NCBI GenBank assembly: GCA_021774735.1
Contig: JAJFIS010000033.1
Coordinates: 1-64,000 of the forward strand
DNA: 64,000 bases
Source of the DNA: Alphaproteobacteria bacterium
Lineage (GTDB): Bacteria; Pseudomonadota; Alphaproteobacteria; Sphingomonadales; Kordiimonadaceae
Direction of reading: 5' to 3'
In this document: positions 1 through 64,000 of the stretch, in pieces
Layout: the number at the start of each line of letters is the position of its first letter
How positions within the stretch are numbered: position 1 is the stretch's first letter
Position numbers and translations under genes: made by a program
The notes under the pieces: model-generated
Seen by the model: only the letters and a program-made list of their open reading frames with translations
Database searches by the model: none
Told to the model about the DNA's origin: nothing

Positions 1-121
1 TGGTGTACCCAAGGAGCATTTTGGACTATTTTTGAAGGAATGTGAGTGGCGTTTCAATAACAGTGATCCAGCACTTCAATTAAAAGAATTAAAACAGTGG
101 GTTAAAGAGAAACTGGATTAG
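1..121 (+). CDS. IS1595-family transposase, C-terminal fragment
   Basis: Only the last 39 residues are present, reading in frame from base 2 to a TAG at 119-121. The segment contains GVPKEHFGLFLKECEWRFNN, which matches the end of ISXO2-like DDE transposases (a conserved pattern of an aromatic-rich L..E..WR.N followed by an amphipathic tail). The catalytic DDE residues would lie upstream, outside the window. The gene faces the chorismate mutase gene tail to tail. Identification is by motif recognition of a short fragment, so the subfamily is uncertain. Confidence 0.7.
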   Translation, partial: GVPKEHFGLFLKECEWRFNNSDPALQLKELKQWVKEKLD

Positions 122-138
122 TTATCTGGGTCAGCCCC
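1..138 (+). mobile_element. Right end of an IS1595-family (ISXO2-like) insertion sequence, cut by the window edge
   Basis: The window opens inside a transposase whose C-terminus reads like IS1595/ISXO2 elements. Right after its stop codon comes GTTATCTGGGTCAGCCCC (121-138). Its reverse complement, GGGGCTGACCCAGATAAC, looks like a terminal inverted repeat of this family. The element therefore probably ends at about 138, only 11 bases beyond the stop codon of the convergent chorismate mutase gene. The left end and any 8-bp target duplication are outside the window, so completeness cannot be judged. Confidence 0.7.
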
Positions 139-149
139 AAAGAATATTT

Positions 150-464
150 TTACGCAGCTGAATCTTGATCTTCATGTGATTCTTGTGCATCAAAAACATC
201 AAACTCATGCGCAATCGACCATTCGATTAAATGACGGTATATGTCCTCAATCATTTTAACATTGCCTCCAGCCGATTTTGCCGCAGAAATAACCTTGGCT
301 ATAACATCTTCAACCCGCCAATCATCTCGCACTGTAGCGCGGTCTGCTTTAAGCTCACCGGCTTGTTCAATATAGTTTAAGCGTTCCAGAAGCAGTGGCA
401 CCATCAGCTGGTCCACTCGGTCAATTTCTGTCCTTACTTCCGCCATCGAGCTACATTTTTTCAC
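150..464 (-). CDS. Chorismate mutase, AroQ class (type II)
   Basis: A 104-residue protein expected to convert chorismate to prephenate for phenylalanine and tyrosine synthesis in the cytoplasm. It shows the all-helical AroQ-fold pattern: an N-terminal R..ID..D..LV.L..ER stretch (residues 11-29), a conserved Lys in GELK (about 39), and RVEDVI (50-55), followed by a third helix ending in I.EWSI.HE. The length fits single-domain enzymes such as PchB or free chorismate mutases. The start is a GTG at 462-464, four bases after the TAG of the upstream lipoprotein gene; AAGGAT overlapping that stop codon acts as ribosome binding site, which implies translational coupling. An isochorismate-pyruvate lyase (PchB) role is possible but no siderophore genes are nearby. 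Confidence 0.85.
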   Translation of the reverse strand: MKKCSSMAEVRTEIDRVDQLMVPLLLERLNYIEQAGELKADRATVRDDWRVEDVIAKVISAAKSAGGNVKMIEDIYRHLIEWSIAHEFDVFDAQESHEDQDSAA

Positions 465-468
465 GCAA

Positions 469-2151
469 CTAATCCTTGATCACTTGATCTTCTTGAATTG
501 GTGTCTCTGATGATGCAGTGATACATTTGCTGGCGAGAGGAAGCAAGACCCCTCCACCTTTTACGATAAAACAATTTACACCGTCTTCTTGTAAAACATC
601 ACACCTGAATTGGGCATCACTATGCATATCAAAGCCAGACAGCAATAACCTATAGCGCTTGGACCCATCTTCTTGGTCCACTGGCCTGAGGACGGGTGTC
701 AAGTCCGCGCTCGACTGTTCAATGCGCTTATGCAAGCGACACCATTCCTTATCCGCTGATAGCAATGAGCCAACAGAAACCAATTGGATACGATATAAGT
801 CAGCGGCTTCTTCGCTTTCCATGGCTGTAACTTCTTCTGGTTCCGAATTTTCATGCGATGTTTCAATATCCGCCTTAACTGGAGCTGAAATATCATCAGC
901 TGATTCATCATGGTCAGGAGTTTGGGGCTTCCCATCTTCGTTTGAGGGAATGACATTCACGGGAATATCAGCTCCATCGCCGGTAACCTTGTTGTCAGCT
1001 CGTGTTTCTGGTGCTGCGGAATCCTCTTTTTCCTCGGACTGGTCAGTTGATGTCGCTTCTATCAACTTAGCAGCTTGAGCGGCCTTTTCAGCTTCAACTC
1101 TCTCGTCTTCAGCTTGTTGAATGGTCTTACTTTGTTTCGACACTGGCTCATTGGTATCAGCGACAACCTTGGCGGGGGGCGTTTTGACTGGGAGAGGCTT
1201 AACACCTTCTCTTTTTTCGCCTTCTGAAACGCTGGGAACGCCTGAACTAACAGGCTCTGGCTGTGCAACGGCGTCATTCTTTTGTGTTCTATTTGCTCTG
1301 TTCAAAACCCCAGCTGGTATTTTGCGCAAAAACACTGCCCTTGCTTTCTCTAAGTCAGTTAAAAGCGGTAAAAGGTTATAAAATAAGGCATTCTCACGAA
1401 CTTCATCAGGTGTTAAAATAGTTTCAATAATGGATACCGCCGCTTTAGTTTGCCCTGACATGGCATAGATCAGCGCTAAATTTTCTCTCGCATCAGCGCG
1501 GGTAGCTGTGCGATTCAAATTTACTTGAATGGCCGAAACAGCAACATCATACCGCCCTGATAAAGCTTGCGATAAAGCATAATTTGTCAATGTCGTCGGT
1601 GCATCAGGCTGAATATCAAGGGCATTTAAGTAATAGCCTTGAGCCAGTTCAAACATAGCTTCAATATCATAAGAAAAACCAAAGAGTGTATCAATGCGCA
1701 CCCTATTGGCGTCTGTGCGATTAAGACTCCCCAAAAGATTCCGTGCTAAACCGCTATCCCCTTCCATAAGATAGACCGAAGTCAGCATTAACTTTACATC
1801 ATCATTATCAGGCTCTGAGATAAGCGCGGCCTGCAATAAACGCCGTGCTGCACCAAACTCACCTGCATTTGAATATAAGTTGGCGGCACCCATCTTTGGA
1901 ACAACAGAGGTCGGGTAGGCAGCAATCGCTTGCAAATACATATTTAGGGCATTACCAGGGTCACCGCCTTGCTCAAAGCTGCGGGCAATTTTAGCCATAG
2001 CTTCGGGGCCTTTTGATGCAATGCTGTTACGCGCTCTGGCAGAAATAGGACCAGCACTATCATTTGCTCGGCTTCCCCCTGCCGTGGTTTCACACCCTGT
2101 TAAAGATAGCTGCATGGAAGCAAGCAATATCATCAGCAAGTAACGCATCAT
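469..2151 (-). CDS. TPR-repeat lipoprotein with C-terminal SPOR domain
   Basis: A 560-residue predicted lipoprotein. The N-terminus is a short hydrophobic signal ending in the lipobox LTGC, with Cys20 as the lipidated residue. Residues about 50-280 form tetratricopeptide helices (for example GDPGNALNMYLQAIAAYP and QGYYLNALDIQPDAPTTLTN). A long Glu/Ala/Lys/Pro-rich linker follows (about 285-450). The C-terminus (about 453-540, starting YRIQLVSVGSLLSADKEW) looks like a SPOR domain, the fold that binds denuded septal peptidoglycan. It is the first gene of a two-gene unit with chorismate mutase. A role at the division site or in cell-wall scaffolding is inferred from the domains only. The very long charged linker is unusual. 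Confidence 0.75.
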   Translation of the reverse strand: MMRYLLMILLASMQLSLTGCETTAGGSRANDSAGPISARARNSIASKGPEAMAKIARSFEQGGDPGNALNMYLQAIAAYPTSVVPKMGAANLYSNAGEFGAARRLLQAALISEPDNDDVKLMLTSVYLMEGDSGLARNLLGSLNRTDANRVRIDTLFGFSYDIEAMFELAQGYYLNALDIQPDAPTTLTNYALSQALSGRYDVAVSAIQVNLNRTATRADARENLALIYAMSGQTKAAVSIIETILTPDEVRENALFYNLLPLLTDLEKARAVFLRKIPAGVLNRANRTQKNDAVAQPEPVSSGVPSVSEGEKREGVKPLPVKTPPAKVVADTNEPVSKQSKTIQQAEDERVEAEKAAQAAKLIEATSTDQSEEKEDSAAPETRADNKVTGDGADIPVNVIPSNEDGKPQTPDHDESADDISAPVKADIETSHENSEPEEVTAMESEEAADLYRIQLVSVGSLLSADKEWCRLHKRIEQSSADLTPVLRPVDQEDGSKRYRLLLSGFDMHSDAQFRCDVLQEDGVNCFIVKGGGVLLPLASKCITASSETPIQEDQVIKD

Positions 2152-2345
2152 TAGCTATACCCTTCTATAATTCCATCCATGATGAAGGGCTAAATGTGGC
2201 TACGCAATGATTTTAACCTTTTTTTTACAAAAAGAATATAGATTAGAGTTAGGTGTAGATTGCAAATGGGTGTAATATCTACATTGAGTTAGGTTTCTAT
2301 GGGTATTTCAGACATCTTGTCTGATCGGAACCAAGGAGAAATAAT

Positions 2346-2528
2346 ATGGATATTCAAGGCGCTAGTGACGCTTCGACGCAAGCAGTATTTGCTGCTGGCC
2401 GTACAGGGTCTACGGAATCATCTGCTTCCGAACGTCGTGAAGCTACTGATTCGTCAATCGAGCGGAAAGAGGCTGAGCCTTCTTCTACCGGTAGTGATGT
2501 TGGTAACAACGTAGATATCGAAGCCTAA
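2346..2528 (+). CDS. Small acidic/serine-rich protein, faint YjfB-like ends
   Basis: A 60-residue ORF preceded by a strong ribosome binding site (AAGGAG, 2334-2339, seven bases before the ATG) and followed by a hairpin terminator, so it is probably a real gene. The middle is rich in Ser, Glu and Arg, with no membrane segment or signal peptide. Only the ends look familiar: it begins MDIQ and ends GNNVDIEA. Small putative motility proteins of the YjfB family begin MDI and end in a G(N/G)xxDI-type tail. The resemblance is weak and the function is unknown. The 190-base upstream region holds a perfect 7-bp stem-loop (TCAGACA/TGTCTGA, 2308-2324) just before the ribosome binding site. It also holds an imperfect CtrA-like box (TTAA-N7-TTTA, 2213-2227) and two copies of GAGTTAGGT. 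Confidence 0.5.
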   Translation: MDIQGASDASTQAVFAAGRTGSTESSASERREATDSSIERKEAEPSSTGSDVGNNVDIEA

Positions 2529-2557
2529 AGATTTAGGTTTTCTCGACTTGTTTTCAT

Positions 2558-2580
2558 AAGCCTGCACACCACGCAGGCTT
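2558..2580 (+). terminator. Hairpin terminator after the small ORF
   Basis: Perfect 8-bp stem AAGCCTGC/GCAGGCTT with a 7-base loop, 30 bases after the stop codon of the small gene. The T-tract is short (GGCTTTAA), so termination may be modest. It lies between convergent genes and could also serve the opposite strand. Confidence 0.55.
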
Positions 2581-2605
2581 TAACCGTATTTAAGCCTTAA
2601 TTTAC

Positions 2606-3460
2606 TTAAAATTTTCCGAAAATATTTGCTAATAATAAATTGAACATAGCCTTTGGCCCTGCCCCATGTGTTGCTAGTTGCTGGTAAGGGTTAAGTGCCC
2701 TATTCCTGAGTTGCTTTATATAAGCTTCACTCAATCGGTTAATTGCCAATAGCGGTATAGCATTCTTATCAACGGATTTTCTTTGGACTCGGCTATCATT
2801 AATCAAACCTTCCGCCGCATCTAACATTTTATCAACAACATCCCATAATGCAGGCAACATTTCACCCTTAAACACGGTGCTATCATCAATGTCCATTTCT
2901 GCAAGTAATTCAGAGGGAAGGTCATTTTGGTTTAACTGAGCCTGAAACCCAATAGCGCGCACTATACCAATTAAACCCCAAGCCGTACCGGACTGTCTTG
3001 TCGCTTTTAGGGTATCAATGCTGGGTTCTGACACCAAATATCTCAGGGCAAATTCATGCAAGGCGCCCGCAGTTGCTGAAGTGTAATTGATTAACTGCTC
3101 AAGGCTACTGCATGTTGCAACGCTTAGATCATTTTGACGAGCCTTAATCATATCAGTGCAAAGGTTGAAGCTAACAGTGCCTTGTTTTTTTGCCCCAGCC
3201 AACGCTTGGCAAATTGGGTGATCTTCCGTTTTGTCGTCTGCCAATTTGTTCAGCGCATTTTGCCACCACTGAAGGCGAATTTCAGCAAGCATAGGGTCAC
3301 TAACCTGCTCGCGTGTCTTGGCTATTTCTATATTGAAGGCAAAAATGGCCCAAATACCAGCTTGTTTTTCTTCCGGCATGAATAGGCTGAGCAAATAGCG
3401 ATCATAGTCCTCAGCTTTCACTAACGTCATACAATGTTGATGATAATTTTCTCTATTCAT
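2606..3460 (-). CDS. Squalene/phytoene synthase-family protein, NDUFAF6-like
   Basis: A 284-residue protein with the squalene/phytoene synthase fold. The first aspartate-rich prenyl-diphosphate motif expected near residue 45 is absent: the stretch reads FAFNIEIAKTREQVSDP, followed by RLQWWQNAL. That pattern matches the mitochondrial complex I assembly factor NDUFAF6 and its alphaproteobacterial homologues better than true synthases. A non-catalytic or altered role, perhaps linked to respiratory complex assembly, is inferred. The gene ends near the terminator shared with the small ORF and lies 24 bases downstream of argC, so it may be co-transcribed with it. Its start is an ATG at 3460. Confidence 0.8.
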   Translation of the reverse strand: MNRENYHQHCMTLVKAEDYDRYLLSLFMPEEKQAGIWAIFAFNIEIAKTREQVSDPMLAEIRLQWWQNALNKLADDKTEDHPICQALAGAKKQGTVSFNLCTDMIKARQNDLSVATCSSLEQLINYTSATAGALHEFALRYLVSEPSIDTLKATRQSGTAWGLIGIVRAIGFQAQLNQNDLPSELLAEMDIDDSTVFKGEMLPALWDVVDKMLDAAEGLINDSRVQRKSVDKNAIPLLAINRLSEAYIKQLRNRALNPYQQLATHGAGPKAMFNLLLANIFGKF

Positions 3461-3484
3461 GAAATTTGTCTGCCTTCAGCAGGC

Positions 3485-4618
3485 TCACGGAAACATCGGC
3501 ACTTGCTGAAGGCCAGTTCTTTCATCCAAGCCCAGCATCAAGTTCATATTTTGCACCGCTTGACCCGAAGAGCCTTTGACCAAATTATCAATGGTAGCAA
3601 CTATAATAGCGCGGCCTGTTTGGCGGTCATCAAAGGCGTTCAATACACAACGATTGGATCCCCGTACCATACGGGTGGCCGGAGCGACGTCACCACTTAA
3701 AATCTGAATAAATTCATCTTCAGCGTAAATATCCTGCCAAACCTGCTTGATATCAGCGGCTTTTTGACCGTCTGACATCCTTACATATATCGTTTCCAGT
3801 TCACCGCGATTCATTGGCACTAAATGCGGGGTGAAACTGATTGTAACCTTTCGACCTGCCGCTAAAGTCAGCTCTTGCTCAATCTCTGGCATGTGACGGT
3901 GGTGAGCAATGCCGTATGGATGCATAGCTTCCGCAACTTCTGTATATAAATTGCCTTCTTTTAAGGACCGCCCTGCCCCACTAACACCCGACTTTGCATC
4001 AATGATTATATCTTCTGTAGATATAACCTTCGCGTGGAGTAGAGGTACTAATGCCAACAATGCAGCAGTTGGATAACACCCTGGACAGGCGACCAAATGC
4101 GCCTTTTTAATATGATTTCGGTAAAGCTCTGGCAAACCGTAGACTGCGCGTGATTGCAAATCTTTCGCGCTATGCTCCCGACCATACCACTGGCTATAAA
4201 CATTCGGGTCGGTCAGGCGAAAATCGGCGGAAAGATCAATGATTTTTACATCGCCTTGCATCATATCCGCGTAATCAGCGTTCGTTTCTACTATCATTTC
4301 ATCCAGCAAGCCGTGTCCGGTCGTATGCATCATGCCTTTAATAACTTCTTGGCTCGTGGCGTGGGGCAGTGCACAAAAAACCACATCTAGTTCCACTGCA
4401 GGCCATTCAATATCAGATACTGCGATTAAATCGGGCAATCCATAGCCTGCGAGATGCGGAAATACCTCATCTACCGTCATTCCTGCTTTGCGTTCCGCTG
4501 TTAACAAGACAATATCAACATTTGGATGACATAGCAGCAAGCGAATTAAATCAGCCCCCGTATAACCACTTGCACCGAGAATGCCCACACGTACCTTTGG
4601 GTTTGATTGAGTGCTCAT
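3485..4618 (-). CDS. argC: N-acetyl-gamma-glutamyl-phosphate reductase
   Basis: NADPH-dependent reduction of N-acetylglutamyl phosphate to the semialdehyde, the third step of arginine synthesis, in the cytoplasm. The N-terminal Rossmann motif VGILGASGYTGADLIRLL and the catalytic cysteine in ACPGCYPTAALLAL are both present. The histidine region PYGIAHHRHMPEIEQEL and the C-terminal MVRGSNRC signature are also present. The start at 4618 (MSTQ) is chosen because AAGGAA lies six bases upstream; a longer ORF reaches 4642 but lacks a better site. The product of about 377 residues is of normal length. No other arg gene is adjacent. A downstream NDUFAF6-like gene follows on the same strand. Confidence 0.95.
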   Translation of the reverse strand: MSTQSNPKVRVGILGASGYTGADLIRLLLCHPNVDIVLLTAERKAGMTVDEVFPHLAGYGLPDLIAVSDIEWPAVELDVVFCALPHATSQEVIKGMMHTTGHGLLDEMIVETNADYADMMQGDVKIIDLSADFRLTDPNVYSQWYGREHSAKDLQSRAVYGLPELYRNHIKKAHLVACPGCYPTAALLALVPLLHAKVISTEDIIIDAKSGVSGAGRSLKEGNLYTEVAEAMHPYGIAHHRHMPEIEQELTLAAGRKVTISFTPHLVPMNRGELETIYVRMSDGQKAADIKQVWQDIYAEDEFIQILSGDVAPATRMVRGSNRCVLNAFDDRQTGRAIIVATIDNLVKGSSGQAVQNMNLMLGLDERTGLQQVPMFP

Positions 4619-4734
4619 TTGCATTTCCTTACTTCTGCACAATAGTGAATCACTGCTCGCCGCCCTATTCTAACAAGGGACGCATCTATGTCATTGTCAA
4701 TTATTGTTAAAATCGGAGAATAAAAGAAATAGGA

Positions 4735-5607
4735 TCAAACTAGGTCAGGCGGAAGCTCTGCTAAATGCTCTTCAAGCTCCAAGAAAGCGGGCATCAGGTG
4801 GGAAGGTACATTACGGCGGCCAAGCTCAACCGCGATTTGCGGGGCGTTGCCATTCAGGTAAGATATGAGCACAATCTTGATGATTTCCATAAATTGACCG
4901 TCTTCGCGCAAAACCTGATTATAGCGTTGCGCAATAGGTGCAACGATCAAATAAGATAGGAAAATACCAAGGAATGTACCAACAAGTGCACTACCAATCA
5001 TGCCGCCAAGCACTTCAACGGGCTTATTAATTGACCCCATGGTTTTAATGATACCCAGAACCGCCGCCACAATACCAATCGCGGGCAAGCCGTCGGCCAT
5101 GGTCTGCAAGGCATGTTGATTTTCGTGTTCTTCTTTGTGATGTTTTTCCAAATCCATCACCATGGCATCTTCCATTTGCATGGCATCTTCAAAGGACATG
5201 GTCATCATGCGCAAATAGTCAGCAATAAATTCTACAACGTGATGATCCTCAGAAATTTTAGGGAAATGCTGGAATATTTTAGATTCGTGAGGGTCCTCAA
5301 TATGGGCCTCAACCGCAACAACGCCTTTAGTGCGCATGGTTTTTACTAGCAGGAACAAAAGTGATAGCAGGTCTTTATAGTCTTCTGGCTTCCATTTATT
5401 GCCCTTCAAGGCTGCCATGATCCCACCCATCGCACCTTTAAGAACGCCGCTAGAATTGCCGCTAATCATTCCACCCGTTGCACCACCAAAAATCATCATC
5501 AGCTCTAAGGGAAGAGCTTTTGTGATCATAACCATCTTACCGCCAGCTAAAACAAAGCCACCGAAGACCATAACCAAAACAACTGCTAAGCCAATAACAA
5601 CGAACAT
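4735..5607 (-). CDS. motA: Flagellar motor stator protein MotA
   Basis: Proton-channel stator subunit that drives flagellar rotation at the inner membrane. The 290-residue protein has two N-terminal membrane helices, a large cytoplasmic loop and two C-terminal helices. The loop contains the conserved Arg and Glu region (TMRTKGVVAVEAHIEDP) used in contact with FliG. The helix-3 motif GLPAIGIVAAVLGIIKTMG carries the essential proline. The start is the ATG at 5607 with a weak ribosome site. The partner motB is not in this window, so the pair is encoded apart, as in several alphaproteobacteria. A CtrA-like box lies about 90 bases upstream. Confidence 0.95.
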   Translation of the reverse strand: MFVVIGLAVVLVMVFGGFVLAGGKMVMITKALPLELMMIFGGATGGMISGNSSGVLKGAMGGIMAALKGNKWKPEDYKDLLSLLFLLVKTMRTKGVVAVEAHIEDPHESKIFQHFPKISEDHHVVEFIADYLRMMTMSFEDAMQMEDAMVMDLEKHHKEEHENQHALQTMADGLPAIGIVAAVLGIIKTMGSINKPVEVLGGMIGSALVGTFLGIFLSYLIVAPIAQRYNQVLREDGQFMEIIKIVLISYLNGNAPQIAVELGRRNVPSHLMPAFLELEEHLAELPPDLV

Positions 5608-5692
5608 ATATGCCTGATCCGTTCATCAAATTAAAATTAAGCCTGAATAACAAAGGCTATTGTTAACCATGCAAGATGATCAAGCAATAGCT

Positions 5693-5707
5693 TTAAGAAA
5701 ACTTTAA
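5693..5707 (-). promoter_or_regulatory. Candidate CtrA binding site upstream of motA
   Basis: TTAAGAAAACTTTAA is an exact match to the TTAA-N7-TTAA full-site consensus of the alphaproteobacterial response regulator CtrA. It sits 86-100 bases upstream of the motA start. A second, 7/8 site (TTAA-N7-TAAA) lies at 5732-5746. CtrA control of flagellar genes is well established in related bacteria; binding here is inferred from sequence alone. Confidence 0.5.
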
Positions 5708-5829
5708 TTTGAAACTATTTTCAGTCAAGTGTTAAACAGAGATAAACCTTTGTGTACGCTTGGATAACAATAGTTCTCTGCTAACAAACTCGAGGCTGTC
5801 GTGGAAGCACATGCATTTATGCCCCAGCA

Positions 5830-7959
5830 TTAACCCTCACTGTCATTAGCAGAGCGAAGATTGTCCAGAAGCATATCAACAGTTAAAAGCTCAGGCAATA
5901 ATACTGCCTTTTCTGCTCCTTTGGGAAAATATAGATAAAGCGGAACCCCTGCCCGGCCATAGCGGGCCAGAACCTCAGCAATTTCATCATTTTTGTTAGT
6001 CCAGTCGCCCTTAAGAATGTGGATGTCATTGTCTAACATAAAATCAACCGTTTCACGGCGTTGCAGAGCTATCTTTTCATTTGCCTTGCAAGTGATGCAC
6101 CAGTCAGCAGTAAAATAGACAAAGACACGGTTATTGGCAGCCCGAAGCTCAGCCAGTTTCAATTCTGAGAATATCTCACCTTCTATAACCTCTTCAATGG
6201 CTAGGTCGCTCTCGCTTGGTGCAGGTTGGTAAGTAAGCCCGACAAAGGTGCCCAACATGATGAGCAAAGAGATAGACCGAAGAATTTTTCCATTACTTTG
6301 TTGCCATAGCCAAACACCAAAGCTGATTATAATTAGACCACCCAGTAGAACAAAGCCTGCCGCACCGCCGTCTTGTTGGATAACCACATAAACGAGCCAC
6401 GCCGCCGTTAAGAACATTGGGAAGGATAGACCTTGCTTTAATTTATCCATCCAAGCACCGGGTCGAGGCAACAAACTGCCAAGTTTAGGCGAAAAGGCTA
6501 GCAACAAAAATGGCGCGGCCATACCAAAGCCAAGCGTTACAAAGATCAGCAGTGCGGTTGCTGTTGTTTGAGCGAGAGCGAAACCAAGTGCCGGAGCCAT
6601 CAAAGGTGCTGTACACGGTGTTGCAACAAGAGTTGCCAAAACACCTGTGAAGAAGGAACCCTTATTGCCGCCCGATGAAGCGAGCTGGCTTCCCGTGGAT
6701 TCAGCACCAAAGCTTATTTCAAATAGGCCCGCCAAAGAAAGCCCAACCAACAGCATAATTACGGCTAGAAAAGAAACAAAGCCTGCGCTTTGCAATTGAA
6801 AGCCCCAGCCTATTGCCTCGCCGCCAGCGCGCAGAAACAGTAATACAGCTGCAATTGCCGCGAAGGAAATAACCACACCCAAAGTATAAGACAAGCCTTC
6901 CATACGTCTTGCATAAACACTCAAGCCGCCACTTGATGCTAGTGCCAAGGCTTTCAAGGAAAGAATTGGAAATACACAGGGCATTAAATTAAGAATTAAG
7001 CCACCCAAAAATGCTAGCAAAAGCGCTTGCCACACCGGCATGGAAACATCCGTTGCATTTAAAAGTCCAAATTCTCCACTTCCTATGCCGTCAGTAACTT
7101 TAACATTTTCAAGGCGGTAACCAGTGCTGGAACCATCAGTGCTGGTTAACAGCAAAATACCATTGCCGCTCGCAGGTGTATCAACACCCTGAGTGCGTAT
7201 AAATTGCAAGCTAATGCCTGCAGGACTTTTAGCGAAATATTGGTCACTTGTATATTTGGCTATTCCGCTATGGTCTGGAAAGAAATAAGCTGTTTCAATG
7301 CTATCTGTTTGCCCCATATCCATAACAACATTCAGCGATGCCCCGGATGTAACAAGTGTTAAACTGGAATCCCAAAAGTTAATCTCAGGTAATACTGCCC
7401 GAGCATTGGCAAAAATTTCTGTGTCATCACTGGCAATCGCCCCGTCGCCCACCGGCAGTGAAAGCTCAAATTCTCCGGATTCGATTACGCATGTCTCGGC
7501 GCAGACCTGCCATTCAGCTTTTAAGTCAAAGTCTAACGAGCCAGAACGAAGGCTATTCGGCACCAAAATACGTACAAGTAATATGGCGCTTTCATCATAG
7601 CCGTAATGGATATTCAGGCCAGATGTAATGGTTTTCGGCGTTGGGTACAGAGGACTTTGGGCTTCAAAGCCTTCGGGTAATTTCCATGTAAGCTTATTCG
7701 CCGCAATACCATCACCCGGATTGGTCCATAAACTATGTGATCCTTCAACAGGGTCAATTTTAAACGCCAACCAAAAAGGTTTTCCGGCTGCAATGCTATC
7801 CACTTCGCTAACAAGCGTGGCAATGCTATTGTCTTGCTTAACTGTGCTGTGATCTGCTGAATGGGCAGAAAAAGTTAAAAACACACAGGCAAATAAAGTC
7901 CGTAAAATCAAAGCGTAATCCCTTGAGTAAATAATTTGCCCGCTTATAACATGCTCCAA
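5830..7959 (-). CDS. Thiol:disulfide interchange protein, DsbD/ScsB type
   Basis: Transfers electrons from cytoplasmic thioredoxin across the inner membrane to periplasmic thiol proteins. The 709-residue protein has a signal-like N-terminus and a periplasmic N-domain with the cysteine pair VCAETCVIES (about 155). A polytopic membrane domain (about 305-560) follows, carrying the two paired-cysteine motifs LMPCVFPIL and VATPCTAPLMAPAL. The C-terminal thioredoxin domain has the active site DWCITCK (about 620). The large N-domain is more like ScsB than classical DsbD. A DsbA/ScsC-like protein at 40910-41707 is a plausible partner. The gene is divergent from the flavoprotein gene at 8098, with nested inverted repeats between them. 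Confidence 0.88.
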   Translation of the reverse strand: MEHVISGQIIYSRDYALILRTLFACVFLTFSAHSADHSTVKQDNSIATLVSEVDSIAAGKPFWLAFKIDPVEGSHSLWTNPGDGIAANKLTWKLPEGFEAQSPLYPTPKTITSGLNIHYGYDESAILLVRILVPNSLRSGSLDFDLKAEWQVCAETCVIESGEFELSLPVGDGAIASDDTEIFANARAVLPEINFWDSSLTLVTSGASLNVVMDMGQTDSIETAYFFPDHSGIAKYTSDQYFAKSPAGISLQFIRTQGVDTPASGNGILLLTSTDGSSTGYRLENVKVTDGIGSGEFGLLNATDVSMPVWQALLLAFLGGLILNLMPCVFPILSLKALALASSGGLSVYARRMEGLSYTLGVVISFAAIAAVLLFLRAGGEAIGWGFQLQSAGFVSFLAVIMLLVGLSLAGLFEISFGAESTGSQLASSGGNKGSFFTGVLATLVATPCTAPLMAPALGFALAQTTATALLIFVTLGFGMAAPFLLLAFSPKLGSLLPRPGAWMDKLKQGLSFPMFLTAAWLVYVVIQQDGGAAGFVLLGGLIIISFGVWLWQQSNGKILRSISLLIMLGTFVGLTYQPAPSESDLAIEEVIEGEIFSELKLAELRAANNRVFVYFTADWCITCKANEKIALQRRETVDFMLDNDIHILKGDWTNKNDEIAEVLARYGRAGVPLYLYFPKGAEKAVLLPELLTVDMLLDNLRSANDSEG

Positions 7960-7969
7960 CGCATGCAGT

Positions 7970-8008
7970 TATCACATTCTGGTCAGAATTTGATAATCAG
8001 ATGTGATA
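7970..8008. promoter_or_regulatory. Nested inverted repeats between divergent genes (candidate operator)
   Basis: In the 138-base gap between the dsbD-like gene and the flavoprotein gene, TATCACAT (7970-7977) is repeated inverted as ATGTGATA (8001-8008). Inside it lies ATTCTG-GT-CAGAAT (7976-7989). The position suggests a regulator site for one or both divergent promoters. The regulator is not known. Confidence 0.35.
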
Positions 8009-8097
8009 TTAATTATATCCCCTTATTTGGCAGCATGGACATTATAAGCAGCAGAGGTTAGATAAGCCCAAATGATGTTACAGGTGGACTGAAGCGC

Positions 8098-9306
8098 ATG
8101 GTGAAAAAAGTTGCTATTATTGGTGCGGGACCAGCGGGCCTTTCAGCAGCTGAAGCTTTGAGCGATTTTGGGCTCGACATTTCAATCTATGAAGCGATGC
8201 CAACTGCGGGCCGCAAACTATTGATGGCGGGCAAAAGTGGCTTGAACATCACCCACAGCGAAGATTTTGATGCCTTTAAAGCACGTTATAATGCCGATGG
8301 TACTTACCTGAGCGAAGCCTTAGATGCCTATAGTCCAACCGATATTCGCCTATGGGCTGATGGGCTTGGGGCCAATTCATTCACAGGTTCATCAGGGCGC
8401 GTTTTTCCAAAGGCCATGAAAGCAGCACCCTTGCTGCGGGCATGGCTGACGCGGCTTGGCGAAAAGGCCGTTAAAATTCATACCCGTCATCGCTGGACCG
8501 GCTGGAATGATGCGGGCCTCCTCACCTTTGAGACAGCTTCTGGCACTATTGAAGTTCAAGCCGATGCCGTTATTCTGGCGCTCGGCGGTGCCAGTTGGCC
8601 GCGCCTGGGCTCCAATGCAGCGTGGGTGGATATACTAAAAAACCACGGCGTAAATATTACCCCCTTTGAACCCGCTAATATGGGCTTCAACGTGAACTGG
8701 AGCACTATTCACCGGGAGCGCTTCGCGGGGCATCCGGTTAAAAACTGTCGGCTATCATTGGGCGACAAAAGCGTTCAGGGTGACTTTGTCATCAGTGATT
8801 ACGGCGTTGAAGGCAGCGCAATTTATACTTTATCGCGCCAACTGCGAGCTATGCTCAAGTCATCCACGCCTGCAGAGCTCACTATTGATATGGCCCCTGA
8901 TGTTTCTCAAGACGCGCTAGTGCAAAAACTTGCTCAGCCGCGCGGCAAGAAATCTATGTCCGATCATATAAGGCGTACCACAGGCATCAAGGGGGTGAAA
9001 ATGAGCTTATTGCGTGAATGCTTGCCAAAAGACGCATTTGCTCTGCCGGTAACCGTCGCCATGGGCATTAAAGCGTTGCCGATTGATATTGTCAGTCCGC
9101 GCCCCGTTGAGGAGGCGATTAGTAGCGCAGGCGGCATTGCATCAACTGCTATGGACAACAACCAAATGCTGACCACCCTGCCCGGTGTGTTTGTCGCCGG
9201 TGAAATGTTAAACTGGGAAGCTCCAACCGGTGGCTATCTGCTAACCGCATGCTTTGCACTGGGACGGCAGGCGGGCGAGAATGCTGCAAAATGGCTGAGG
9301 GTATAA
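8098..9306 (+). CDS. NAD(P)/FAD-dependent oxidoreductase, HI0933/BaiN-like flavoprotein (TIGR03862 type)
   Basis: A 402-residue flavoprotein of unknown substrate. The N-terminal dinucleotide-binding motif IIGAGPAGLSAAEAL (residues 6-20) is intact. It is followed by the family signature GRKLLMAGKSGLNITHSE, equivalent to the GRKLLxSGxGRCNxTN of HI0933-like proteins. The C-terminus has the second FAD contact, GVFVAGEMLNWEAPTGGYLLT. Replacement of the usual RCN by SGLN is typical of the TIGR03862 branch. The start is the ATG at 8098; no strong ribosome site is seen, and GTG at 8101 is possible. The gene stands alone between divergent dsbD and a convergent secreted-protein gene. Confidence 0.85.
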   Translation: MVKKVAIIGAGPAGLSAAEALSDFGLDISIYEAMPTAGRKLLMAGKSGLNITHSEDFDAFKARYNADGTYLSEALDAYSPTDIRLWADGLGANSFTGSSGRVFPKAMKAAPLLRAWLTRLGEKAVKIHTRHRWTGWNDAGLLTFETASGTIEVQADAVILALGGASWPRLGSNAAWVDILKNHGVNITPFEPANMGFNVNWSTIHRERFAGHPVKNCRLSLGDKSVQGDFVISDYGVEGSAIYTLSRQLRAMLKSSTPAELTIDMAPDVSQDALVQKLAQPRGKKSMSDHIRRTTGIKGVKMSLLRECLPKDAFALPVTVAMGIKALPIDIVSPRPVEEAISSAGGIASTAMDNNQMLTTLPGVFVAGEMLNWEAPTGGYLLTACFALGRQAGENAAKWLRV

Positions 9307-9325
9307 AGTGGATAATTTTATCAGC

Positions 9326-9832
9326 TTACTTAAAAAGCGGATGACTTTGCATTAATTCCATCATCACTTTTTGTCCCAATTCCATGCCATAAGCCCTGCC
9401 CGCTTTTTCAGCCTCTTTTTCCATTCCATCCATTTTTGGTAAGAGCAATAGCGCAGCTGGAGATTCGGAATCATGGGCAAGGGTCTTTATTTCTTCAAGT
9501 GTAAAGACCTTACGCAATTGAACAATCATCAAATTACTAAGGTTAATTTCCAAATCAGTTGTTATCCTAGAAATAAAAACATCAACGAAGTCTTCCACCA
9601 TGGCTGGCTTTGGATCTTTTCCAGACATTTTCACCGCTTGACCAATTTGCTCAATTAACACACCTCGCTGCTGGGCAAAGGCCTGGTGGAGAGCGGTAAT
9701 ACCTTCATCTAAAGCACCAGATTCGTGAAGAAATACGATGGCTAGCTCTTCAAACTCATCAGCGACAGCAGGACCGGTGATGGACGCAAAACCAACCACA
9801 TAAATAATAAAAAACTGCTTTAAATACCGCAT
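9326..9832 (-). CDS. Secreted DUF2059-like protein, paralogue 1
   Basis: A 168-residue protein with a signal peptide (MRYLKQFFIIYVVGFASITG, with a probable cleavage after AVA). The rest is helical, resembling small periplasmic proteins of the DUF2059 type. The start at 9832 is chosen because GGGAGAG lies six bases upstream; a longer frame to 9859 lacks one. The gene downstream in the same direction encodes a similar protein: both share a D/E-FEE-type start after the signal, an FLH.SGA...G...L pattern, a VDVF/VNSY central motif and the ending MMQSHPLFK or MMQTHPIFK. Function is unknown. Confidence 0.65.
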   Translation of the reverse strand: MRYLKQFFIIYVVGFASITGPAVADEFEELAIVFLHESGALDEGITALHQAFAQQRGVLIEQIGQAVKMSGKDPKPAMVEDFVDVFISRITTDLEINLSNLMIVQLRKVFTLEEIKTLAHDSESPAALLLLPKMDGMEKEAEKAGRAYGMELGQKVMMELMQSHPLFK

Positions 9833-9944
9833 AATATCTCTCCCAAAATAATTTAACAAAACGAACGGAATGATAAGATAACATTAGGCCTATACGCAAG
9901 TCTTCCATTAATAAATCGTTGTGCATCCCCTTGAAAATGGAGCC

Positions 9945-10439
9945 TTACTTAAAAATAGGATGGGTTTGCATCATCTCCGTGAGAACCTCGACCGCAATGC
10001 GCTTGCCCGCTGCCTTCCCTGCAACACCAATCGCCGCAGTAACGCGTTTCATTTTGCGCGCCAAGCTATCAAGTGCAGGCCCCCCTTGCGCATTCTCAAA
10101 AGCGGCGAGTTCCTCTGATGTTATGATTTTACGGTACTCCCCCACCATCAGCCCCGGAACATTAGCTTTCATCTGTTTCAGGACGCGGGGCAGATAACTG
10201 TTTACAAAGTCCTTAATTTGTCTCCGGCTGACGGACTTCCCTTTTTTCTTAAAATAAGACTTTACCTGCCGCGTGAGTGTCCTCTTGAGGGAACGCTCGC
10301 TTTCATCGAGGCCATTTACCGCGGCCTCTATGGCACCTGTCTGGTGCAGGAAGGCCAAGATACGATCATCAAAGTTATCGGCCTTCGATGGTGTAGTCAA
10401 AATAATGGCAAGAAAGAAACTTCTGGCAAGAATAAGCAT
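9945..10439 (-). CDS. Secreted DUF2059-like protein, paralogue 2
   Basis: A 164-residue exported protein with an N-terminal signal peptide ending near SKA. It is homologous along its length to the neighbouring 9326-9832 product (FLHQTGAIEAAVNGL, IKDFVNSYLPRVL, EEL AAFE block and terminal MMQTHPIFK). This marks a tandem duplication followed by divergence. The mature domain is more basic (many Lys/Arg, for example VKSYFKKKGKSVSRRQ) than paralogue 1, so the two have probably specialised. AGGGG sits seven bases before the ATG. Function is unknown. Confidence 0.65.
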   Translation of the reverse strand: MLILARSFFLAIILTTPSKADNFDDRILAFLHQTGAIEAAVNGLDESERSLKRTLTRQVKSYFKKKGKSVSRRQIKDFVNSYLPRVLKQMKANVPGLMVGEYRKIITSEELAAFENAQGGPALDSLARKMKRVTAAIGVAGKAAGKRIAVEVLTEMMQTHPIFK

Positions 10440-10492
10440 ATACGACCCCTAATATTGTTTACCTTCAAGCATGATAGTAAATTCACACTTCA

Positions 10493-11026
10493 TCAAAAGC
10501 TCAATTTTGATCCAGCTAACACGGTCAAAGCCCGTAGATATTCAACATCTGATGTTTTCCAAACTCTTTTAGTTCCTACGGTTTCACAGCAAATGACAGC
10601 TTGGGGCCTTAGATCTTTATAAATTACATAATCGAGCAGGGATTTGATGTTATTGGGCTCAAAATAGTCCTCAACTAGTTCTTTGGTTTGGTAATTTGTG
10701 TAAACATCATCGGCGAGAATACTGATGTTTTCGATAATAGAACTAAAGTATCTTGGATATTGTTGCTTTGTTAATTCAGCGCCTGACATATTTAACTTAT
10801 GGAATACATCAAAACTATAGGTGCAGGTTATTTTTGAAAGACTATTATCAAACGCCCAAATACTAATTAAAGTAACCTCAAGTTTTTCAACAATATCTTT
10901 TGCCATAGCATTGAATATTGTAGATGAGCACAGATTATTTTCTGCGGTGTATATTATATCTTGTAGATTTTTCACCGGTAATATCAGCCCCAAGTGGATA
11001 ATATTTATAATATAGTAAAACAACAC
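10493..11026 (-). CDS. Single-domain GAF protein
   Basis: A protein of up to 177 residues consisting of one GAF domain, a small-molecule or redox/heme sensing fold. The signature runs from VTLISIWAFD (strand 2) through ILADDVYTNYQTKEL to IKSLLDYVIYKDLRPQAVIC and CETVGTKRVWKTSDVEYL at the C-terminus, as in GAF modules of bacterial signalling proteins. No output domain is attached. The start is uncertain: GTG 11026 is the longest frame, and GTG 10975 removes a hydrophobic lead. The coding region is visibly more AT-rich than its neighbours, which may indicate transfer. The ligand and partner are unknown. Confidence 0.7.
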   Translation of the reverse strand: MLFYYIINIIHLGLILPVKNLQDIIYTAENNLCSSTIFNAMAKDIVEKLEVTLISIWAFDNSLSKITCTYSFDVFHKLNMSGAELTKQQYPRYFSSIIENISILADDVYTNYQTKELVEDYFEPNNIKSLLDYVIYKDLRPQAVICCETVGTKRVWKTSDVEYLRALTVLAGSKLSF

Positions 11027-11112
11027 CTATAAATTGTCAAAATAATCTCTTTCACGTGATTATTACTGGATAAGCTAGGGGAATACTCATGGCTTACCAT
11101 GCCGCTAATCAT

Positions 11113-11143
11113 AAAAAAGGGCCACACCGAGTGCAGCCCTTTT
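11113..11143 (-). terminator. Intrinsic terminator of rplM-rpsI
   Basis: Perfect 8-bp stem AAAAGGGC/GCCCTTTT with a 13-base loop. Read on the minus strand the stem runs into TTTTTTAT. It lies 31 bases after the rpsI stop codon. Confidence 0.85.
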
Positions 11144-11174
11144 GAATTTTGTAAGCTTTGAAAAGCTTCGCGGA

Positions 11175-11660
11175 TTAACGCTTCGAGAACTGGAAAGAAC
11201 GACGGGCTTTGGCTCTGCCGTATTTCTTACGTTCCACAACGCGGCTATCGCGGGTTAAGAAGCCAGCAGCTTTCAAGCCACCACGCAGGGTAGGTTCTGC
11301 CAGTTGCAGCGCTTTGGAGATGCCATGCTTAACCGCGCCAGCTTGACCGGACAATCCGCCACCTTTAACCGTTGCTATAACGTCATACTGGCCGGTGCGG
11401 TCAGAAATGCCGAAAGGTTGGTTAACGATCAAACGCAGAGTAGGACGGGCGAAATATGTTTCTTGGTCCCTGCCATTAACCGTGATCTTGCCTGAACCAG
11501 GCTTGATCCATACACGCGCAACGGCGTCTTTACGTTTGCCAGTGGCGTAAGTACGCCCTTGCGCATCACGAACAGGTTCGCGCACAACAGGTGCAGCTTC
11601 TCCGACAGCTTCAACAGAAGCAACGCCGGTAATTTCTTTAAGATCTTGCAAATCAGCCAT
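11175..11660 (-). CDS. rpsI: 30S ribosomal protein S9
   Basis: Component of the small ribosomal subunit whose C-terminal tail contacts P-site tRNA. The 161-residue product has the core [34 protein letters not shown], and [18 protein letters not shown]. It ends in the diagnostic [16 protein letters not shown]. An N-terminal extension of about 30 residues before the conserved core is normal in alphaproteobacteria. It lies five bases after rplM, forming the universal rplM-rpsI operon, and is followed by a strong terminator. Confidence 0.98.
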
Positions 11661-11665
11661 GATGC

Positions 11666-12124
11666 TTACCTTTTATTCTTTGGGTTCATGCCAGCCACAT
11701 CCAGAATTGCTGGGGACTGTGCTTCATGGGGGTGCTCGGTGCCAGCATAGATGCGCAGGTTACGCATTTGCTGACTGCCAAGAGGGCCAGAAGGGATCAT
11801 ACGCTTGATCGCACGTTCCAGAACACGCTCAGGGAAACGTCCGTCCAGCTCTTCACCAGCTGTAATTTCCTTGATACCGCCTGGGTGACCAGTGTGACGA
11901 TAAAATACTTTATCGGTTCGTTTCTTGCCGGTCAGCTTCACTTTTTCTGCGTTAATGATGACAACATGGTCGCCGCAATCCATATGTGGAGTATATGTCA
12001 CTTTAGTTTTTCCGCGCAGAACATTGGCTACAATCGCAGCAAGGCGGCCAAGCACAACGCCATCAGCGTCGACAATATGCCACTTTTTTTCAATCTCCGA
12101 CGCTTTTGCCGAATAGGTTTTCAT
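11666..12124 (-). CDS. rplM: 50S ribosomal protein L13
   Basis: Early-assembling large-subunit protein. The 152-residue sequence has [38 protein letters not shown] and the [20 protein letters not shown] block that define L13. It ends with [13 protein letters not shown]. First gene of the rplM-rpsI operon. The 264 bases upstream, up to the reductase gene on the other strand, are AT-rich and must carry both divergent promoters. I see no L13-leader structure there. Confidence 0.98.
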
Positions 12125-12388
12125 CGTTCAATTCCTTAGAACTAGGCTCAGGCCTTAACAAACGGGGCCTTTCATCCTTGGTGTGGCGCTGGTTATATAG
12201 ATGTTTTGCATCCTGTCAACAGTCAAAATAACACATAAAACAAAGAATAATACATAAAAACAATGCCTTAGAATATAGGTAATATAATACCCCATAATAT
12301 TTAGTAATAAATATGCTGGTATTTTCACCGATCAGCCTTAGTTTAAGTTTGAACGACTAATTTAGCACAATCAGTGAATGGAAATGAT

Positions 12389-13399
12389 ATGCAAAACCGG
12401 CAGATACTTCTTAAATCTCGGCCTGAAGGCTGGGTCACAAACGAAAATTTTGGCATCGACAATTGCGATGTTCCCGAGCTTAGTGAGGGGCAAGTTATGG
12501 TGCGGACGGTTTATCTTTCCGTTGACCCATACCTGCGGGGCCGCATGAATGATGCGAAAAGCTATGTCCCTCCTTTTGCCATTGGCGGTCCGATCGATAG
12601 CGGCATCGTTGGTCAAGTAATTGAAAGCCGGTTTGAGGGCCTAAGCGAAGGAGATTACGTCCTTGGACGCTTACCTTGGGCGCTCGTCTCCGCGACAAAT
12701 GGTAAGGAACTGTATAAGTTAGACCCTGACATTGCTCCCCTGTCCTATTATCTTGGTATTTTAGGGATGCCCGGCCAAACCGCATGGGTAGGTCTGAAAG
12801 CGATCGGTAACCTGCAAGAAGGCGAAAATGTATTTGTATCGGGCGCGTCTGGTGCAGTTGGCCAAGTCGTTGGTCAAATCGCCAAAAACATGGGTTGCCA
12901 TGTAGTTGGCAGTGCGGGCGGCGCTGATAAAGTAGCTTATTTACGGGAGTTAGGATTTGACGGCGCTATTGATTATAAAGCGACACCTAATCTGTTTAAA
13001 GCTGTTGCAGAATCCTGTCCGAATGGTGTTGATGTTTATTTCGAGAATGTTGGCGGCGATATTTTGGAAGCCGTTATTAATGTGCTCAATTTCAAAGCTC
13101 GCATTGCTGTTTGCGGTTATATTTCAGCCTATAACAGCACTCTTGCTGATATGCCCCCCGGTCCGCGTAACCTGCCGATATTAATTGGCCGTGGTGCCCG
13201 CATGGAAGGCTTCATTGTCAGCCAATATCCCAAAGAGTGTGCGGAATGGGTTCAAACTGGTGCGCAGTGGCTGAAAGAAGGCAAACTGAAATACCGTGAG
13301 ACGATTGTTGAGGGCTTAGAAAATGCCCCAAATGCCTTTGTTGATATGCTCAAGGGTAAAAATATGGGCAAAATGATCGTCAAAGTCGCTGACGAGTAA
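12389..13399 (+). CDS. NADP-dependent oxidoreductase, CurA/prostaglandin reductase-like (MDR superfamily)
   Basis: A 336-residue zinc-independent medium-chain reductase expected to reduce the double bond of alpha,beta-unsaturated carbonyls. It carries VDPYLRGRM near the N-terminus and the leukotriene B4 dehydrogenase-type nucleotide motif VSGASGAVGQVVGQIAKNMG (about 145-165). The C-terminus ends in the GKNMGKMIVKV signature of the CurA branch. No zinc ligands are visible, as usual for this branch. The ATG at 12389 is preferred to GTG 12374 because the usual family start is MxNRQ. A terminator follows directly. The physiological substrate is unknown. Confidence 0.88.
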   Translation: MQNRQILLKSRPEGWVTNENFGIDNCDVPELSEGQVMVRTVYLSVDPYLRGRMNDAKSYVPPFAIGGPIDSGIVGQVIESRFEGLSEGDYVLGRLPWALVSATNGKELYKLDPDIAPLSYYLGILGMPGQTAWVGLKAIGNLQEGENVFVSGASGAVGQVVGQIAKNMGCHVVGSAGGADKVAYLRELGFDGAIDYKATPNLFKAVAESCPNGVDVYFENVGGDILEAVINVLNFKARIAVCGYISAYNSTLADMPPGPRNLPILIGRGARMEGFIVSQYPKECAEWVQTGAQWLKEGKLKYRETIVEGLENAPNAFVDMLKGKNMGKMIVKVADE

Positions 13400-13406
13400 A
13401 AATACA

Positions 13407-13439
13407 AACAGCCCCTCGCTGCATTGAGGGGCTGTTTTT
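13407..13439 (+). terminator. Intrinsic terminator after the CurA-like gene
   Basis: 11-bp perfect stem AACAGCCCCTC/GAGGGGCTGTT, 8-base loop, followed by a T-run. A-rich sequence on the other side makes it potentially bidirectional, so it may also end the ctaA transcript. Confidence 0.85.
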
Positions 13440-13456
13440 AAAGCTGAGTTTGAATA

Positions 13457-14494
13457 TCACTTTGCACTTTTAGTGCGCTGCACATGCATCAAGTATATTG
13501 CCACGGCAAGCACCAGCACACCCCCACCCTGATGCGCTGTACCCCAAGTAACAGGCACCATTTTTACCAAAGCCGTTATCCCAAGGCCGACTTGCAGCAT
13601 AATAGCAGCAAGCAGGTAGCTGCTCGCTTTTTTAACCGCAGTGGCGGCACGCTTGCGGGCTTTGAAGAATAAAATCAACACCAAGGTGAACAACAGATAG
13701 GCCCCAATGCGATGATCAAATTGCACCGTGACACCGTTATCGGTAAAATTGCGCCATATGGGGCTTAACACCAGCATATCCGGCGGCACAAAGCTGCCGT
13801 CCATCAGTGGCCAGCTATTATAGAAATAACCAGCTTTCAGGCCTGCGACCAAGGCTCCCATTGCTAATTGCAAAACCAGCAAAAGCATAACCACATGGGT
13901 CAAAATCTTTATGGGCTTGGCAATTGTGCTAGGATGAGGTCGAACTAAATCTAAGGCAGTCCAGAAAGTAGCAGAAAACAATAGCAGCGCTAACATAAGA
14001 TGCGCCGTCAACCGGTAATGGCTCACCTCAGGTTCAGCCACCAAGCCCGACTTGACCATATACCAGCCGAGCAAACCTTGCAGGCCGCCGAGGACAAAAA
14101 GCACGACCAAGCGGAGTTTATAGCCTGCCGGAATACGGCCCTTCGCCCAAAAGAAAAGCATTGGCACCAGAAAGGCAACGCCGATTAGACGACCAAGCAG
14201 ACGGTGTGCCCATTCCCACCAATATATGCCTTTAAATTCAGCGAGGCTCATGCCAATATTTTTTAACTTATATTCGGGTGACGCTTGATAATCAGTAAAT
14301 TCTTGCAGCCATGCTGCATCGCTAAGCGGTGGCAGAAAACCCGTAACGGGTCGCCAATTCACCATCGAAAGGCCTGATTCCGTCAGCCTTGTGGCCCCGC
14401 CAACCATGACCATAGCAAAAACCAAAAAGGCGATGAAGAACAGCCAAGTAGCTACAGCAATTCGATCTTTATCGTTGGTTTGGTTGAAATACAA
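13457..14494 (-). CDS. ctaA: Heme A synthase, COX15/CtaA type 2
   Basis: Inner-membrane monooxygenase that converts heme O to heme A for aa3-type cytochrome oxidase. The 345-residue protein has eight predicted membrane helices and the four heme-ligand histidine motifs EWAHRLLGR, SHYRLTAHL, FDHRIGAYLLF and AHQGGGVLVL. It also has the N-terminal signature GGATRLTESGLSMVNWRP, typical of the mitochondrial COX15 branch. The start appears to be TTG at 14494, preceded by GAGAG; it lies 14 bases after der. No cytochrome oxidase genes are in the window. Confidence 0.95.
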   Translation of the reverse strand: MYFNQTNDKDRIAVATWLFFIAFLVFAMVMVGGATRLTESGLSMVNWRPVTGFLPPLSDAAWLQEFTDYQASPEYKLKNIGMSLAEFKGIYWWEWAHRLLGRLIGVAFLVPMLFFWAKGRIPAGYKLRLVVLFVLGGLQGLLGWYMVKSGLVAEPEVSHYRLTAHLMLALLLFSATFWTALDLVRPHPSTIAKPIKILTHVVMLLLVLQLAMGALVAGLKAGYFYNSWPLMDGSFVPPDMLVLSPIWRNFTDNGVTVQFDHRIGAYLLFTLVLILFFKARKRAATAVKKASSYLLAAIMLQVGLGITALVKMVPVTWGTAHQGGGVLVLAVAIYLMHVQRTKSAK

Positions 14495-14508
14495 AGCTGG
14501 TCTCTCAC

Positions 14509-15960
14509 TTATTTTTCGCGGCGCTTGCGTCTGCCATCATAAGGATTATCAGTTTTTCTAAAATATACCCTTATCGGCACTGCGGGCATCTCAAAATCCC
14601 GACGCAACTCATTTTCCAAATAGCGTTTATAGCTCTCGGGGATATCCGCAGGGCGGTTACAAAACAGCAAGAATGTCGGTGGCCGAGTTTTTATCTGTGC
14701 GCCGTAACGCACTTTAATGCGCCGACCAGAAACCGCTGGCGGCGGGTGCTGTTCCATCGTATCCGCCAGCCATTCATTGAAAATTGCTGTCTTGATGCGG
14801 GCGTTCCAGGTTTCATAAGTCTCGGCTACCGCTGGCATCAAATACTGGGTACCCTGCCCAGTTAGACCCGATATATTGACAATGCGAATGCCCTTCATCT
14901 GCGGAAAAGAACGAGTGAGCGTATCGCGTAATTGCCGCTGGGCTTTCAAGCGATCTTCCACCACGTCCCATTTGTTGAGGGCGATAACCAATGCCCTGCC
15001 TTCACGGGCGCAAAGTTCCGCTATTTTTAAATCCTGCTTTTCAATGCCAAGTTCGGCGTCCAACAACAACACCACAACTTCGGCAAATTGAATGGCCCGC
15101 AGGCTATCTGCCACTGATAGCTTTTCCAGCTTTTCCGTAATCCGTGCCTTTTTGCGAATACCCGCCGTGTCAAACAGCTTAACCGGCATGTCTTCCCACT
15201 GCCAATTAACGGAAATACTATCGCGCGTCAGGCCAGCCTCTTCGCCTGTAATCAAACGGTCGTCACCAATGAGATAATTGATCAGGGTAGATTTGCCTGC
15301 ATTGGGCCGGCCAACAATTGCCAGCCGCAATGGCCTATCATCACTGATGTCTTCTTGGGTGTCTTCAAACTCAAAGTCCAAGTCGCCCTCTTCCGGGTCA
15401 CCGTCACGGCGATTAGATAATTTCTCGCCCCCGTCATCCTCACCTGCGTATGGGTCTATACCAGCCCCTTGCAGGCCTTCCACCATTTGCTGGTACAAAT
15501 CAGCCAAACCTTCACCGTGCTCCGCTGACAGGGGTATGGGATCACCGAGCCCAAGGCCGTAAGCCTCATAAATGCCATCAACATGGAATTTACCTTCACA
15601 TTTATTAGCAGCCAAAATGACAGGCTTTTTCATTTTACGAAGGATAGCAGCGAAATGCTCATCCAATGGCGTAATGCCGGCGCGGGCATCATATAGCATC
15701 AGGATAATATCAGCTTCTTCCATCCCAACTTCGGTCTGGCGGCGCATACGCCCTGATAGGCTTTCAATGTCACCCTCTTCAAAGCCGGCAGTGTCAAATA
15801 TTGTGAACTTCAGATCAGATAGCGTTGCTTCACCTTCCCGGCGGTCACGGGTAACGCCCGGCGTATCGTCAACGATAGCCAGTTTCTTACCCGCCAATCG
15901 GTTAAAAAGTGTTGATTTGCCCACATTGGGGCGCCCAACAATAGCTAGGGTAAAGGTCAT
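14509..15960 (-). CDS. der: Ribosome-associated GTPase Der (EngA)
   Basis: Essential double-GTPase for 50S subunit maturation. The 483-residue protein has two tandem G domains with P-loops GRPNVGKSTLFN (residues 8-19) and GRPNAGKSTLIN (about 218), switch motifs DTPGVTRDR/DTAGFE and DTAGIRKKARI, and base-recognition NKCE and NKWD. A C-terminal KH-like domain ends in NPYDGRRK. An acidic linker (DGDPEEGDLDFEFEDTQED) separates the G domains. It follows the bamB-like gene by 27 bases and precedes ctaA. The yfgM-bamB-der order is the same as in E. coli. Confidence 0.97.
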   Translation of the reverse strand: MTFTLAIVGRPNVGKSTLFNRLAGKKLAIVDDTPGVTRDRREGEATLSDLKFTIFDTAGFEEGDIESLSGRMRRQTEVGMEEADIILMLYDARAGITPLDEHFAAILRKMKKPVILAANKCEGKFHVDGIYEAYGLGLGDPIPLSAEHGEGLADLYQQMVEGLQGAGIDPYAGEDDGGEKLSNRRDGDPEEGDLDFEFEDTQEDISDDRPLRLAIVGRPNAGKSTLINYLIGDDRLITGEEAGLTRDSISVNWQWEDMPVKLFDTAGIRKKARITEKLEKLSVADSLRAIQFAEVVVLLLDAELGIEKQDLKIAELCAREGRALVIALNKWDVVEDRLKAQRQLRDTLTRSFPQMKGIRIVNISGLTGQGTQYLMPAVAETYETWNARIKTAIFNEWLADTMEQHPPPAVSGRRIKVRYGAQIKTRPPTFLLFCNRPADIPESYKRYLENELRRDFEMPAVPIRVYFRKTDNPYDGRRKRREK

Positions 15961-15987
15961 CTCATTCTCTCATTAAGCGCTTGGTGC

Positions 15988-17340
15988 TTATCGGTAAGCA
16001 ACCAAGTTTCCGCTGTCATCAAGATAAACAAGCGTATTGTCAACAACTATCGGTGCTGTTGAAGAACCATTTGCTAGTTTTTCAGCTGAAAGCACTTCAC
16101 CGGTATAGGGTGATATAGACAGCATATACCCATGCGATGAAGTAACTAGCAGACGGTCACCCGCTAATATTGGGCCATTCCATTTGATCAGGCCTCGACG
16201 TTTATCTTGATCTTCAAAGCGTTGCACTTGGGTTACCCAGCGGATGCGGCCATCGCTAAGCTGAATGCAGGCGATCTCACCTTCAATTGTAACCACAAAG
16301 GCATAATTACCTGCAATGAGAGGTGTTGTAACACTGGCAACATCGCCTTCCCATGATCGCTCACCCGTGCGCATATCAATCGCGACCATCCGCCCAGCAT
16401 GAGAAACAGCATAAGCACGACCACGGTCAATAACCGGGTGACCATCCACGTCTGCCAGTGAGGCAAGAGGCGTTAAGCGCTTAGAACTGGTCAGCGAATC
16501 TTGCCACAAAACCCGTCCATTGGACGTTACCATGGCGATAAGTTCACCGCTAGACAGGGCAAGCAAGACAACACCTGCATCCACGGCAGGGGATGCTGCG
16601 CCAAGCATACTGGCGGTTTCTGTAATGCCTACTTGATCCCATACTTCTTCACCAGTATCGGCATTTAATACAATAATCTGGTTATCTTGGGTAATGGTAA
16701 AAACCTTACCTTCAGCAACAGTTGGGGCACCGCGCAGGGGTATTTTGCCCGCATGGCGCCACATTTCACGGCCATTGTCAGCGTCCAGCGCCACAGTAAA
16801 GCCATAGCCGGTTGTGGCGTAGACGGTACCATTGTCATAGGCGAGGCCACCACCATAACCCACTTTGCTACGTTCATCAGGGTCATCAAGGGTTACTGAC
16901 CAACGTGTGCCACCACTTGCCAATGTAACCGCAGAAACCTGTGCATTAACGTCCATAGCATAAACAACACCACCCGCCGAAATGGGGCCTGAAACCATAC
17001 GTCTGTATTTCGTATTGCCGTCACCAATGCTGGTTGACCATGACTTGGACAGCCGGTCACCAATGGTCAGATGGTAAATCGCATGCGTAGCGTTACCGCC
17101 TGCTTGGGTCCAGCTTTGGTTCGTATAAGCCCTAGGCAGTCGAACAGCTTGACCCGCAATAACAGCGTCCGCCTCTAAAATACGCGAAGAACTTAAAATC
17201 TCTAGCCGGTCTTTGCCTTCATCATCATAGGCATTTTTGTCTTTACCAGAGCCCTTAAACCATGAACATCCAGCCAAAACCAGCACCAGAGAAATAGTTA
17301 CAAAGCCACGTAGAACTGAACTTGCTGACATATTCATCAT
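15988..17340 (-). CDS. BamB-like PQQ-repeat beta-propeller lipoprotein
   Basis: A 450-residue predicted lipoprotein. A hydrophobic signal ends in the lipobox LAGC, and eight-bladed propeller repeats with PQQ-type endings follow (VYAMDVNAQVSAV, GTVYATTGYGFTVALDADNG, GRAYAVSHAGRMVAIDMRTG, LLVTSSHGYMLSISPYTG). Position between a YfgM-like gene and der is as for BamB, the accessory lipoprotein of the outer-membrane beta-barrel assembly machine. The family role is inferred from fold and synteny. Its ATG overlaps the stop codon of the upstream gene (CAATGATG), implying coupled translation. Confidence 0.88.
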   Translation of the reverse strand: MMNMSASSVLRGFVTISLVLVLAGCSWFKGSGKDKNAYDDEGKDRLEILSSSRILEADAVIAGQAVRLPRAYTNQSWTQAGGNATHAIYHLTIGDRLSKSWSTSIGDGNTKYRRMVSGPISAGGVVYAMDVNAQVSAVTLASGGTRWSVTLDDPDERSKVGYGGGLAYDNGTVYATTGYGFTVALDADNGREMWRHAGKIPLRGAPTVAEGKVFTITQDNQIIVLNADTGEEVWDQVGITETASMLGAASPAVDAGVVLLALSSGELIAMVTSNGRVLWQDSLTSSKRLTPLASLADVDGHPVIDRGRAYAVSHAGRMVAIDMRTGERSWEGDVASVTTPLIAGNYAFVVTIEGEIACIQLSDGRIRWVTQVQRFEDQDKRRGLIKWNGPILAGDRLLVTSSHGYMLSISPYTGEVLSAEKLANGSSTAPIVVDNTLVYLDDSGNLVAYR

Positions 17341-18077
17341 TGGTTGCCCTCGCTTATAGTTGAACTGGTAGCATTTGTATCATCTGCCACGACACCCTCA
17401 GCTGCGGTTTCAGCTTTTACTCGGGCTTCCACATAAGCCAGCATTTTACTTGCTCGCTCACTGATAGTTGCTGGTACATCTGTTGCTAGGGCGAGCGAAG
17501 TATATTTCGCCATAGCGTCATCCAACAGGCCCTCTTCCACGTCAATCAGCGCCAGAAGTTCTGTTGCTGAATGGTGCCAAGGTTTGCCAATACCACTAAG
17601 CAGACTTAACCTTCCGCGCGCTGCTGCATAGTCAGACTTTTGCACATAGATCATTGCTGTTTGTATTTGCGCAAGCCCCTTCAGGTCTGGGTCGCCGCCC
17701 GCTTGCGCTGCAATAGCGTCAAAGGCTGCGATAGCGCCGTCCATGTCACCCGCATCCAATTTTGCTGCTGCTAATTGCATACCCGCTAGGCTGCCATAGC
17801 CACCTTTTAAGGCGCTAACGCCGTCAGTCCATATAACCACCGGATCCTTTGCGGCATCTTTTGCTGCGTCAACCACTGCTTGGTAGGTCGTGCTGGCTTC
17901 TTCTTGTGTGGTTTTAAGATACTCGTCCCAGCCTTGCCTTCCGGCCACCACCAAAACGACCGTCACAGCTACACCGATTATATATTTGCCGTAAGATTTC
18001 CATAGCGCTGTCAGCTGCTCTTTGCGCAGCTCATCGTCAACCTCTTGGATCATTGCGTCATTATTAGGGTCTGACAC
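17337..18077 (-). CDS. YfgM-like membrane-anchored TPR protein
   Basis: A 246-residue protein with a cytoplasmic N-terminal segment rich in Glu/Asp (VDDELRKEQLTALWKSYGKY), one membrane helix (IIGVAVTVVLVVAGRQGW, about 34-51), and a periplasmic helical-repeat region. That architecture equals the TPR_21/YfgM family, an ancillary factor of the Sec translocon and periplasmic chaperones in E. coli. It begins the transcription unit yfgM-bamB-der-ctaA and overlaps the bamB-like gene by four bases. Assignment rests on architecture plus gene order; primary sequence similarity to YfgM is modest. Confidence 0.8.
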   Translation of the reverse strand: MSDPNNDAMIQEVDDELRKEQLTALWKSYGKYIIGVAVTVVLVVAGRQGWDEYLKTTQEEASTTYQAVVDAAKDAAKDPVVIWTDGVSALKGGYGSLAGMQLAAAKLDAGDMDGAIAAFDAIAAQAGGDPDLKGLAQIQTAMIYVQKSDYAAARGRLSLLSGIGKPWHHSATELLALIDVEEGLLDDAMAKYTSLALATDVPATISERASKMLAYVEARVKAETAAEGVVADDTNATSSTISEGNQ

Positions 18078-18236
18078 CTGTTAACTCCTAAATATTATTC
18101 TTAGCGAATTTTCTTCTAATTTGGCCGGTACCATAGACAAAGGTCTTGTGCAAAGCAAACACGAAGGCAGCATTTATACGCTTATTTGCATTAGTTTTTG
18201 CGGCAAAATTCAGGCAAGGCCATTTTGAAGGCAAAT

Positions 18237-19085
18237 TTAATTCTTTTTCATCTTATATGTATGGTCATCACTGGGGAATTTACGGGCGCGAACATCCGCT
18301 GCATATTGCTCAATTGCGGCCGCGATACCCGTGCCAATTTCGGCGTAACGCTTGACAAATTTCGGGTTGAAAGAAAATAAACCAAGCATATCTTCGGTGA
18401 CCAATATTTGACCGTCGCACTCAGCCGATGCCCCAATACCAATGATTGGGTTGGAAACTTCCTTGCTTAATTTGACCGCCAAAGGCTCTGCCACCCCTTC
18501 CAAAACTGTTGCAAAAGCGCCCGCCGCTGCGATTGCGTGGGCATCATCAATGATAGGCTGCCATTCATCTTCACTGCGCCCGTGGGCACCGTAACCCCCA
18601 TAAACATTCACGCTTTGTGGCCTAAGCCCCACATGGCCAAGCACCGGAATACCGCGCTCGACGAGAAACTTGACGGTGTCCGCCATCTCTTTGCCGCCTT
18701 CCAGCTTAACTGCACCGGCACCGGTTTCTTGCAAAACGCGGGCGCAATTCCGGAAGGCTTGCTCACGAGATTCTTCATAAGTGCCAAAGGGCATATCCAT
18801 AACCACCAAGGCCTTACGCGCCCCCCGCATAACCGCTTTACCGTGTGCAATCATCATATCCAGCGTAACGCCCACAGTGGATTCCATACCGTAAAGCACC
18901 ATACCAACCGAATCACCAACCAACAGAAAATCGCAGTAGTCATCAAGTCGCGCCGCCATGGGGGTAATATAAGCGGTCAGCGATACAATAGGCTCCTTGC
19001 CTTTGCGCAGGGCTATGTCGCGCGCGGTACGACGGCGCACAACAGGCGATAACTTGATATCTTCATTTTTATTGGTCGTTGACAT
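18237..19085 (-). CDS. panB: 3-methyl-2-oxobutanoate hydroxymethyltransferase
   Basis: Transfers a hydroxymethyl group from methylenetetrahydrofolate to 2-oxoisovalerate, the first committed step of pantothenate and coenzyme A synthesis. The 282-residue TIM-barrel protein has the metal-binding DSVGMVLYG, the DMPFGTYE loop, the KLEGG motif, and [11 protein letters not shown]. It also has the catalytic Glu region FATVLEGV and [14 protein letters not shown]. The ATG at 19085 has AGGAAG six bases upstream. panC is not adjacent. It lies 160 bases before the yfgM-bamB-der group on the same strand. Confidence 0.97.
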
Positions 19086-19173
19086 AAGGGCTTCCTAGTC
19101 GAATTACAGAATATTCCCTCCCCTGTAACATGAGGGCCCAAGCGAGACAACGCACTAACGACAAGTTGATAGT

Positions 19174-19563
19174 TTAGCTGGACGAGGAAGGGACGCTGAC
19201 CAGAACTCCGTCGCCGTCATAAGTGCGGCCTGTGACCAGCATATACATGACATAAAGCGAATGAAGGGCATCCAAAACAAGCAGGAAAATACCCAACATC
19301 ACCAAGTTTGGTTCTTGGGCGGAAAATATTAGGTAAAAACTGCTGATGAATAAGCCGAGATCAATAAGACCATGCAACCAGTTTTTCAGATAAAAATGAT
19401 GTAGGCCTAACACCCCAAAAACGCCACACAGGCTAAGCGCAACACCAAAGCTTTTATTGCTCATAGGCGGCGCGATTGAGGCAAATTCATATCCACAATT
19501 ACGACATGAAGGCCGGCCATATATAACCTCAGCGCCACATGCCCGACAAAATTTATCTGCCAT
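19174..19563 (-). CDS. Zinc-ribbon plus TM2-like membrane protein A
   Basis: A 129-residue membrane protein. Residues 6-23 form a short zinc ribbon (CRACG ... CRNCG). Then come three to four hydrophobic segments, the first pair containing GVFGVLGLHHFYLKNWLHGLIDL, the G-x-H-x-F-Y motif of TM2 domains. The ATG at 19563 has AGGAGA eight bases upstream. The next gene upstream encodes a second protein with the same order of domains, so this looks like a divergent paralogue pair separated by a terminator. Function is unknown; TM2/zinc-ribbon proteins are widespread and uncharacterised. Confidence 0.75.
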   Translation of the reverse strand: MADKFCRACGAEVIYGRPSCRNCGYEFASIAPPMSNKSFGVALSLCGVFGVLGLHHFYLKNWLHGLIDLGLFISSFYLIFSAQEPNLVMLGIFLLVLDALHSLYVMYMLVTGRTYDGDGVLVSVPSSSS

Positions 19564-19588
19564 TATCACATCTCCTGCTCATGCGAAC

Positions 19589-19610
19589 AAAAGGGGCCTA
19601 AACCCCTTTT
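19589..19610 (-). terminator. Intrinsic terminator between the TM2 genes
   Basis: Perfect 8-bp stem AAAAGGGG/CCCCTTTT with a 6-base loop, 22 bases after the stop codon of the upstream TM2 gene. It also precedes the ribosome site of the downstream one, so read-through may be limited. Confidence 0.7.
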
Positions 19611-19631
19611 ATAATCATATTCTCGAAATAT

Positions 19632-19928
19632 TTAAGACTTGATTGGCTTGCCTTCACCGTCGGTGAAGTTGCCAATAGCAATGACGATAAAGTCAATCAA
19701 CGTCCAAATTCCAAGGCCGCCCAATGTTAGCAGCATTAAAATTCCTGTACCAATCTTACCAACAAAAAAGCGGTGAACACCAATTCCACCTAGGAAAAAG
19801 CACAGTAATAATGTTGCAACATAGCTTTTTTCTGACCGGTCACCCATCTGCGGTGCGCCGCAATTCGGACAAGCCGCTGCATTTTCTGCAACTTCTTTTC
19901 CGCAAGCCGTACAATGAACCATTGTCAT
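19632..19928 (-). CDS. Zinc-ribbon plus TM2-domain membrane protein B
   Basis: A 98-residue protein: zinc ribbon CTACG ... CPNCG (residues 6-23), then a canonical TM2 domain (LLLCFFLGGIGVHRFFVGKIGTG to LGIWTLIDFIVI) of two membrane helices. The ATG at 19928 with AGGGG seven bases upstream is preferred to the longer frame reaching 19970. It is closer to the TM2 consensus than its neighbour at 19174. Location in the inner membrane is predicted; function is unknown. Confidence 0.78.
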   Translation of the reverse strand: MTMVHCTACGKEVAENAAACPNCGAPQMGDRSEKSYVATLLLCFFLGGIGVHRFFVGKIGTGILMLLTLGGLGIWTLIDFIVIAIGNFTDGEGKPIKS

Positions 19929-20027
19929 AAAATAACCCCTCTCTATATTTAAAAAAATAGACTGCCGCACGAGGCTGTTGAAATCAACAAGTTTCGAATT
20001 CTATGTTGGTCATGCGACGGCTAAATT

Positions 20028-20300
20028 CTATGAAATATGGTAGTTTTTCTTATCGAGCAGAAAAACAAGATTGCCATTGTTAAGGGCCGACTGCTTGACA
20101 GCCCCTATCTTTTCGGTAGCCTTTTGCGAGCGAATATTATCCTCCCCAATATCGAAATAGACCTTGTCCAAATATAGAAAAATATACTCTAATAATAGCT
20201 GCTTAATCTGCCCATTAGTCGGCGTTCCCCAATGATCACGGCTAATGAACGTGAAGCCAAGTCGAACCGACCTATTCTTTTCATCAAACCCATAGTGAGC
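20028..20300 (-). pseudogene. GNAT acetyltransferase, 5'-truncated at an IS element
   Basis: About 90 C-terminal residues of a RimJ/RimL-like N-acetyltransferase are readable (AHYGFDEKNRSVRLGFTF ... WGTPTNGQIKQLLLEYIF ... EDNIRSQKATEKIGAVKQ), including the acetyl-CoA-binding N-x-x-S-x-x-A-x-E-K-x-G-A motif. The reading frame runs without a start into the left end of the IS3-family element at 20301. The missing N-terminal half is not found on the far side of the element, so the gene is not merely interrupted but has lost its 5' part. An open frame continues into IS sequence to 20438 but has no sensible protein there. Confidence 0.8.
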
Positions 20301-20361
20301 TGGTCCTAAAAAACTGTACAGTCTGCTAAGGTGTATCCGACCATTGAATCGGAGACATAAA

Positions 20362-20643
20362 ATGACAAAACGACGCACACTTACGACCGCCTTTAAGAAG
20401 AAAGTAGCGCTAGCTGCTTTGCGCGGTGATAAAAGCATTCAAGAGTTGGGGGCTCATTATGAGGTCCATCCCCAGCAGATCAGCACATGGAAGCGCCAGG
20501 TGATTGATAGTCTAGACAGTGTATTTGATAGCAAGTCTGACAAACGTAAACGTGATGTTGACGCAGAGGTTAAGGACCTGCACGCTAAGATAGGGGAGCT
20601 GACTATGGTCAACAGTTTTTTGGAAAGCGTACTGAAGAAATGA
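20362..20643 (+). CDS. IS3-family transposase OrfA
   Basis: A 93-residue DNA-binding subunit: an N-terminal helix-turn-helix (residues 8-50, TTAFKKKVALAALRGDKSIQ and HPQQISTWKRQ) and a C-terminal leucine-zipper-like coiled coil (AEVKDLHAKIGELTMVNSFL). The ATG at 20362 follows GGAG. The stop codon overlaps the start of orfB as ATGA. No slippery heptamer is obvious at the junction, so OrfB may be made by coupled re-initiation rather than the frameshifting common in this family. Confidence 0.88.
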   Translation: MTKRRTLTTAFKKKVALAALRGDKSIQELGAHYEVHPQQISTWKRQVIDSLDSVFDSKSDKRKRDVDAEVKDLHAKIGELTMVNSFLESVLKK

Positions 20644-21506
20644 GTCATAGTGAGCGCAAAGCGATGGTGAAGTCTGTGCCTGATGGCCTCAGCATAGCCA
20701 AGCAGTGTAAGGTTCTGCGTATCAGCCGCAGCAGTTTTTATTACCAGCCTAAAGCAGCGTCCGCTGAGACACTGGCTATCATGAACCGCATGGATGCGCT
20801 ATTTATGGCTTATCCTTTCTTTGGAAGCAGGCAAATAACGAATTGCTTGCAGCGAGAAGGCATCTCTATCGGCAGGCACCGTGTGCGGCGTCTGATGCGG
20901 GTTATGGGTCTACAGGCGATCTACCGCAAGCCGCGAACCAGTGACCCTCATCCCCAGCATAAGATTTACCCGTACCTTCTGCGGAAGTTGCCCATCACCA
21001 AGGCTAATCACGTCTGGTGCGCGGACATCACGTATATTCCGATGCAGAAAGGCTTTCTTTATCTGGTTGCGGTGATGGATTGGGCGACAAGGCATGTGCT
21101 GTCTTGGCGCCTGTCTAACACCATGGATGCTGACTTTTGCGTTGAGGCGCTCAAAGAGGCAATTGATACATATGGTCCGCCAAAGATATTTAATACTGAT
21201 CAAGGAAGTCAGTTTACCTGCGGCGCTTTTATTGAGGTTCTGACGGATGCAGAGGTGGCTATATCAATGGATGGGCGCGGTCGCTACCTTGACAATATCT
21301 TTATTGAGCGCCTATGGCGCAGCCTCAAATATGAAGCCATTTACCTCACCGAAATGAGTGATGGCTTCAAGGCAAGACGCGTGATTGACGACTGGATGAA
21401 ATTTTATAATACGGTTCGTCCGCATTCATCGCTTGACGGAGCCACCCCGCATGAGGCTTACTGGCAATCACGAAACGAGATTGAAATACTAGAACTGGCA
21501 GCATAA
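20640..21506 (+). CDS. IS3-family transposase OrfB (DDE integrase)
   Basis: A 288-residue catalytic subunit with an HTH_21 region (about 60-100, RQITNCLQREGISIGRHRVRRLM) and an rve integrase core. The DDE triad is visible as the Asp in WCADITYIP, the Asp in FNTDQGSQFT, and the Glu in DNIFIERLWRSLKYE, with the conserved Lys seven residues downstream. It ends in the usual NTVRPHSSLDGATPHEAYW. The protein is full length and should be active if expressed. Confidence 0.92.
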   Translation: MSHSERKAMVKSVPDGLSIAKQCKVLRISRSSFYYQPKAASAETLAIMNRMDALFMAYPFFGSRQITNCLQREGISIGRHRVRRLMRVMGLQAIYRKPRTSDPHPQHKIYPYLLRKLPITKANHVWCADITYIPMQKGFLYLVAVMDWATRHVLSWRLSNTMDADFCVEALKEAIDTYGPPKIFNTDQGSQFTCGAFIEVLTDAEVAISMDGRGRYLDNIFIERLWRSLKYEAIYLTEMSDGFKARRVIDDWMKFYNTVRPHSSLDGATPHEAYWQSRNEIEILELAA

Positions 21507-21727
21507 CATAAAATGGATACACCTTAATTTAGCTGCCAACCTGTCCAAACAAACAGGACCACCTCACATCTAGGGCAGTCTAATTCATATAAGTTATTAA
21601 AATATAAACTCGGCTTGGTTTGGCCGAAGGTGTTAGGTATTTCAAAATGGAGCAATTTGGGAGTTAACTAAAGAGAGCTTGACCTCAACTTTAGGGTTTA
21701 TTTTAAGTGGCTACTAAGCGCGGGTTA

Positions 21728-22297
21728 TTAACAAGCCATTTTTTGGGTTTCAGCGCCAAGGTTGGCGTAGAGGAAGGTTCTTACGTCGGCAAAATGGTCA
21801 GTGTCATCAGCGTGTAGGCGCACTTGTGACCATGTTTCGTCGCCAATGCTTGCCCCTTGGGGGATGAAAGCAATGTGTGGGCGGCGATATTGACGCGCAA
21901 GGGCAAGCTCACCTGCAGTGCCTTTGCAGCCCGGCAGGAAGATAATGACGTTTGATGTCAGCACATTAATATGATTGCGGCTGGTAATATCGGTTGGGGT
22001 ATCACCAATGGTTAAATGGGTCATGATGGGCATTTCAACATAGTCATTCGGGTAATCGGCTCGCACTTCATTACCGCAGAGGGTCTCACTTGGAATAATA
22101 CCGAGCGATAGCCCCTTGCGATTTGTGGTCTCAACAAAGGCTTTTGCTGTAACTTCCATAAGTCCTTTGCCGCCGCCGGTTAGCAAGTGCCAACCTTCTT
22201 CAGCAATAAATTTGCCTATTTCTTCTGCTCGCTCGCTATATTGGGTACTTGTTCCAGACCCCATGACACCAACAATGGGTCTCCGCCATACACTCAT
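21728..22297 (-). CDS. LOG-family / TIGR00725-like nucleotide-binding protein
   Basis: A 189-residue Rossmann-fold protein of the lysine-decarboxylase-like LOG/DprA superfamily. It has GVMGSGTS near the start, the LLTGGGKGLMEVTAKAF glycine loop (a variant of GGGxxGLM) and the PGCKGTAGELALA motif, corresponding to the PGGxGTxxE signature with the first Gly replaced by Cys. LOG proteins release cytokinin bases from nucleotides; this divergent branch has no known substrate. ATG 22297 is preferred; GTG 22318 would add seven residues. The 166 bases between this gene's end and the IS contain no gene. Confidence 0.75.
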   Translation of the reverse strand: MSVWRRPIVGVMGSGTSTQYSERAEEIGKFIAEEGWHLLTGGGKGLMEVTAKAFVETTNRKGLSLGIIPSETLCGNEVRADYPNDYVEMPIMTHLTIGDTPTDITSRNHINVLTSNVIIFLPGCKGTAGELALARQYRRPHIAFIPQGASIGDETWSQVRLHADDTDHFADVRTFLYANLGAETQKMAC

Positions 22298-22497
22298 AAT
22301 TTGTCCCGTAATCTTCACTTTTATATATAGTTAATATCTTAGGCTGAAAACTGAATTGAATCCAAGTCCGCAACTTTATTATTCGCAGATTTTCAACCTT
22401 TTCCCATGCTTTCCATTGTAATTATAGCGCACCAGCATTAAGTAGCGATTAACGAGAAGAATAATTGTGTGATAATTATCGGTTGTAGGAGTTTTTG

Positions 22498-23352
22498 GTG
22501 CAGGAAGGCCGCGAATCAGTGAAAAAGAAATTAGGATTGGCACTTGGCGGCGGCGCGGGGCTTGGCTGGGCTCATATTGGGGTCATCCAGCGCTTGCAAG
22601 AAGAAGGCATTGCCCCTGATGTGATCTCCGGCTGTTCCATTGGTTCTATCGTTGGTGCCTGCTATGCTGCACAGCGGATGGATGACCTCGAAGATATAGC
22701 CCGCTCGATAAAGTTAAAAGACATGCTCTCAATGGCCGAATTTGGCTGGGGCAAAGGTGCGGTGCTGGGTGGCAGTAAGATTGAAAAGATTCTAAGGGAT
22801 CATTTTCATCATGACTTGATTGAGCAAATGCTCATTCCCTTCGGTGCGGTGGCCGCTGACCTTTATGATGGTAAGGCGCGTAACTTTACCAGCGGTGAGG
22901 TGGTGCATGCCTTGCGCGCAAGCAGTGCAGTTCCCGGGATATTAGAGCCGGTTATTGACCGTGATACTGGTCATTTTCTCGTGGACGGCGGCACTGTGGA
23001 GCCTGTACCGGTGAAGTTATGCCGTGAACTTGGCGCCGATGTGGTGATCGCAGTTGACCTGCAAGGGGACTATACCGCGCGCGTTGAAAACCTTGGTATT
23101 AGCGAAGATAAGGCGAAATATATTGGCAAGTCGGTGCGTATTGCCCGCGCGAGCTTGAGCTTAACTTTGCATGCGCTGGGGCAAGCCAAAATGAAGATGG
23201 ACGGTGCAGATATTATTATAACGCCAAAACTTGGCCATGTGGACGCGGTAGATTTCACCCGTGCGGACGAGCTTATTGATATTGGTTGGCAGTCAGCAAA
23301 TGTTGCTATGGATGGAATTGTCGAGCAATTAGAAGCGGCAATGGCTGCCTAA
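22498..23352 (+). CDS. Patatin-like phospholipase, RssA/YchK family
   Basis: A 284-residue putative serine acylhydrolase. It has the oxyanion-hole loop LALGGGAGLGWAHIGVI, the nucleophile motif GCSIGS (GxSxG, about residue 48), and the catalytic-dyad Asp in FLVDGGTVEPVPV. The start is taken as GTG 22498 because AGGAG lies six bases upstream. Upstream are short palindromes (GATAATTATC, 22471-22480). The gene converges on the acyl-CoA dehydrogenase gene with a 10-base gap. Substrate and location (probably cytoplasmic, peripheral membrane) are not shown by the sequence. Confidence 0.9.
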   Translation: MQEGRESVKKKLGLALGGGAGLGWAHIGVIQRLQEEGIAPDVISGCSIGSIVGACYAAQRMDDLEDIARSIKLKDMLSMAEFGWGKGAVLGGSKIEKILRDHFHHDLIEQMLIPFGAVAADLYDGKARNFTSGEVVHALRASSAVPGILEPVIDRDTGHFLVDGGTVEPVPVKLCRELGADVVIAVDLQGDYTARVENLGISEDKAKYIGKSVRIARASLSLTLHALGQAKMKMDGADIIITPKLGHVDAVDFTRADELIDIGWQSANVAMDGIVEQLEAAMAA

Positions 23353-23362
23353 CTGCAATAGA

Positions 23363-24490
23363 TTAAAGCTGCCGCGCAATCACAAGGCGCTGAATATCGC
23401 TGGTGCCCTCATAAATTTGGCAGACGCGCACATCGCGGTATATTTTCTCGACCGGATATTCGCTTAAATAACCATAGCCACCAAGGGTTTGGATGGCGGC
23501 TGAGCATATATCTTCTGCGGTTTCAGACGCGAAAAGCTTAGCCATGCAGGCTTCTTTCAAGCAGGGTTTACCAGCATCTTTTAACTGTGCAGCATTTATC
23601 ACCATCAATTCAGCGGCTTCCAGTTTTGTCGCCATGTCCGCAAGGCGAAAGCCCACCGCTTGGTGCTGCATGATGGGTTTATCGAATGTGATGCGTTCTT
23701 TGGCGTAGCTGATGGCATAATCAAGCGCGGCGCGGGCCATACCAACCGACTGAGCCGCGATGCCTATGCGGCCACTTTCCAAATTCATCAGGGCAATTTT
23801 ATAACCTTCGCCCTCAGTGCCAAGCAGGCAGGAGCTATCAATTTCCATGTCTTGGAAGGTAATTTGGCAAGTGTCCGAGCTTTTCTGGCCGAGCTTTTCT
23901 TCCGTTACTGCGACGATATAGCCCTTGGTGTCGGTGGGAACCAAGAAGGCTGAAATGCCTTTTTTGCCAGCATCCGGGTCGGTAACGGCAAAGACAATGG
24001 CAACACTGGCGATACGGCCGGAGGTGATGAATTGCTTGGTGCCGTTTAAAACCCACCCGCTATTGGTACGCTCGGCTCTGGTTTTTAAATCTGAGGCATC
24101 AGAGCCAGCTTGGGGTTCGGTTAAGCAGAAAGCACCAATCATCTCACCGCGAGCAAGGGATTTTAGATATGTTTCGCGCTGTTCATCGCTGCCGCAGCCG
24201 AGAATAGCCGCACAAACGGGGGCGTTGTTGACACTCATTAGGGTGGACAAGCCACCATCACCACCGGCGATTTCCATCAGGGCAAGTGCATAGGAGACAT
24301 AGTCGGTGCCAGCGCCGTCCCATTGCTCGGGCACCGTCATGCCCATCAGGCCAAGCGCCCCCATTTGGTTAAGGAATTCCGTTGGTATTTGGCCCGCTTT
24401 TTCCCATTCTTTGGCTTTTGGGGCAATTTCGTCACGGGCAAAAGCCCGTGCCATATCGCGAATCATCACCTGTTCTTCGCTTAATTGCAT
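23363..24490 (-). CDS. Acyl-CoA dehydrogenase
   Basis: FAD-dependent alpha,beta-dehydrogenation of acyl-CoA, with electrons passed to ETF. The 375-residue protein has the N-terminal helical domain, the FAD/substrate motif CLTEPQAGSDASDLKT, LNGTKQFITSG, and the C-terminal block YPVEKIYRDVRVCQIYEGTSDIQR. The Glu in QIYEGTS is in the position of the catalytic base of short- and medium-chain enzymes. It lies 10 bases after the thiolase gene. The pair suggests degradation of short-chain or branched acyl-CoA, but the chain length cannot be read. Confidence 0.95.
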   Translation of the reverse strand: MQLSEEQVMIRDMARAFARDEIAPKAKEWEKAGQIPTEFLNQMGALGLMGMTVPEQWDGAGTDYVSYALALMEIAGGDGGLSTLMSVNNAPVCAAILGCGSDEQRETYLKSLARGEMIGAFCLTEPQAGSDASDLKTRAERTNSGWVLNGTKQFITSGRIASVAIVFAVTDPDAGKKGISAFLVPTDTKGYIVAVTEEKLGQKSSDTCQITFQDMEIDSSCLLGTEGEGYKIALMNLESGRIGIAAQSVGMARAALDYAISYAKERITFDKPIMQHQAVGFRLADMATKLEAAELMVINAAQLKDAGKPCLKEACMAKLFASETAEDICSAAIQTLGGYGYLSEYPVEKIYRDVRVCQIYEGTSDIQRLVIARQL

Positions 24491-24500
24491 TGCATCTATC

Positions 24501-25685
24501 CTAATCTAGCATTTCGATGCACATGGCAGTGGCTTCACCGCCGCCAATGCAGAGGGTGCCGAGACCTTTTTTAAGGCCGCGAGTGCGCAGTGCGTTGATG
24601 AGGGTTACCATTATACGCGCACCAGAGGCTCCGATGGGGTGACCAAGCGCACAAGCGCCGCCGTTTACATTCACTTTGGCGTGGTCGAGGCCAAATTCTC
24701 GCATCGCAGCCATGGCGACAACGGCGAAAGCTTCATTCACTTCGAACAGGTCAATATCATCCACGGTCCAGCCTGCTTTATCGAGCACCTTGGTAATAGC
24801 TTTCACGGGGGCCGTGGTGAACCATTCAGGCGCTTGGGCGTGGGTTGCTTGGGCGCGGATAACGGCGATAGGCTTCAAGCCCTGCGCTTCAGCGTCTGCG
24901 CGCCGCATCATAACCAGTGCAGCAGCCCCGTCTGATATGGAGCTGGCATTTGCCGCTGTGATAGAGCCATCCTTTTTGAAAGCAGGGCGAAGGGTTGGTA
25001 TTTTGTCAAAGCGGGCTTTGCCGGGTTGCTCGTCGGTATCAATCATAGTGTCGCCGCGCCGTGATTTGATGGTCACAGGGGCAATTTCATCCTTGAAGTC
25101 GCCGTCTGCGATGGCCCGTTGGGCGCGCTTTAACGATTCGATAGCGTAAGCGTCTTGTTCTTCGCGGGTGAACTGGTAATGTTCGGCGCAATTTTCGGCG
25201 TAAACCCCCATAGGCTCACCGCCATAAGCATCGGTTAGGCCGTCGTAGGCCATCGAATCTATCAGCTGTGTCGAGCCATATTTTACGCCGGTGCGGCTGG
25301 CTGGCATTACGTGTGGTGCAAGGGTCATGCTTTCCATGCCGCCTGCAATAACCATGTCGGCGCTACCCGCAGCCAGCGCATCACGGGCTTGCATCATGGC
25401 TTTCATGCCGGAGCCACACATTTTATTAATTGTAACAGCACCGGTTTTATCCTTTAGGCCTGCTTTGCGCATGGCTTGGCGCGCTGGTGCTTGGCCTTGG
25501 CCCGCTGGCAGGCAACAGCCCATAATGGCTTCATCAATTTTGCCCACGTCAATACCAGCATCTTCAACCGCAGCTTTGATGGCAGTGGCACCCAAATCTG
25601 AGGCGGTAACTGTGGCAAAGTCTCCAAGAAGTCCAGCCATTGGTGTGCGCGCCATGCCGACGATTACAACAGAATTTTGTTCCAT
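24501..25685 (-). CDS. Acetyl-CoA C-acyltransferase (thiolase)
   Basis: Condenses or cleaves acetoacetyl-CoA or 3-ketoacyl-CoA. The 394-residue protein has the nucleophilic Cys in NKMCGSGMKA (about 89), the NEAFA motif, the His of GGACALGHPIGASGAR, and the acid/base Cys in GTLCIGGGEA. The sequence is of the AtoB/PhaA type. The start at 25685 is preceded by GGAGAG. First gene of a two-gene unit with the acyl-CoA dehydrogenase, consistent with beta-oxidation; a PHB role is less likely since no phaB or phaC is adjacent. Confidence 0.94.
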   Translation of the reverse strand: MEQNSVVIVGMARTPMAGLLGDFATVTASDLGATAIKAAVEDAGIDVGKIDEAIMGCCLPAGQGQAPARQAMRKAGLKDKTGAVTINKMCGSGMKAMMQARDALAAGSADMVIAGGMESMTLAPHVMPASRTGVKYGSTQLIDSMAYDGLTDAYGGEPMGVYAENCAEHYQFTREEQDAYAIESLKRAQRAIADGDFKDEIAPVTIKSRRGDTMIDTDEQPGKARFDKIPTLRPAFKKDGSITAANASSISDGAAALVMMRRADAEAQGLKPIAVIRAQATHAQAPEWFTTAPVKAITKVLDKAGWTVDDIDLFEVNEAFAVVAMAAMREFGLDHAKVNVNGGACALGHPIGASGARIMVTLINALRTRGLKKGLGTLCIGGGEATAMCIEMLD

Positions 25686-25835
25686 TTTTCTCTCCAAGGT
25701 TTAGATCAATGCGAAGGCATCAGATTTTTTTTATAATATGAAGGTTGATTTAATGCAGAAAAGGGTGTTTTACAAGCTGTGTTGCACCAAATTAGGTCTA
25801 CAAAATATAACCTTTAGCAAATTAGGGCTTTGACA

Positions 25836-26012
25836 ATGAATACACGTATCGGATTTTTTCTAATGATCGGGCTTTTTGTAGGATTTTTAATAGGCGTTTT
25901 AACCACCATAGTTACAATGATTTTTGGCACTTTATTAGGTGGTGCCATTGGTTTTGCTCTTGGTTTTATGCTCGATAAAAAAGCCAGTGGTGATAGCGAG
26001 CCAGACGCTTAA
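25836..26012 (+). CDS. Small membrane protein with two glycine-rich helices
   Basis: A 58-residue protein: two hydrophobic helices with regularly spaced Gly (GFFLMIGLFVGFLIGVL and GTLLGGAIGFALGFMLD) and a short charged C-terminus. The glycine spacing resembles glycine-zipper membrane proteins. The ATG at 25836 follows AGGG. Its last four bases overlap the convergent sterol desaturase gene. Not recognised; function unknown. Confidence 0.6.
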   Translation: MNTRIGFFLMIGLFVGFLIGVLTTIVTMIFGTLLGGAIGFALGFMLDKKASGDSEPDA

Positions 26013-26932
26013 GCTTCCTCTTTCTTTTCATTTGCGATAGCCAATTGCTTTTCGCGCCATTCGGCTTTGATCATATCAGAGGTCATGCGACTGCCATCGG
26101 GTGTCCACCCCGGAGGCGCGAGAGCATAAAGCATAACTTCCTTCAAGTTTTTGGCATGGCGCCAATCTTTGAAAATAGCGACCCACTCATGAAGCGCTAC
26201 CCGAATAGGGTTAAAGGTGCCCAGATTGCTCACCAAGCCATAGCGGCATGGGTTGCTTTTATCTTCAGGTACAAAAGTGCCAAATAATTTATCCCATACG
26301 ATAAATACGCCAGCATAATTGGCGTCTAAATACTCTGGATTGGTCGAATGGTGCACCCGGTGATGACTGGGCGTATTCATAATGGCTTCAAACCAATTTG
26401 GGCATTTATCGATCGCTTCGGTGTGGAACCAAAATTGATAAATAAGATTTAAGGCATGCATGAAAAATACAATGAAGGGATGAAAGCCCAGTAAATACAA
26501 TGGCATATAAACTACAAAGCCCATTGAAATTGGCCCGGTCCAAGTTTGGCGCAGGGCCGTGGAAAGATTATAATGCTGGGATGAATGATGGATCACATGC
26601 GAGGCCCAAAACCAACGAATGCGGTGGCCGAAACGATGGATCCAATAATAAAAAAAGTCGGTCATGATGAAGGCGACAATTAAGGTCAGCCAGCCAGAAC
26701 CAAGATCAAAAAGTCTAAAATTCTCATACAGATAGAGCGATGAACCTACAACAATCACGCCGAAAAGAGCAGGAAATATTGTGCTTCCGAGGCCCATTAT
26801 CAGCGATGTGGCGGTGTCTTTAGCATCATAAACAACACTACCATTTCGCCGACCTAAGAACATTTCTAAGATGATCAAGGCGATAAAAAAGGGCGCGGCA
26901 AAATCAAGTATATTTTGGGGTAAGTCAGGCAT
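26009..26932 (-). CDS. Sterol desaturase / fatty acid hydroxylase family membrane protein
   Basis: A 307-residue integral membrane diiron enzyme. The histidine boxes that bind iron are all present: HRFGH, HVIHHSSQH and HHRVHHS, with the intervening NLSTALRQTW signature of bacterial family members. Four or more membrane helices surround them. The start MPDLPQ at 26932 overlaps the end of the upstream membrane-protein gene by 8 bases, so the two are probably translated together. Substrate is unknown; hydroxylation or desaturation of a lipid or carotenoid-type compound is typical of the family. Confidence 0.88.
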   Translation of the reverse strand: MPDLPQNILDFAAPFFIALIILEMFLGRRNGSVVYDAKDTATSLIMGLGSTIFPALFGVIVVGSSLYLYENFRLFDLGSGWLTLIVAFIMTDFFYYWIHRFGHRIRWFWASHVIHHSSQHYNLSTALRQTWTGPISMGFVVYMPLYLLGFHPFIVFFMHALNLIYQFWFHTEAIDKCPNWFEAIMNTPSHHRVHHSTNPEYLDANYAGVFIVWDKLFGTFVPEDKSNPCRYGLVSNLGTFNPIRVALHEWVAIFKDWRHAKNLKEVMLYALAPPGWTPDGSRMTSDMIKAEWREKQLAIANEKKEEA

Positions 26933-27362
26933 TTTGTACTTCTTTGTTTTGCGCATGCAGTATTGCATCTGAGGCAAGCCCTGCGATAACCTGGCGGTCA
27001 CTTAGGCTATCTAGGGTGAAGGTAATTTGGGGCATGGTGAAATCATTTAAGGTAAGCGCTATGTTGTTGTCGTTAACCAGTGCTCCTGAGACATCAGACC
27101 TTGGTATTCGGCGAACAGTTAACCGATCCCCCATAAGATAGACTAGACCCAGATAATGGCTATCCTCCAGCAAAAACAGACAGGCCCCTGCATCATTGCT
27201 GACGATGGTCTGTGAAATTTTATCATCAGGGTTTTCGTGGGTGTAGCGACGCAGCGCATGTTCCTTAGACAGAGCTGATCTGCTTGGCCATAAATATTTC
27301 GCCATGACCACCAGCAATGCAATGCCTAATATTGAACCTGCAAGAATAAGAAGTTTTGCCAT
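26925..27362 (-). CDS. Unknown membrane-anchored protein coupled to the sterol desaturase
   Basis: A 145-residue protein with one N-terminal membrane helix (LLILAGSILGIALLVVMAKYLW) and a soluble domain of mixed strands and helices. It has no motif I recognise. The soluble part has a run of alternating hydrophobics (LGLVYLMGDRLTVRRI and IALTLNDFTMPQITFTL) suggesting a small beta barrel. The 8-base overlap with the downstream desaturase gene suggests a functional partner, but this is inference only. Confidence 0.6.
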   Translation of the reverse strand: MAKLLILAGSILGIALLVVMAKYLWPSRSALSKEHALRRYTHENPDDKISQTIVSNDAGACLFLLEDSHYLGLVYLMGDRLTVRRIPRSDVSGALVNDNNIALTLNDFTMPQITFTLDSLSDRQVIAGLASDAILHAQNKEVQNA

Positions 27363-27510
27363 ATTTTTATCGCACCTATTTTTTATGAAGCTATCATGCG
27401 TTTTTTTAACGGTACTTGCCAGTCCATAATAGTACGAATTTATGCTATGGGAAAATTGATATTAAACAAGTTATGATCACGCTTTATAAATTTCGCTATA
27501 GGAAGTAATT

Positions 27511-28521
27511 ATGCTAGGGCAGAGATATTTAAAATATATAGTCATTTCAATGATGGTGCTTATAACGAGCAATCATTCTCTTCCTCGTGGGATAGCACAA
27601 GAAATGACCAAGCAGGAAACAAAAATGATCATCATTGCCCACCGGGGAGCGAGCGGTCTGTTGCCTGAACATACGCTGGCGGCGTACCAACTGGCAGTGG
27701 AACAAGGTGCCGATTTTATTGAGCCGGATGTTGTCTTTACCAAGGACGGTATCGCAGTGGCGCGGCATGATGTCTATCTGTCCGGTTCAACCGATGTGGC
27801 GTCTCATCCAGAATTTGCTGATCGTAAACGAGAGTTCCTAGGTAAGACCGATTGGTTTATCTTTGATTTTACGCTGGCGGAAGTTAAAAGCTTGCGCGCT
27901 GTGCAGCCAAGGGAAGGACGCAGTAAAGACCATGACGGCCTGCACACAGTGTTAACTTTGGATGAAATTATTGCGCTTGTTGCTGAATTTGCAGCCGTTG
28001 GCCGCATAGTTGGCATTTACCCAGAACTTAAACACCCGACGGCTTTCGCCCAAGCAGGTATAAACCCAGCGGGGGTGTTGTTGAAGGCAGTTGATGGTTT
28101 GCTGCAAAAATACCCTAATATTCCCGTTTATATCCAGTGTTTCGATCATGCCTATTTAGCCGCCATGAAAAAACAAACAAATTATCCGCTGATCGCCTTA
28201 ATCGATAGTGCGCGAGATGATGGTGGCAAGGCGCTGTATAGCCCTGCTGTGCCGCTGGATAATGTTAAACAGTTCGCGGGAGTTGGTATCAACAAGCTGT
28301 TGTTGGCCACTGCGCAAGGGAGTCCGTCGAATATTGTGGCACGGGCACATGCTTTGGGGTTAAAGGTGCATGTTTGGACTGTTCGTGATGACGCGCTGCC
28401 ACCAATGTTTGCAACCGTTGAGGCGGAGTTGGCAGCGATTTCTTCGATGGGTGTTGACGGAGTTTTTACTGACTTTACTCAGTCGGCGGTGGCATTGCTG
28501 CATCCAGAAAAACTCAAATAA
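27511..28521 (+). CDS. Periplasmic glycerophosphodiester phosphodiesterase
   Basis: Hydrolyses glycerophosphodiesters from membrane lipids to glycerol-3-phosphate and alcohol. The 336-residue protein starts with a signal peptide (about 30 residues, ending near GIAQ). The TIM-barrel catalytic motifs are IAHRGASGLLPEHTLAAY (both catalytic histidine region and Glu), FIEPDVVFTKDG (metal ligands), ARHDVYL, and YPELKHP. These fit the GlpQ branch of secreted enzymes. The ATG at 27511 has AGGAAG seven bases upstream. A stem-loop terminator follows the stop codon. Confidence 0.93.
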   Translation: MLGQRYLKYIVISMMVLITSNHSLPRGIAQEMTKQETKMIIIAHRGASGLLPEHTLAAYQLAVEQGADFIEPDVVFTKDGIAVARHDVYLSGSTDVASHPEFADRKREFLGKTDWFIFDFTLAEVKSLRAVQPREGRSKDHDGLHTVLTLDEIIALVAEFAAVGRIVGIYPELKHPTAFAQAGINPAGVLLKAVDGLLQKYPNIPVYIQCFDHAYLAAMKKQTNYPLIALIDSARDDGGKALYSPAVPLDNVKQFAGVGINKLLLATAQGSPSNIVARAHALGLKVHVWTVRDDALPPMFATVEAELAAISSMGVDGVFTDFTQSAVALLHPEKLK

Positions 28522-28545
28522 AAGGGACCGCCAAAGCAGTCCCTT
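28522..28545. terminator. Bidirectional hairpin terminator between convergent genes
   Basis: AAGGGAC/GTCCCTT, a 7-bp perfect stem with 10-base loop, immediately after the GDPD stop codon. On the minus strand it continues into TTTTATTTG, so it also suits the DUF4389 gene. Confidence 0.65.
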
Positions 28546-28566
28546 ATCAACTTAAACCATATACCG

Positions 28567-29136
28567 TCAATTTAACGGGAAGGGCTTATCTTCGGTCTTG
28601 TAGGACAAGAAATTCAAAGTATCGACCAACCATTTAGCAGTCCAGCTAATCCAGCCAGTAATTTCGCTGCTAGGCTTGCTGGTTAACGCTGCAAGGATGA
28701 ATTGGATAAGCACTAATAATAGTACAACTTGAATGGCAAATGAGGCAATGAGACTGAAGACAATCATAAAAAGCCCGCGTACAACAATTTCGCCCCAGTT
28801 ACGGTTTTTCAACTCATCAATAAAGTCATTACTTTCTTGATTTGAAGCTTCTGATATTTTAGGGCTTTCTGTATGGGCACTCATGGTTTTTTCCTCTGGT
28901 TTTGCTGTCGCCTTTTTTGTGGATTCGGACTTTTGCGTCGGTTTTTTTGGTTTAGCTGCTGTCTTTTGGTTGGGCTTTTTCGTCGTAGCTTTCGCAGCTG
29001 CTTTTTTCATAGCAGGCTTTTTCACCGCAGCTTTTTTTGCACTAGGTGAAGATTTTTTTACAGTTTTAGCTTTGGTAGAAGCGTTAGGCTTCTTGGTTAC
29101 TTTTTCACTGTCAGTGGCACTTTTAGGGTTGGCCAT
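28567..29136 (-). CDS. DUF4389 membrane protein with histone H1-like basic N-terminus
   Basis: A 189-residue protein of two unlike halves. Residues 1-80 are a Lys/Ala/Thr/Pro-rich, disordered, strongly basic tail with repeated KKAA/KKP units, like the tails of histone H1-like bacterial proteins. Residues about 105-189 match DUF4389: a short amphipathic lead (NWGEIVVRGLFMIVF), two membrane helices with a conserved Q-F (VLIQFILAAL), and the terminal SYKTEDKPFPLN. The basic half could bind DNA or acidic polymers next to the inner membrane; this is inference. The gene stands alone on the minus strand. Confidence 0.75.
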   Translation of the reverse strand: MANPKSATDSEKVTKKPNASTKAKTVKKSSPSAKKAAVKKPAMKKAAAKATTKKPNQKTAAKPKKPTQKSESTKKATAKPEEKTMSAHTESPKISEASNQESNDFIDELKNRNWGEIVVRGLFMIVFSLIASFAIQVVLLLVLIQFILAALTSKPSSEITGWISWTAKWLVDTLNFLSYKTEDKPFPLN

Positions 29137-29267
29137 TATTTTCCTCGCTCATATATTATTATATTGTTCGTTGTTACAGAGAATATGTAAGATCATTTTT
29201 CATTTTTTCAAGCTATAGCATCCATACAAGCAGATAGGCCTATATAAATACCATAAATGGGGCAGCC

Positions 29268-31040
29268 TTACTGTGAATACAGTTTCCAGTGGTCTAATTT
29301 ATGATTAACTAGTGGAGTGGCTTCATCCGCTGGCATTGGGCGGGCGAGGTAATACCCCTGACCAAAATCAAAATCAAGATCGCGTAACATGTCTACATGG
29401 GCTAAATCTTCTAGCCCTTCACCGACAGTTTCCAGCCCAAGCGAGGTTGCAAGCATTGAAATCATTCGCAAGATTTCATATTGAGGGTTATCTACTTCCA
29501 TCTGCGCGATAAAGCTACGGTCTATTTTGATAACATCTAGTGGGAATTGAACTAGATAATTTAGAGAGCTAAAGCCAGTACCAAAGTCATCAAGGGCCAC
29601 GGTGACACCAAGCTCACGAACCTTATGTAGCTCATCACTAATTTGAGTGGGGTTCGCCATGATCGAGCTTTCAGTTAATTCTATTCTGAGGTGTTTGCCA
29701 TCAATCCCCGTTTCCTTGAGCGTTTCTTCAACCATATCAGCGACGTTGTCGCGGGCAAATTGAATGCCTGAAACATTCACATTAATTTTAATATTATCAG
29801 GGTTATTAGCAACCTTTAGCCAAGCAGCAATTTGCTCACAGGCTGTTCGCATGGCCCAGCGACCAAGGGCAACAATAATACCAGTTTCTTCGGCAAGCGG
29901 AATAAATTCAGCGGGTGAAACAAAGCCTTTTTCACTATGGGTCCAGCGCGCTAAAGCTTCAAAGCCACTAAGTTCCATCGTTTTCAAATCAATAATGGGC
30001 TGATAGTGCAATTCCATTTCATCATTTTCGATCGCTCGGCGAAGCTCGGTTTCAAGATGGAACTGATTGCGGTCGCTCATATTGCCTTGGTGGAGATAAA
30101 CTTCTGTTCTTGCCTTGCCACTCATTTTCGCTTTATGCATCGCATAATCAGCATCACGAATTAAATCTTCAGGATGGGCACTACTGCTTAAACTGGTGGC
30201 AATACCAATTGAAACACTGACATAAACCTTATTATCTTCCAGATCATACGGCAGCAAGAAAGCATTATGAATTCGGTCAGCCACCATTTCCACTTCGCCA
30301 ATATCAAGGCATGAAGTTACAAGAACAGCAAATTCATCTCCGGATAAACGCGCAAGCGTGTCAACAGAGCGAATACAACGACGCAAGGTGGAGGCAATGG
30401 AGACGAGAAAGCGGTCTCCCGCGCTGTGACCAAAACTTTCATTCACATTTTGGAAGCGGTCTATATTTATGATTATGACGGCGCATCCTGCTTCTGAAGA
30501 TTTATTTTGAGAGTTGTTGGAAACGGCCTCTTCTAATTTAGTGCGGAATAGAACTCGGTTTGGCAAGCCGGTCAACGCGTCATGGAAGGCATGGTGGAGC
30601 AGATTTTGCTCAGCAATTTTCTCTGCAGTGTTGTCTGTGATAATGCACACACACTGGTTTTTTTTTGCATCTTCACTGCGTAGGGCGATCAGTTGACAAT
30701 TAAGAAAACGTTCAAGGCCGCCAGAATGGATATTCCATGAGACAAATGTTTGTTCACCCGTATTGAGCTGTTGATGTATTTTATCTTGAAGCTGGCTAAT
30801 ATCGACACTGTTACTTAGTGCAGAAAGCTGGGAGGGCATGGATATTTCTTCGGAAAGTAAAAAAAGCTCATAAACGCGGCTGTTAATATATTCGATGATT
30901 GGATTTTGATCTTCACTTAACGCAAAGACAATGACCCCGAAGGGTAAAGTGTCAACGATATCTGCCATGTCGACATTTTTATCGTTCGGATCATGACCCG
31001 CAACCATGGCTAGGGCAGCGCTGGTATCAAAGTTTGACAA
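29268..31040 (-). CDS. PAS-GGDEF-EAL cyclic-di-GMP protein
   Basis: A 590-residue cytoplasmic signalling protein. An N-terminal PAS-like sensor (about 25-140) is followed by a GGDEF domain (about 150-310) and an EAL domain (about 325-580). The cyclase signature is SGDEF (LARLSGDEFAVLV), one of the tolerated variants, with an intact inhibitory I-site RSVD five residues before it. The phosphodiesterase motifs are complete: FEALARW, the metal-binding ELTES, ALDDFGTGFSSLNYL, KIDRSFI and VGEGLE. The EAL domain is therefore probably active, and the GGDEF domain may be a weak cyclase or GTP sensor. No membrane segments. Likely regulates motility or attachment. Confidence 0.92.
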   Translation of the reverse strand: MSNFDTSAALAMVAGHDPNDKNVDMADIVDTLPFGVIVFALSEDQNPIIEYINSRVYELFLLSEEISMPSQLSALSNSVDISQLQDKIHQQLNTGEQTFVSWNIHSGGLERFLNCQLIALRSEDAKKNQCVCIITDNTAEKIAEQNLLHHAFHDALTGLPNRVLFRTKLEEAVSNNSQNKSSEAGCAVIIINIDRFQNVNESFGHSAGDRFLVSIASTLRRCIRSVDTLARLSGDEFAVLVTSCLDIGEVEMVADRIHNAFLLPYDLEDNKVYVSVSIGIATSLSSSAHPEDLIRDADYAMHKAKMSGKARTEVYLHQGNMSDRNQFHLETELRRAIENDEMELHYQPIIDLKTMELSGFEALARWTHSEKGFVSPAEFIPLAEETGIIVALGRWAMRTACEQIAAWLKVANNPDNIKINVNVSGIQFARDNVADMVEETLKETGIDGKHLRIELTESSIMANPTQISDELHKVRELGVTVALDDFGTGFSSLNYLVQFPLDVIKIDRSFIAQMEVDNPQYEILRMISMLATSLGLETVGEGLEDLAHVDMLRDLDFDFGQGYYLARPMPADEATPLVNHKLDHWKLYSQ

Positions 31041-31175
31041 TATATCCCACCATTTGTTGTTCTTACGCTTTGTGGCTCAAGCAGTATTTTATACATTTCC
31101 GAGCGTAAATATTGCCTGTCGAGAGTAAATAATAAGTAAACAAGTCGTAAAAAATAATAAAATTACTCGTTTGTC

Positions 31176-31208
31176 AAAAAAAGGGGGAAGGAGGCTAGCT
31201 CCCTCCCC
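31176..31208 (-). terminator. Intrinsic terminator of nrdJ
   Basis: On the minus strand, GGGGAGGGAG pairs with the CCTCC-TTCCCC block across a short loop and is followed by TTTTTTT. A second hairpin (CACCATC...GATGGTG, about 31215-31245) lies between it and the nrdJ stop codon. Confidence 0.75.
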
Positions 31209-31253
31209 AGATAACACCATCCGCCGGGACGGGATTGGCAGATGGTGAATTTC

Positions 31254-34200
31254 TTAACTACAGCCACTTGTGCTGCCGCAGGTATTACATTTCATACAGG
31301 TTCCATTACGCACTAAAGTAAAGTTACCGCATTCGCCGCAGGCATCGCCTTCATAACCCTTCATGCGGGCCGCAACCCGGGCATTCGCTGTTGCATCAGT
31401 GGAGCCGTTTGTCATGGCAGACCCCATTGAAAATGTTTCGCTAGAAGCCGTTACTGCGACGGTTGCTACACTTTCATGTTGGATGTCGCCAGTGATGTTG
31501 CCGTCGGTGCCGGTTTTCAGTACGACCAAATTACTGCCGCGTACATAACCAGTGGATGCCAGCTTTTGAACTCGCTCAAGCGCTTGTTCCACCTCAACAT
31601 TTCTCTCTGGAAGACTATCTTGTTTGTCACCACGGCCCGTAGTGTCATGCATTAGGTCTGCTGGCGTTGCGTGGGCTAAGTCATCGCGCCCAAGATAGCT
31701 AATTGCTAACTCGCGGAAAATATAGTCAAGAAGCGACGTCGCCATTTTGATGGTTTCATTACCTTCCACTCGACCAAAAGGCTCAAAGCGCGTGAAGGTA
31801 AAGGCGTCAACAAATTCTTCCAAAGGCACACCATATTGAAGGCCGATGGAGACGGCAATTGCAAAATTATTCATCAAGCTGCGGAAGGCAGTGCCTTCCT
31901 TGTGCATATCAATGAAAATCTCTCCAATACTGCCGTCATCATATTCACCGGTTCGCAGATAAACCTTATGGCCGCCAACCATAGCTTTCTGGGTATAGCC
32001 TTTGCGCCGCTCTGGCATTTTATTGCGGGCTGCGGTGCCGGAGCGCTCCACTTCCACGATGCGCTCAATAATACGCTCCGCTACCACAGTTGCTTTTTCA
32101 GCGATTGGCGCTTCATCCAAGTCTGCCTCATCAAGCAGTGAAGCATTCAGCGGCTGGCTGAGTTTTGAGCCATCTCTATATAGTGCATTAGCCTTCAATG
32201 CCAGTGACCAACTTAATTCGTAGGCTTTGGTACATTCGCTGACTTCTGCGTCATTGGGCATGTTAATGGTTTTTGAAATTGCACCAGAGATAAAAGGCTG
32301 TGCCGCTGCCATCATATGTATGTGGCTTTTCCAGCTCAACGAGCGGGTGCCATTTTTGCCGCAAGTGTTGGCGCAGTCGAAAACATTATAATGCTCTTCT
32401 GCCAAATGTGGTGCACCTTCCAGCGTCATGGCACCGCAGCAATGTAGGTTGGCCGCCGCGATATCATTTTTGCTGAAACCAATGGCAGCTAGCAGATTAA
32501 AGTTATAGTCGTTTAGCTTTTCGGCGTCTAAGCCCAGTGTTTTCGTGCAAAATTCAACGCCCAATGTCCATTGATTAAAGACGAAGCTAATGTCAAAGGC
32601 GGCTTCTAGCTGACTTTCAATGGCGTCTATTTGACTATCGTCAAAACCTTTTTCGCGCAGCAGATCGTGGTTAACACCAGGAGCATCTTTTAGGGTGGCA
32701 TTACCCGCAGCATAAGCTTCAATTTCGTTGCGTTCACTTTCGCTATAGCCCAAAACCTCCAAAGCTTGCGGTACAATACGGTTGATGATTTTGAAATAAC
32801 CGCCGCCTGCAAGTTTTTTGAACTTAACCAGAGCAAAGTCAGGTTCAATGCCCGTGGTGTCGCAGTCCATCACCAAGCCAATAGTCCCAGTTGGCGCTAT
32901 AACCGAGGATTGAGCATTGCGGAAACCATTTGCTTCACCTAATTCTAATGCTCGGTCCCACGCTTTGGTCGCAGCGGTAACAATAGCTGTGTCATGGCAG
33001 TTTTTATGGTCAAGGGGTACCGGATTGGTGTGCAGTTGCTCATAACCTTTGTCATGGCCGTAAGCCGCCCTGCGGTGGTTGCGCATCACCCGCATCATAT
33101 GCTTTGCATTTTTCTCATATTTAGGGAAAGCTCCAAGTTCGCCAGCCATTTCGGCGCTAGTGGCATAGCTTTCACCGGTCATGAGGGCGGTAATGGCAGC
33201 ACATAGTGCCCGGCCTTCGTCGGAATCATAGGACATGCCAAAGCTCATCAGTAGGCCACCGATATTGGCAAAGCCCAATCCCAATGTTCTAAATTCATAG
33301 GACAAACGCGCAATTTCTTTGCTTGGGAACTGGGCCATCAACACGGAAATTTCGAGAACCATGGTCCACAGACGCACCGCATGGGTGAAGCTGTCGATAT
33401 TGAAGCTTCCATCTTCCTTGCGGAAGGTCATCAGGTTCAGGGATGCCAAGTTACACGCAGTGTCATCAAGAAACATATATTCGCTGCATGGGTTGGAGGC
33501 GCGAATATCGCCAGACGCGGGGCAGGTGTGCCAATCATTAATGGTAGTGTGAAACTGAATGCCCGGATCAGCGCAAGCCCATGCAGCATGACCAACATCA
33601 GCCCATAGCTCATCAGCTTTCAGTGTGCGGGTAATGGCACCGTCTTTTCGTTGGATCAAGTCCCAATCGGCACCAGTTTTTACAGCCGCCATGAATTCGT
33701 CAGTCACGCGGATAGTATTATTGGAATTTTGGCCTGCAACGGTTAAGTAAGCGTCTGAATCCCAGTCAGTATTATAGGTTTTAAAGTCAATCGATGCATA
33801 GCCTTGGCGAGCAAATTGAATTACGCGCTGGATATAATTTTCGGGGATCATCACTTTGCGAGCAGCGATCACTTCTTTTTTCAGCTCTTTGTTTTCGCGT
33901 GGATCATAGGCGCTATCACCCAGTTCATCGATCTTCTGATGCACTGCACGCATGACACGGTTCAGGTGAATTTCATTTAATTTAGAGCCTGAGACAAGAG
34001 CTGCAACTTTTTGTTCTTCAATAACTTTCCAGTTTATAAATTCTTCGACGTCTGGATGGTCGATATCGACAATAACCATTTTTGCTGCTCGTCGAGTGGT
34101 ACCCCCAGACTTGATAGCACCAGCAGCACGGTCACCAATACGCAAGAAGCTCATTAAGCCTGATGATGCGCCGCCACCAGATAATGGCTCACCGCTACCA

Positions 34201-34916
34201 CGGATATCAGAGAAGTTGGAACCAGTTCCTGAGCCATATTTAAACAGCCGTGCTTCACGGGTCCAAAGGTCCATAATGCCGCCTTCATTGACCAGATCAT
34301 CTGATACACCTTGGATGAAGCAAGCATGGGGCTGCGGGTGCTCATAGGATGATTTTGATTTAACCAACTTGCCGGTCTCGAAATCAACATAGTGGTGGCC
34401 TTGGGCAGGACCATCGATGCCATAAGCCCAATGCAGGCCGGTATTGAACCACTGAGGAGAATTGGGTGCTGCCATTTGGGACGCTAGCATAAAGCGCATT
34501 TCATCAAAGAAAGTCTGTGCGTCGGCTTCGCTGTCGAAATAACCACCTTTCCAGCCCCAATAGGTCCAAGTGCCAGCGAGACGGTCAAAAACCTGCTTTG
34601 CACTGGTTTCGCTGCCATAGCGTTTGTCTTCTGCCATATTTTCCAGTGCGTCTAAATCAGCCTCTTTACGCCATAACCATGAAGGAATATCAGCCTCTTC
34701 AACAGGTTTAAGCGCCATCGGCACACCAGCTTTACGGAAATATTTTTGTGCGATAATGTCGGTCGCCACTTGGCTCCAACTGTCCGGCACCTCAACGCTT
34801 TCCATATGGAAGACACAAGACCCATCGGGATTGCGAATCTCACTGGCGAGAGCATGAAAATTAATAGCATCATATGGACATTGGCCTGAAGCGGTAAGAT
34901 GGCGTTGTATTTGCAT
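31254..34916 (-). CDS. nrdJ: Vitamin B12-dependent ribonucleoside-diphosphate reductase (class II)
   Basis: Makes deoxyribonucleotides with adenosylcobalamin as radical source, with or without oxygen. The 1220-residue length is normal for long NrdJ enzymes. Visible features are the substrate-site [21 protein letters not shown], the [24 protein letters not shown] loop, and C-terminal domain segments with LNASL. A C-terminal zinc ribbon, [19 protein letters not shown] followed by TCGSTSGCS, supplies the redox-active cysteines. The gene is monocistronic, ending at a strong terminator. The upstream region has an AT-rich palindrome resembling NrdR boxes and no visible cobalamin riboswitch. The cell must make or import B12. 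Confidence 0.96.
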
Positions 34917-35401
34917 TCCTGAATTCCCTGGACTTAAACTTTACACAAATGGACCGTGGTTAAGAACCAAAGGAATTGCAAACAGGCGTTCTGCGCTTTT
35001 ACTACGCTTTATTTTATGCCAACATTTTCCGTACAAAATATATGTGGCACCATGGTGCCTATGCATTTTGCAATGGTATCTCCCTAGAACCCCAGACCCC
35101 ATATATTGCTATATATAGGGGTGACGACCCAAATACACCCAAAGTGTAGTAAGCAAATGATCATTCAGCAAGTCGTTTTTGAAATTATTATGAGACTAGG
35201 CGCGAGACATTTGTCTTGAAAGCCAGACAACTTTTAGCAAGCCCAATGGATCAGGCGAGTCGCAACTAAACCAACTTTTTAATCCGATAAAATTGATGTG
35301 AAAAAATAATTTGCCCTTGCTTTTGGCTTGCCCGTTTGCTGCGCTGCACTTATAGTCGCAAGCATAGTTTTTTGAATTCGAATCTAAGTAGGCTTCTCAA
35401 T
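34917..35401. other. 485-base divergent intergenic region between nrdJ and NDUFA12 gene
   Basis: No credible ORF. It holds a perfect 14-bp palindrome GGCACCATGGTGCC (35046-35059) and, at 35096-35122, a long AT-rich palindrome bounded by ACCCC and GGGGT. It also has an ATATAT block in AAAATATATGTGG (about 35036-35047). Both nrdJ and the NDUFA12 operon should be promoted from here. No B12-box (GCCACTG-type) is seen. Confidence 0.6.
35096..35122. promoter_or_regulatory. Candidate NrdR box pair upstream of nrdJ
   Basis: Two abutting decamers, CCATATATTG (35099-35108) and CTATATATAG (35109-35118), match the NrdR-box core CWATATATWG at 9/10 and 10/10. They are framed by ACCCC and GGGGT so the whole is palindromic. 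NrdR is the known repressor of ribonucleotide reductase genes. The abutting spacing differs from the usual separation of about three helical turns, so the call is tentative. Confidence 0.4.
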
Positions 35402-35797
35402 ATGGCTAATCCAATAATGCAGTTTTTTTCTTCCCCCTTATTTACATGGTGGAACAGTGCAACTTTCGGAACTCGGTTCTTTACCGCAACCAAAGGCATT
35501 AAAGTCGGTGAAGACGAGGAGGGTAATATCTATTACCGAGAAAAGAAGGGCCAACGCCGCTGGGTAATATACAATAGTAAAAAAGGCGAGATTGAAGCTT
35601 CCCGCGTATCGGCAGATTGGCATGGGTGGCTACATTACACTATCGATACACCGCCTAGTGAACTGCCGCTTCCACGCAAAAACTGGGAGCGCGACCATGA
35701 GAAAAACCATACGGGTTCAGATGCTGCTTATTTGCCTGCAGGCATGACAGGCAAACGTGCTCCATCATCGGGCGATTATGAAGCCTGGCGCCCCTAA
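35402..35797 (+). CDS. NADH:ubiquinone oxidoreductase NDUFA12-family subunit
   Basis: A 131-residue homologue of the 17.2-kDa accessory subunit of mitochondrial complex I, found in alphaproteobacteria. It has the signature FGTRFFTATKGIKVGEDEEG, YYREKKGQRRWVIYN and the DWHGWLHYTIDTPPSE block, followed by the C-terminal WERDHEKNHTGSDAAYLPAG. Start chosen at 35402 (MANP), where homology begins; an in-frame extension to 35336 is unlikely. First gene of a set with mlaD and the DUF2155 gene. A peripheral subunit of the membrane-bound complex on the cytoplasmic side. Confidence 0.93.
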   Translation: MANPIMQFFSSPLFTWWNSATFGTRFFTATKGIKVGEDEEGNIYYREKKGQRRWVIYNSKKGEIEASRVSADWHGWLHYTIDTPPSELPLPRKNWERDHEKNHTGSDAAYLPAGMTGKRAPSSGDYEAWRP

Positions 35798-35828
35798 ATT
35801 GCCTTAATCTAAGCATAGAGCATAACTT

Positions 35829-36293
35829 ATGTCACATAATCTCGTTGAAACTATTATCGGTGCTATTGTCCTGTCTGTTGCAGGGTGGTTTTTAATGTTT
35901 GCTTATGAACGCACTGAACATAGCGACGGTGCTGCTTATGAGCTGATTGCCCGTTTTGATAAGATTGACGGGCTAAGCGTTGGTAGTGATGTACGCATGT
36001 CAGGGATAAAGGTTGGTAGAGTGGTCAAACAAGTTCTCGATGTTGAAACCTATCAAGCTGTCGTTTATTTCACTATGGATGCAGGCGTTCAACTGCCAAC
36101 AGATACTGCCGCCGCCGTGGCATCGGAAGGATTGCTCGGCGGCACATATTTATCAATCTTGCCCGGTGGTATGGAAGAATATCTTGTTGGGGGCGACGAA
36201 ATTGAAGAGACCCAAGATGCTATTGACCTAATGGGGCTGATTGGCAGCTTTATGTATGGTGATCGTGCAGACTCTGCGGACGAGAAGAAATAA
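35829..36293 (+). CDS. mlaD: Outer-membrane lipid asymmetry protein MlaD (MCE domain)
   Basis: A 154-residue protein with an N-terminal membrane anchor (TIIGAIVLSVAGWFLMFAY) and one MCE domain (about 40-118, YELIARFDKIDGLSVGSDVR, GIKVGRVV, and AAVASEGLLGGTYLSILPGG). MlaD forms the hexameric periplasmic ring that binds phospholipid in the Mla transport system. The other mla genes are not in this window, which is common in alphaproteobacteria. Spacing to the DUF2155 gene is only five bases, and NDUFA12 lies 31 bases upstream. Confidence 0.93.
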   Translation: MSHNLVETIIGAIVLSVAGWFLMFAYERTEHSDGAAYELIARFDKIDGLSVGSDVRMSGIKVGRVVKQVLDVETYQAVVYFTMDAGVQLPTDTAAAVASEGLLGGTYLSILPGGMEEYLVGGDEIEETQDAIDLMGLIGSFMYGDRADSADEKK

Positions 36294-36298
36294 CCGCA

Positions 36299-36760
36299 AT
36301 GCGTCGGCCCTATAAAGCACTGTTTTCTCTTTCCTTGGCTTTCTCCTTTATTGGAAATGCTGCCACTGGTCAGCAAAATCAACAAAATGAAATTACGATC
36401 GAAACGCGGGTTATATTGCGTGGGCTAGACAAAATAACAGCGCGCATTCAACTGCTTGAGCTTCCCATAGGCGTTGATGGTCATTTTGGCTCTCTTATTA
36501 TCACGCCGCGTTATTGCCGCACCCGCCCCCCAGCTGAACCGCCCGAAACTTTTGCTTTTCTGGAAATTATAGACGAAAAGCGTGGCGGCGAGCTTGAAAA
36601 AGTTTTTTCTGGTTGGATGATAGCTTCAAGCCCCGGTTGGAACGCGCTCGAGCACCCAGTTTATGATATTTGGGTAATAGGATGCAAAGAGGTGGATGTA
36701 AAAACCCCTGTCATAGCCCCTAACACACCAAATAAAGCGAGTTCAGATAGCGAAAATTAA
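36299..36760 (+). CDS. DUF2155 periplasmic protein
   Basis: A 153-residue protein with a signal peptide (about 23 residues, ending ATG-Q) and a DUF2155 domain. The conserved strand pattern is VILRGLDKITARIQLLELPIG, followed by FGSLIITPRYCRTRPPAEPPE and the tail FSGWMIASSPGWNALEHPVYDIWVIGC. The two conserved cysteines (in RYCRT and VIGCK) may form a disulfide. It follows mlaD by five bases and faces the aat gene with a one-base gap. Function is unknown. The order NDUFA12-mlaD-DUF2155-aat is conserved in alphaproteobacteria as far as I recall. Confidence 0.85.
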   Translation: MRRPYKALFSLSLAFSFIGNAATGQQNQQNEITIETRVILRGLDKITARIQLLELPIGVDGHFGSLIITPRYCRTRPPAEPPETFAFLEIIDEKRGGELEKVFSGWMIASSPGWNALEHPVYDIWVIGCKEVDVKTPVIAPNTPNKASSDSEN

Positions 36761-36761
36761 G

Positions 36762-37433
36762 TTAGCGCGTACTGGTCTCACTATCCAGTTGTATACATAC
36801 ATCAGCGCCGCTCATGCTAGTGCCGGCTGCTTCAAAATCCGCTTCTTTTTGCATGGCAGCGGCCAAAATGTCCTGATATTCGTAGGATGGGACTTCTCTT
36901 GTGCCAAATTGCTTTAAATGTTCGGTTTGAAACTGAATGTCGAGCAGGCTAAAGTCACTAAGCTTTAGCCGCGCTACCAAATGCGCTAAGGCTACTTTTG
37001 ATGCATCAGTTTCTTGGTGGAACATACTTTCCCCAAAAAAGGCTGATTTCAACGCAATACCATAAAGCCCGCCAACCAGCTTGTTGTCTAACCAACATTC
37101 AATGCTGTGGGCGAAGCCAAGTTGGTGTAATTCGCTGTAAAGGTCTTCAATGCGGTGGGAAATCCATGTGCTCTCCCGGTCAGGGGCCGCTTTTGCGCAG
37201 GCAACCATAACATCGCGAAAATTACGGTCAATACTGACCGAAAACTTATCACTACGCACCGTTTTGCGCAGGCTTTTGGACAGATGAAATCTATCAAGGG
37301 GCAAAATGCCGCGTTCATTAGGCTCAACCCAGAAAATGTCGGGGTCATCGCGGCTTTCTGCCATAGGAAAGACGCCAGAAGCATATGCATGCAACAGCAG
37401 GTCGGGAGTTATGGTCGGTGCTTCGGTACTCAA
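36762..37433 (-). CDS. aat: Leucyl/phenylalanyl-tRNA-protein transferase
   Basis: N-end rule enzyme that adds Leu or Phe to proteins with N-terminal Lys or Arg, marking them for ClpAP. The 223-residue protein has the signature YASGVFPMAESRDDPDIFWVEP, RGILPLDRFHLSKSLRK, and SIECWLDNKLVGGLYGIALKSAFFGESMFH. The conserved LLDIQFQTEHLKQFGTREV follows. It starts five bases after the accC stop codon, forming part of the aroQ-accB-accC-aat transcript. Confidence 0.96.
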   Translation of the reverse strand: MSTEAPTITPDLLLHAYASGVFPMAESRDDPDIFWVEPNERGILPLDRFHLSKSLRKTVRSDKFSVSIDRNFRDVMVACAKAAPDRESTWISHRIEDLYSELHQLGFAHSIECWLDNKLVGGLYGIALKSAFFGESMFHQETDASKVALAHLVARLKLSDFSLLDIQFQTEHLKQFGTREVPSYEYQDILAAAMQKEADFEAAGTSMSGADVCIQLDSETSTR

Positions 37434-37438
37434 AAGCG

Positions 37439-38776
37439 TTATATCCCTAGAAATTTCTCCAGCCAGTGAATGTCATAATCCCCATTGATGAAATCTTCCT
37501 GGTCTATGAGCGTAAGATGCAAAGGTACCGTTGATTTTATGCCTTCAATAACCGTTTCATTAAGTGAACGCCGCAAGCGGAGCAAGCAGCTTTTTCTTGT
37601 TTGGCCGGAAACAACCAATTTGCCGATCATGCTGTCATAATGGGGGGGCACTTTATAACCGGCATAAAGGGCGCTTTCCATCCGAACGTTCATGCCGCCC
37701 GCTGGGTGGTATCCGGTCACCAAGCCGGGGTTGGGCATAAAGGTAAAAGGGTCTTCAGCGTTAATCCGACATTCAATCGCATGGCCAGATATTTTGATTT
37801 CGTCTTGGGTAAAGCTTAGCTTGTTACCCGCAGCTACACTGATTTGCTCGCGGACAAGGTCCACGCCCGTGACCATTTCGGTTACCGGATGTTCGACCTG
37901 CAAACGGGTATTCATCTCGATGAAGTAAAATTCACCGTTTTCATATAGAAATTCAATAGTACCGGCGCCGCTATATTTTATTTCAGCCATCGCGTTTGCG
38001 ACAATGCCGCCCATTTCGTTGCGCGTTTTCTCATCAATAACAGGGGAGGGGGCCTCTTCCAGCACTTTTTGGTGGCGTCGTTGCAGGCTGCAATCCCGTT
38101 CACCCAAATGGATGCAATTGCCTTGCCCGTCCCCCATGATTTGAAATTCAATATGGCGTGGTTTTAGCAAAAACTTTTCAATATAGACCGAGCTGTCACC
38201 AAAAATTGTCTTGGCTTCTTTTTGGCAAGTGTTGAAAGCGTCACTAAGCTCGCTGGCCTTATTTACCACTTTCATACCACGGCCACCGCCACCAGCGGCT
38301 GCCTTAATGATAACGGGATAGCCAATTTTTTTGCAAACTTTAGCGGCTTCTTCGGGATCAGTTACGCCGCCGTCAGAACCAGGAACCACTGGAATACCAA
38401 GGCCCTTGACGCTTTCTTTGGCGGAGATTTTATCTCCCATTAGACGGATGTGGTCACCGGTTGGCCCAATGAAGCGGATACCATGCTCAACAACGATGTC
38501 AGCAAATTTGGCATTTTCAGATAGAAAACCATAACCGGGGTGGATAGCATCTGCATCGGTTATTTCAGCAGCGGCAATAATTGCGGGAATATTCAGATAG
38601 CTTTCAGCCGAATTTGCCGGACCAATGCAAACGCTTTCATCGGCCAAGCGTACATGCATCGCATCAATATCAGCAGAGGAATGAACGGCGACAGTTTTTA
38701 TGCCCATTTCGTGGCAAGCGCGGTGAATGCGCAGCGCAATTTCACCCCGGTTTGCGATCAGGACCTTCTTGATCAT
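37439..38776 (-). CDS. accC: Biotin carboxylase subunit of acetyl-CoA carboxylase
   Basis: ATP-dependent carboxylation of biotin on AccB, the first half-reaction of malonyl-CoA synthesis. The 445-residue protein has [19 protein letters not shown], the ATP-grasp glycine loop [14 protein letters not shown], the conserved [18 protein letters not shown] and [20 protein letters not shown]. Start MIKKV at 38776 has AGGAT six bases before an ATGTCC spacer; ATG 38782 is an alternative. It lies 9 bases after accB, and aat follows. Confidence 0.97.
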
Positions 38777-38785
38777 GGACATATC

Positions 38786-39256
38786 CTATTCAATCACGCA
38801 GAGAACTTCACCGAATTCGATCGGCTGACCATCGGAAAATAATATTTGCTTAACCGTACCGGCCTTGGGGGCGGGAATGTTATTCATTACTTTCATCGCT
38901 TCAATGATTAGTAGGGTTTGTCCCTCTGTCACCGTATCACCAACTTTGATGAAAGCATCAGAATCAGGTGAGGCTGATGTATAAGCTGTTCCAACCATGG
39001 GGGAAACAACGGCGCCGGGGTGATTGGTCAAGTCTTCTCCGGCGGGTGTTTCTGCAACAGGGGCAGCTGCAGGAGCAGCTACGGGCGCAGGCGCAGGGGC
39101 CGCAGCAGGAACCGCATGGCTGACAACTGTATTGGTTTCGCGGGCAACGCGAATGCGAAAACCGTCTTCTTCCACTTCAATTTCCGTCAATGATGACTTT
39201 TCTAGAAGTTCGGCAATATCGTGAATTAGCTCTTTATAGTCCTTAATTTTAGACAT
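38786..39256 (-). CDS. accB: Biotin carboxyl carrier protein of acetyl-CoA carboxylase
   Basis: Carries biotin between AccC and the carboxyltransferase. The 156-residue protein has an N-terminal helical domain ([20 protein letters not shown]), an Ala/Pro/Val linker (about 45-75), and a C-terminal biotinyl domain. The biotin-accepting lysine is in [10 protein letters not shown]; Val replaces the usual Met after the Lys, which is common. AGGAT lies six bases before the ATG. It sits between aroQ and accC in the same direction. Confidence 0.97.
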
Positions 39257-39282
39257 GAAGCCATCCTACCTTTGTTATTAAA

Positions 39283-39738
39283 TTATGTATTACCAGCCAA
39301 GTGGCTGACCATTGATGAAAGTGCGTGCAAATAACCCTCTGCGCCAAGCCCACATATTACACCGAGGGAAACGCCAGAGATATAACTTTTATGGCGAAAC
39401 TCTTCGCGGCTATGAATATTGCTAAGATGAACTTCAATGCAAGGCGTCTTGGATGCAACTATAGCATCACGCAGCGCCACCGATGTGTGGGTATAAGCGG
39501 CTGGGTTTATGATTAAACCCGCTGGTTCATCAGATTTAGCTGTTTCTTGTATCCAGCTGACCAGGTCACCCTCATGATTGCTTTGGCGAAAAATGATGGT
39601 CGCATCCAAGACTTCTGCTTGGGCGCGCACCATTGATTCGATATCGCTCAGGGACAGCGAACCATATAAACCCGGTTCACGTTCACCCAACAAATTCAAA
39701 TTAGGCCCGTTCAAGACATGAATTATGCATTTCGGCAT
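39283..39738 (-). CDS. aroQ: 3-dehydroquinate dehydratase, type II
   Basis: Third step of the shikimate pathway. The 151-residue protein is a type II enzyme with the LNGPNLNLLGEREPGLYG signature (catalytic Tyr in LYG), FRQSNHEGDLVSWIQE, the INPAAYTHTSVALRDAI loop with its His, and VHLSNIHSREEFRHKS. It starts the aroQ-accB-accC-aat unit. A stem-loop (CTTCAAGG/CCTTGAGG on the minus strand, 39765-39784) lies just upstream of its ribosome site. The gene is divergent from thiS. Confidence 0.96.
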   Translation of the reverse strand: MPKCIIHVLNGPNLNLLGEREPGLYGSLSLSDIESMVRAQAEVLDATIIFRQSNHEGDLVSWIQETAKSDEPAGLIINPAAYTHTSVALRDAIVASKTPCIEVHLSNIHSREEFRHKSYISGVSLGVICGLGAEGYLHALSSMVSHLAGNT

Positions 39739-39884
39739 TAAAATTCATTCCTCTTTTGCTTTTTCCTCAAGGCAGCCCTTGAAGGCTACTGTATAATGCC
39801 ATATCCAGAGAGTGGAAAGCCTTGTTTTACCTTAGGCCACTGGAAATTGAATATTTTTTGCACTATTGATTGGACAATTGACCC

Positions 39885-40103
39885 ATGCAAGAGCCAAAAA
39901 TGATGCATTTGACCATAAACGGCGAGGTCAAACGGTTGAACCAAGGTATGAATGTTACCATGATGCTGAGTGCGATGGAACTTAGCAGCAAAAAAGTTGC
40001 TGTGGAACGAAACCGCATCATAGTGCCAAGGTCAGAACATGGCACGACCACCTTGATGGAAGGTGATATTTTAGAAATTGTACATTTTATAGGTGGGGGA
40101 TAA
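39885..40103 (+). CDS. thiS: Sulfur carrier protein ThiS
   Basis: Ubiquitin-like carrier of the thiazole sulfur for thiamine. The 72-residue frame ends in the required Gly-Gly (FIGGG), and the core shows [13 protein letters not shown] and [15 protein letters not shown], typical of ThiS. The true start may be ATG 39900 or 39903, since AAGAG lies six bases before 39900. It is five bases from thiG. The 146-base upstream gap has no TPP riboswitch signature, so control may differ from the usual THI-box. Confidence 0.92.
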
Positions 40104-40108
40104 CCAGC

Positions 40109-40879
40109 GTGACAGATACTTGGTCCTTAGCAGGCAAATCATATGGCTCAAGATTGATTGTCGGCACGGGAAAATATAAAGATTTTGATGAGACTGCTGA
40201 AGCCGTGACAGCCTCTGGTGCGGAAATTGTGACCGTTGCTGTGCGCCGGGTGAATGTATCAGACCCGAATGCGCCTATGCTGGTGGATTATTTAGACCCT
40301 AAAAAGATCACTTACTTGCCCAATACCGCAGGCTGCTTCACGGCTGATGATGCCATACGCACCCTAAGGTTAGCGCGGGAAGCAGGGGGCTGGGACTTGG
40401 TAAAGCTTGAAGTCTTAGGTGACCAAAAGACGCTATACCCCAATATGGTGGAAACTCTTGTGGCCGCTGAAACCTTGATCAAAGAAGGCTTTCAGGTGAT
40501 GGTCTATTGCAGTGATGACCCGATAATGGCGCAGAAGCTTGAGGATATGGGCTGCGTAGCCATCATGCCGCTGGGCGCGCCAATAGGCTCTGGCCTTGGC
40601 ATTCAAAACCCAGTTCAAATTCGGCTAATTATTGAACAATGCTCCGTGCCTGTGCTGGTGGATGCTGGCGTTGGTACGGCGTCTGATGCGGCTGTTGCAA
40701 TGGAGCTAGGCTGCGACGGTGTTTTGATGAATACGGCTATTGCTGAAGCCACTGACCCTGTCGCAATGGCGCGCGCGATGAAGCTCGGAGTTGAAAGTGG
40801 CCGTCTTGCATATCTCGCGGGTAGGATGGCGAAAAAGCGCTACGCTGATCCATCATCACCGCTTGCAGGACTAATTTAA
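40109..40879 (+). CDS. thiG: Thiazole synthase
   Basis: Condenses 1-deoxyxylulose-5-phosphate, dehydroglycine and ThiS thiocarboxylate into the thiazole of thiamine. The 256-residue TIM barrel has [18 protein letters not shown], the TLPNTAG-like [16 protein letters not shown], the Schiff-base Lys in [25 protein letters not shown], and [18 protein letters not shown]. Translation appears to start at GTG 40109 behind a GGTGGGGGA stretch. Only thiS-thiG are present here; thiO, thiE and thiC must be elsewhere. Confidence 0.97.
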
Positions 40880-40909
40880 TTGCTAAGAGATAGAAGGTGT
40901 AGAGCGGCG

Positions 40910-41707
40910 TTAATTTCCGCTTCCACTCTTCTGTTGTGCAAGGCTTTTATTCTGTTGCCTCGCGGTAGCAATGGCTTTCTTCATCTTTTCATATGACGCC
41001 GCGCCTTCGATGACATCTTGACCAATAACATAGGCTGGGGTGCCGCTAAAGCCGATGTCTTGGCCTACATATAGGCTGGTATCAAGCGATGACTGGATTT
41101 GCTTGCTATTCATGTCCGTGCGCAGTTGCAATACATCCAACCCCACACGGGCCGCTAAAGTTAATATTAAAGAATCTGTCACTGCAGTTTCACTAGTCAT
41201 CATTGCATGGTGCAATTCTTCAAATTTACCTTGCTTATGGGCAGCAAGGGCAGCCGCTGCAGCAAGCCTAGAGTGAGGAGGTACACCCTCACGGTCTAAA
41301 ATTGGGAATTGTTTCATGATCAGACGAATATTGCCGTCTTCCTTAACTAGTTGATTGATAAGCCCGTAATGTTTTCTACAGAAGCCACAACGATAGTCAA
41401 AAAACTCAACTAATGTTACGTCTCCGTCCGGGTTGCCTAGCACAGGGGTACGGTCATCGCGCTCAAGAAATTCACGGTAATTTTCAATGGCCGGTAACAT
41501 CGAAGCAAGTTGTTGTCGTTTTTGCCAAACGGTAATGGCCTCAATAACCACCTCGGGGTGCTCACGCAAATAGCTCCTTATCGTTTCTTCGATCTTTGCC
41601 TTAGATATATCTTGGTCAGCATCATCAATTGCTTGGGCCGCAGGAATGGCGACAGCCGTTAAAAATAGGATAGTTAATATGCTGCGTAGAAAATTACTTA
41701 AAGTCAT
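40910..41707 (-). CDS. DsbA-family periplasmic thiol oxidoreductase, Com1/ScsC-like
   Basis: A 265-residue exported protein (signal peptide ending at AQA, about residue 26) with an N-terminal helical segment (SKAKIEETIRSYLREHPEVV) typical of Com1/ScsC proteins. A DsbA-type thioredoxin fold follows. The active site is FDYRCGFCRKHYG, CxxC = CGFC, and the cis-Pro loop reads SGTPAYVIG. Such proteins oxidise or isomerise cysteines in the periplasm, and the ScsB/DsbD-like protein at 5830-7959 could keep it reduced. Its ATG overlaps the stop codon of the upstream M48 protease gene. Confidence 0.9.
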   Translation of the reverse strand: MTLSNFLRSILTILFLTAVAIPAAQAIDDADQDISKAKIEETIRSYLREHPEVVIEAITVWQKRQQLASMLPAIENYREFLERDDRTPVLGNPDGDVTLVEFFDYRCGFCRKHYGLINQLVKEDGNIRLIMKQFPILDREGVPPHSRLAAAAALAAHKQGKFEELHHAMMTSETAVTDSLILTLAARVGLDVLQLRTDMNSKQIQSSLDTSLYVGQDIGFSGTPAYVIGQDVIEGAASYEKMKKAIATARQQNKSLAQQKSGSGN

Positions 41708-43110
41708 TGAATATTGGTCCCGGTCGTGAAGGAAAAGCGACGTTTGCGCCTTTGCTTGCGTTGTTGTTTTTCAAAAATTGGCTCAGTAACCGCTAAGATA
41801 TCTTGGGCGCGCAACCACTGCGGGGTCCCAACTTTAAGGCCCCCTAAGGCCCGGCGAGCATGGATCATAGCTTGTCCGCCAACGCCTGCTGCAAAGAAAC
41901 GCTCTGCCGTTGCTAGGTCGGCCATTGCAGGCATTTCCTTCCATGCATAAATTCTGGCTAAATTAAACCAAGCGAATGTATTGCTTGGGTCAAGTCTGGT
42001 GGCTCGTTCCAAAATTGGCAGGGCTATGGTCATATTGTCCGGATCATCACGGGCGATAAGAGCTTGGCCGTAAGCGGTCAGAATTAGCGGTTGATTTGGT
42101 GCCAAGCTAGCAGCCTTTTCAAAGGGCACAAGCGCTTCGACAACCCGGCCATTTTCAAATAAAATCTGCCCGTATATTTCATAAAAATAGGGGTTATTGG
42201 GCTCCGCAGCAATCAAATGTTCAGCTTCGGCAAAGGCCAGATCAAAATTCACTTGCTTGTGGTAGGCATAGACCCGCGCGTAACGTGCGGTAATGGATGT
42301 GTCAGAGAGTGGATAAGTACGCAACGTTCTGACAGGCGGATCAAGATAGCCTTTCATTTTAGCTTTTAAACGTTCAAATTTATCCTGCCAATCGGCTCTG
42401 ATAGGTGTGTCTTTATAAGGGGATGTTTCGACCCTGCCTTGGAGCCTTAAAATTCGCTGGGATGTTAAAGGGTGGGTGCGAATATAGGGGTCTTGGTTGA
42501 TCTGAGATAATATCTCTTGTTGGCGTAATTTTTCAAAAAACTCAATCAGACCGTTGCCTGAGACTTCAATGCCTTCCAGAAAACTAGCCCCAGCTTGGTC
42601 GGCACTGCTTTCTTGCACCCGGCTATAGGCCAGTACACTGCGCTGGGCAGCATTTTGCCCGGCCATTAAAATGCCCATGCCTGCGTCTGGGCTGCCTGCA
42701 ATCATCGCAGCGGCTCCCAGCACCATAGATAATATGGAATATGACCCAGCTTTTGCGTATGCATCACCAATGCGGGCTAAATGGCCGCCGGTAATGTGGC
42801 CGGTTTCATGGGCAATAACCCCCAGAAGCTGGTTCACATCATCGGCTTCATCCCAAAGGCCGGTAAATATGAAAATATTTTGGCCGCCTGCCACAAAGGC
42901 ATTAATGCTTGGGTCGCCAATTAGATACATTTGAACAGACTGGGGTGTTAGGCCGGCAGCAACGAAAATTGGATCAGATATTTCCCGCAGAAAAGCTTCG
43001 GTTTCCGCGTCGCGCAACATGGACTGCGCCCGAGCCGGTAAAGTGGCGAGGGTCAATACAAGCAATAGAGCGGCTATAGTGCGGGTGAAATATTTCACAT
43101 ATGCCTCCAT
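41704..43110 (-). CDS. Periplasmic M48 metalloprotease with TPR repeats, BepA-like
   Basis: A 468-residue exported protein (signal peptide ending ARA-Q). The M48 catalytic domain has the zinc motif IAHETGHITGGHLAR (HExxH) and the third ligand Glu in QESSADQAGASFLE. The C-terminal half is a run of TPR helices (NFDLAFAEAEHLIAAEPNNPYFYEIYGQ onward). This architecture equals BepA, which degrades or chaperones stalled outer-membrane proteins, and fits the bamB-like gene elsewhere in the window. It overlaps by four bases the DsbA-like gene. Confidence 0.9.
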   Translation of the reverse strand: MEAYVKYFTRTIAALLLVLTLATLPARAQSMLRDAETEAFLREISDPIFVAAGLTPQSVQMYLIGDPSINAFVAGGQNIFIFTGLWDEADDVNQLLGVIAHETGHITGGHLARIGDAYAKAGSYSILSMVLGAAAMIAGSPDAGMGILMAGQNAAQRSVLAYSRVQESSADQAGASFLEGIEVSGNGLIEFFEKLRQQEILSQINQDPYIRTHPLTSQRILRLQGRVETSPYKDTPIRADWQDKFERLKAKMKGYLDPPVRTLRTYPLSDTSITARYARVYAYHKQVNFDLAFAEAEHLIAAEPNNPYFYEIYGQILFENGRVVEALVPFEKAASLAPNQPLILTAYGQALIARDDPDNMTIALPILERATRLDPSNTFAWFNLARIYAWKEMPAMADLATAERFFAAGVGGQAMIHARRALGGLKVGTPQWLRAQDILAVTEPIFEKQQRKQRRKRRFSFTTGTNIQ

Positions 43111-43204
43111 TTTCTATCAGACTATTCAATTGCCCGTGAACCGGTAATGAACAGGCTAAAGTGCGCTATATTTATTCCGCTCACTTATAGTCGAACCCTA
43201 AGGC

Positions 43205-43239
43205 AAAAAAGTGACGGCGGCTAATCAAGTCACCGTCAC
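43205..43239 (-). terminator. Intrinsic terminator of rne
   Basis: Perfect 7-bp stem GTGACGG/CCGTCAC with a 15-base loop. On the minus strand the stem is followed by TTTTTTGCC. It lies 11 bases after the rne stop codon. Confidence 0.85.
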
Positions 43240-43249
43240 CAATATGTCA

Positions 43250-45967
43250 TTACCCAAATGTGCGCTGCCACCAGCCTTTGCGCGACGGTCCACCGGGCCC
43301 CTGAACACCCTCAGTGATTTTCGGTGGGGCAGGGGTTTCAGCTGTTTTAGGCTTTTCACTTGCCGCTTTCGGCGAAGACTTCGGCTCAGCTTTTGGCGCA
43401 TCTTTACTTGCCTTGCCTATAGCTGGTTTGGGGGCACTATCTTTTTCCTTGGCACCTTTATCAGAAGGTTTTTCAACGGCAGTTTCAGTTGGCTTTTTCC
43501 GTGGCCGTCCCCGCCGTGGTTTGGGCGTCACTTCGCCGTCTTTGTTACCGTCAGCGGCTGGGGTAGCAGGTTTCTCGGCTTTATCATCACCAGCCGCATT
43601 TTCTGGTGCAGGCGTTTCATCTGTATCTTTTTTACGGCTGCGACGACGACGAGGGCGCTTTGGCGTATCGTCATTCTTTTCAGTCTCGGTGGTTGAAGAA
43701 GCAGCTTGAACAATTTCAGCAGGTGTATCGTTAGTTTTCTTGTCTCCATCAGAGGAAGCTTCAGCATTTTCACTGGATTGAGTTTGGGCACCATTATCCT
43801 CTTGGCGGTTAGCGCGGTCGCCCCCTCTACGGCGGCCACCTCTACGGCGACGACGTTGGCGTGGGTTTCTTTCTCCATCGTCATTATTCGTGCTTTTTGC
43901 CTCGCTTTTATCTTCTGAAGCTTCCGCATTATCCGCTTGTTCACTGTCACCAGTATTATTATTAGCTTGGCCATCATCTTCCCCACGCCGTCTCCGCCGT
44001 CTCCGCCGTCTACGCTTGGGTTTGCCGTCTTCGCTCTGTTCATTACTATTAGCGCGAGAGGGGCTGTCTACTTTGGTTTCAGCTTTCTCTCTTTGATCGT
44101 CTTCGCTTTCTTCTTCCAAATCAGCGATGATACTATCCGGGGTAACAACAACAGAAACGGGGGCCGCCTTTTGCTCGGCAGTCATAGCTTCGCGGTTCAC
44201 CTCAATATCAGAAGGGCTGAGGGTGCTGCGCGACAATATTTCAATCTGCAAATTATATTGGGCCTCAATCGCATGGAGCGCGGAACGTTTTTGGTTGAGT
44301 AAATAAACCGCCACGTCTGGGTTCATATCCATTCTGATGAGCGCGGAACGTTCTCGAATGCCTTCTTCTTCCAGCATCCGAATCGCCATAAGCGCAGCGG
44401 ACTCCACTGACCGAATAACACCAGCCCCCTTACAGTGTGGGCAGGTTTCCATAGCCGCTTCAATAAGGTTAGGCCGCAGTCGCTGGCGCGACATTTCCAT
44501 CAAGCCAAAAGTTGAAATTCTACCCACCTGAATGCGGGCACGGTCAGATTTCAGATAATCCTTCATTTTGCGCTCTACTGAGCGATTGTTGCCGTTATTT
44601 TCCATATCGATAAAGTCAATAACCACAAGACCAGCCATATCGCGCAGACGCAGCTGACGTGCTACTTCTTCAGCGGCTTCAAGGTTGGTTTTGTAAGCGG
44701 TTTCTTCGATATTTTGTTCACGGGTTGATTTGCCCGAGTTCACATCAATGGAGATCAAAGCCTCTGTTGGGTTGATGACGATATAACCACCAGAACGCAA
44801 GGTCACCACAGGTTGGTACATGGCCTCTAATTGGCCCTCAACCTGATAGCGGTGAAACAGCGGAATAGTATCGCTGTAATGCTGGACCTTTTTGGCGTGG
44901 CTCGGCATCAAGAGCTTCATAAAGTCTTTGGCCGTACGGTACCCGGCTTCGCCTTCCACATGAATTTCATCAATATCGCGGTTATAAAGGTCGCGAATGG
45001 TGCGCTTAATTAGGTTGCCTTCTTCATAAATGCAGGCAGGCGCTACCGACTTTAAGGTCAGTTCGCGAATACCATTCCATAGGCGCAGCAAATAATCACA
45101 GTCGCGCTTAATTTCGGTTTTGGTGCGTTGCATGCCCGCCGTGCGGATAATCAGCCCCATATCCTGGGTTAGTGACAGCGAGCTGATCAGGCTTTTTAAA
45201 CGGCGGCGATCAGATTGGTTCGATATTTTGCGGCTAATGCCACCGGAATGGGTCGAGTTGGGCATTAAAACGCAGTAACGACCGGCCAATGATATATAGG
45301 TGGTGAGCGCCGCGCCTTTGTTGCCGCGTTCTTCCTTGACCACTTGAATGAGCAAAACCTGACGGCGCTTGATAACTTCTTGGATTTTGTAGCGGCGTTT
45401 CATCGCCCTCAGGTTACGGCGGTACTGTGCGGCGCTTTCTACTTCTTCGTCCTTATCGTCTTCGTCAGACTGTTGGACCTCAGTATCGTTGCCGTTACCA
45501 TTTTCACTATCGCCATCCTCAGAGTCATTATTGCCGTCAGCATCAGATGGTTCAATAGCGTCTTCGCCCTCAGTTGCATCTTCATCTTTTTTGCTTTTCC
45601 GAGCAGAGCGTTTTACCTTTTCAGGCTTACTATCGGGTTTTTCCTCAACTTCATCATGTTCAACGGCGGCTGCACGGGCGGCTTCGGCTTCATCAGCCAT
45701 CAACTCATCGCGGTCTTCCGTTGGTATTTGATAATAGTCAGGATGAATTTCGCTAAAGGCCAGAAAACCGTGGCGATTACCGCCATAATCAACGAATGCA
45801 GCCTGCAGCGAGGGTTCAACCCGCGTAACTTTCGCGAGGTAAATATTTCCCTTTAACTGTCTTTTCGAGGCTGATTCGTAATCGAGTTCTTCTACCCGGC
45901 TTCCTTTAACAATTGCGACCCGCGTCTCCTCAGAGTGGCGCGCGTCAATAAGCATACGCGTTGACAT
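43250..45967 (-). CDS. rne: Ribonuclease E
   Basis: Essential endonuclease for mRNA decay and rRNA processing and scaffold of the degradosome. The 905-residue protein has an S1 domain interrupted by an acidic insertion (about residues 90-185, rich in Asp/Glu/Ser/Asn), as in other alphaproteobacteria. The catalytic core has DVNSGKSTR, VVIDFIDM with the metal-binding Asp, and the zinc-link TCPHCKGAG. From about 610 the tail is disordered: Arg-rich blocks (RRRRRRRRRR at about 665) alternate with acidic, Ala/Pro/Lys-rich stretches, ending in the conserved GGPSRKGWWQRTFG. Start MSTRMLID at 45967 has GGAGAG seven bases upstream. Confidence 0.96.
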   Translation of the reverse strand: MSTRMLIDARHSEETRVAIVKGSRVEELDYESASKRQLKGNIYLAKVTRVEPSLQAAFVDYGGNRHGFLAFSEIHPDYYQIPTEDRDELMADEAEAARAAAVEHDEVEEKPDSKPEKVKRSARKSKKDEDATEGEDAIEPSDADGNNDSEDGDSENGNGNDTEVQQSDEDDKDEEVESAAQYRRNLRAMKRRYKIQEVIKRRQVLLIQVVKEERGNKGAALTTYISLAGRYCVLMPNSTHSGGISRKISNQSDRRRLKSLISSLSLTQDMGLIIRTAGMQRTKTEIKRDCDYLLRLWNGIRELTLKSVAPACIYEEGNLIKRTIRDLYNRDIDEIHVEGEAGYRTAKDFMKLLMPSHAKKVQHYSDTIPLFHRYQVEGQLEAMYQPVVTLRSGGYIVINPTEALISIDVNSGKSTREQNIEETAYKTNLEAAEEVARQLRLRDMAGLVVIDFIDMENNGNNRSVERKMKDYLKSDRARIQVGRISTFGLMEMSRQRLRPNLIEAAMETCPHCKGAGVIRSVESAALMAIRMLEEEGIRERSALIRMDMNPDVAVYLLNQKRSALHAIEAQYNLQIEILSRSTLSPSDIEVNREAMTAEQKAAPVSVVVTPDSIIADLEEESEDDQREKAETKVDSPSRANSNEQSEDGKPKRRRRRRRRRRGEDDGQANNNTGDSEQADNAEASEDKSEAKSTNNDDGERNPRQRRRRRGGRRRGGDRANRQEDNGAQTQSSENAEASSDGDKKTNDTPAEIVQAASSTTETEKNDDTPKRPRRRRSRKKDTDETPAPENAAGDDKAEKPATPAADGNKDGEVTPKPRRGRPRKKPTETAVEKPSDKGAKEKDSAPKPAIGKASKDAPKAEPKSSPKAASEKPKTAETPAPPKITEGVQGPGGPSRKGWWQRTFG

Positions 45968-46507
45968 AAAGTGTCTCTCCATAGCGAAATCAGCTGCGCG
46001 GTCTTCTCGGTAACACGCATGATGCGGTCAGTGCGAGGCGCGCAGTATTTGCTATTTTTGTGTTGAAATTGGGCGGAGCTCCCCAGAAAAAGGCTCAAAA
46101 ACGCAAGGCGGACAGTTACAGCCAACAAGGCTGTCTGTTCCCGATAAATATCCTCTGCGGCAATTAAATACGCCATCTTTTGGTTCTTATCCATATTCTA
46201 ACGCACCGAGAAGAAGGCAAAATTCAAAACAAATAAGCTGAATGCCTGAAATTTCCCAGCGTGTCGTCCGGCGGTTCTGCCGCTCAGACTGAAACTTGTG
46301 CTGCTAATCTAATGGTAAGACTTACATGTTACAATGGTAAATGATTTATAAAGGCAAAAAACCTGCATAAAGAGTGCTTTATTTCACGGCAAAGGCACTA
46401 TACAGTAGGCGTTAACCGACTATTCATAATAAATTTGAAATATTAGGGGCGGGTAATTTAGTTGCAGTTTGCCTCAAAAGGGCAAAACAGGAAGGTAGCT
46501 CGTTTTC
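45968..46507. other. 540-base divergent region between rne and amiC
   Basis: No convincing gene. The half nearest rne is GC-richer with several short inverted repeats (CGGC-GGTTCT-GCCG near 46268-46282; GGAGCTCC near 46074) and could be a long rne leader. A weak minus-strand promoter is possible: TTGTAA (46329-46334) and TAGATT (46306-46311) with 17-base spacing. The half nearest amiC is AT-rich and holds an imperfect hairpin (AGTGCTTT at 46373 with AAAGGCACT at 46391). Confidence 0.4.
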
Positions 46508-47716
46508 ATGCTGGGTATATTCAGCCACTTTAACAAGTTGGTCTGCCTCATAATTTTACTAATTTCGGCTTCAATTGCGACCTACGCAGAGGATGGGCTG
46601 GAAATTTCGGCCGTACGCTTGGGCGAGAGCGGTGGCCTTACCCGCTTTGTGCTTGAAATTAACAATAGTGAAAAACCCCGGGTGTTTGTTCTCGCTAACC
46701 CTTACCGTGTGGTTATTGATATGTCGGCGGCCAAATGGTCGGCGAGCGATAGTATGGACGGCAAAGGTGTTATTGAGCGCTTTCGCCATGGCCTGTTCCG
46801 CGATGATGTTTATCGCATCGTGCTGGACCTGAAAGCACCTGCGGTCATCCACCGTTCCTTCACCTTGGCGGGCAAAGGTGGAAATTCTCCCCGTTTTGTG
46901 CTGGATTTAAAACCCACGGGCGACGCTGCTTTCAAAAAGCAAGTGGCCTCTACGTCTAAAATGCGCGTGCCCGTTCGTAAAAGGGTAACAACTTCCAAGC
47001 CTGTGGTTAAAAAGAAGACGCCTGGCAAACGCATGGTGGTTATCGACGCTGGTCACGGCGGCAATGACCCTGGCAATTTGGGCTCCATCGGCGTCCATGA
47101 AAAAATCATAACCCTAAAAATTGCCAAATTAATGCGCGATAGCCTGAATGCCACCGGCCGCTATGACGCGCGGTTAACCCGCAGCAAAGATATTTATATA
47201 AATCTGGCGGAGCGCTACCGCATTGCTTTGCGGCTTGGGGCTGATATTTTTATCTCAGTGCACGCGGACAGTCATGCTAACAAGAAAATACGTGGTGCCA
47301 CAGTTTATACCTTGTCTGAAAAAGCTTCCGATGAAGAAGCCGCAAAGCTGGCGGCGCGGGAAAATAAATCAGACCTACTAGCGGGGATTGAGCTATCTGA
47401 GGTCGACGATGATGTTTCTGGTATCCTGATTGAGCTTGCACAGCGCGAGACTATGAATTTTTCAGCCCAATTTGCTGAGCTGCTGGTGCCAGAGATGAAA
47501 AGCCAGGTGCGGATGGTGAAGAACCCTCACCGGAGTGCAAAACTTAGGGTCCTGTCATCGCACGAGATGCCATCGGTGTTGTTGGAGAGCGGTTTCTTGT
47601 CCAATCGCCAAGACGCGCGCATGCTCAACAGTGTCGCAGGGCGTAAAAAAATCTCCCTTGCAGTTCGCCGCGCTCTTGACCGTTATTTCGCCCAACTCAG
47701 CGCCATGCAGCAGTAG
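46508..47716 (+). CDS. amiC: N-acetylmuramoyl-L-alanine amidase, AmiC type
   Basis: Splits septal peptidoglycan during cell separation. The 402-residue protein has a signal peptide (about 27 residues, ending TYA), an AMIN domain (about 30-135, ending FVLDLKPTG) for septal targeting, a basic Lys/Arg/Pro linker, and an Amidase_3 domain from about 178. The zinc-binding motifs are VVIDAGHGGNDPG (His), the Glu in VHEKIITL, and ISVHADSH (His). LLESGFLSN carries the catalytic Glu. It is normally followed directly by mrcA in alphaproteobacteria; here a hipBA cassette intervenes. Confidence 0.95.
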   Translation: MLGIFSHFNKLVCLIILLISASIATYAEDGLEISAVRLGESGGLTRFVLEINNSEKPRVFVLANPYRVVIDMSAAKWSASDSMDGKGVIERFRHGLFRDDVYRIVLDLKAPAVIHRSFTLAGKGGNSPRFVLDLKPTGDAAFKKQVASTSKMRVPVRKRVTTSKPVVKKKTPGKRMVVIDAGHGGNDPGNLGSIGVHEKIITLKIAKLMRDSLNATGRYDARLTRSKDIYINLAERYRIALRLGADIFISVHADSHANKKIRGATVYTLSEKASDEEAAKLAARENKSDLLAGIELSEVDDDVSGILIELAQRETMNFSAQFAELLVPEMKSQVRMVKNPHRSAKLRVLSSHEMPSVLLESGFLSNRQDARMLNSVAGRKKISLAVRRALDRYFAQLSAMQQ

Positions 47717-47755
47717 GTACAGAAGTTGAGTAAGGGTAATGGACTAGGGACTAAC

Positions 47756-47788
47756 CCCATTATTTTTCATCTATTATGCGCTAAAGCT
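47756..47788 (+). repeat. Left 33-bp direct repeat flanking hipBA
   Basis: This 33-base segment recurs at 49501-49533 with one mismatch (position 6, T here, A there). It starts 40 bases after the amiC stop codon. It includes TTATGCGC, identical to the XerC-arm core of the chromosomal dif site read on this strand. Flanking bases differ between copies, so the match ends sharply. Confidence 0.9.
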
Positions 47789-47832
47789 AATGTTTTTTGC
47801 AGTAGTTGCTAAAATATTGTTTTTCCATACCA

Positions 47833-47884
47833 GATAATATATTATCCACAATGAGAGAAAAATAATTATATGGATAATATATTG
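47833..47884 (+). promoter_or_regulatory. Candidate HipB operator (two related palindromic sites)
   Basis: GATAATATATTATC (47833-47846) is a perfect 14-bp palindrome upstream of hipB. The sequence GATAATATATTG recurs at 47873-47884, 40 bases on (about four helical turns), overlapping the hipB start codon. HipB of E. coli binds TATCC/GGATA-type palindromes in its own promoter; here TATCC and GGATA also occur at these two sites. Autorepression is therefore likely, by inference. Confidence 0.55.
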
Positions 47885-48196
47885 GCTATTAATTTAATTT
47901 CCCCAAATGAACTACAAATGAAAATGGCACGATCTTTTAAAAAGAACAGGTTGGCAATGTCCTTAACGCAACAAGGTTTAGCCAATCGCTCTGGAGTAAG
48001 TTTAGGCTCGCTCAAACGGTTTGAGTCTTCGGGAAAGATTGCCTTTGAAAGCTTGTTGAAATTAGCTTTAGTTCTTGATCTTTTAGATGGTTTTAACAAA
48101 ATCACCCAAATGGAAAATTATACTACTGATTATAGCCTTGATGAAATCATCAAAAGGGGCACTAAAAAGGCTAAAAGCAGGGGATCGCTTACATGA
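47870..48196 (+). CDS. HipB-like antitoxin, XRE-family helix-turn-helix
   Basis: A 108-residue DNA-binding protein. Residues about 20-75 form an XRE helix-turn-helix (FKKNRLAMSLTQQGLANRSGVSLGSLKRFE), and the basic C-terminus (IIKRGTKKAKSRGS) is probably flexible. It overlaps the hipA-like gene by four bases (ATGA), as expected of a type II antitoxin made before its toxin. It should bind its own promoter at the palindromes around 47833-47884 and neutralise the kinase. The start is ATG 47870, although its ribosome site is weak. Confidence 0.85.
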   Translation: MDNILAINLISPNELQMKMARSFKKNRLAMSLTQQGLANRSGVSLGSLKRFESSGKIAFESLLKLALVLDLLDGFNKITQMENYTTDYSLDEIIKRGTKKAKSRGSLT

Positions 48197-49425
48197 GTTA
48201 TACCGCGACAGAGCTTATATCTGTATATAGCCATCACGGTGGTGAGACGATGCTTGTAGGGCGGTTAGCCAATCAAGAAAGGCGCGTTTTGTTTGAGTAT
48301 GACCCCACATTTTTGATACAAGCTATTCAACTTTCCCCATTCATGGTGCCATTAAAGCCGGGCGTACAACAGTGCGATGACCACATATTTGATGGTTTGT
48401 TTGGTCTGTTCAATGACAGTTTACCTGATGGATGGGGGCGATTACTGCTCGACCGCGTTGTTGAGGCTGCGGGTATTAACCGCAGGCAGATTTCAGCACT
48501 TGATCGCTTGGCTTACGTGGGGAATGCTGGAATGGGAGCATTGTCTTATGTACCAAATTTTTCAACATATGCGGAGGATATCCCACCATTACAGTTGGAT
48601 AAACTATTCGAAGATGCCAAGGTCGTTCTTACTGGCGACGGCGAAAGTGTGATAAAAGAATTGCTGCAATTAAGTGGTTCGTCAGCTGGCGCAAGGCCGA
48701 AAATTGTCGCGCAAGTGAGCAAGGATAAAAAATCTATCATTCATGGTCGTAATAGGCTGCAAGAGGGCTATTCTCATTGGATGGTTAAATTTGCCGCGTC
48801 AAATGACCCAAGCGATATTGGTGCTATTGAATATGCATATGCCCAAATGGCGCAAGAAGCGGGCATAGTAATGCCTACGGTTCATCTGTTTGAACAGTCA
48901 GGAGGAGCAGGCTACTTCGGCGTGGAACGTTTTGACAGGCTTGGAGACATTCGGGTTCATACACACAGCTTATGTGGCCTAATTCATGCCGATTTCCGCC
49001 GCCCGAGTTTAGACTATGAAATGGTATTAAAAGTTACGCAACTATTGAGCAGAAACATGGTTGAGGTGAGAAAGGCATTCAGGCTCGCCTGCTTCAATGT
49101 TTTTGCCCATAACCGGGATGATCATAGCAAAAATTTTTCCTATATTTTGAACTTGCAAAATGAATGGCAGTTATCACCCGCTTATGATCTAACATTTTCT
49201 TATGGCCCAGCGGGTGAACATAGCACAATGGTGATGGGGGAAGGTAAATATCCCTCGCAAGACCATTTGCAAAAATTGGCGGCTCGCTTTGGTATAGGTA
49301 AATCAGACGCTAAAAATATTATTGATCAAGTGTATATAGCGGTAATAAACTGGCTTGAACACGCAAGGAACGCCGGTGTTACGCAAAAAAGCCAACAAAA
49401 TATTGCCTCGTTAATCAGTAAGTGA
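48193..49425 (+). CDS. HipA-like serine/threonine kinase toxin
   Basis: A 410-residue type II toxin of the HipA family. An N-terminal HipA_N domain (about 20-110) precedes the kinase core. The autophosphorylation/Gly-rich loop is LSGSSAGARPKIVA. The ATP-binding Lys is in HWMVKFAA, the catalytic loop is NRDDHSKNFSYI, and the metal-binding Asp is in LSPAYDLTFSYG. All catalytic elements look intact. Classical HipA phosphorylates glutamyl-tRNA synthetase and causes persistence; other family members have different targets, so the substrate here is unknown. The gene pair is more AT-rich than amiC and mrcA around it. Confidence 0.9.
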   Translation: MSYTATELISVYSHHGGETMLVGRLANQERRVLFEYDPTFLIQAIQLSPFMVPLKPGVQQCDDHIFDGLFGLFNDSLPDGWGRLLLDRVVEAAGINRRQISALDRLAYVGNAGMGALSYVPNFSTYAEDIPPLQLDKLFEDAKVVLTGDGESVIKELLQLSGSSAGARPKIVAQVSKDKKSIIHGRNRLQEGYSHWMVKFAASNDPSDIGAIEYAYAQMAQEAGIVMPTVHLFEQSGGAGYFGVERFDRLGDIRVHTHSLCGLIHADFRRPSLDYEMVLKVTQLLSRNMVEVRKAFRLACFNVFAHNRDDHSKNFSYILNLQNEWQLSPAYDLTFSYGPAGEHSTMVMGEGKYPSQDHLQKLAARFGIGKSDAKNIIDQVYIAVINWLEHARNAGVTQKSQQNIASLISK

Positions 49426-49500
49426 ACAGAAAACCTGCACTATATTTTGGCTTCTATCGAAAAGAAAAGCACTTCACTTTGTCTATGAACTGGATCAGAT

Positions 49501-49533
49501 CCCATAATTTTTCATCTATTATGCGCTAAAGCT
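49501..49533 (+). repeat. Right 33-bp direct repeat flanking hipBA
   Basis: The second copy of the 33-base repeat (32/33 identical to 47756-47788, same orientation). It lies 75 bases after the hipA stop codon and 78 bases before the mrcA start. The cassette between the two copies is 1712 bp. Confidence 0.9.
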
Positions 49534-49611
49534 GGACTTTGCCTTGTCAAAACCATATTTTTCGGCCAAATCATTTGAGCAAGGTCCAATCACGGTCTTT
49601 TAAGGGTAACA

Positions 49612-52140
49612 ATGGCTGAAAAGCTGAGAAAATTTGGCAAAAAAGGCAAGGGCAGCAAAGCGCGTAAACCCCGCAAGTGGCTGCGGCGCTTGCTTGTGTG
49701 GGGCAGCATAAGTGCGGTCACCGGGCTGATTGTTGCCGTTGGTGCCGTCTTTTGGGCTTTCGCCTATTATGGTAGTGACCTGCCGGACTATCGCCACCTG
49801 AAGAAATATGAGCCCGCCGTCATAACCCGCACCCATGCGGGGGATGGGTCTCTGTTGACCGAATTTGCGCGGGAAAAGCGTCTGTTCATGCCAATCGACA
49901 GCATGCCGCAGGAGCTGTTGCAGGCTTTCATCTCTGCTGAAGACAAAAATTTTTACGACCATACAGGGCTCGATTATTTAGGCATTGTGCGCGCGGCCTT
50001 GACCAATGTCGCCAATGTGACGCGCGGGCGGCGCTTGGTCGGTGCCTCGACCATCACGCAGCAAGTGGCGCGGAACTTCCTGCTGACGTTAGATCAGAAA
50101 TTCGACCGTAAGATCAAGGAAATGATCATCACGCTGCGCATGGAGCGGGCTTTCTCAAAGGATGAAATATTAGAGCTTTACCTGAATGAAATCTATTTAG
50201 GCGGCGGGTCTTACGGCGTTGCATCGGCGGCGCTGCATTATTTTAACAAAAGCTTGGACGAACTGACCATCGCTGAGATGGCCTATCTTGCTGCATTGCC
50301 CAAGGGCCCGAATAATTATCACCCGGTGCGCAAGAAAGCCCGCGCCATTGGCCGGCGCAATTGGGTTCTGTCGCGCATGTTGGTGCTGGGCTATATTGAC
50401 CAAGCAACCCATGATGTAGGTGTGGCGGAAGATTTACTGATGCGGGCCCGCAGTGGCCACGCGCTGTTTCGCGGTGAATATTTCGGCGAGACTGTGCGCC
50501 GCAAAATCCAAAAAACTTATGGCAATGCATCCCTTTATGAAGGGGGCCTGAGCGTTCATACCTCATTAGAGCCACGCTTGCAGGCAGCAGCGGAAGTTGC
50601 CCTGCGCCGGGGTTTGCACGCCTATGACCGCCGTCACGGCTGGCGCGGCCCGCTTGGACATATAGCAATCGGTGATGATTGGGCCAAGAGCTTAGCCAAG
50701 TCTAACTATGCGCTCGGCATTACTGAATGGGAAAGCGCGTTAGTGCTGAATTTAGCGGAAGAGGGTGCCCTTATCGGTTTTAAGGATGGCAGCTTTGGTT
50801 TCATTCCGCTGGCAGAAGTGACATGGGCGCGGAATTGGCTGGTTGGTGAGCGGATTGGCAGCAAGGTTAAAGATATAGGCCAAGTGTTAAATATTGGCGA
50901 TATTATAGTGGTGGAGCACTTAGCCAAAGCCGCGCGGGTTGATATTACAAGCTTGGTTTTTGAGGACATTGATTTTGAACCCATGGCAGCGGTTTATGCG
51001 CTGCGGCAAATTCCGGCAGTCGAAGGTGCGCTAGTGGTTATGGATCCGCACACAGGCCGGGTGCTGGCTATGGTTGGCGGCTTTGACTATCAGACAAGCC
51101 AGTTTAACCGCGCAGAGCAGGCCGAGCGGCAACCGGGCTCCGCTTTCAAGCCCTTTGTTTATACGGCAGCGCTGGAAAGTGGCTTCACACCATCGAGCTT
51201 GGTGTTGGACGCCCCCTTTGTTATCGATCAAGGCGAGGGTCTCGGCAAATGGAAGCCCAAGAACAGCTCCAACAAGGTTTACGGGCCAAGTACACTGCGT
51301 TTGGGTTTGGAAAAGTCCCGCAATCTGATGACCGTGCGTCTTGCACAAAATATCGGTATGCGCAAAATTATTAATCACGCGGGTAATTTTGGCTTAGCTA
51401 AAAACATGCAGCCCCATTTGGCGATGAGCTTGGGCGCAGGGGAAGTGAGTTTGTTGCAACTAACGGCGGGTTATTCAATGCTTGTTAACGGCGGTAAAGA
51501 AATAATTCCAAGCCTTATCGACCGAGTGCAAGACCGGCGCGGCAAGACAATTTACCGCCATGATGAGCGCCGTTGTCTCGACTGCGATCAAACATGGGAC
51601 CTGCATACAAGCGAGCCAACGCTGAGTGACAATCGCAAGCAAGTGGTGGACAGTCGCACAGCCTACCAAATTGTTTCTATGCTGGAAGGCGTTGTACAAA
51701 GGGGAACTGGGCGGAAAATACGTGTACTTGGTCGCCCACTCGCCGGTAAAACCGGCACCACTAATGATGCAGCCGACGCATGGTTTGTTGGCTTCTCTCC
51801 CGATTTGACGGTCGGTGTTTTTGTCGGCTTTGACCGGCCACGCTCCCTTGGGCGCTTTGAAGAAGGCTCCAGCGTTGCGGTGCCAATATTCCGCGACTTC
51901 ATGAAAGTAGCCTTAAAAGATGCCCCTAAAATTCCTTTTCGCATTCCCGAAGGCGTACGCTTAGTGCGTATCAACGCCAAAACCGGCTTGCCCGCGCGCA
52001 TTGGTGACAAAAACGTCATTTTGGAAGCTTACATCCCCGGCACCGAACCCCGGGTCGGGCAGCTCGCAGTACTTGACGGCAGCTTGCCAATCGGCGAGAA
52101 GGAAGGTTCGGTTCGTCGTGGCTCGGGTGGAATTTACTGA
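49612..52140 (+). CDS. mrcA: Penicillin-binding protein 1A
   Basis: Bifunctional peptidoglycan glycosyltransferase and DD-transpeptidase of the inner membrane. The 842-residue protein has a basic cytoplasmic N-terminus, one membrane helix (about 30-52) and a GT51 domain with the catalytic Glu in SAEDKNFYDHTGLDY plus VGASTITQQVARNF. A PBP1A-type insertion (about 320-440) precedes the transpeptidase. The transpeptidase has the SxxK nucleophile in PGSAFKPF, SRN in LEKSRNLMT, and the KTGT box in AGKTGTTNDAADAWFVG. The next gene is prfB, the usual neighbour. Its promoter region contains the right hipBA repeat. Confidence 0.96.
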   Translation: MAEKLRKFGKKGKGSKARKPRKWLRRLLVWGSISAVTGLIVAVGAVFWAFAYYGSDLPDYRHLKKYEPAVITRTHAGDGSLLTEFAREKRLFMPIDSMPQELLQAFISAEDKNFYDHTGLDYLGIVRAALTNVANVTRGRRLVGASTITQQVARNFLLTLDQKFDRKIKEMIITLRMERAFSKDEILELYLNEIYLGGGSYGVASAALHYFNKSLDELTIAEMAYLAALPKGPNNYHPVRKKARAIGRRNWVLSRMLVLGYIDQATHDVGVAEDLLMRARSGHALFRGEYFGETVRRKIQKTYGNASLYEGGLSVHTSLEPRLQAAAEVALRRGLHAYDRRHGWRGPLGHIAIGDDWAKSLAKSNYALGITEWESALVLNLAEEGALIGFKDGSFGFIPLAEVTWARNWLVGERIGSKVKDIGQVLNIGDIIVVEHLAKAARVDITSLVFEDIDFEPMAAVYALRQIPAVEGALVVMDPHTGRVLAMVGGFDYQTSQFNRAEQAERQPGSAFKPFVYTAALESGFTPSSLVLDAPFVIDQGEGLGKWKPKNSSNKVYGPSTLRLGLEKSRNLMTVRLAQNIGMRKIINHAGNFGLAKNMQPHLAMSLGAGEVSLLQLTAGYSMLVNGGKEIIPSLIDRVQDRRGKTIYRHDERRCLDCDQTWDLHTSEPTLSDNRKQVVDSRTAYQIVSMLEGVVQRGTGRKIRVLGRPLAGKTGTTNDAADAWFVGFSPDLTVGVFVGFDRPRSLGRFEEGSSVAVPIFRDFMKVALKDAPKIPFRIPEGVRLVRINAKTGLPARIGDKNVILEAYIPGTEPRVGQLAVLDGSLPIGEKEGSVRRGSGGIY

Positions 52141-52186
52141 CGAGCCGAAACGATCCCATTTATTTCGCTATTTAAAGGATATATTT

Positions 52187-53315
52187 ATGCGTGCGGAAGC
52201 CGTAGCATCTGTTGATAAACTCAAGCAGTCACTAGCACTGCTGAGGAGGCATCTTTGACTGGGATCAGGCAATCTTACGGCTTGAAGAGCTAAACGCACT
52301 CTCTGAAGATCCTGACCTATGGAACGATCCGGCAAATGCGCAAAAACTGATGCGGGAGCGTACCAAGTTGGACGATTCTATTAGCGCAGTTCAAGAAATT
52401 GAAACGGACCTAGCTGATACGGTCGAGCTGATCGAAATGGCCGACGAAGAAGGTGACACAGAGCTATCCGCCGAGGGTGAAGCCAATTTGGTTACCCTAA
52501 GTGAAAGTGCCCGTACGGCTGAGCTTGCAGCGTTGTTATCTGGCGAGGCTGACGGCAATGATACTTACCTTGAAATTCATGCGGGCGCTGGTGGCACAGA
52601 AAGCTGTGACTGGGCCAGCATGCTTTTTCGTATGTATCAGCGCTGGGCAGAAAAGCGTGGTTTTAAGGTGGAAACGGTTGAATATCAGGCTGGCGACGAA
52701 GCCGGTGTTAAATCGGCTACTATCCATATTAAGGGCGAAGATGCATATGGTTGGTTAAAAACTGAATCTGGGGTGCACCGCTTGGTGCGTATTTCACCTT
52801 TCGATTCTAACGCCCGCCGACACACCAGCTTTGTCTCGGTTTGGGTTTATCCGGTCGTGGACGATTCGATTGAAATTGACATCAACGAATCTGATTTGAA
52901 AATTGATACCTACCGAGCCTCTGGCGCAGGTGGCCAGCATGTTAACACCACTGACAGTGCTGTGCGCATCACCCATATGCCGTCCAAAGTGGTGGTGCAG
53001 TGCCAAAAAGAGCGTTCCCAGCATAAAAATCGCGCAACCGCTATGAAGATGCTGAAGGCGCGCCTCTATGAGGAAGAATTACGCCGCCGGGAGGACGCAG
53101 CTAATGTTGAAGCGGCATCCAAGACGGAAATTGGTTGGGGCCACCAGATCCGTTCTTATGTTTTGCAGCCCTACCAAATGGTAAAGGATTTACGCTCGGG
53201 CCAAGAAAGTAGCCAGCCACAGGCCGTGTTAGACGGCGACCTTGACCCCTTCTTGGCTGCGGCCCTAGCGGCGCGCATCAACGGCGGCGCTGATAATGTC
53301 GGGGATTTGGAATAA
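52187..53315 (+). CDS. prfB: Peptide chain release factor 2, with programmed +1 frameshift
   Basis: Terminates translation at UGA and UAA. The gene is read as 52187-52255 joined to 52257-53315, giving about 375 residues. The first 23 codons end at CTT TGA (52253-52258); the ribosome skips T 52256 and continues GAC TGG GAT. The Shine-Dalgarno-like AGGAGG three bases before CTT is the classical stimulator. Diagnostic motifs are the UGA-recognition tripeptide SPF (in [12 protein letters not shown]) and the GGQ in [16 protein letters not shown]. The ATG at 52187 has AAGGAT upstream. It follows mrcA by 46 bases. Confidence 0.95.
52244..52259 (+). promoter_or_regulatory. prfB frameshift signal
   Basis: AGGAGG-CAT-CTT-TGA-C: internal Shine-Dalgarno, three-base spacer, slippery CTT, in-frame UGA stop, and a following C that weakens termination. 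This is the autoregulatory recoding site known from E. coli prfB. Confidence 0.95.
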
Positions 53316-53322
53316 CTCTATT

Positions 53323-54015
53323 TTAGCTATTAATGAGGGGGCGTGTGCCCACCCCTGTGCGGCAAGACAAACGTATTTCTTCATTTTGCTCAAGTTCCTT
53401 TATCATGCATCGTGCCATAGCTCTTAAATCTGACATGAAACCATCAAGTTCCCTAAGCCGATCCATATTGGCTTTATATTTTAGCCGTAAAGCGCTTTTC
53501 TCTTGGTCATAAAAAATTAGATTGTTTTCTTTTGAAAGCGGCAATATTTCGTTTTCTAAGAAAATAGAATAGCGTACAAAATGTTCGCCAAAAGTTGACA
53601 GTTCATTATAAAAATACCCCAAGGTAAACAGGGTTTCCGCTTTCAAAATGTCTCCGAGTTCGGCTTGTTTTATCACCTCCCAAACGGCCATTGGGGGCCT
53701 TACGGAGCCATTGATGCGAAAATAATATGGGGACGGCATTTCACCTCGGGCTCTAGTCTTTTCCCATTCATCTAAACCCTTGGAAATATGCTCGGAAAAT
53801 AACTCTGTCACTTCAATAAAGTCTATAAGATCCTTATTGATCGCAAGAATGACCTGCTTCATTTTGATTTTACGCTCAATTTCTTCTTTATGTTGCTCGT
53901 TCCAATCCGTGACTTGCATACCTAGAAAGATACCAGTGATCACTACAATCACATCAAGGGTGACGGCAAACCAGTTTTGGTCGCGGACATGCTTCATGAA
54001 TTTACGCAGGATCAT
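53323..54015 (-). CDS. DUF6090-like membrane protein
   Basis: A 230-residue protein. The N-terminus reads MILRKFMKHVRDQNWFAVTLDVIVVITGIFLGMQVTDWNE when taken as a whole in two parts: an amphipathic lead, then one membrane helix (about 17-35). A long helical, charged region likely to be a coiled coil follows (about 38-230). This N-terminal pattern (RDQNWFAV..D...V..G...G.Q...WN) recurs in an uncharacterised group of proteins of marine proteobacteria that I associate with DUF6090. It has a convergent arrangement with prfB (7-base gap). Function is unknown. Confidence 0.55.
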   Translation of the reverse strand: MILRKFMKHVRDQNWFAVTLDVIVVITGIFLGMQVTDWNEQHKEEIERKIKMKQVILAINKDLIDFIEVTELFSEHISKGLDEWEKTRARGEMPSPYYFRINGSVRPPMAVWEVIKQAELGDILKAETLFTLGYFYNELSTFGEHFVRYSIFLENEILPLSKENNLIFYDQEKSALRLKYKANMDRLRELDGFMSDLRAMARCMIKELEQNEEIRLSCRTGVGTRPLINS

Positions 54016-54066
54016 GGGTATTTCCTTTCTCTGTACATTGAGAGGATTTAAGCTGACACTCTCTGG

Positions 54067-54657
54067 TTAGCTATTCACTAACAATGCTTCAGCAAATCGT
54101 TCCTGCAATTTTGGATATTTAGCGATAAATATCAGCGTATGTTCGTGCGTGCTGGGCAGTTTATTATGGCGTTTTACCAGAATATCTAACGCTGCTTCAC
54201 TGATGAAGACAGAATCTGTTTTGCGGGCTAAAAACATTAATTTCCGTGAAATAGTAGGTGACGTTTCAGTCATGTTTCCTATAAATTTAAGAAGGTTAAA
54301 AACACCACATTGGGTTTTGAAATATTTGTCCAATGTTACCGCTACTTGCCAGCCGGTATCAAAAAATCCTGCAGGATAATAGTGGCTGCTGATGCGTTCA
54401 TTTTCTAACCATATTGGGAAATTCGTAGGGGTAATACCCCGGGGCATGAGTTGCAGTTCATTTTTTGGCTTGTCATAGGCGCATTTTTTAGTGGATGACC
54501 GCCAAGTAAAGTCAAGCAATATGGTTAGCCCTTTTGCCTCAGGCTTTGAACTTTGGTCTGTGGCTATTGCTGCCATGTTCCCACATAACATTGCTGCCAG
54601 TAATGGAAGGCATAATCTATTGTTTTTTGATATTTTTCTATGCAAAATAAATCCCAA
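54067..54657 (-). CDS. Hypothetical secreted protein
   Basis: A 196-residue protein with a basic N-terminus and a hydrophobic stretch (LCLPLLAAMLCGNMAAIATD) that looks like a signal peptide cleaved near residue 33. The mature part has two cysteines (in KKCAYDK and TQCGVFN) that could form a disulfide, and no recognisable domain. The C-terminus is helical (FISEAALDILVKRHNKL, TLIFIAKYPKLQERFAEALL). It lies 51 bases upstream of the DUF6090-like gene in the same direction, so they may be co-transcribed. Confidence 0.5.
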   Translation of the reverse strand: MGFILHRKISKNNRLCLPLLAAMLCGNMAAIATDQSSKPEAKGLTILLDFTWRSSTKKCAYDKPKNELQLMPRGITPTNFPIWLENERISSHYYPAGFFDTGWQVAVTLDKYFKTQCGVFNLLKFIGNMTETSPTISRKLMFLARKTDSVFISEAALDILVKRHNKLPSTHEHTLIFIAKYPKLQERFAEALLVNS

Positions 54658-54723
54658 ATGTCCCTATGGTTATAGGCTACTGTAATCAATCAATGATATC
54701 AAGTTGCACAGCTATAAGAATAA

Positions 54724-54749
54724 AAAAGCCCGACATCAGCCGGGCTTTT
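54724..54749 (-). terminator. Intrinsic terminator after bactofilin
   Basis: 9-bp stem AAAAGCCCG/CGGGCTTTT with an 8-base loop, 24 bases after the bactofilin stop codon. On the minus strand it runs into TTTTTTATTC. Confidence 0.85.
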
Positions 54750-54772
54750 CAGAATATCACTTTGGAAGATTT

Positions 54773-55285
54773 TTAACGGTTGTTATTGGCAAGTGCTGCT
54801 TTTTCAATAACCGTAGCTGTCTTTGGTGCTGATTGCACCGGTGTTGCAGACGGTGCAGCTGCTGGATTCTTTTGTACAGGGTTATTGGTGTGGGTAAAAC
54901 GACCCGTTAGCTTAGCGCCAGCTTCAACCGACATGCTTTCATGGACAATATCACCCTCAATAATAGCTGAATTTTCAAGCCGTACAGAACGGGCGCGAAC
55001 TTCACCCTTCACTTTGCCGCGAATAATAACCTTGTCGGCTTCGATGGAACCTGTGACAACACCACTTTCACCCATGGTCATGCTGCCGCATTTCAAATCA
55101 CCCTCAACCGAACCGTCAAGCTGAAGTTCCCCAGATGTAGTGATATTACCGGTAATTTTAACATCAGAACCGATGATGGATGGTGTTGTATTCATTTGCT
55201 GTGTCGCTTTCATACTGCCTGTTTTTTTAACTGTCTGCTTTATCGTCCGCTTGACGACTGGCTCTTCCTTGGATTTCGAGAACAT
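54773..55285 (-). CDS. Bactofilin
   Basis: A 170-residue polymer-forming cytoskeletal protein. A short basic N-terminal tail (MFSKSKEEPVVKRTIKQ) precedes a right-handed beta-helix core (about 35-135) with the regular G-x-hydrophobic repeat, for example SIIGSDVKITGNITTSGELQ and GSVEGDLKCGSMTMGESGVVTGS. A Pro/Ala-rich tail ends the protein. The MFSK start fits the family, although it makes the gene overlap the upstream M23 peptidase gene by 59 bases; ATG 55213 would avoid the overlap but drop the tail. Bactofilins often localise cell-wall hydrolases or synthases, consistent with this neighbour. Confidence 0.9.
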   Translation of the reverse strand: MFSKSKEEPVVKRTIKQTVKKTGSMKATQQMNTTPSIIGSDVKITGNITTSGELQLDGSVEGDLKCGSMTMGESGVVTGSIEADKVIIRGKVKGEVRARSVRLENSAIIEGDIVHESMSVEAGAKLTGRFTHTNNPVQKNPAAAPSATPVQSAPKTATVIEKAALANNNR

Positions 55286-56495
55286 CATTTCCTGCTTTCA
55301 AATAGGGGAGAGGGTCAACCACTTTCCCGTCAAACCACACCTCAAAGTGCAGATGTGAACTTGTTGCTCGGCCAGTTTTGCCCATTTCGCCTATAGCTTG
55401 GCCAGATACAACAAAATCGCCCTTTTTAACTTTTAACTTTCGCATATGGCCGTAGCGGCTTTTAAAGCCATTGCCGTGGTCAATTTCGATCATATTACCA
55501 TATGGCCCCCACAAACCTGACTTTACAATTTCGCCGCCCGCAGAAGCCTGAATGGCAGTGCCCGGCCAACCGGCAAGGTCCAGCGCCTTATGCTGGGCCC
55601 ATTTTTTGGTCATTGGATCACGCCTCCGACCAAATCGGCTGGAAACATAATAGCTCGCAGCCGGTTCACCCGATGGAATACTATCCAAAAGTATTGTGGC
55701 AAGATGAAGGCGTTGGCTCTTATCTATTAGGCCAGAAAGATTATCCAATCGTTCATTTTCATAGAGCGGCATCATAGAAATATCTGGAACAAAAGGACCA
55801 CCTGTACCTTTCGGTGTGGTTGTCTGGGTGCTTTTGTCAATAAGCAAACTGGTTGAAAGCTTGGCTGCCGACAAAATCTTATCAATATGGTTTATTTGAT
55901 CATTCACTTCAGCAAGCAAATGACTAGAGACTTTATTCTGCCGCCATCCTAGCCGACCGATGGCTACCAGATAGCCATCCCGGCGCTCCGAAGGGCTAAG
56001 CGCCACTGCATAGGCCGCGTTGCTATTTATAACGCGGTCCAAGAAACTGGTTTCAACTGATTTTTTGGGATTAGGCTTTATTTCAGTTTCATCACTGTTT
56101 AAATCTAATGCCGCAGGTATAAGCGAAGTCTTAGGCACCTCTATACCGCTCAAGTCTTCCAAAATCCGCTGTCGGGCTTCTAAAATTTCGGTCCGTCTGA
56201 TGACATCATTCTCAAGGGCATTTAATTCGCTATTCAAGCTATTATATTCGGCTCTGAGAGCTGCAATTTGGTTTATTTTATTTTCGAGCACAGCATCTTT
56301 GGTCAGAAAGTTGAAGCTTGTAATGACCGTCCATATTGCCAAGGTTAGAAGGCCAGTTGTTGCCGCCATTTGAACCTTACCTCCAAGTGTGACAAATCGC
56401 ACCCGGCCTTCGCTGCGCAGGAATATCTGGCGCTCAGGAAAATGCGTTTCCTGAAAAGCTTGAAAGCGATTAAATATGGAAGGTTTCTTAGCCAA
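55227..56495 (-). CDS. M23-family (LytM) peptidoglycan metallopeptidase
   Basis: A 422-residue membrane-anchored protein: cytoplasmic basic N-terminus, one membrane helix (about 38-62), a coiled coil (about 70-115, ENKINQIAALRAEYNSLNSE), and a linker. A C-terminal LytM domain (about 285-395) has the zinc ligands HKALDLAG (H-x3-D) and HLHFEVW (HxH), and also SRFGRRRDPMTKKW and YGNMIEIDHGNG. The catalytic site looks complete, so it should cleave peptide crosslinks. It overlaps the bactofilin gene, the standard partner gene in many alphaproteobacteria. Confidence 0.92.
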   Translation of the reverse strand: MAKKPSIFNRFQAFQETHFPERQIFLRSEGRVRFVTLGGKVQMAATTGLLTLAIWTVITSFNFLTKDAVLENKINQIAALRAEYNSLNSELNALENDVIRRTEILEARQRILEDLSGIEVPKTSLIPAALDLNSDETEIKPNPKKSVETSFLDRVINSNAAYAVALSPSERRDGYLVAIGRLGWRQNKVSSHLLAEVNDQINHIDKILSAAKLSTSLLIDKSTQTTTPKGTGGPFVPDISMMPLYENERLDNLSGLIDKSQRLHLATILLDSIPSGEPAASYYVSSRFGRRRDPMTKKWAQHKALDLAGWPGTAIQASAGGEIVKSGLWGPYGNMIEIDHGNGFKSRYGHMRKLKVKKGDFVVSGQAIGEMGKTGRATSSHLHFEVWFDGKVVDPLPYLKAGNDVLEIQGRASRQADDKADS

Positions 56496-56649
56496 ATTAA
56501 CTCTACGTTTATATCTCGTTACACTATGGGTTTATATCCCGTTACACTATGGTGCAGCCCAACATTTAAGCCTGACACACCCCCTCAGATTTGCCCGCAT
56601 TCGACAAATTTTTGACGCAAAGGTCAAGTGTAAACTCATTTTAAGCAGT

Positions 56650-57456
56650 TTAGCCCGCAAGAGGCTCATAAAATGCGGAGAAAAGTCCAGCCTTTTCACG
56701 GGCTTGCACATTAAATGGTCTTTTGAGCTTTCCTGCAAAATATTCATTTACTAGGCTCTGAAACCAGCTTTCTGGATTTTCACCCTCTATTTTTGACAAA
56801 TATGTAAACCATCGCTGTCCCGCAGCAACGTGTGATATCTCATCATTATAGATGGTTTTAAGCACCTCAGCTGAGGCATTATCTTGAACGCGCTCAAAGC
56901 GCTCTATCATTGACGGAGTAACGTCTAAACCTCGGGCTTCTAACACCATTGGCACCACGGCCAAACGCGCTGCAAGCATATGTGCTGTTGCCTCGGCTGA
57001 TTGCCAAAGTCCATCATGGGCGGCCATGTCGCCATAGTGAAAACCAAGCTCGTGTAAGCGGTCTTCTATTAGGTTAAAATGCCGTCCTTCATCGCCGCCA
57101 ACTTGAATCCAATCATCGGTAAAGGCACGGGGCATGCCGCCTCCAAAACGTGCGACAATATCAAAGGCAAGGTCGATGGCATTTAATTCGATATGAGCAA
57201 CGGCATGCAGTAAGGCCGCACGGTTGCCATTGGAGCCAGCTTTACGCCGCTTTGGTGTTTGGCCGGGGTTAAGCAATATTGGCTTTTTTGGTCGGGCGGG
57301 GCGCATGGGTGGCGATGTATTAAAGACATAATCATACTGGCCTGCTTGCCAATTCGCTGTGACTTGTTGCGCAATATCAGCTTTTTCTCGCGCTTCTGCC
57401 GTGTTTAAAACAGCAAGGCATGCATCAGCAATTGTTATGATGGCAGGGGTGGTCAC
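56650..57456 (-). CDS. DUF455 ferritin-like protein
   Basis: A 268-residue protein of the DUF455 family, a ferritin-like four-helix fold related to the MiaE hydroxylase. Candidate diiron ligands are in LLHAVAHIELNAIDLAFD (Glu, His), DEGRHFNLIEDRL (E-x2-H) and IYNDEISHVAAGQRWF (E-x2-H). The pattern of E and ExxH motifs is complete, so it probably binds two metals. Substrate is unknown. It lies four bases after the bcp gene in the same direction. Confidence 0.85.
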   Translation of the reverse strand: MTTPAIITIADACLAVLNTAEAREKADIAQQVTANWQAGQYDYVFNTSPPMRPARPKKPILLNPGQTPKRRKAGSNGNRAALLHAVAHIELNAIDLAFDIVARFGGGMPRAFTDDWIQVGGDEGRHFNLIEDRLHELGFHYGDMAAHDGLWQSAEATAHMLAARLAVVPMVLEARGLDVTPSMIERFERVQDNASAEVLKTIYNDEISHVAAGQRWFTYLSKIEGENPESWFQSLVNEYFAGKLKRPFNVQAREKAGLFSAFYEPLAG

Positions 57457-57460
57457 GGCA

Positions 57461-57925
57461 TTACAGCGCTTGCGCTGCGGCTAGCACATCATTTGCATGG
57501 CCTTTCACTTTCACCTTTCGCCAAATATTTCTTATCAAACCGTCTGGCCCGATAAGAAAAGTTGCGCGCTCAATACCCATATATTCGCGGCCATAAAGTT
57601 TTTTCAAAACCCAAACGCCGTAAGCATCAATGACGGCACCTTCTTCGTCTGAGGCTAAACGGTGGGTTAAATCATGCTTTGCAATGAATTTATCATGGCG
57701 TTTTACACTATCTTTTGACATGCCGATGACATTGCAATTCGCGGTCTTAAATGCGCCCAGCATGCTTGAAAAATCGATCGATTCGGTGGTGCAGCCGGGG
57801 GTCATGTCTTTAGGGTAAAAATAGATCACAAGATTTTCCCCTGCGTAATCTTTGAGCGAAATAAGACTATTTCCATCGCCGGGCAGAGAGAATTGAGGGG
57901 CTTGATCGCCAATTGCTAGTGTCAT
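57461..57925 (-). CDS. bcp: Thioredoxin-dependent peroxiredoxin, Bcp/PrxQ family
   Basis: Reduces hydrogen peroxide and organic hydroperoxides in the cytoplasm. The 154-residue protein has VIYFYPKDMTPGCTTES with the peroxidatic Cys in TPGCT. The resolving Cys usual five residues later (CTTEAC) is replaced by Asp (CTTESID); another Cys (ANCNVIGMS) may serve, or the enzyme may be of the 1-Cys type. The conserved Arg in ERATFLIGPDG is present. It sits between glnE and the DUF455 gene, in the same direction. Confidence 0.93.
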   Translation of the reverse strand: MTLAIGDQAPQFSLPGDGNSLISLKDYAGENLVIYFYPKDMTPGCTTESIDFSSMLGAFKTANCNVIGMSKDSVKRHDKFIAKHDLTHRLASDEEGAVIDAYGVWVLKKLYGREYMGIERATFLIGPDGLIRNIWRKVKVKGHANDVLAAAQAL

Positions 57926-57969
57926 AATACTTTCCTAATTGGTGCTGAGTTATGTGGGTATTATAACCC

Positions 57970-60867
57970 TCAGCTAACGATAATTTTGTTGAATAGTTGA
58001 TACACTTCAGCTTGGCTTTTCTCAAGGGCTTGAGTGAGGGCACTGAAGTTTTTTTGACCAGTAGCTTTTAATAATGCATCAGCTAACCCGGGCTGAAAGC
58101 TTGCCTTTTTGATTTCGTTGTCCCCAAGACAGAGCCGAAGGAGGGATTGTATAGTTTGTTGAAGATGGTGGGCATCCGTTAAGCAGCTTGCTGCACTTTC
58201 ACTGAGTACAGCAGCTGTTTGTAATCGTTTAATTGCGAGGTCAAGGTTAGCAGTGAATAGCCTAGCATTTTCCGCCCCTTCCCGCAGCAGTAAAAATTGA
58301 ACAATAAACTCCATGTCAATGAGGCCACCACGAACATGCTTAATCGACCATGGGGTTTTTGGGTTAAACTCTTTAGCGAGTAACTGTCGCATTTTAAGGA
58401 CCGCTTTTGATAAATCACTACGGTCACGTTTTCCCCCCAGTGTTGTCCTGATAACATCATGCAGTTTGCTGGCCATGTTAGGCGACGCAACAACCACGCG
58501 CGCGCGGGTTAGAGCCATATGTTCCCATGTCCATGCTGCATCTCGGTAATAATTGGCAAAAGTTTCAAGCGTGACAACAAGGGGGCCTTGATTGCCGCTG
58601 GGCCTGAGCCGAGTGTCTACTTCAAACAAGCGCCCTTCGGACGTTAGGGCTGTTATTGCCGTGATAATATTTTGGCCAAGACGCGAATAATAATGGCTGG
58701 GGCTTAGCGCTTTTTCGCCGTCTGATTTGCTCTGCATATCATCAACATGATAGAGAAAAACAACATCCAAGTCTGATGTATATGTTAGCTCAAAACCACC
58801 ATATTTGCCCATGGCTAAAATTGCCAGCTCGCCGCCTTTAAGCTTGCCGTGGCTCAATTGAAAATTAGCTTCAACTTCAACTAACATACGTTTCACAACC
58901 ACATCAGCAATGCGGGTTATAGCTTGACCAGCTTCAAAGGTCTCGGCAATTGATTCAAGGGTTTGTACGCCGACCTGAAAGCGTTTTTCAGCTACCCACC
59001 TGCGGCTGAAATCTAATATATCTTGGTAATCTATAGCCGGTTTTAGGGCTTCGTTTAAATCTTCATTTAATGCGGCAATATCTGGCAGTGGGTCATAAAA
59101 ATGGGGCTCTAACACGGCTTCCCACAGGGTCGCCCGTTTGGCCAGTTGATCCGCAAGCCCCGGTGCAACGCCCATTATTCGACCAACAAGGCCAAATAGG
59201 GCAGGGTTGGATTGCAGCAGAGAGAATAATTGAACACCGGCCGGTAATTTGACGATAAAAGCATCAAAGCGCCGCAGCGCTGCGTCGGGTTCACCACTAT
59301 CATGAAAGGCTGTTAACAAACCCTCTAAACACTGGGAAAGCAACTGCCTAGCGCGGGTTGTTTTTAACGCTTTATAGCGACCACGGCTCCAACCTTCGAT
59401 AATAGTAATGGCGGCTTTTTTGTCGGCGAAATCACAGGTCTCAATCAGCGATGTAAGGGAGGCAAGGCTTAAAATACTGTCGTCCGGTGCTCCGGGCAAA
59501 AGGGTGTCATAGTAATCCTTTGCGCGTCCTGTGTGATAGATCAAGGCTGCTTTCAGCGTATCAGGACTTGTAAATCCCATGAATGCGGTCAGACGAGCAA
59601 TATGGTCTGGGCTCTCTGGTATCGTATGCGTTTGCTCATCTTGGATCATTTGCAAGCGATGTTCCAAAGTGCGGAGAAAAACATATGCCTCTTTCAGATG
59701 GTCGCAAACCTTAGCGTCTAAACGTTCGATTTTCACCAAAGTATCAAGGGTATCTGTGGTGCGCCTGCCACGCAGGGCATAGTTTTTACCCCCTAAAATT
59801 AATTGATTAATTTGGGCAAAAAATTCAATTTCTCGAATACCACCAGGGCCAAGCTTTACATCGTAACCTTCAAAGCCAAGTGTTTGCTGATCATAGTGCC
59901 TACCAATTTGGTTTTTAATAGATTGGATGTCTCGCAGGGCTTCAAAATCTAGATGGCGGCGCCATATCCAGCCTGACAAACTTTGTAAATAATTTTCACC
60001 CGCAGTAATATCACCAGCAACAGGACGGGCTTTTATCATTGCTGAGCGTTCCCAATTTAACGCTACAGAATGGTAATAATTTTCTGCGGCATCCATGGTG
60101 ATGGCAATGGCTGTGGCTCCGGGATCAGGGCGAAGACGCAGGTCGGTACGAAAGACATAGCCGTCCAGAGTGCGCTTATCCATAATTTGCACCAAGTCTT
60201 GGGTCATGCGGACCATACAGTCCGCGAGTGAACGTCTACCGCAATATGTAACTTTGTCAGGGTCATAGAGAATAATTAAATCAATATCAGATGAGTAATT
60301 TAGCTCAAACCCTCCTTGCTTTCCAAGGGCCAGAACCACATAACCGCAATCGATGGCCATTTTTGGATTTACAGGGGCATCCTGCATGCCTGCCCATTTA
60401 AGCTCGCCTTGGATGAAGCGGTTATGCAGCAAATGCGCCACGGCCAAGGTTAAGCTAAGATCAGCAAAGCGGGTAAGGGCGCTGGTTACTTGGTCCAGAT
60501 CCCACCATTTGGCGACATCGCAGATTGCGGTTAACATCGCCAATCTGCTTTTGGCAGAGCGCAGGATAGCCATCAACTCAGCCATCGTCTCCCCACTGGG
60601 GCGAGAATTGCGTAAAGGCGCTAAAATAGCTTCCAGCATCTCCGTTGTGTTGCCGGTCAAAATTTCGGTCGCATAGCGCGGTTCACGTTCGATAGATTTA
60701 GCGAGATAGGGGCTGTTGCCTGTTATTGCATCCGCGATATGCTTATTTTTTTGAAGGTGCGGCAGACTTTCTGGGTTGCAATGGCCTTCTGATGTCAAAA
60801 TTGCCCAAATTTCGTCAGCTTTGTGTGTATCATAGGGCTCTGGGCCATTTTGAATCGCGTTGTTCAT
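57970..60867 (-). CDS. glnE: Bifunctional glutamine synthetase adenylyltransferase/adenylyl-removing enzyme
   Basis: Adds AMP to or removes it from glutamine synthetase in response to PII and glutamine. The 965-residue protein has two nucleotidyltransferase domains. The N-terminal one has GGFELNYSSDIDLIILYDPD (about 215) for deadenylylation, the C-terminal one YGGFELTYTSDLDVVFLYH (about 700) for adenylylation. Each is followed by a helical GlnD_UR_UTase region, and both contain the G-S-x-x-D-x-D metal site. Full length compared with about 950 residues in relatives. bcp follows after 44 bases. Confidence 0.96.
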   Translation of the reverse strand: MNNAIQNGPEPYDTHKADEIWAILTSEGHCNPESLPHLQKNKHIADAITGNSPYLAKSIEREPRYATEILTGNTTEMLEAILAPLRNSRPSGETMAELMAILRSAKSRLAMLTAICDVAKWWDLDQVTSALTRFADLSLTLAVAHLLHNRFIQGELKWAGMQDAPVNPKMAIDCGYVVLALGKQGGFELNYSSDIDLIILYDPDKVTYCGRRSLADCMVRMTQDLVQIMDKRTLDGYVFRTDLRLRPDPGATAIAITMDAAENYYHSVALNWERSAMIKARPVAGDITAGENYLQSLSGWIWRRHLDFEALRDIQSIKNQIGRHYDQQTLGFEGYDVKLGPGGIREIEFFAQINQLILGGKNYALRGRRTTDTLDTLVKIERLDAKVCDHLKEAYVFLRTLEHRLQMIQDEQTHTIPESPDHIARLTAFMGFTSPDTLKAALIYHTGRAKDYYDTLLPGAPDDSILSLASLTSLIETCDFADKKAAITIIEGWSRGRYKALKTTRARQLLSQCLEGLLTAFHDSGEPDAALRRFDAFIVKLPAGVQLFSLLQSNPALFGLVGRIMGVAPGLADQLAKRATLWEAVLEPHFYDPLPDIAALNEDLNEALKPAIDYQDILDFSRRWVAEKRFQVGVQTLESIAETFEAGQAITRIADVVVKRMLVEVEANFQLSHGKLKGGELAILAMGKYGGFELTYTSDLDVVFLYHVDDMQSKSDGEKALSPSHYYSRLGQNIITAITALTSEGRLFEVDTRLRPSGNQGPLVVTLETFANYYRDAAWTWEHMALTRARVVVASPNMASKLHDVIRTTLGGKRDRSDLSKAVLKMRQLLAKEFNPKTPWSIKHVRGGLIDMEFIVQFLLLREGAENARLFTANLDLAIKRLQTAAVLSESAASCLTDAHHLQQTIQSLLRLCLGDNEIKKASFQPGLADALLKATGQKNFSALTQALEKSQAEVYQLFNKIIVS

Positions 60868-61000
60868 AATATTTCTACTGATATCAACCAGATTTAATTG
60901 CCAAAAAGGGATACAAATGCAAAGCCATGGGCTAGGAAGCTTATCGACAACTATGAGCGTAAAGCAATTATTATGTTGCTAATTAATCTGGATATTTAAT

Positions 61001-64000
61001 TTGAGGCACAAAGTTAAATCAGTTGTTAAAGGTTTAGTGGCGGTGGGGATAGTGGTTGTGCTGGTCTTTGCGGGCCTTGTCCTGCGTATTTTATACGCCC
61101 CCATGGATTTGCCCTATGCAAATCAGATGATTGCTGAGGAGGTAGCTAGATTAGCCCCCGATGTTCAATTTTCCTATGAGCACGCTGAAATTGGATGGGA
61201 CTGGGAAAATGTTCGGCCATGGGCAAAACTGTATAATATTCAAGTGATTGACTTGCGGGGTCGTATGAAGGCGGACATGCCTTTTGTGGATATAGCCTTG
61301 TCTCGGGAAGCGATATTCAGTGGCAAATTTGGGGTTCGGGCGGTAACGCTGACCAAGCCAAAAGTATCCATTATGAATTATGAAGGTTATGCCAATGAAG
61401 GCAAAGTTGAAGGGAATATTTTTCAACCGACCAAAAGTGGCGCTCTGAGGCCGACAGCTGCATTTTTAAAGCCCTTTGTGGCGGCGGCATCACGGTTTGG
61501 CAGGCGTTTATTAAAGCCCGGTGAAGAATTAGACGAAATAAACATTGAAGGCGGCGTAGTTGTTTTTGGCGGCAATGAAGATGCGCAAGCTATAAGCCTG
61601 TCGCTTAGCCGTGCGGTGCTCATCCGACGTGAAGCTGATTTGCATTTTGAGGCCTCGGTTCACACGCTTATTGAAAGCACTAGCCTTAGCGCCACTGTAA
61701 GCGGCCAGGTTAATCCTGTTAGTGAAAAGGCAGAAATAAACGCGAGCTTAAGTGGGCTGAACCTCAAAGAATTGGCTGATACATTCAACTTGCCCACAGG
61801 TGTTGGTGATTTAGATGCAACACTTTCTCTATCCGGCCAATTTTTGGGCGATAGTCAAACCGGATTAACCGGCGCTGCTTTTTCCGTCGATGTTAGTGAA
61901 GGTATTTTATATCATCCAAAGCGCTTCCCCTCAAAGCCATCTATTACTTTTGCCATGGCTGAAATAGCCTATGATCCCTCGGCGCATATGTTCCAAATTG
62001 AGAAGGCAGAGATTGGTTTACTCAATGGGTCTATAATTTTATCTGGTGAAGTTATACTAGCCCCAGATAGCCAGTATCCAACATTGGACCTGATGGCCAA
62101 ACTGGATCAAGCAGAGCTTGTAGATATTATAAATTATTGGCCTAAGCTTTTGAATAAATACGGCAAACCAGCCACAGGTCGATTATGGGTGGTAAATAAT
62201 ATTAATTCTCTAAAGGGTAAGAATGCAGTTTTTAAAGTACGAACAGATACAAACGGTAAGGGCAAATTTGATCAGGGTAGTCCTTATCTTTTGCAGTTTG
62301 ATTTTGAAAATTTAGATACACAATTCTTGCCTGGCATGCCGCCTGTTATATTGGCGCAGGGCTATGCTTCGCTAACGCGTGATATGATGGATATTCGTGT
62401 TACAAGTGCGGTGGTGGAAGGTATCGCCGTCGACCAGAGCAGAGTAGTGCTGAGCCATTTACGAGACCGCAGTAAGGCGCATGCAGATATATCCTTAAAT
62501 CTTTCAGGTGATTTACTTGCCGCACTGAAGCTCGTTGACAATCCACCCTTAAAATTAATGCAAAAATCAAAGGTAGAACCAAATCGTTTTGCCGGTTTCA
62601 TCAAGGCCAAAACGTCAATTTCTATGCCACTGCGTAAGGGCGTGAAAAGAGATGAGATGCAAATATTGGTGGAAGGGGAAGTCATGAATTTGTCCTTTAC
62701 TGGTGTGTTCAATGACATTGACATTACTAAAGGCCAAGTAACAGCGCGTATAACTGATGATGATATGACGGTAGAAGGGCCAGTTTTAATTGGGGGATTT
62801 CCGCTGGATATCCGCTGGAGTGAGGATTTTGTCGCAGGTCGGCGCGGTGCGGAAACGTCCTCAACTTACGTTGTGTCTGGTGCCGTCTCACCTGACCTTT
62901 TAGCCGCCTTTAATATTGATATATCCGATTATTACGCTGGAGCGGGTAATGCTGAAGTAACGTTCTTAGCCAAAAAACAAAAATTTATTGAAGGGCATTT
63001 TACCGCAGATGTAAGCGACGCTACCCTCATGGTGCCTCAGCTGAATTGGGATAAAAAACCCGGCCTACCTGGGATGGTAACGGGCTCGATTTATTTTCGC
63101 GATGATGGTGCAATGGACATTGAACCATTAATTTTAACAGGGGAAAAGATTGATGCTGTTGCAGATTTTCATTGGTCAGATTTAAAGTCTAAGAATCGCA
63201 ATTTCTCGGCTAAATTTGCTGCCCGCCAGCTTGGAGAAAATCAACTTGAAGCGACAATTGAGCAAGCTGGTAATGGCGTTTTGAATGTTAATGTGACGGC
63301 GCAAGCCATTGATATTAGGCCAATTATTGCCGGTGGATTGGTGGCTGATGGGGCTATAAAAACAGATTCTAAACCTAATGAACTTCACTTGAAAGTAGCT
63401 GCGAGCAAGGTGCTTTTCTTAAACGGGGAATATATTTCTGATTTTTTGATGGATATGCAAAGTGAAAATAATGAAATGTCCGAGGTCCTGTTGATTGGCA
63501 AGTCGAAGGGTGGCTCACCAATTGAATTGCGGATTGGTGATGACATAAACCATCCTAGAAAAGCCCTAAAGGTATCTGGTGAAAATGCTGGCGGATTATT
63601 TAGAGGACTTGGTATCTTCTCGCATCTCATTGATGGAAAATTTGATTTTAATGGGCGCATAGCGGGATGGGGGTCCAATTTAGCGATCGATGGTGTCATT
63701 CAAATAAATGACTTTTTGGCCCGCAGTTCAACGCGTTTGGAAAATATTGAGGACGGCGGGGCGATATCTGGCATAGATAGCTATCTCGGTGACAAAGATA
63801 TGAAGTTCGACACCTTGCAGATGCCATTTTCTTTTAAAAGCGGCTTTGTGGATATTAATGCCATGCGGGCTAATGGCTCATCGGTTGGCATTACGCTTGA
63901 AGGTCAGTTGGATACGGTTCAAAAGGTTATAAATGTTAATGGGGTTTTAGTGCCCGCCTATGGCTTGAACAGTTTGCTTGGAAATATTCCCATCTTAGGC
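61001..64000 (+). CDS. Large AsmA/YhdP-like envelope protein (DUF3971), 5' part
   Basis: An open frame of 1000 codons that runs off the right edge, so the C-terminus is missing. The start appears to be TTG 61001: a stop lies in frame at 60980-60982 and no earlier ATG or GTG fits. An N-terminal membrane helix (LVAVGIVVVLVFAGLVLRIL, about 11-30) is followed by a repetitive beta-rich region. The last residues, LVPAYGLNSLLGNIPILG, are the hallmark of the AsmA_2/YhdP C-terminal domain. YhdP-like proteins bridge the inner and outer membranes and move phospholipids. Divergent from glnE across 133 bases. Confidence 0.85.
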   Translation, partial: MRHKVKSVVKGLVAVGIVVVLVFAGLVLRILYAPMDLPYANQMIAEEVARLAPDVQFSYEHAEIGWDWENVRPWAKLYNIQVIDLRGRMKADMPFVDIALSREAIFSGKFGVRAVTLTKPKVSIMNYEGYANEGKVEGNIFQPTKSGALRPTAAFLKPFVAAASRFGRRLLKPGEELDEINIEGGVVVFGGNEDAQAISLSLSRAVLIRREADLHFEASVHTLIESTSLSATVSGQVNPVSEKAEINASLSGLNLKELADTFNLPTGVGDLDATLSLSGQFLGDSQTGLTGAAFSVDVSEGILYHPKRFPSKPSITFAMAEIAYDPSAHMFQIEKAEIGLLNGSIILSGEVILAPDSQYPTLDLMAKLDQAELVDIINYWPKLLNKYGKPATGRLWVVNNINSLKGKNAVFKVRTDTNGKGKFDQGSPYLLQFDFENLDTQFLPGMPPVILAQGYASLTRDMMDIRVTSAVVEGIAVDQSRVVLSHLRDRSKAHADISLNLSGDLLAALKLVDNPPLKLMQKSKVEPNRFAGFIKAKTSISMPLRKGVKRDEMQILVEGEVMNLSFTGVFNDIDITKGQVTARITDDDMTVEGPVLIGGFPLDIRWSEDFVAGRRGAETSSTYVVSGAVSPDLLAAFNIDISDYYAGAGNAEVTFLAKKQKFIEGHFTADVSDATLMVPQLNWDKKPGLPGMVTGSIYFRDDGAMDIEPLILTGEKIDAVADFHWSDLKSKNRNFSAKFAARQLGENQLEATIEQAGNGVLNVNVTAQAIDIRPIIAGGLVADGAIKTDSKPNELHLKVAASKVLFLNGEYISDFLMDMQSENNEMSEVLLIGKSKGGSPIELRIGDDINHPRKALKVSGENAGGLFRGLGIFSHLIDGKFDFNGRIAGWGSNLAIDGVIQINDFLARSSTRLENIEDGGAISGIDSYLGDKDMKFDTLQMPFSFKSGFVDINAMRANGSSVGITLEGQLDTVQKVINVNGVLVPAYGLNSLLGNIPILG

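Follow-up and report, generated by a model that had tools for sequence, protein, structure and literature searches.

The closest described counterparts of the locus presented here are the pdif/dif modules that Acinetobacter has on plasmids and chromosomes, which it resembles in being a small, recombinase-free accessory unit between dif-like sites, and in which toxin-antitoxin cargo is common. One of these modules carries an Xre regulator together with a hipA-like toxin (PMC7885321), and chromosomal dif modules situated away from dif are already known in Acinetobacter (PMC6449649, PMC12907356). A second likeness is to the IMEX found at dif (CTX-phi, VGJ-phi, TLC-phi and the gonococcal genetic island), which have no integrase of their own and stand between direct dif-like flanks, and among which long or altered central regions occur. 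With its 12-bp centre, the attP1 site of CTX-phi does not serve as an Xer substrate in double-stranded form (PMC4246890); long centres and poor XerD arms are frequent in phage dif-like sites generally (PMC3025954). The 11-bp central region of the locus is shared with difSL of the XerS system (PMC5357621). In E. coli, cells that have lost the terminus are poisoned by the hipBA located there (PMC7326373).

In the window, by which we mean the whole 64-kb stretch of DNA that was analysed, a hipB/hipA pair stands between amiC (46508..47716, plus strand; N-acetylmuramoyl-L-alanine amidase, Pfam Amidase_3 2.9e-44 and AMIN 4.1e-8) and mrcA (49612..52140, plus strand; class A penicillin-binding protein with Transgly, Transpeptidase and PCB_OB domains), in the gene order rne-amiC-mrcA-prfB; on this order and its gene content we assign the organism to the alphaproteobacteria. 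Beyond the amiC stop, 39 bp with no recognised counterpart in relatives (47717..47755) lead to the first of two 33-bp direct repeats (47756-47788 and 49501-49533, both on the plus strand), which are identical at 32/33 positions, the sole mismatch being T at 47761 against A at 49506. The copies are 1745 bp apart from start to start and enclose 1712 bp; a window of 64 kb would by chance hold about 3e-10 such pairs at most 3 kb apart. The ends of the repeat are sharp, because the flanks beyond the 33 bp are not more similar to each other than shuffled sequence, and on the same comparison the repeats were rejected as the remains of a larger, diverged duplication. The original prediction of same-orientation repeats with one mismatch, enclosing a 1712-bp cassette free of transposase and recombinase, was thus confirmed, only hipB and hipA being found inside. 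Its further view, that a discrete hipBA unit splits two normally adjacent genes, is supported by the adjacency of amiC and mrcA in relatives. The GC content of the cassette is 41.6% against 47.0% for the window, a value as low being reached by just 1% of 1712-bp windows.

The repeat resembles the dif site of the host chromosome. This dif (ATTTCCCATAATATAAATTATGCGCTAAAT, arms ATTTCCCATAA-TATAAA-TTATGCGCTAAAT, with a 6-bp spacer) was located at C41:21674-21703, where the polarity of the KOPS-like motif GGGNAGGG switches from 7:0 to 1:5 and the GC skew changes sign; the dif pattern was found in 18 of 60 relatives from the family and order, with a single occurrence in each genome. The repeat can be written as CCCATAA-TTTTTCATCTA-TTATGCGCTAAA-GCT, that is, the inner XerD arm of dif followed by the XerC arm with a spacer of 11 bp and not 6, and both copies read D-to-C on the plus strand, the native arm order of dif. 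In copy 1 the XerD-arm-like segment (TAACCCCATTA, 47752-47762) agrees with the host's own dif at 6/11 positions and the XerC-arm-like segment (TTATGCGCTAAAG, 47774-47786) at 12/13, on either side of the spacer at 47763-47773; the corresponding segments of copy 2 are AGATCCCATAA (49497-49507, 9/11) and the same XerC-arm-like sequence (49519-49531, 12/13), with the spacer, identical to that of copy 1, at 49508-49518.

When both dif arms were scored at every position of the window, on both strands and with spacers of 2-20, copy 2 was the best dif-like site (21/24); the null maximum was 19 in 40 simulations, and under a matched-locus null a score of 21 was attained by 0 of 3000 simulated stretches of 75 bp. 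Copy 1 scored 18/24 and alone would not stand out. This fixed-spacer scan was relied upon since a gapped alignment of dif against the window proved too weak a test, its second score being 31 against 32 for copy 2. The sequence behind that second score, a gapped match of AGGTAATATAATACCCCATAATATTTAGTAATAAATATG (12276-12314) to dif plus its left flank, is probably a chance product of AT-rich DNA. The genome-wide tests, made on an assembly of 2.78 Mb in 51 contigs (100% complete), consisted of pattern searches only: CATAAT...TTATGCG with spacers of 2-20 was found at seven sites, of which dif and copy 2 alone match the longer CCCATAAT...TTATGCGCTAAA, and other XerC-arm matches in the genome stand without a XerD arm. 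On contig C51 a cluster that by appearance is phage tail- or gene transfer agent-like (L222) lies near ATTATGCGTTAAAT, a site with XerC-arm-like sequence. Outside the conserved TTATGCG core, bases 8-12 of the XerC arm (CTAAA) are matched 5/5 between the repeat and the host's own dif; these bases vary among the difs of relatives, none of which matches all five, and therefore the site probably arose in the present lineage or a close one, from its dif.

Genes for XerC (contig C14) and XerD (C32) are present in the host, together with a further, phage-like tyrosine recombinase (C43), and the module itself has no recombinase; it is an accessory unit that, by sequence, carries XerC/XerD-type arms on both sides. 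Because the flanking 33-base sequences look like a XerC/XerD site, the unit probably travels by host recombination, and we consider it probable that the hipBA cassette is a dif module which entered the chromosome via dif-like sites and the host XerC/XerD. The best reading of the locus is an IMEX-like chromosomal dif module, in direct orientation and away from dif, in an alphaproteobacterium. The original prediction had left open that the 33 bp is an unusual target-site duplication, which was not borne out, the repeat holding both arms of the host's own dif in the right order and orientation. A target duplication through an unknown transposition mechanism would explain the sharp direct repeats at both cassette ends; it is nevertheless hardly credible, since 33 bp is far beyond usual target-site duplications, the repeat has dif architecture and a transposase is absent. 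Terminal inverted repeats were not noticed at the cassette ends either, and the features of an insertion sequence were missing, with only hipB and hipA inside and no inverted ends among the inverted repeats detected.

Judged by domain content, the unit carries a HipA kinase toxin of the ordinary kind, paired with HipB as antitoxin and repressor. The hipB gene (47870..48196, plus strand) encodes a 108-aa protein with an XRE-type HTH (Pfam HTH_3 2.6e-5) and overlaps by 4 bp the hipA gene (48193..49425, plus strand), whose 410-aa product has both the N-terminal coupling domain (Couple_hipA 1.4e-16) and the C-terminal kinase domain (HipA_C 2.8e-48, 164.8 bits) and matches HipA/HipT among PDB entries; a HipA kinase with a coupling domain, preceded and overlapped by an HTH antitoxin gene, is the composition of a type II HipBA system. 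Below-cutoff matches of HipB were to couple_hipB and to RstR, and the similarity to the RstR repressor family of CTX-phi (3.4e-6) is probably a general HTH likeness. An inverted repeat of 13 nt, 100% complementary (AATATATTATCCA / TGGATAATATATT, 47836..47883), overlaps the start codon of hipB and, judged from the biology of HipB, is likely the HipB operator; the hipBA unit has a putative promoter/operator region of its own. It could be asked whether the 33-bp repeat is instead a duplicated regulatory element (operator or promoter) from the hipBA region, dif-like only through its CATAAT...ATTATG dyad, as such a dyad could bind a dimeric regulator, and hipB begins 81 bp beyond copy 1 and mrcA 78 bp beyond copy 2. 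This is very improbable: the dyad is broken in copy 1 (CATTAT), the outer XerC bases CTAAA match specifically the host's own dif, and the inverted repeat at the hipB start is the better operator candidate.

In the genome itself just the two copies of the repeat were found, with no third at up to 3 mismatches, and neither the repeat nor the module was found in 29 family genomes, genome_contigs or the viral contigs. Consequently the repeat is not the common dispersed element that would have spoken against the original prediction, and recurrence at a further location or host, a usual feature of dif modules, was not seen in those collections. That prediction had also expected one copy of the repeat in relatives free of hipBA. 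The amiC-mrcA gaps of 29 relatives have neither hipBA nor the repeat nor any dif-like site, so that 0/29 carry a copy and the search for an ancestral single site ended with none; as the relatives belong to other genera or families, with mrcA about 63-69% identical in the other genera, the test is weak and not fatal. In most relatives the interval between the amiC stop and mrcA has a motif like TTGCCTTATCC..GTCACAATT, placed right behind the stop or past a short variable stretch. In the mrcA upstream region (49537..49611, plus strand) the sequence TTTGCCTTGTCAAAACC, next to copy 2, resembles by eye this post-amiC motif (TTGCCTTATCCACGTCACAATT), which suggests that copy 2 abuts the old chromosome. 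Taken with the 29 gaps without a site, it seems either that everything from the 39 bp through copy 1 and the cassette to copy 2 was inserted, or that a site pre-existed in the genus.

Eight relatives carry mrcA and dif together on a single contig, and there dif is located downstream, on the strand of mrcA (113-199 kb away in six family members; about 269 kb and 24 kb away in the two that belong to another family), thus in those relatives the sites have dif-like polarity; in the genome studied here dif is on C41 and the module on C27. Within the window, positions 1-20000 have negative GC skew, and every KOPS-like motif in about the first 19 kb is on the minus strand (7:0), with mixed or plus-strand motifs beyond, a change that possibly marks a rearrangement breakpoint. 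A search for long-spacer sites in 299 genomes of the order gave 41 single sites against roughly 15 control matches, scattered and with unrelated spacers, and since no spacer is shared by a pair a wider class is not supported. We hold it unlikely that alphaproteobacterial cassettes would form a general kind of one-way dif module, capturing genes through host Xer at long-spacer sites, unable to release them and carrying toxin-antitoxin cargo. Flanking dif-like repeats are not a habit of the HipA family either, none being present around 15 of the closest HipA relatives in genome_contigs or at the family and order HipA loci checked, and four Acinetobacter plasmid hipBA loci have no pdif within about 4 kb at up to 5 mismatches. 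A match to the HipA of the cassette was obtained in just 12 of the 60 relatives.

Six HipA_C proteins are encoded in the 2.78-Mb genome (on C22, C25, C30, C14, C1 and C27). The hipBA on C22 (4186-5637, minus strand) is bounded by direct repeats of 78 nt with 83% identity (L041, 4108-4185 and 5824-5901), which represent the 3' end of a TPR-repeat-like gene and are not dif; they are 1716 bp apart from start to start, compared with 1745 bp at amiC-mrcA. A repeat-bounded hipBA need not, therefore, mean Xer, and hipBA units may also integrate by some other route. Similarly spaced as it is, this second unit in the same genome favours the explanation that one RecA-dependent or illegitimate crossover integrated a circular hipBA molecule through a short matching stretch that it carried, the likeness to dif being incidental. 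We nevertheless judge this quite improbable at amiC-mrcA, because chance homology does not favour a near-complete dif-like site and 33 bp is short for RecA exchange.

Under the dif-module reading, a circular hipBA molecule with a dif-like site would recombine with such a site on the chromosome through the host XerC/XerD, leaving one site on each side of hipBA in direct orientation. The exchange would fall inside the 33-bp identity, in which case the circle would have held the better site (left half of copy 2 and right half of copy 1, XerD arm 9/11), and the empty chromosome would have kept the poorer one (XerD arm 6/11). With 11 bp between their arms, XerC and XerD would be offset from their normal register by about half a helical turn, so that excision may now be rare, XerC-only or lost. 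The stretched middle of the site may lock the module in place, to which hipBA addiction could add further retention. The precedents of CTX-phi attP1, of phage sites and of the XerS spacer likewise suggest a module that is active at a low rate, XerC-only or locked, and continued movement is in doubt since the 12-bp spacer makes attP1 unsuitable as a double-stranded substrate.

It should be emphasized that the case concerns one instance, that the 11-bp spacer in both copies and the poor XerD arm (6/11) of copy 1 speak against a dif module, and that the genomes and contig collections searched gave neither an empty site nor a further location or host. These features would also suit a fossil, in which the repeats were once Xer/att sites of a larger IMEX, phage or plasmid, a deletion left hipBA behind and the long spacer marks an inert site: spacer, weak arm and missing signs of mobility in the genomes and contigs searched all agree with it, as do the longer centres and poor XerD arms often found in phage dif-like sites (PMC3025954). 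We regard this as somewhat unlikely, since the copies differ at one base, which suggests recent or gene-converted sites, and the unit closes tightly on hipBA with remnant genes absent.

Compared with the known systems, the dif module proposed here differs from each in several respects. Acinetobacter modules have 28-bp sites with a 6-bp spacer, typically inverse, whereas the hipBA cassette has an 11-bp spacer and direct repeats, resides in an alphaproteobacterial host and has a site resembling the host's own dif; it thus misses three usual features of dif modules, namely the 6-bp spacer, the inverse site orientation and recurrence elsewhere. The IMEX insert at chromosomal dif, unlike the cassette, which lies at another place and is free of replication, phage and transfer genes. 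The difSL/XerS system of streptococci and lactococci works with a single recombinase and other arm sequences, while the present genome has XerC and XerD. In E. coli K-12 MG1655 (L240; dif 4751-4778, hipA 4855-6177) the end of hipA is 76 bp from dif, comparable to the 71 bp that separate hipA from the XerD arm of copy 2, but there a single functional dif with a 6-bp spacer stands in the opposite orientation relative to hipA, the HipA proteins are only distantly related, and the parallel is suggestive only. Situated on an alphaproteobacterial chromosome, the locus would extend the range of dif modules beyond Acinetobacter and its relatives; with a spacer nearly twice the normal, it would allow one to ask how much separation of the XerC and XerD arms recombination still tolerates, and whether modules can be locked in by lengthening the spacer. 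Toxin-antitoxin dif modules being already known from Acinetobacter, what makes the hipBA cassette a variant is the length of its spacer, the direct orientation of its sites, its lineage and the origin of the sites.
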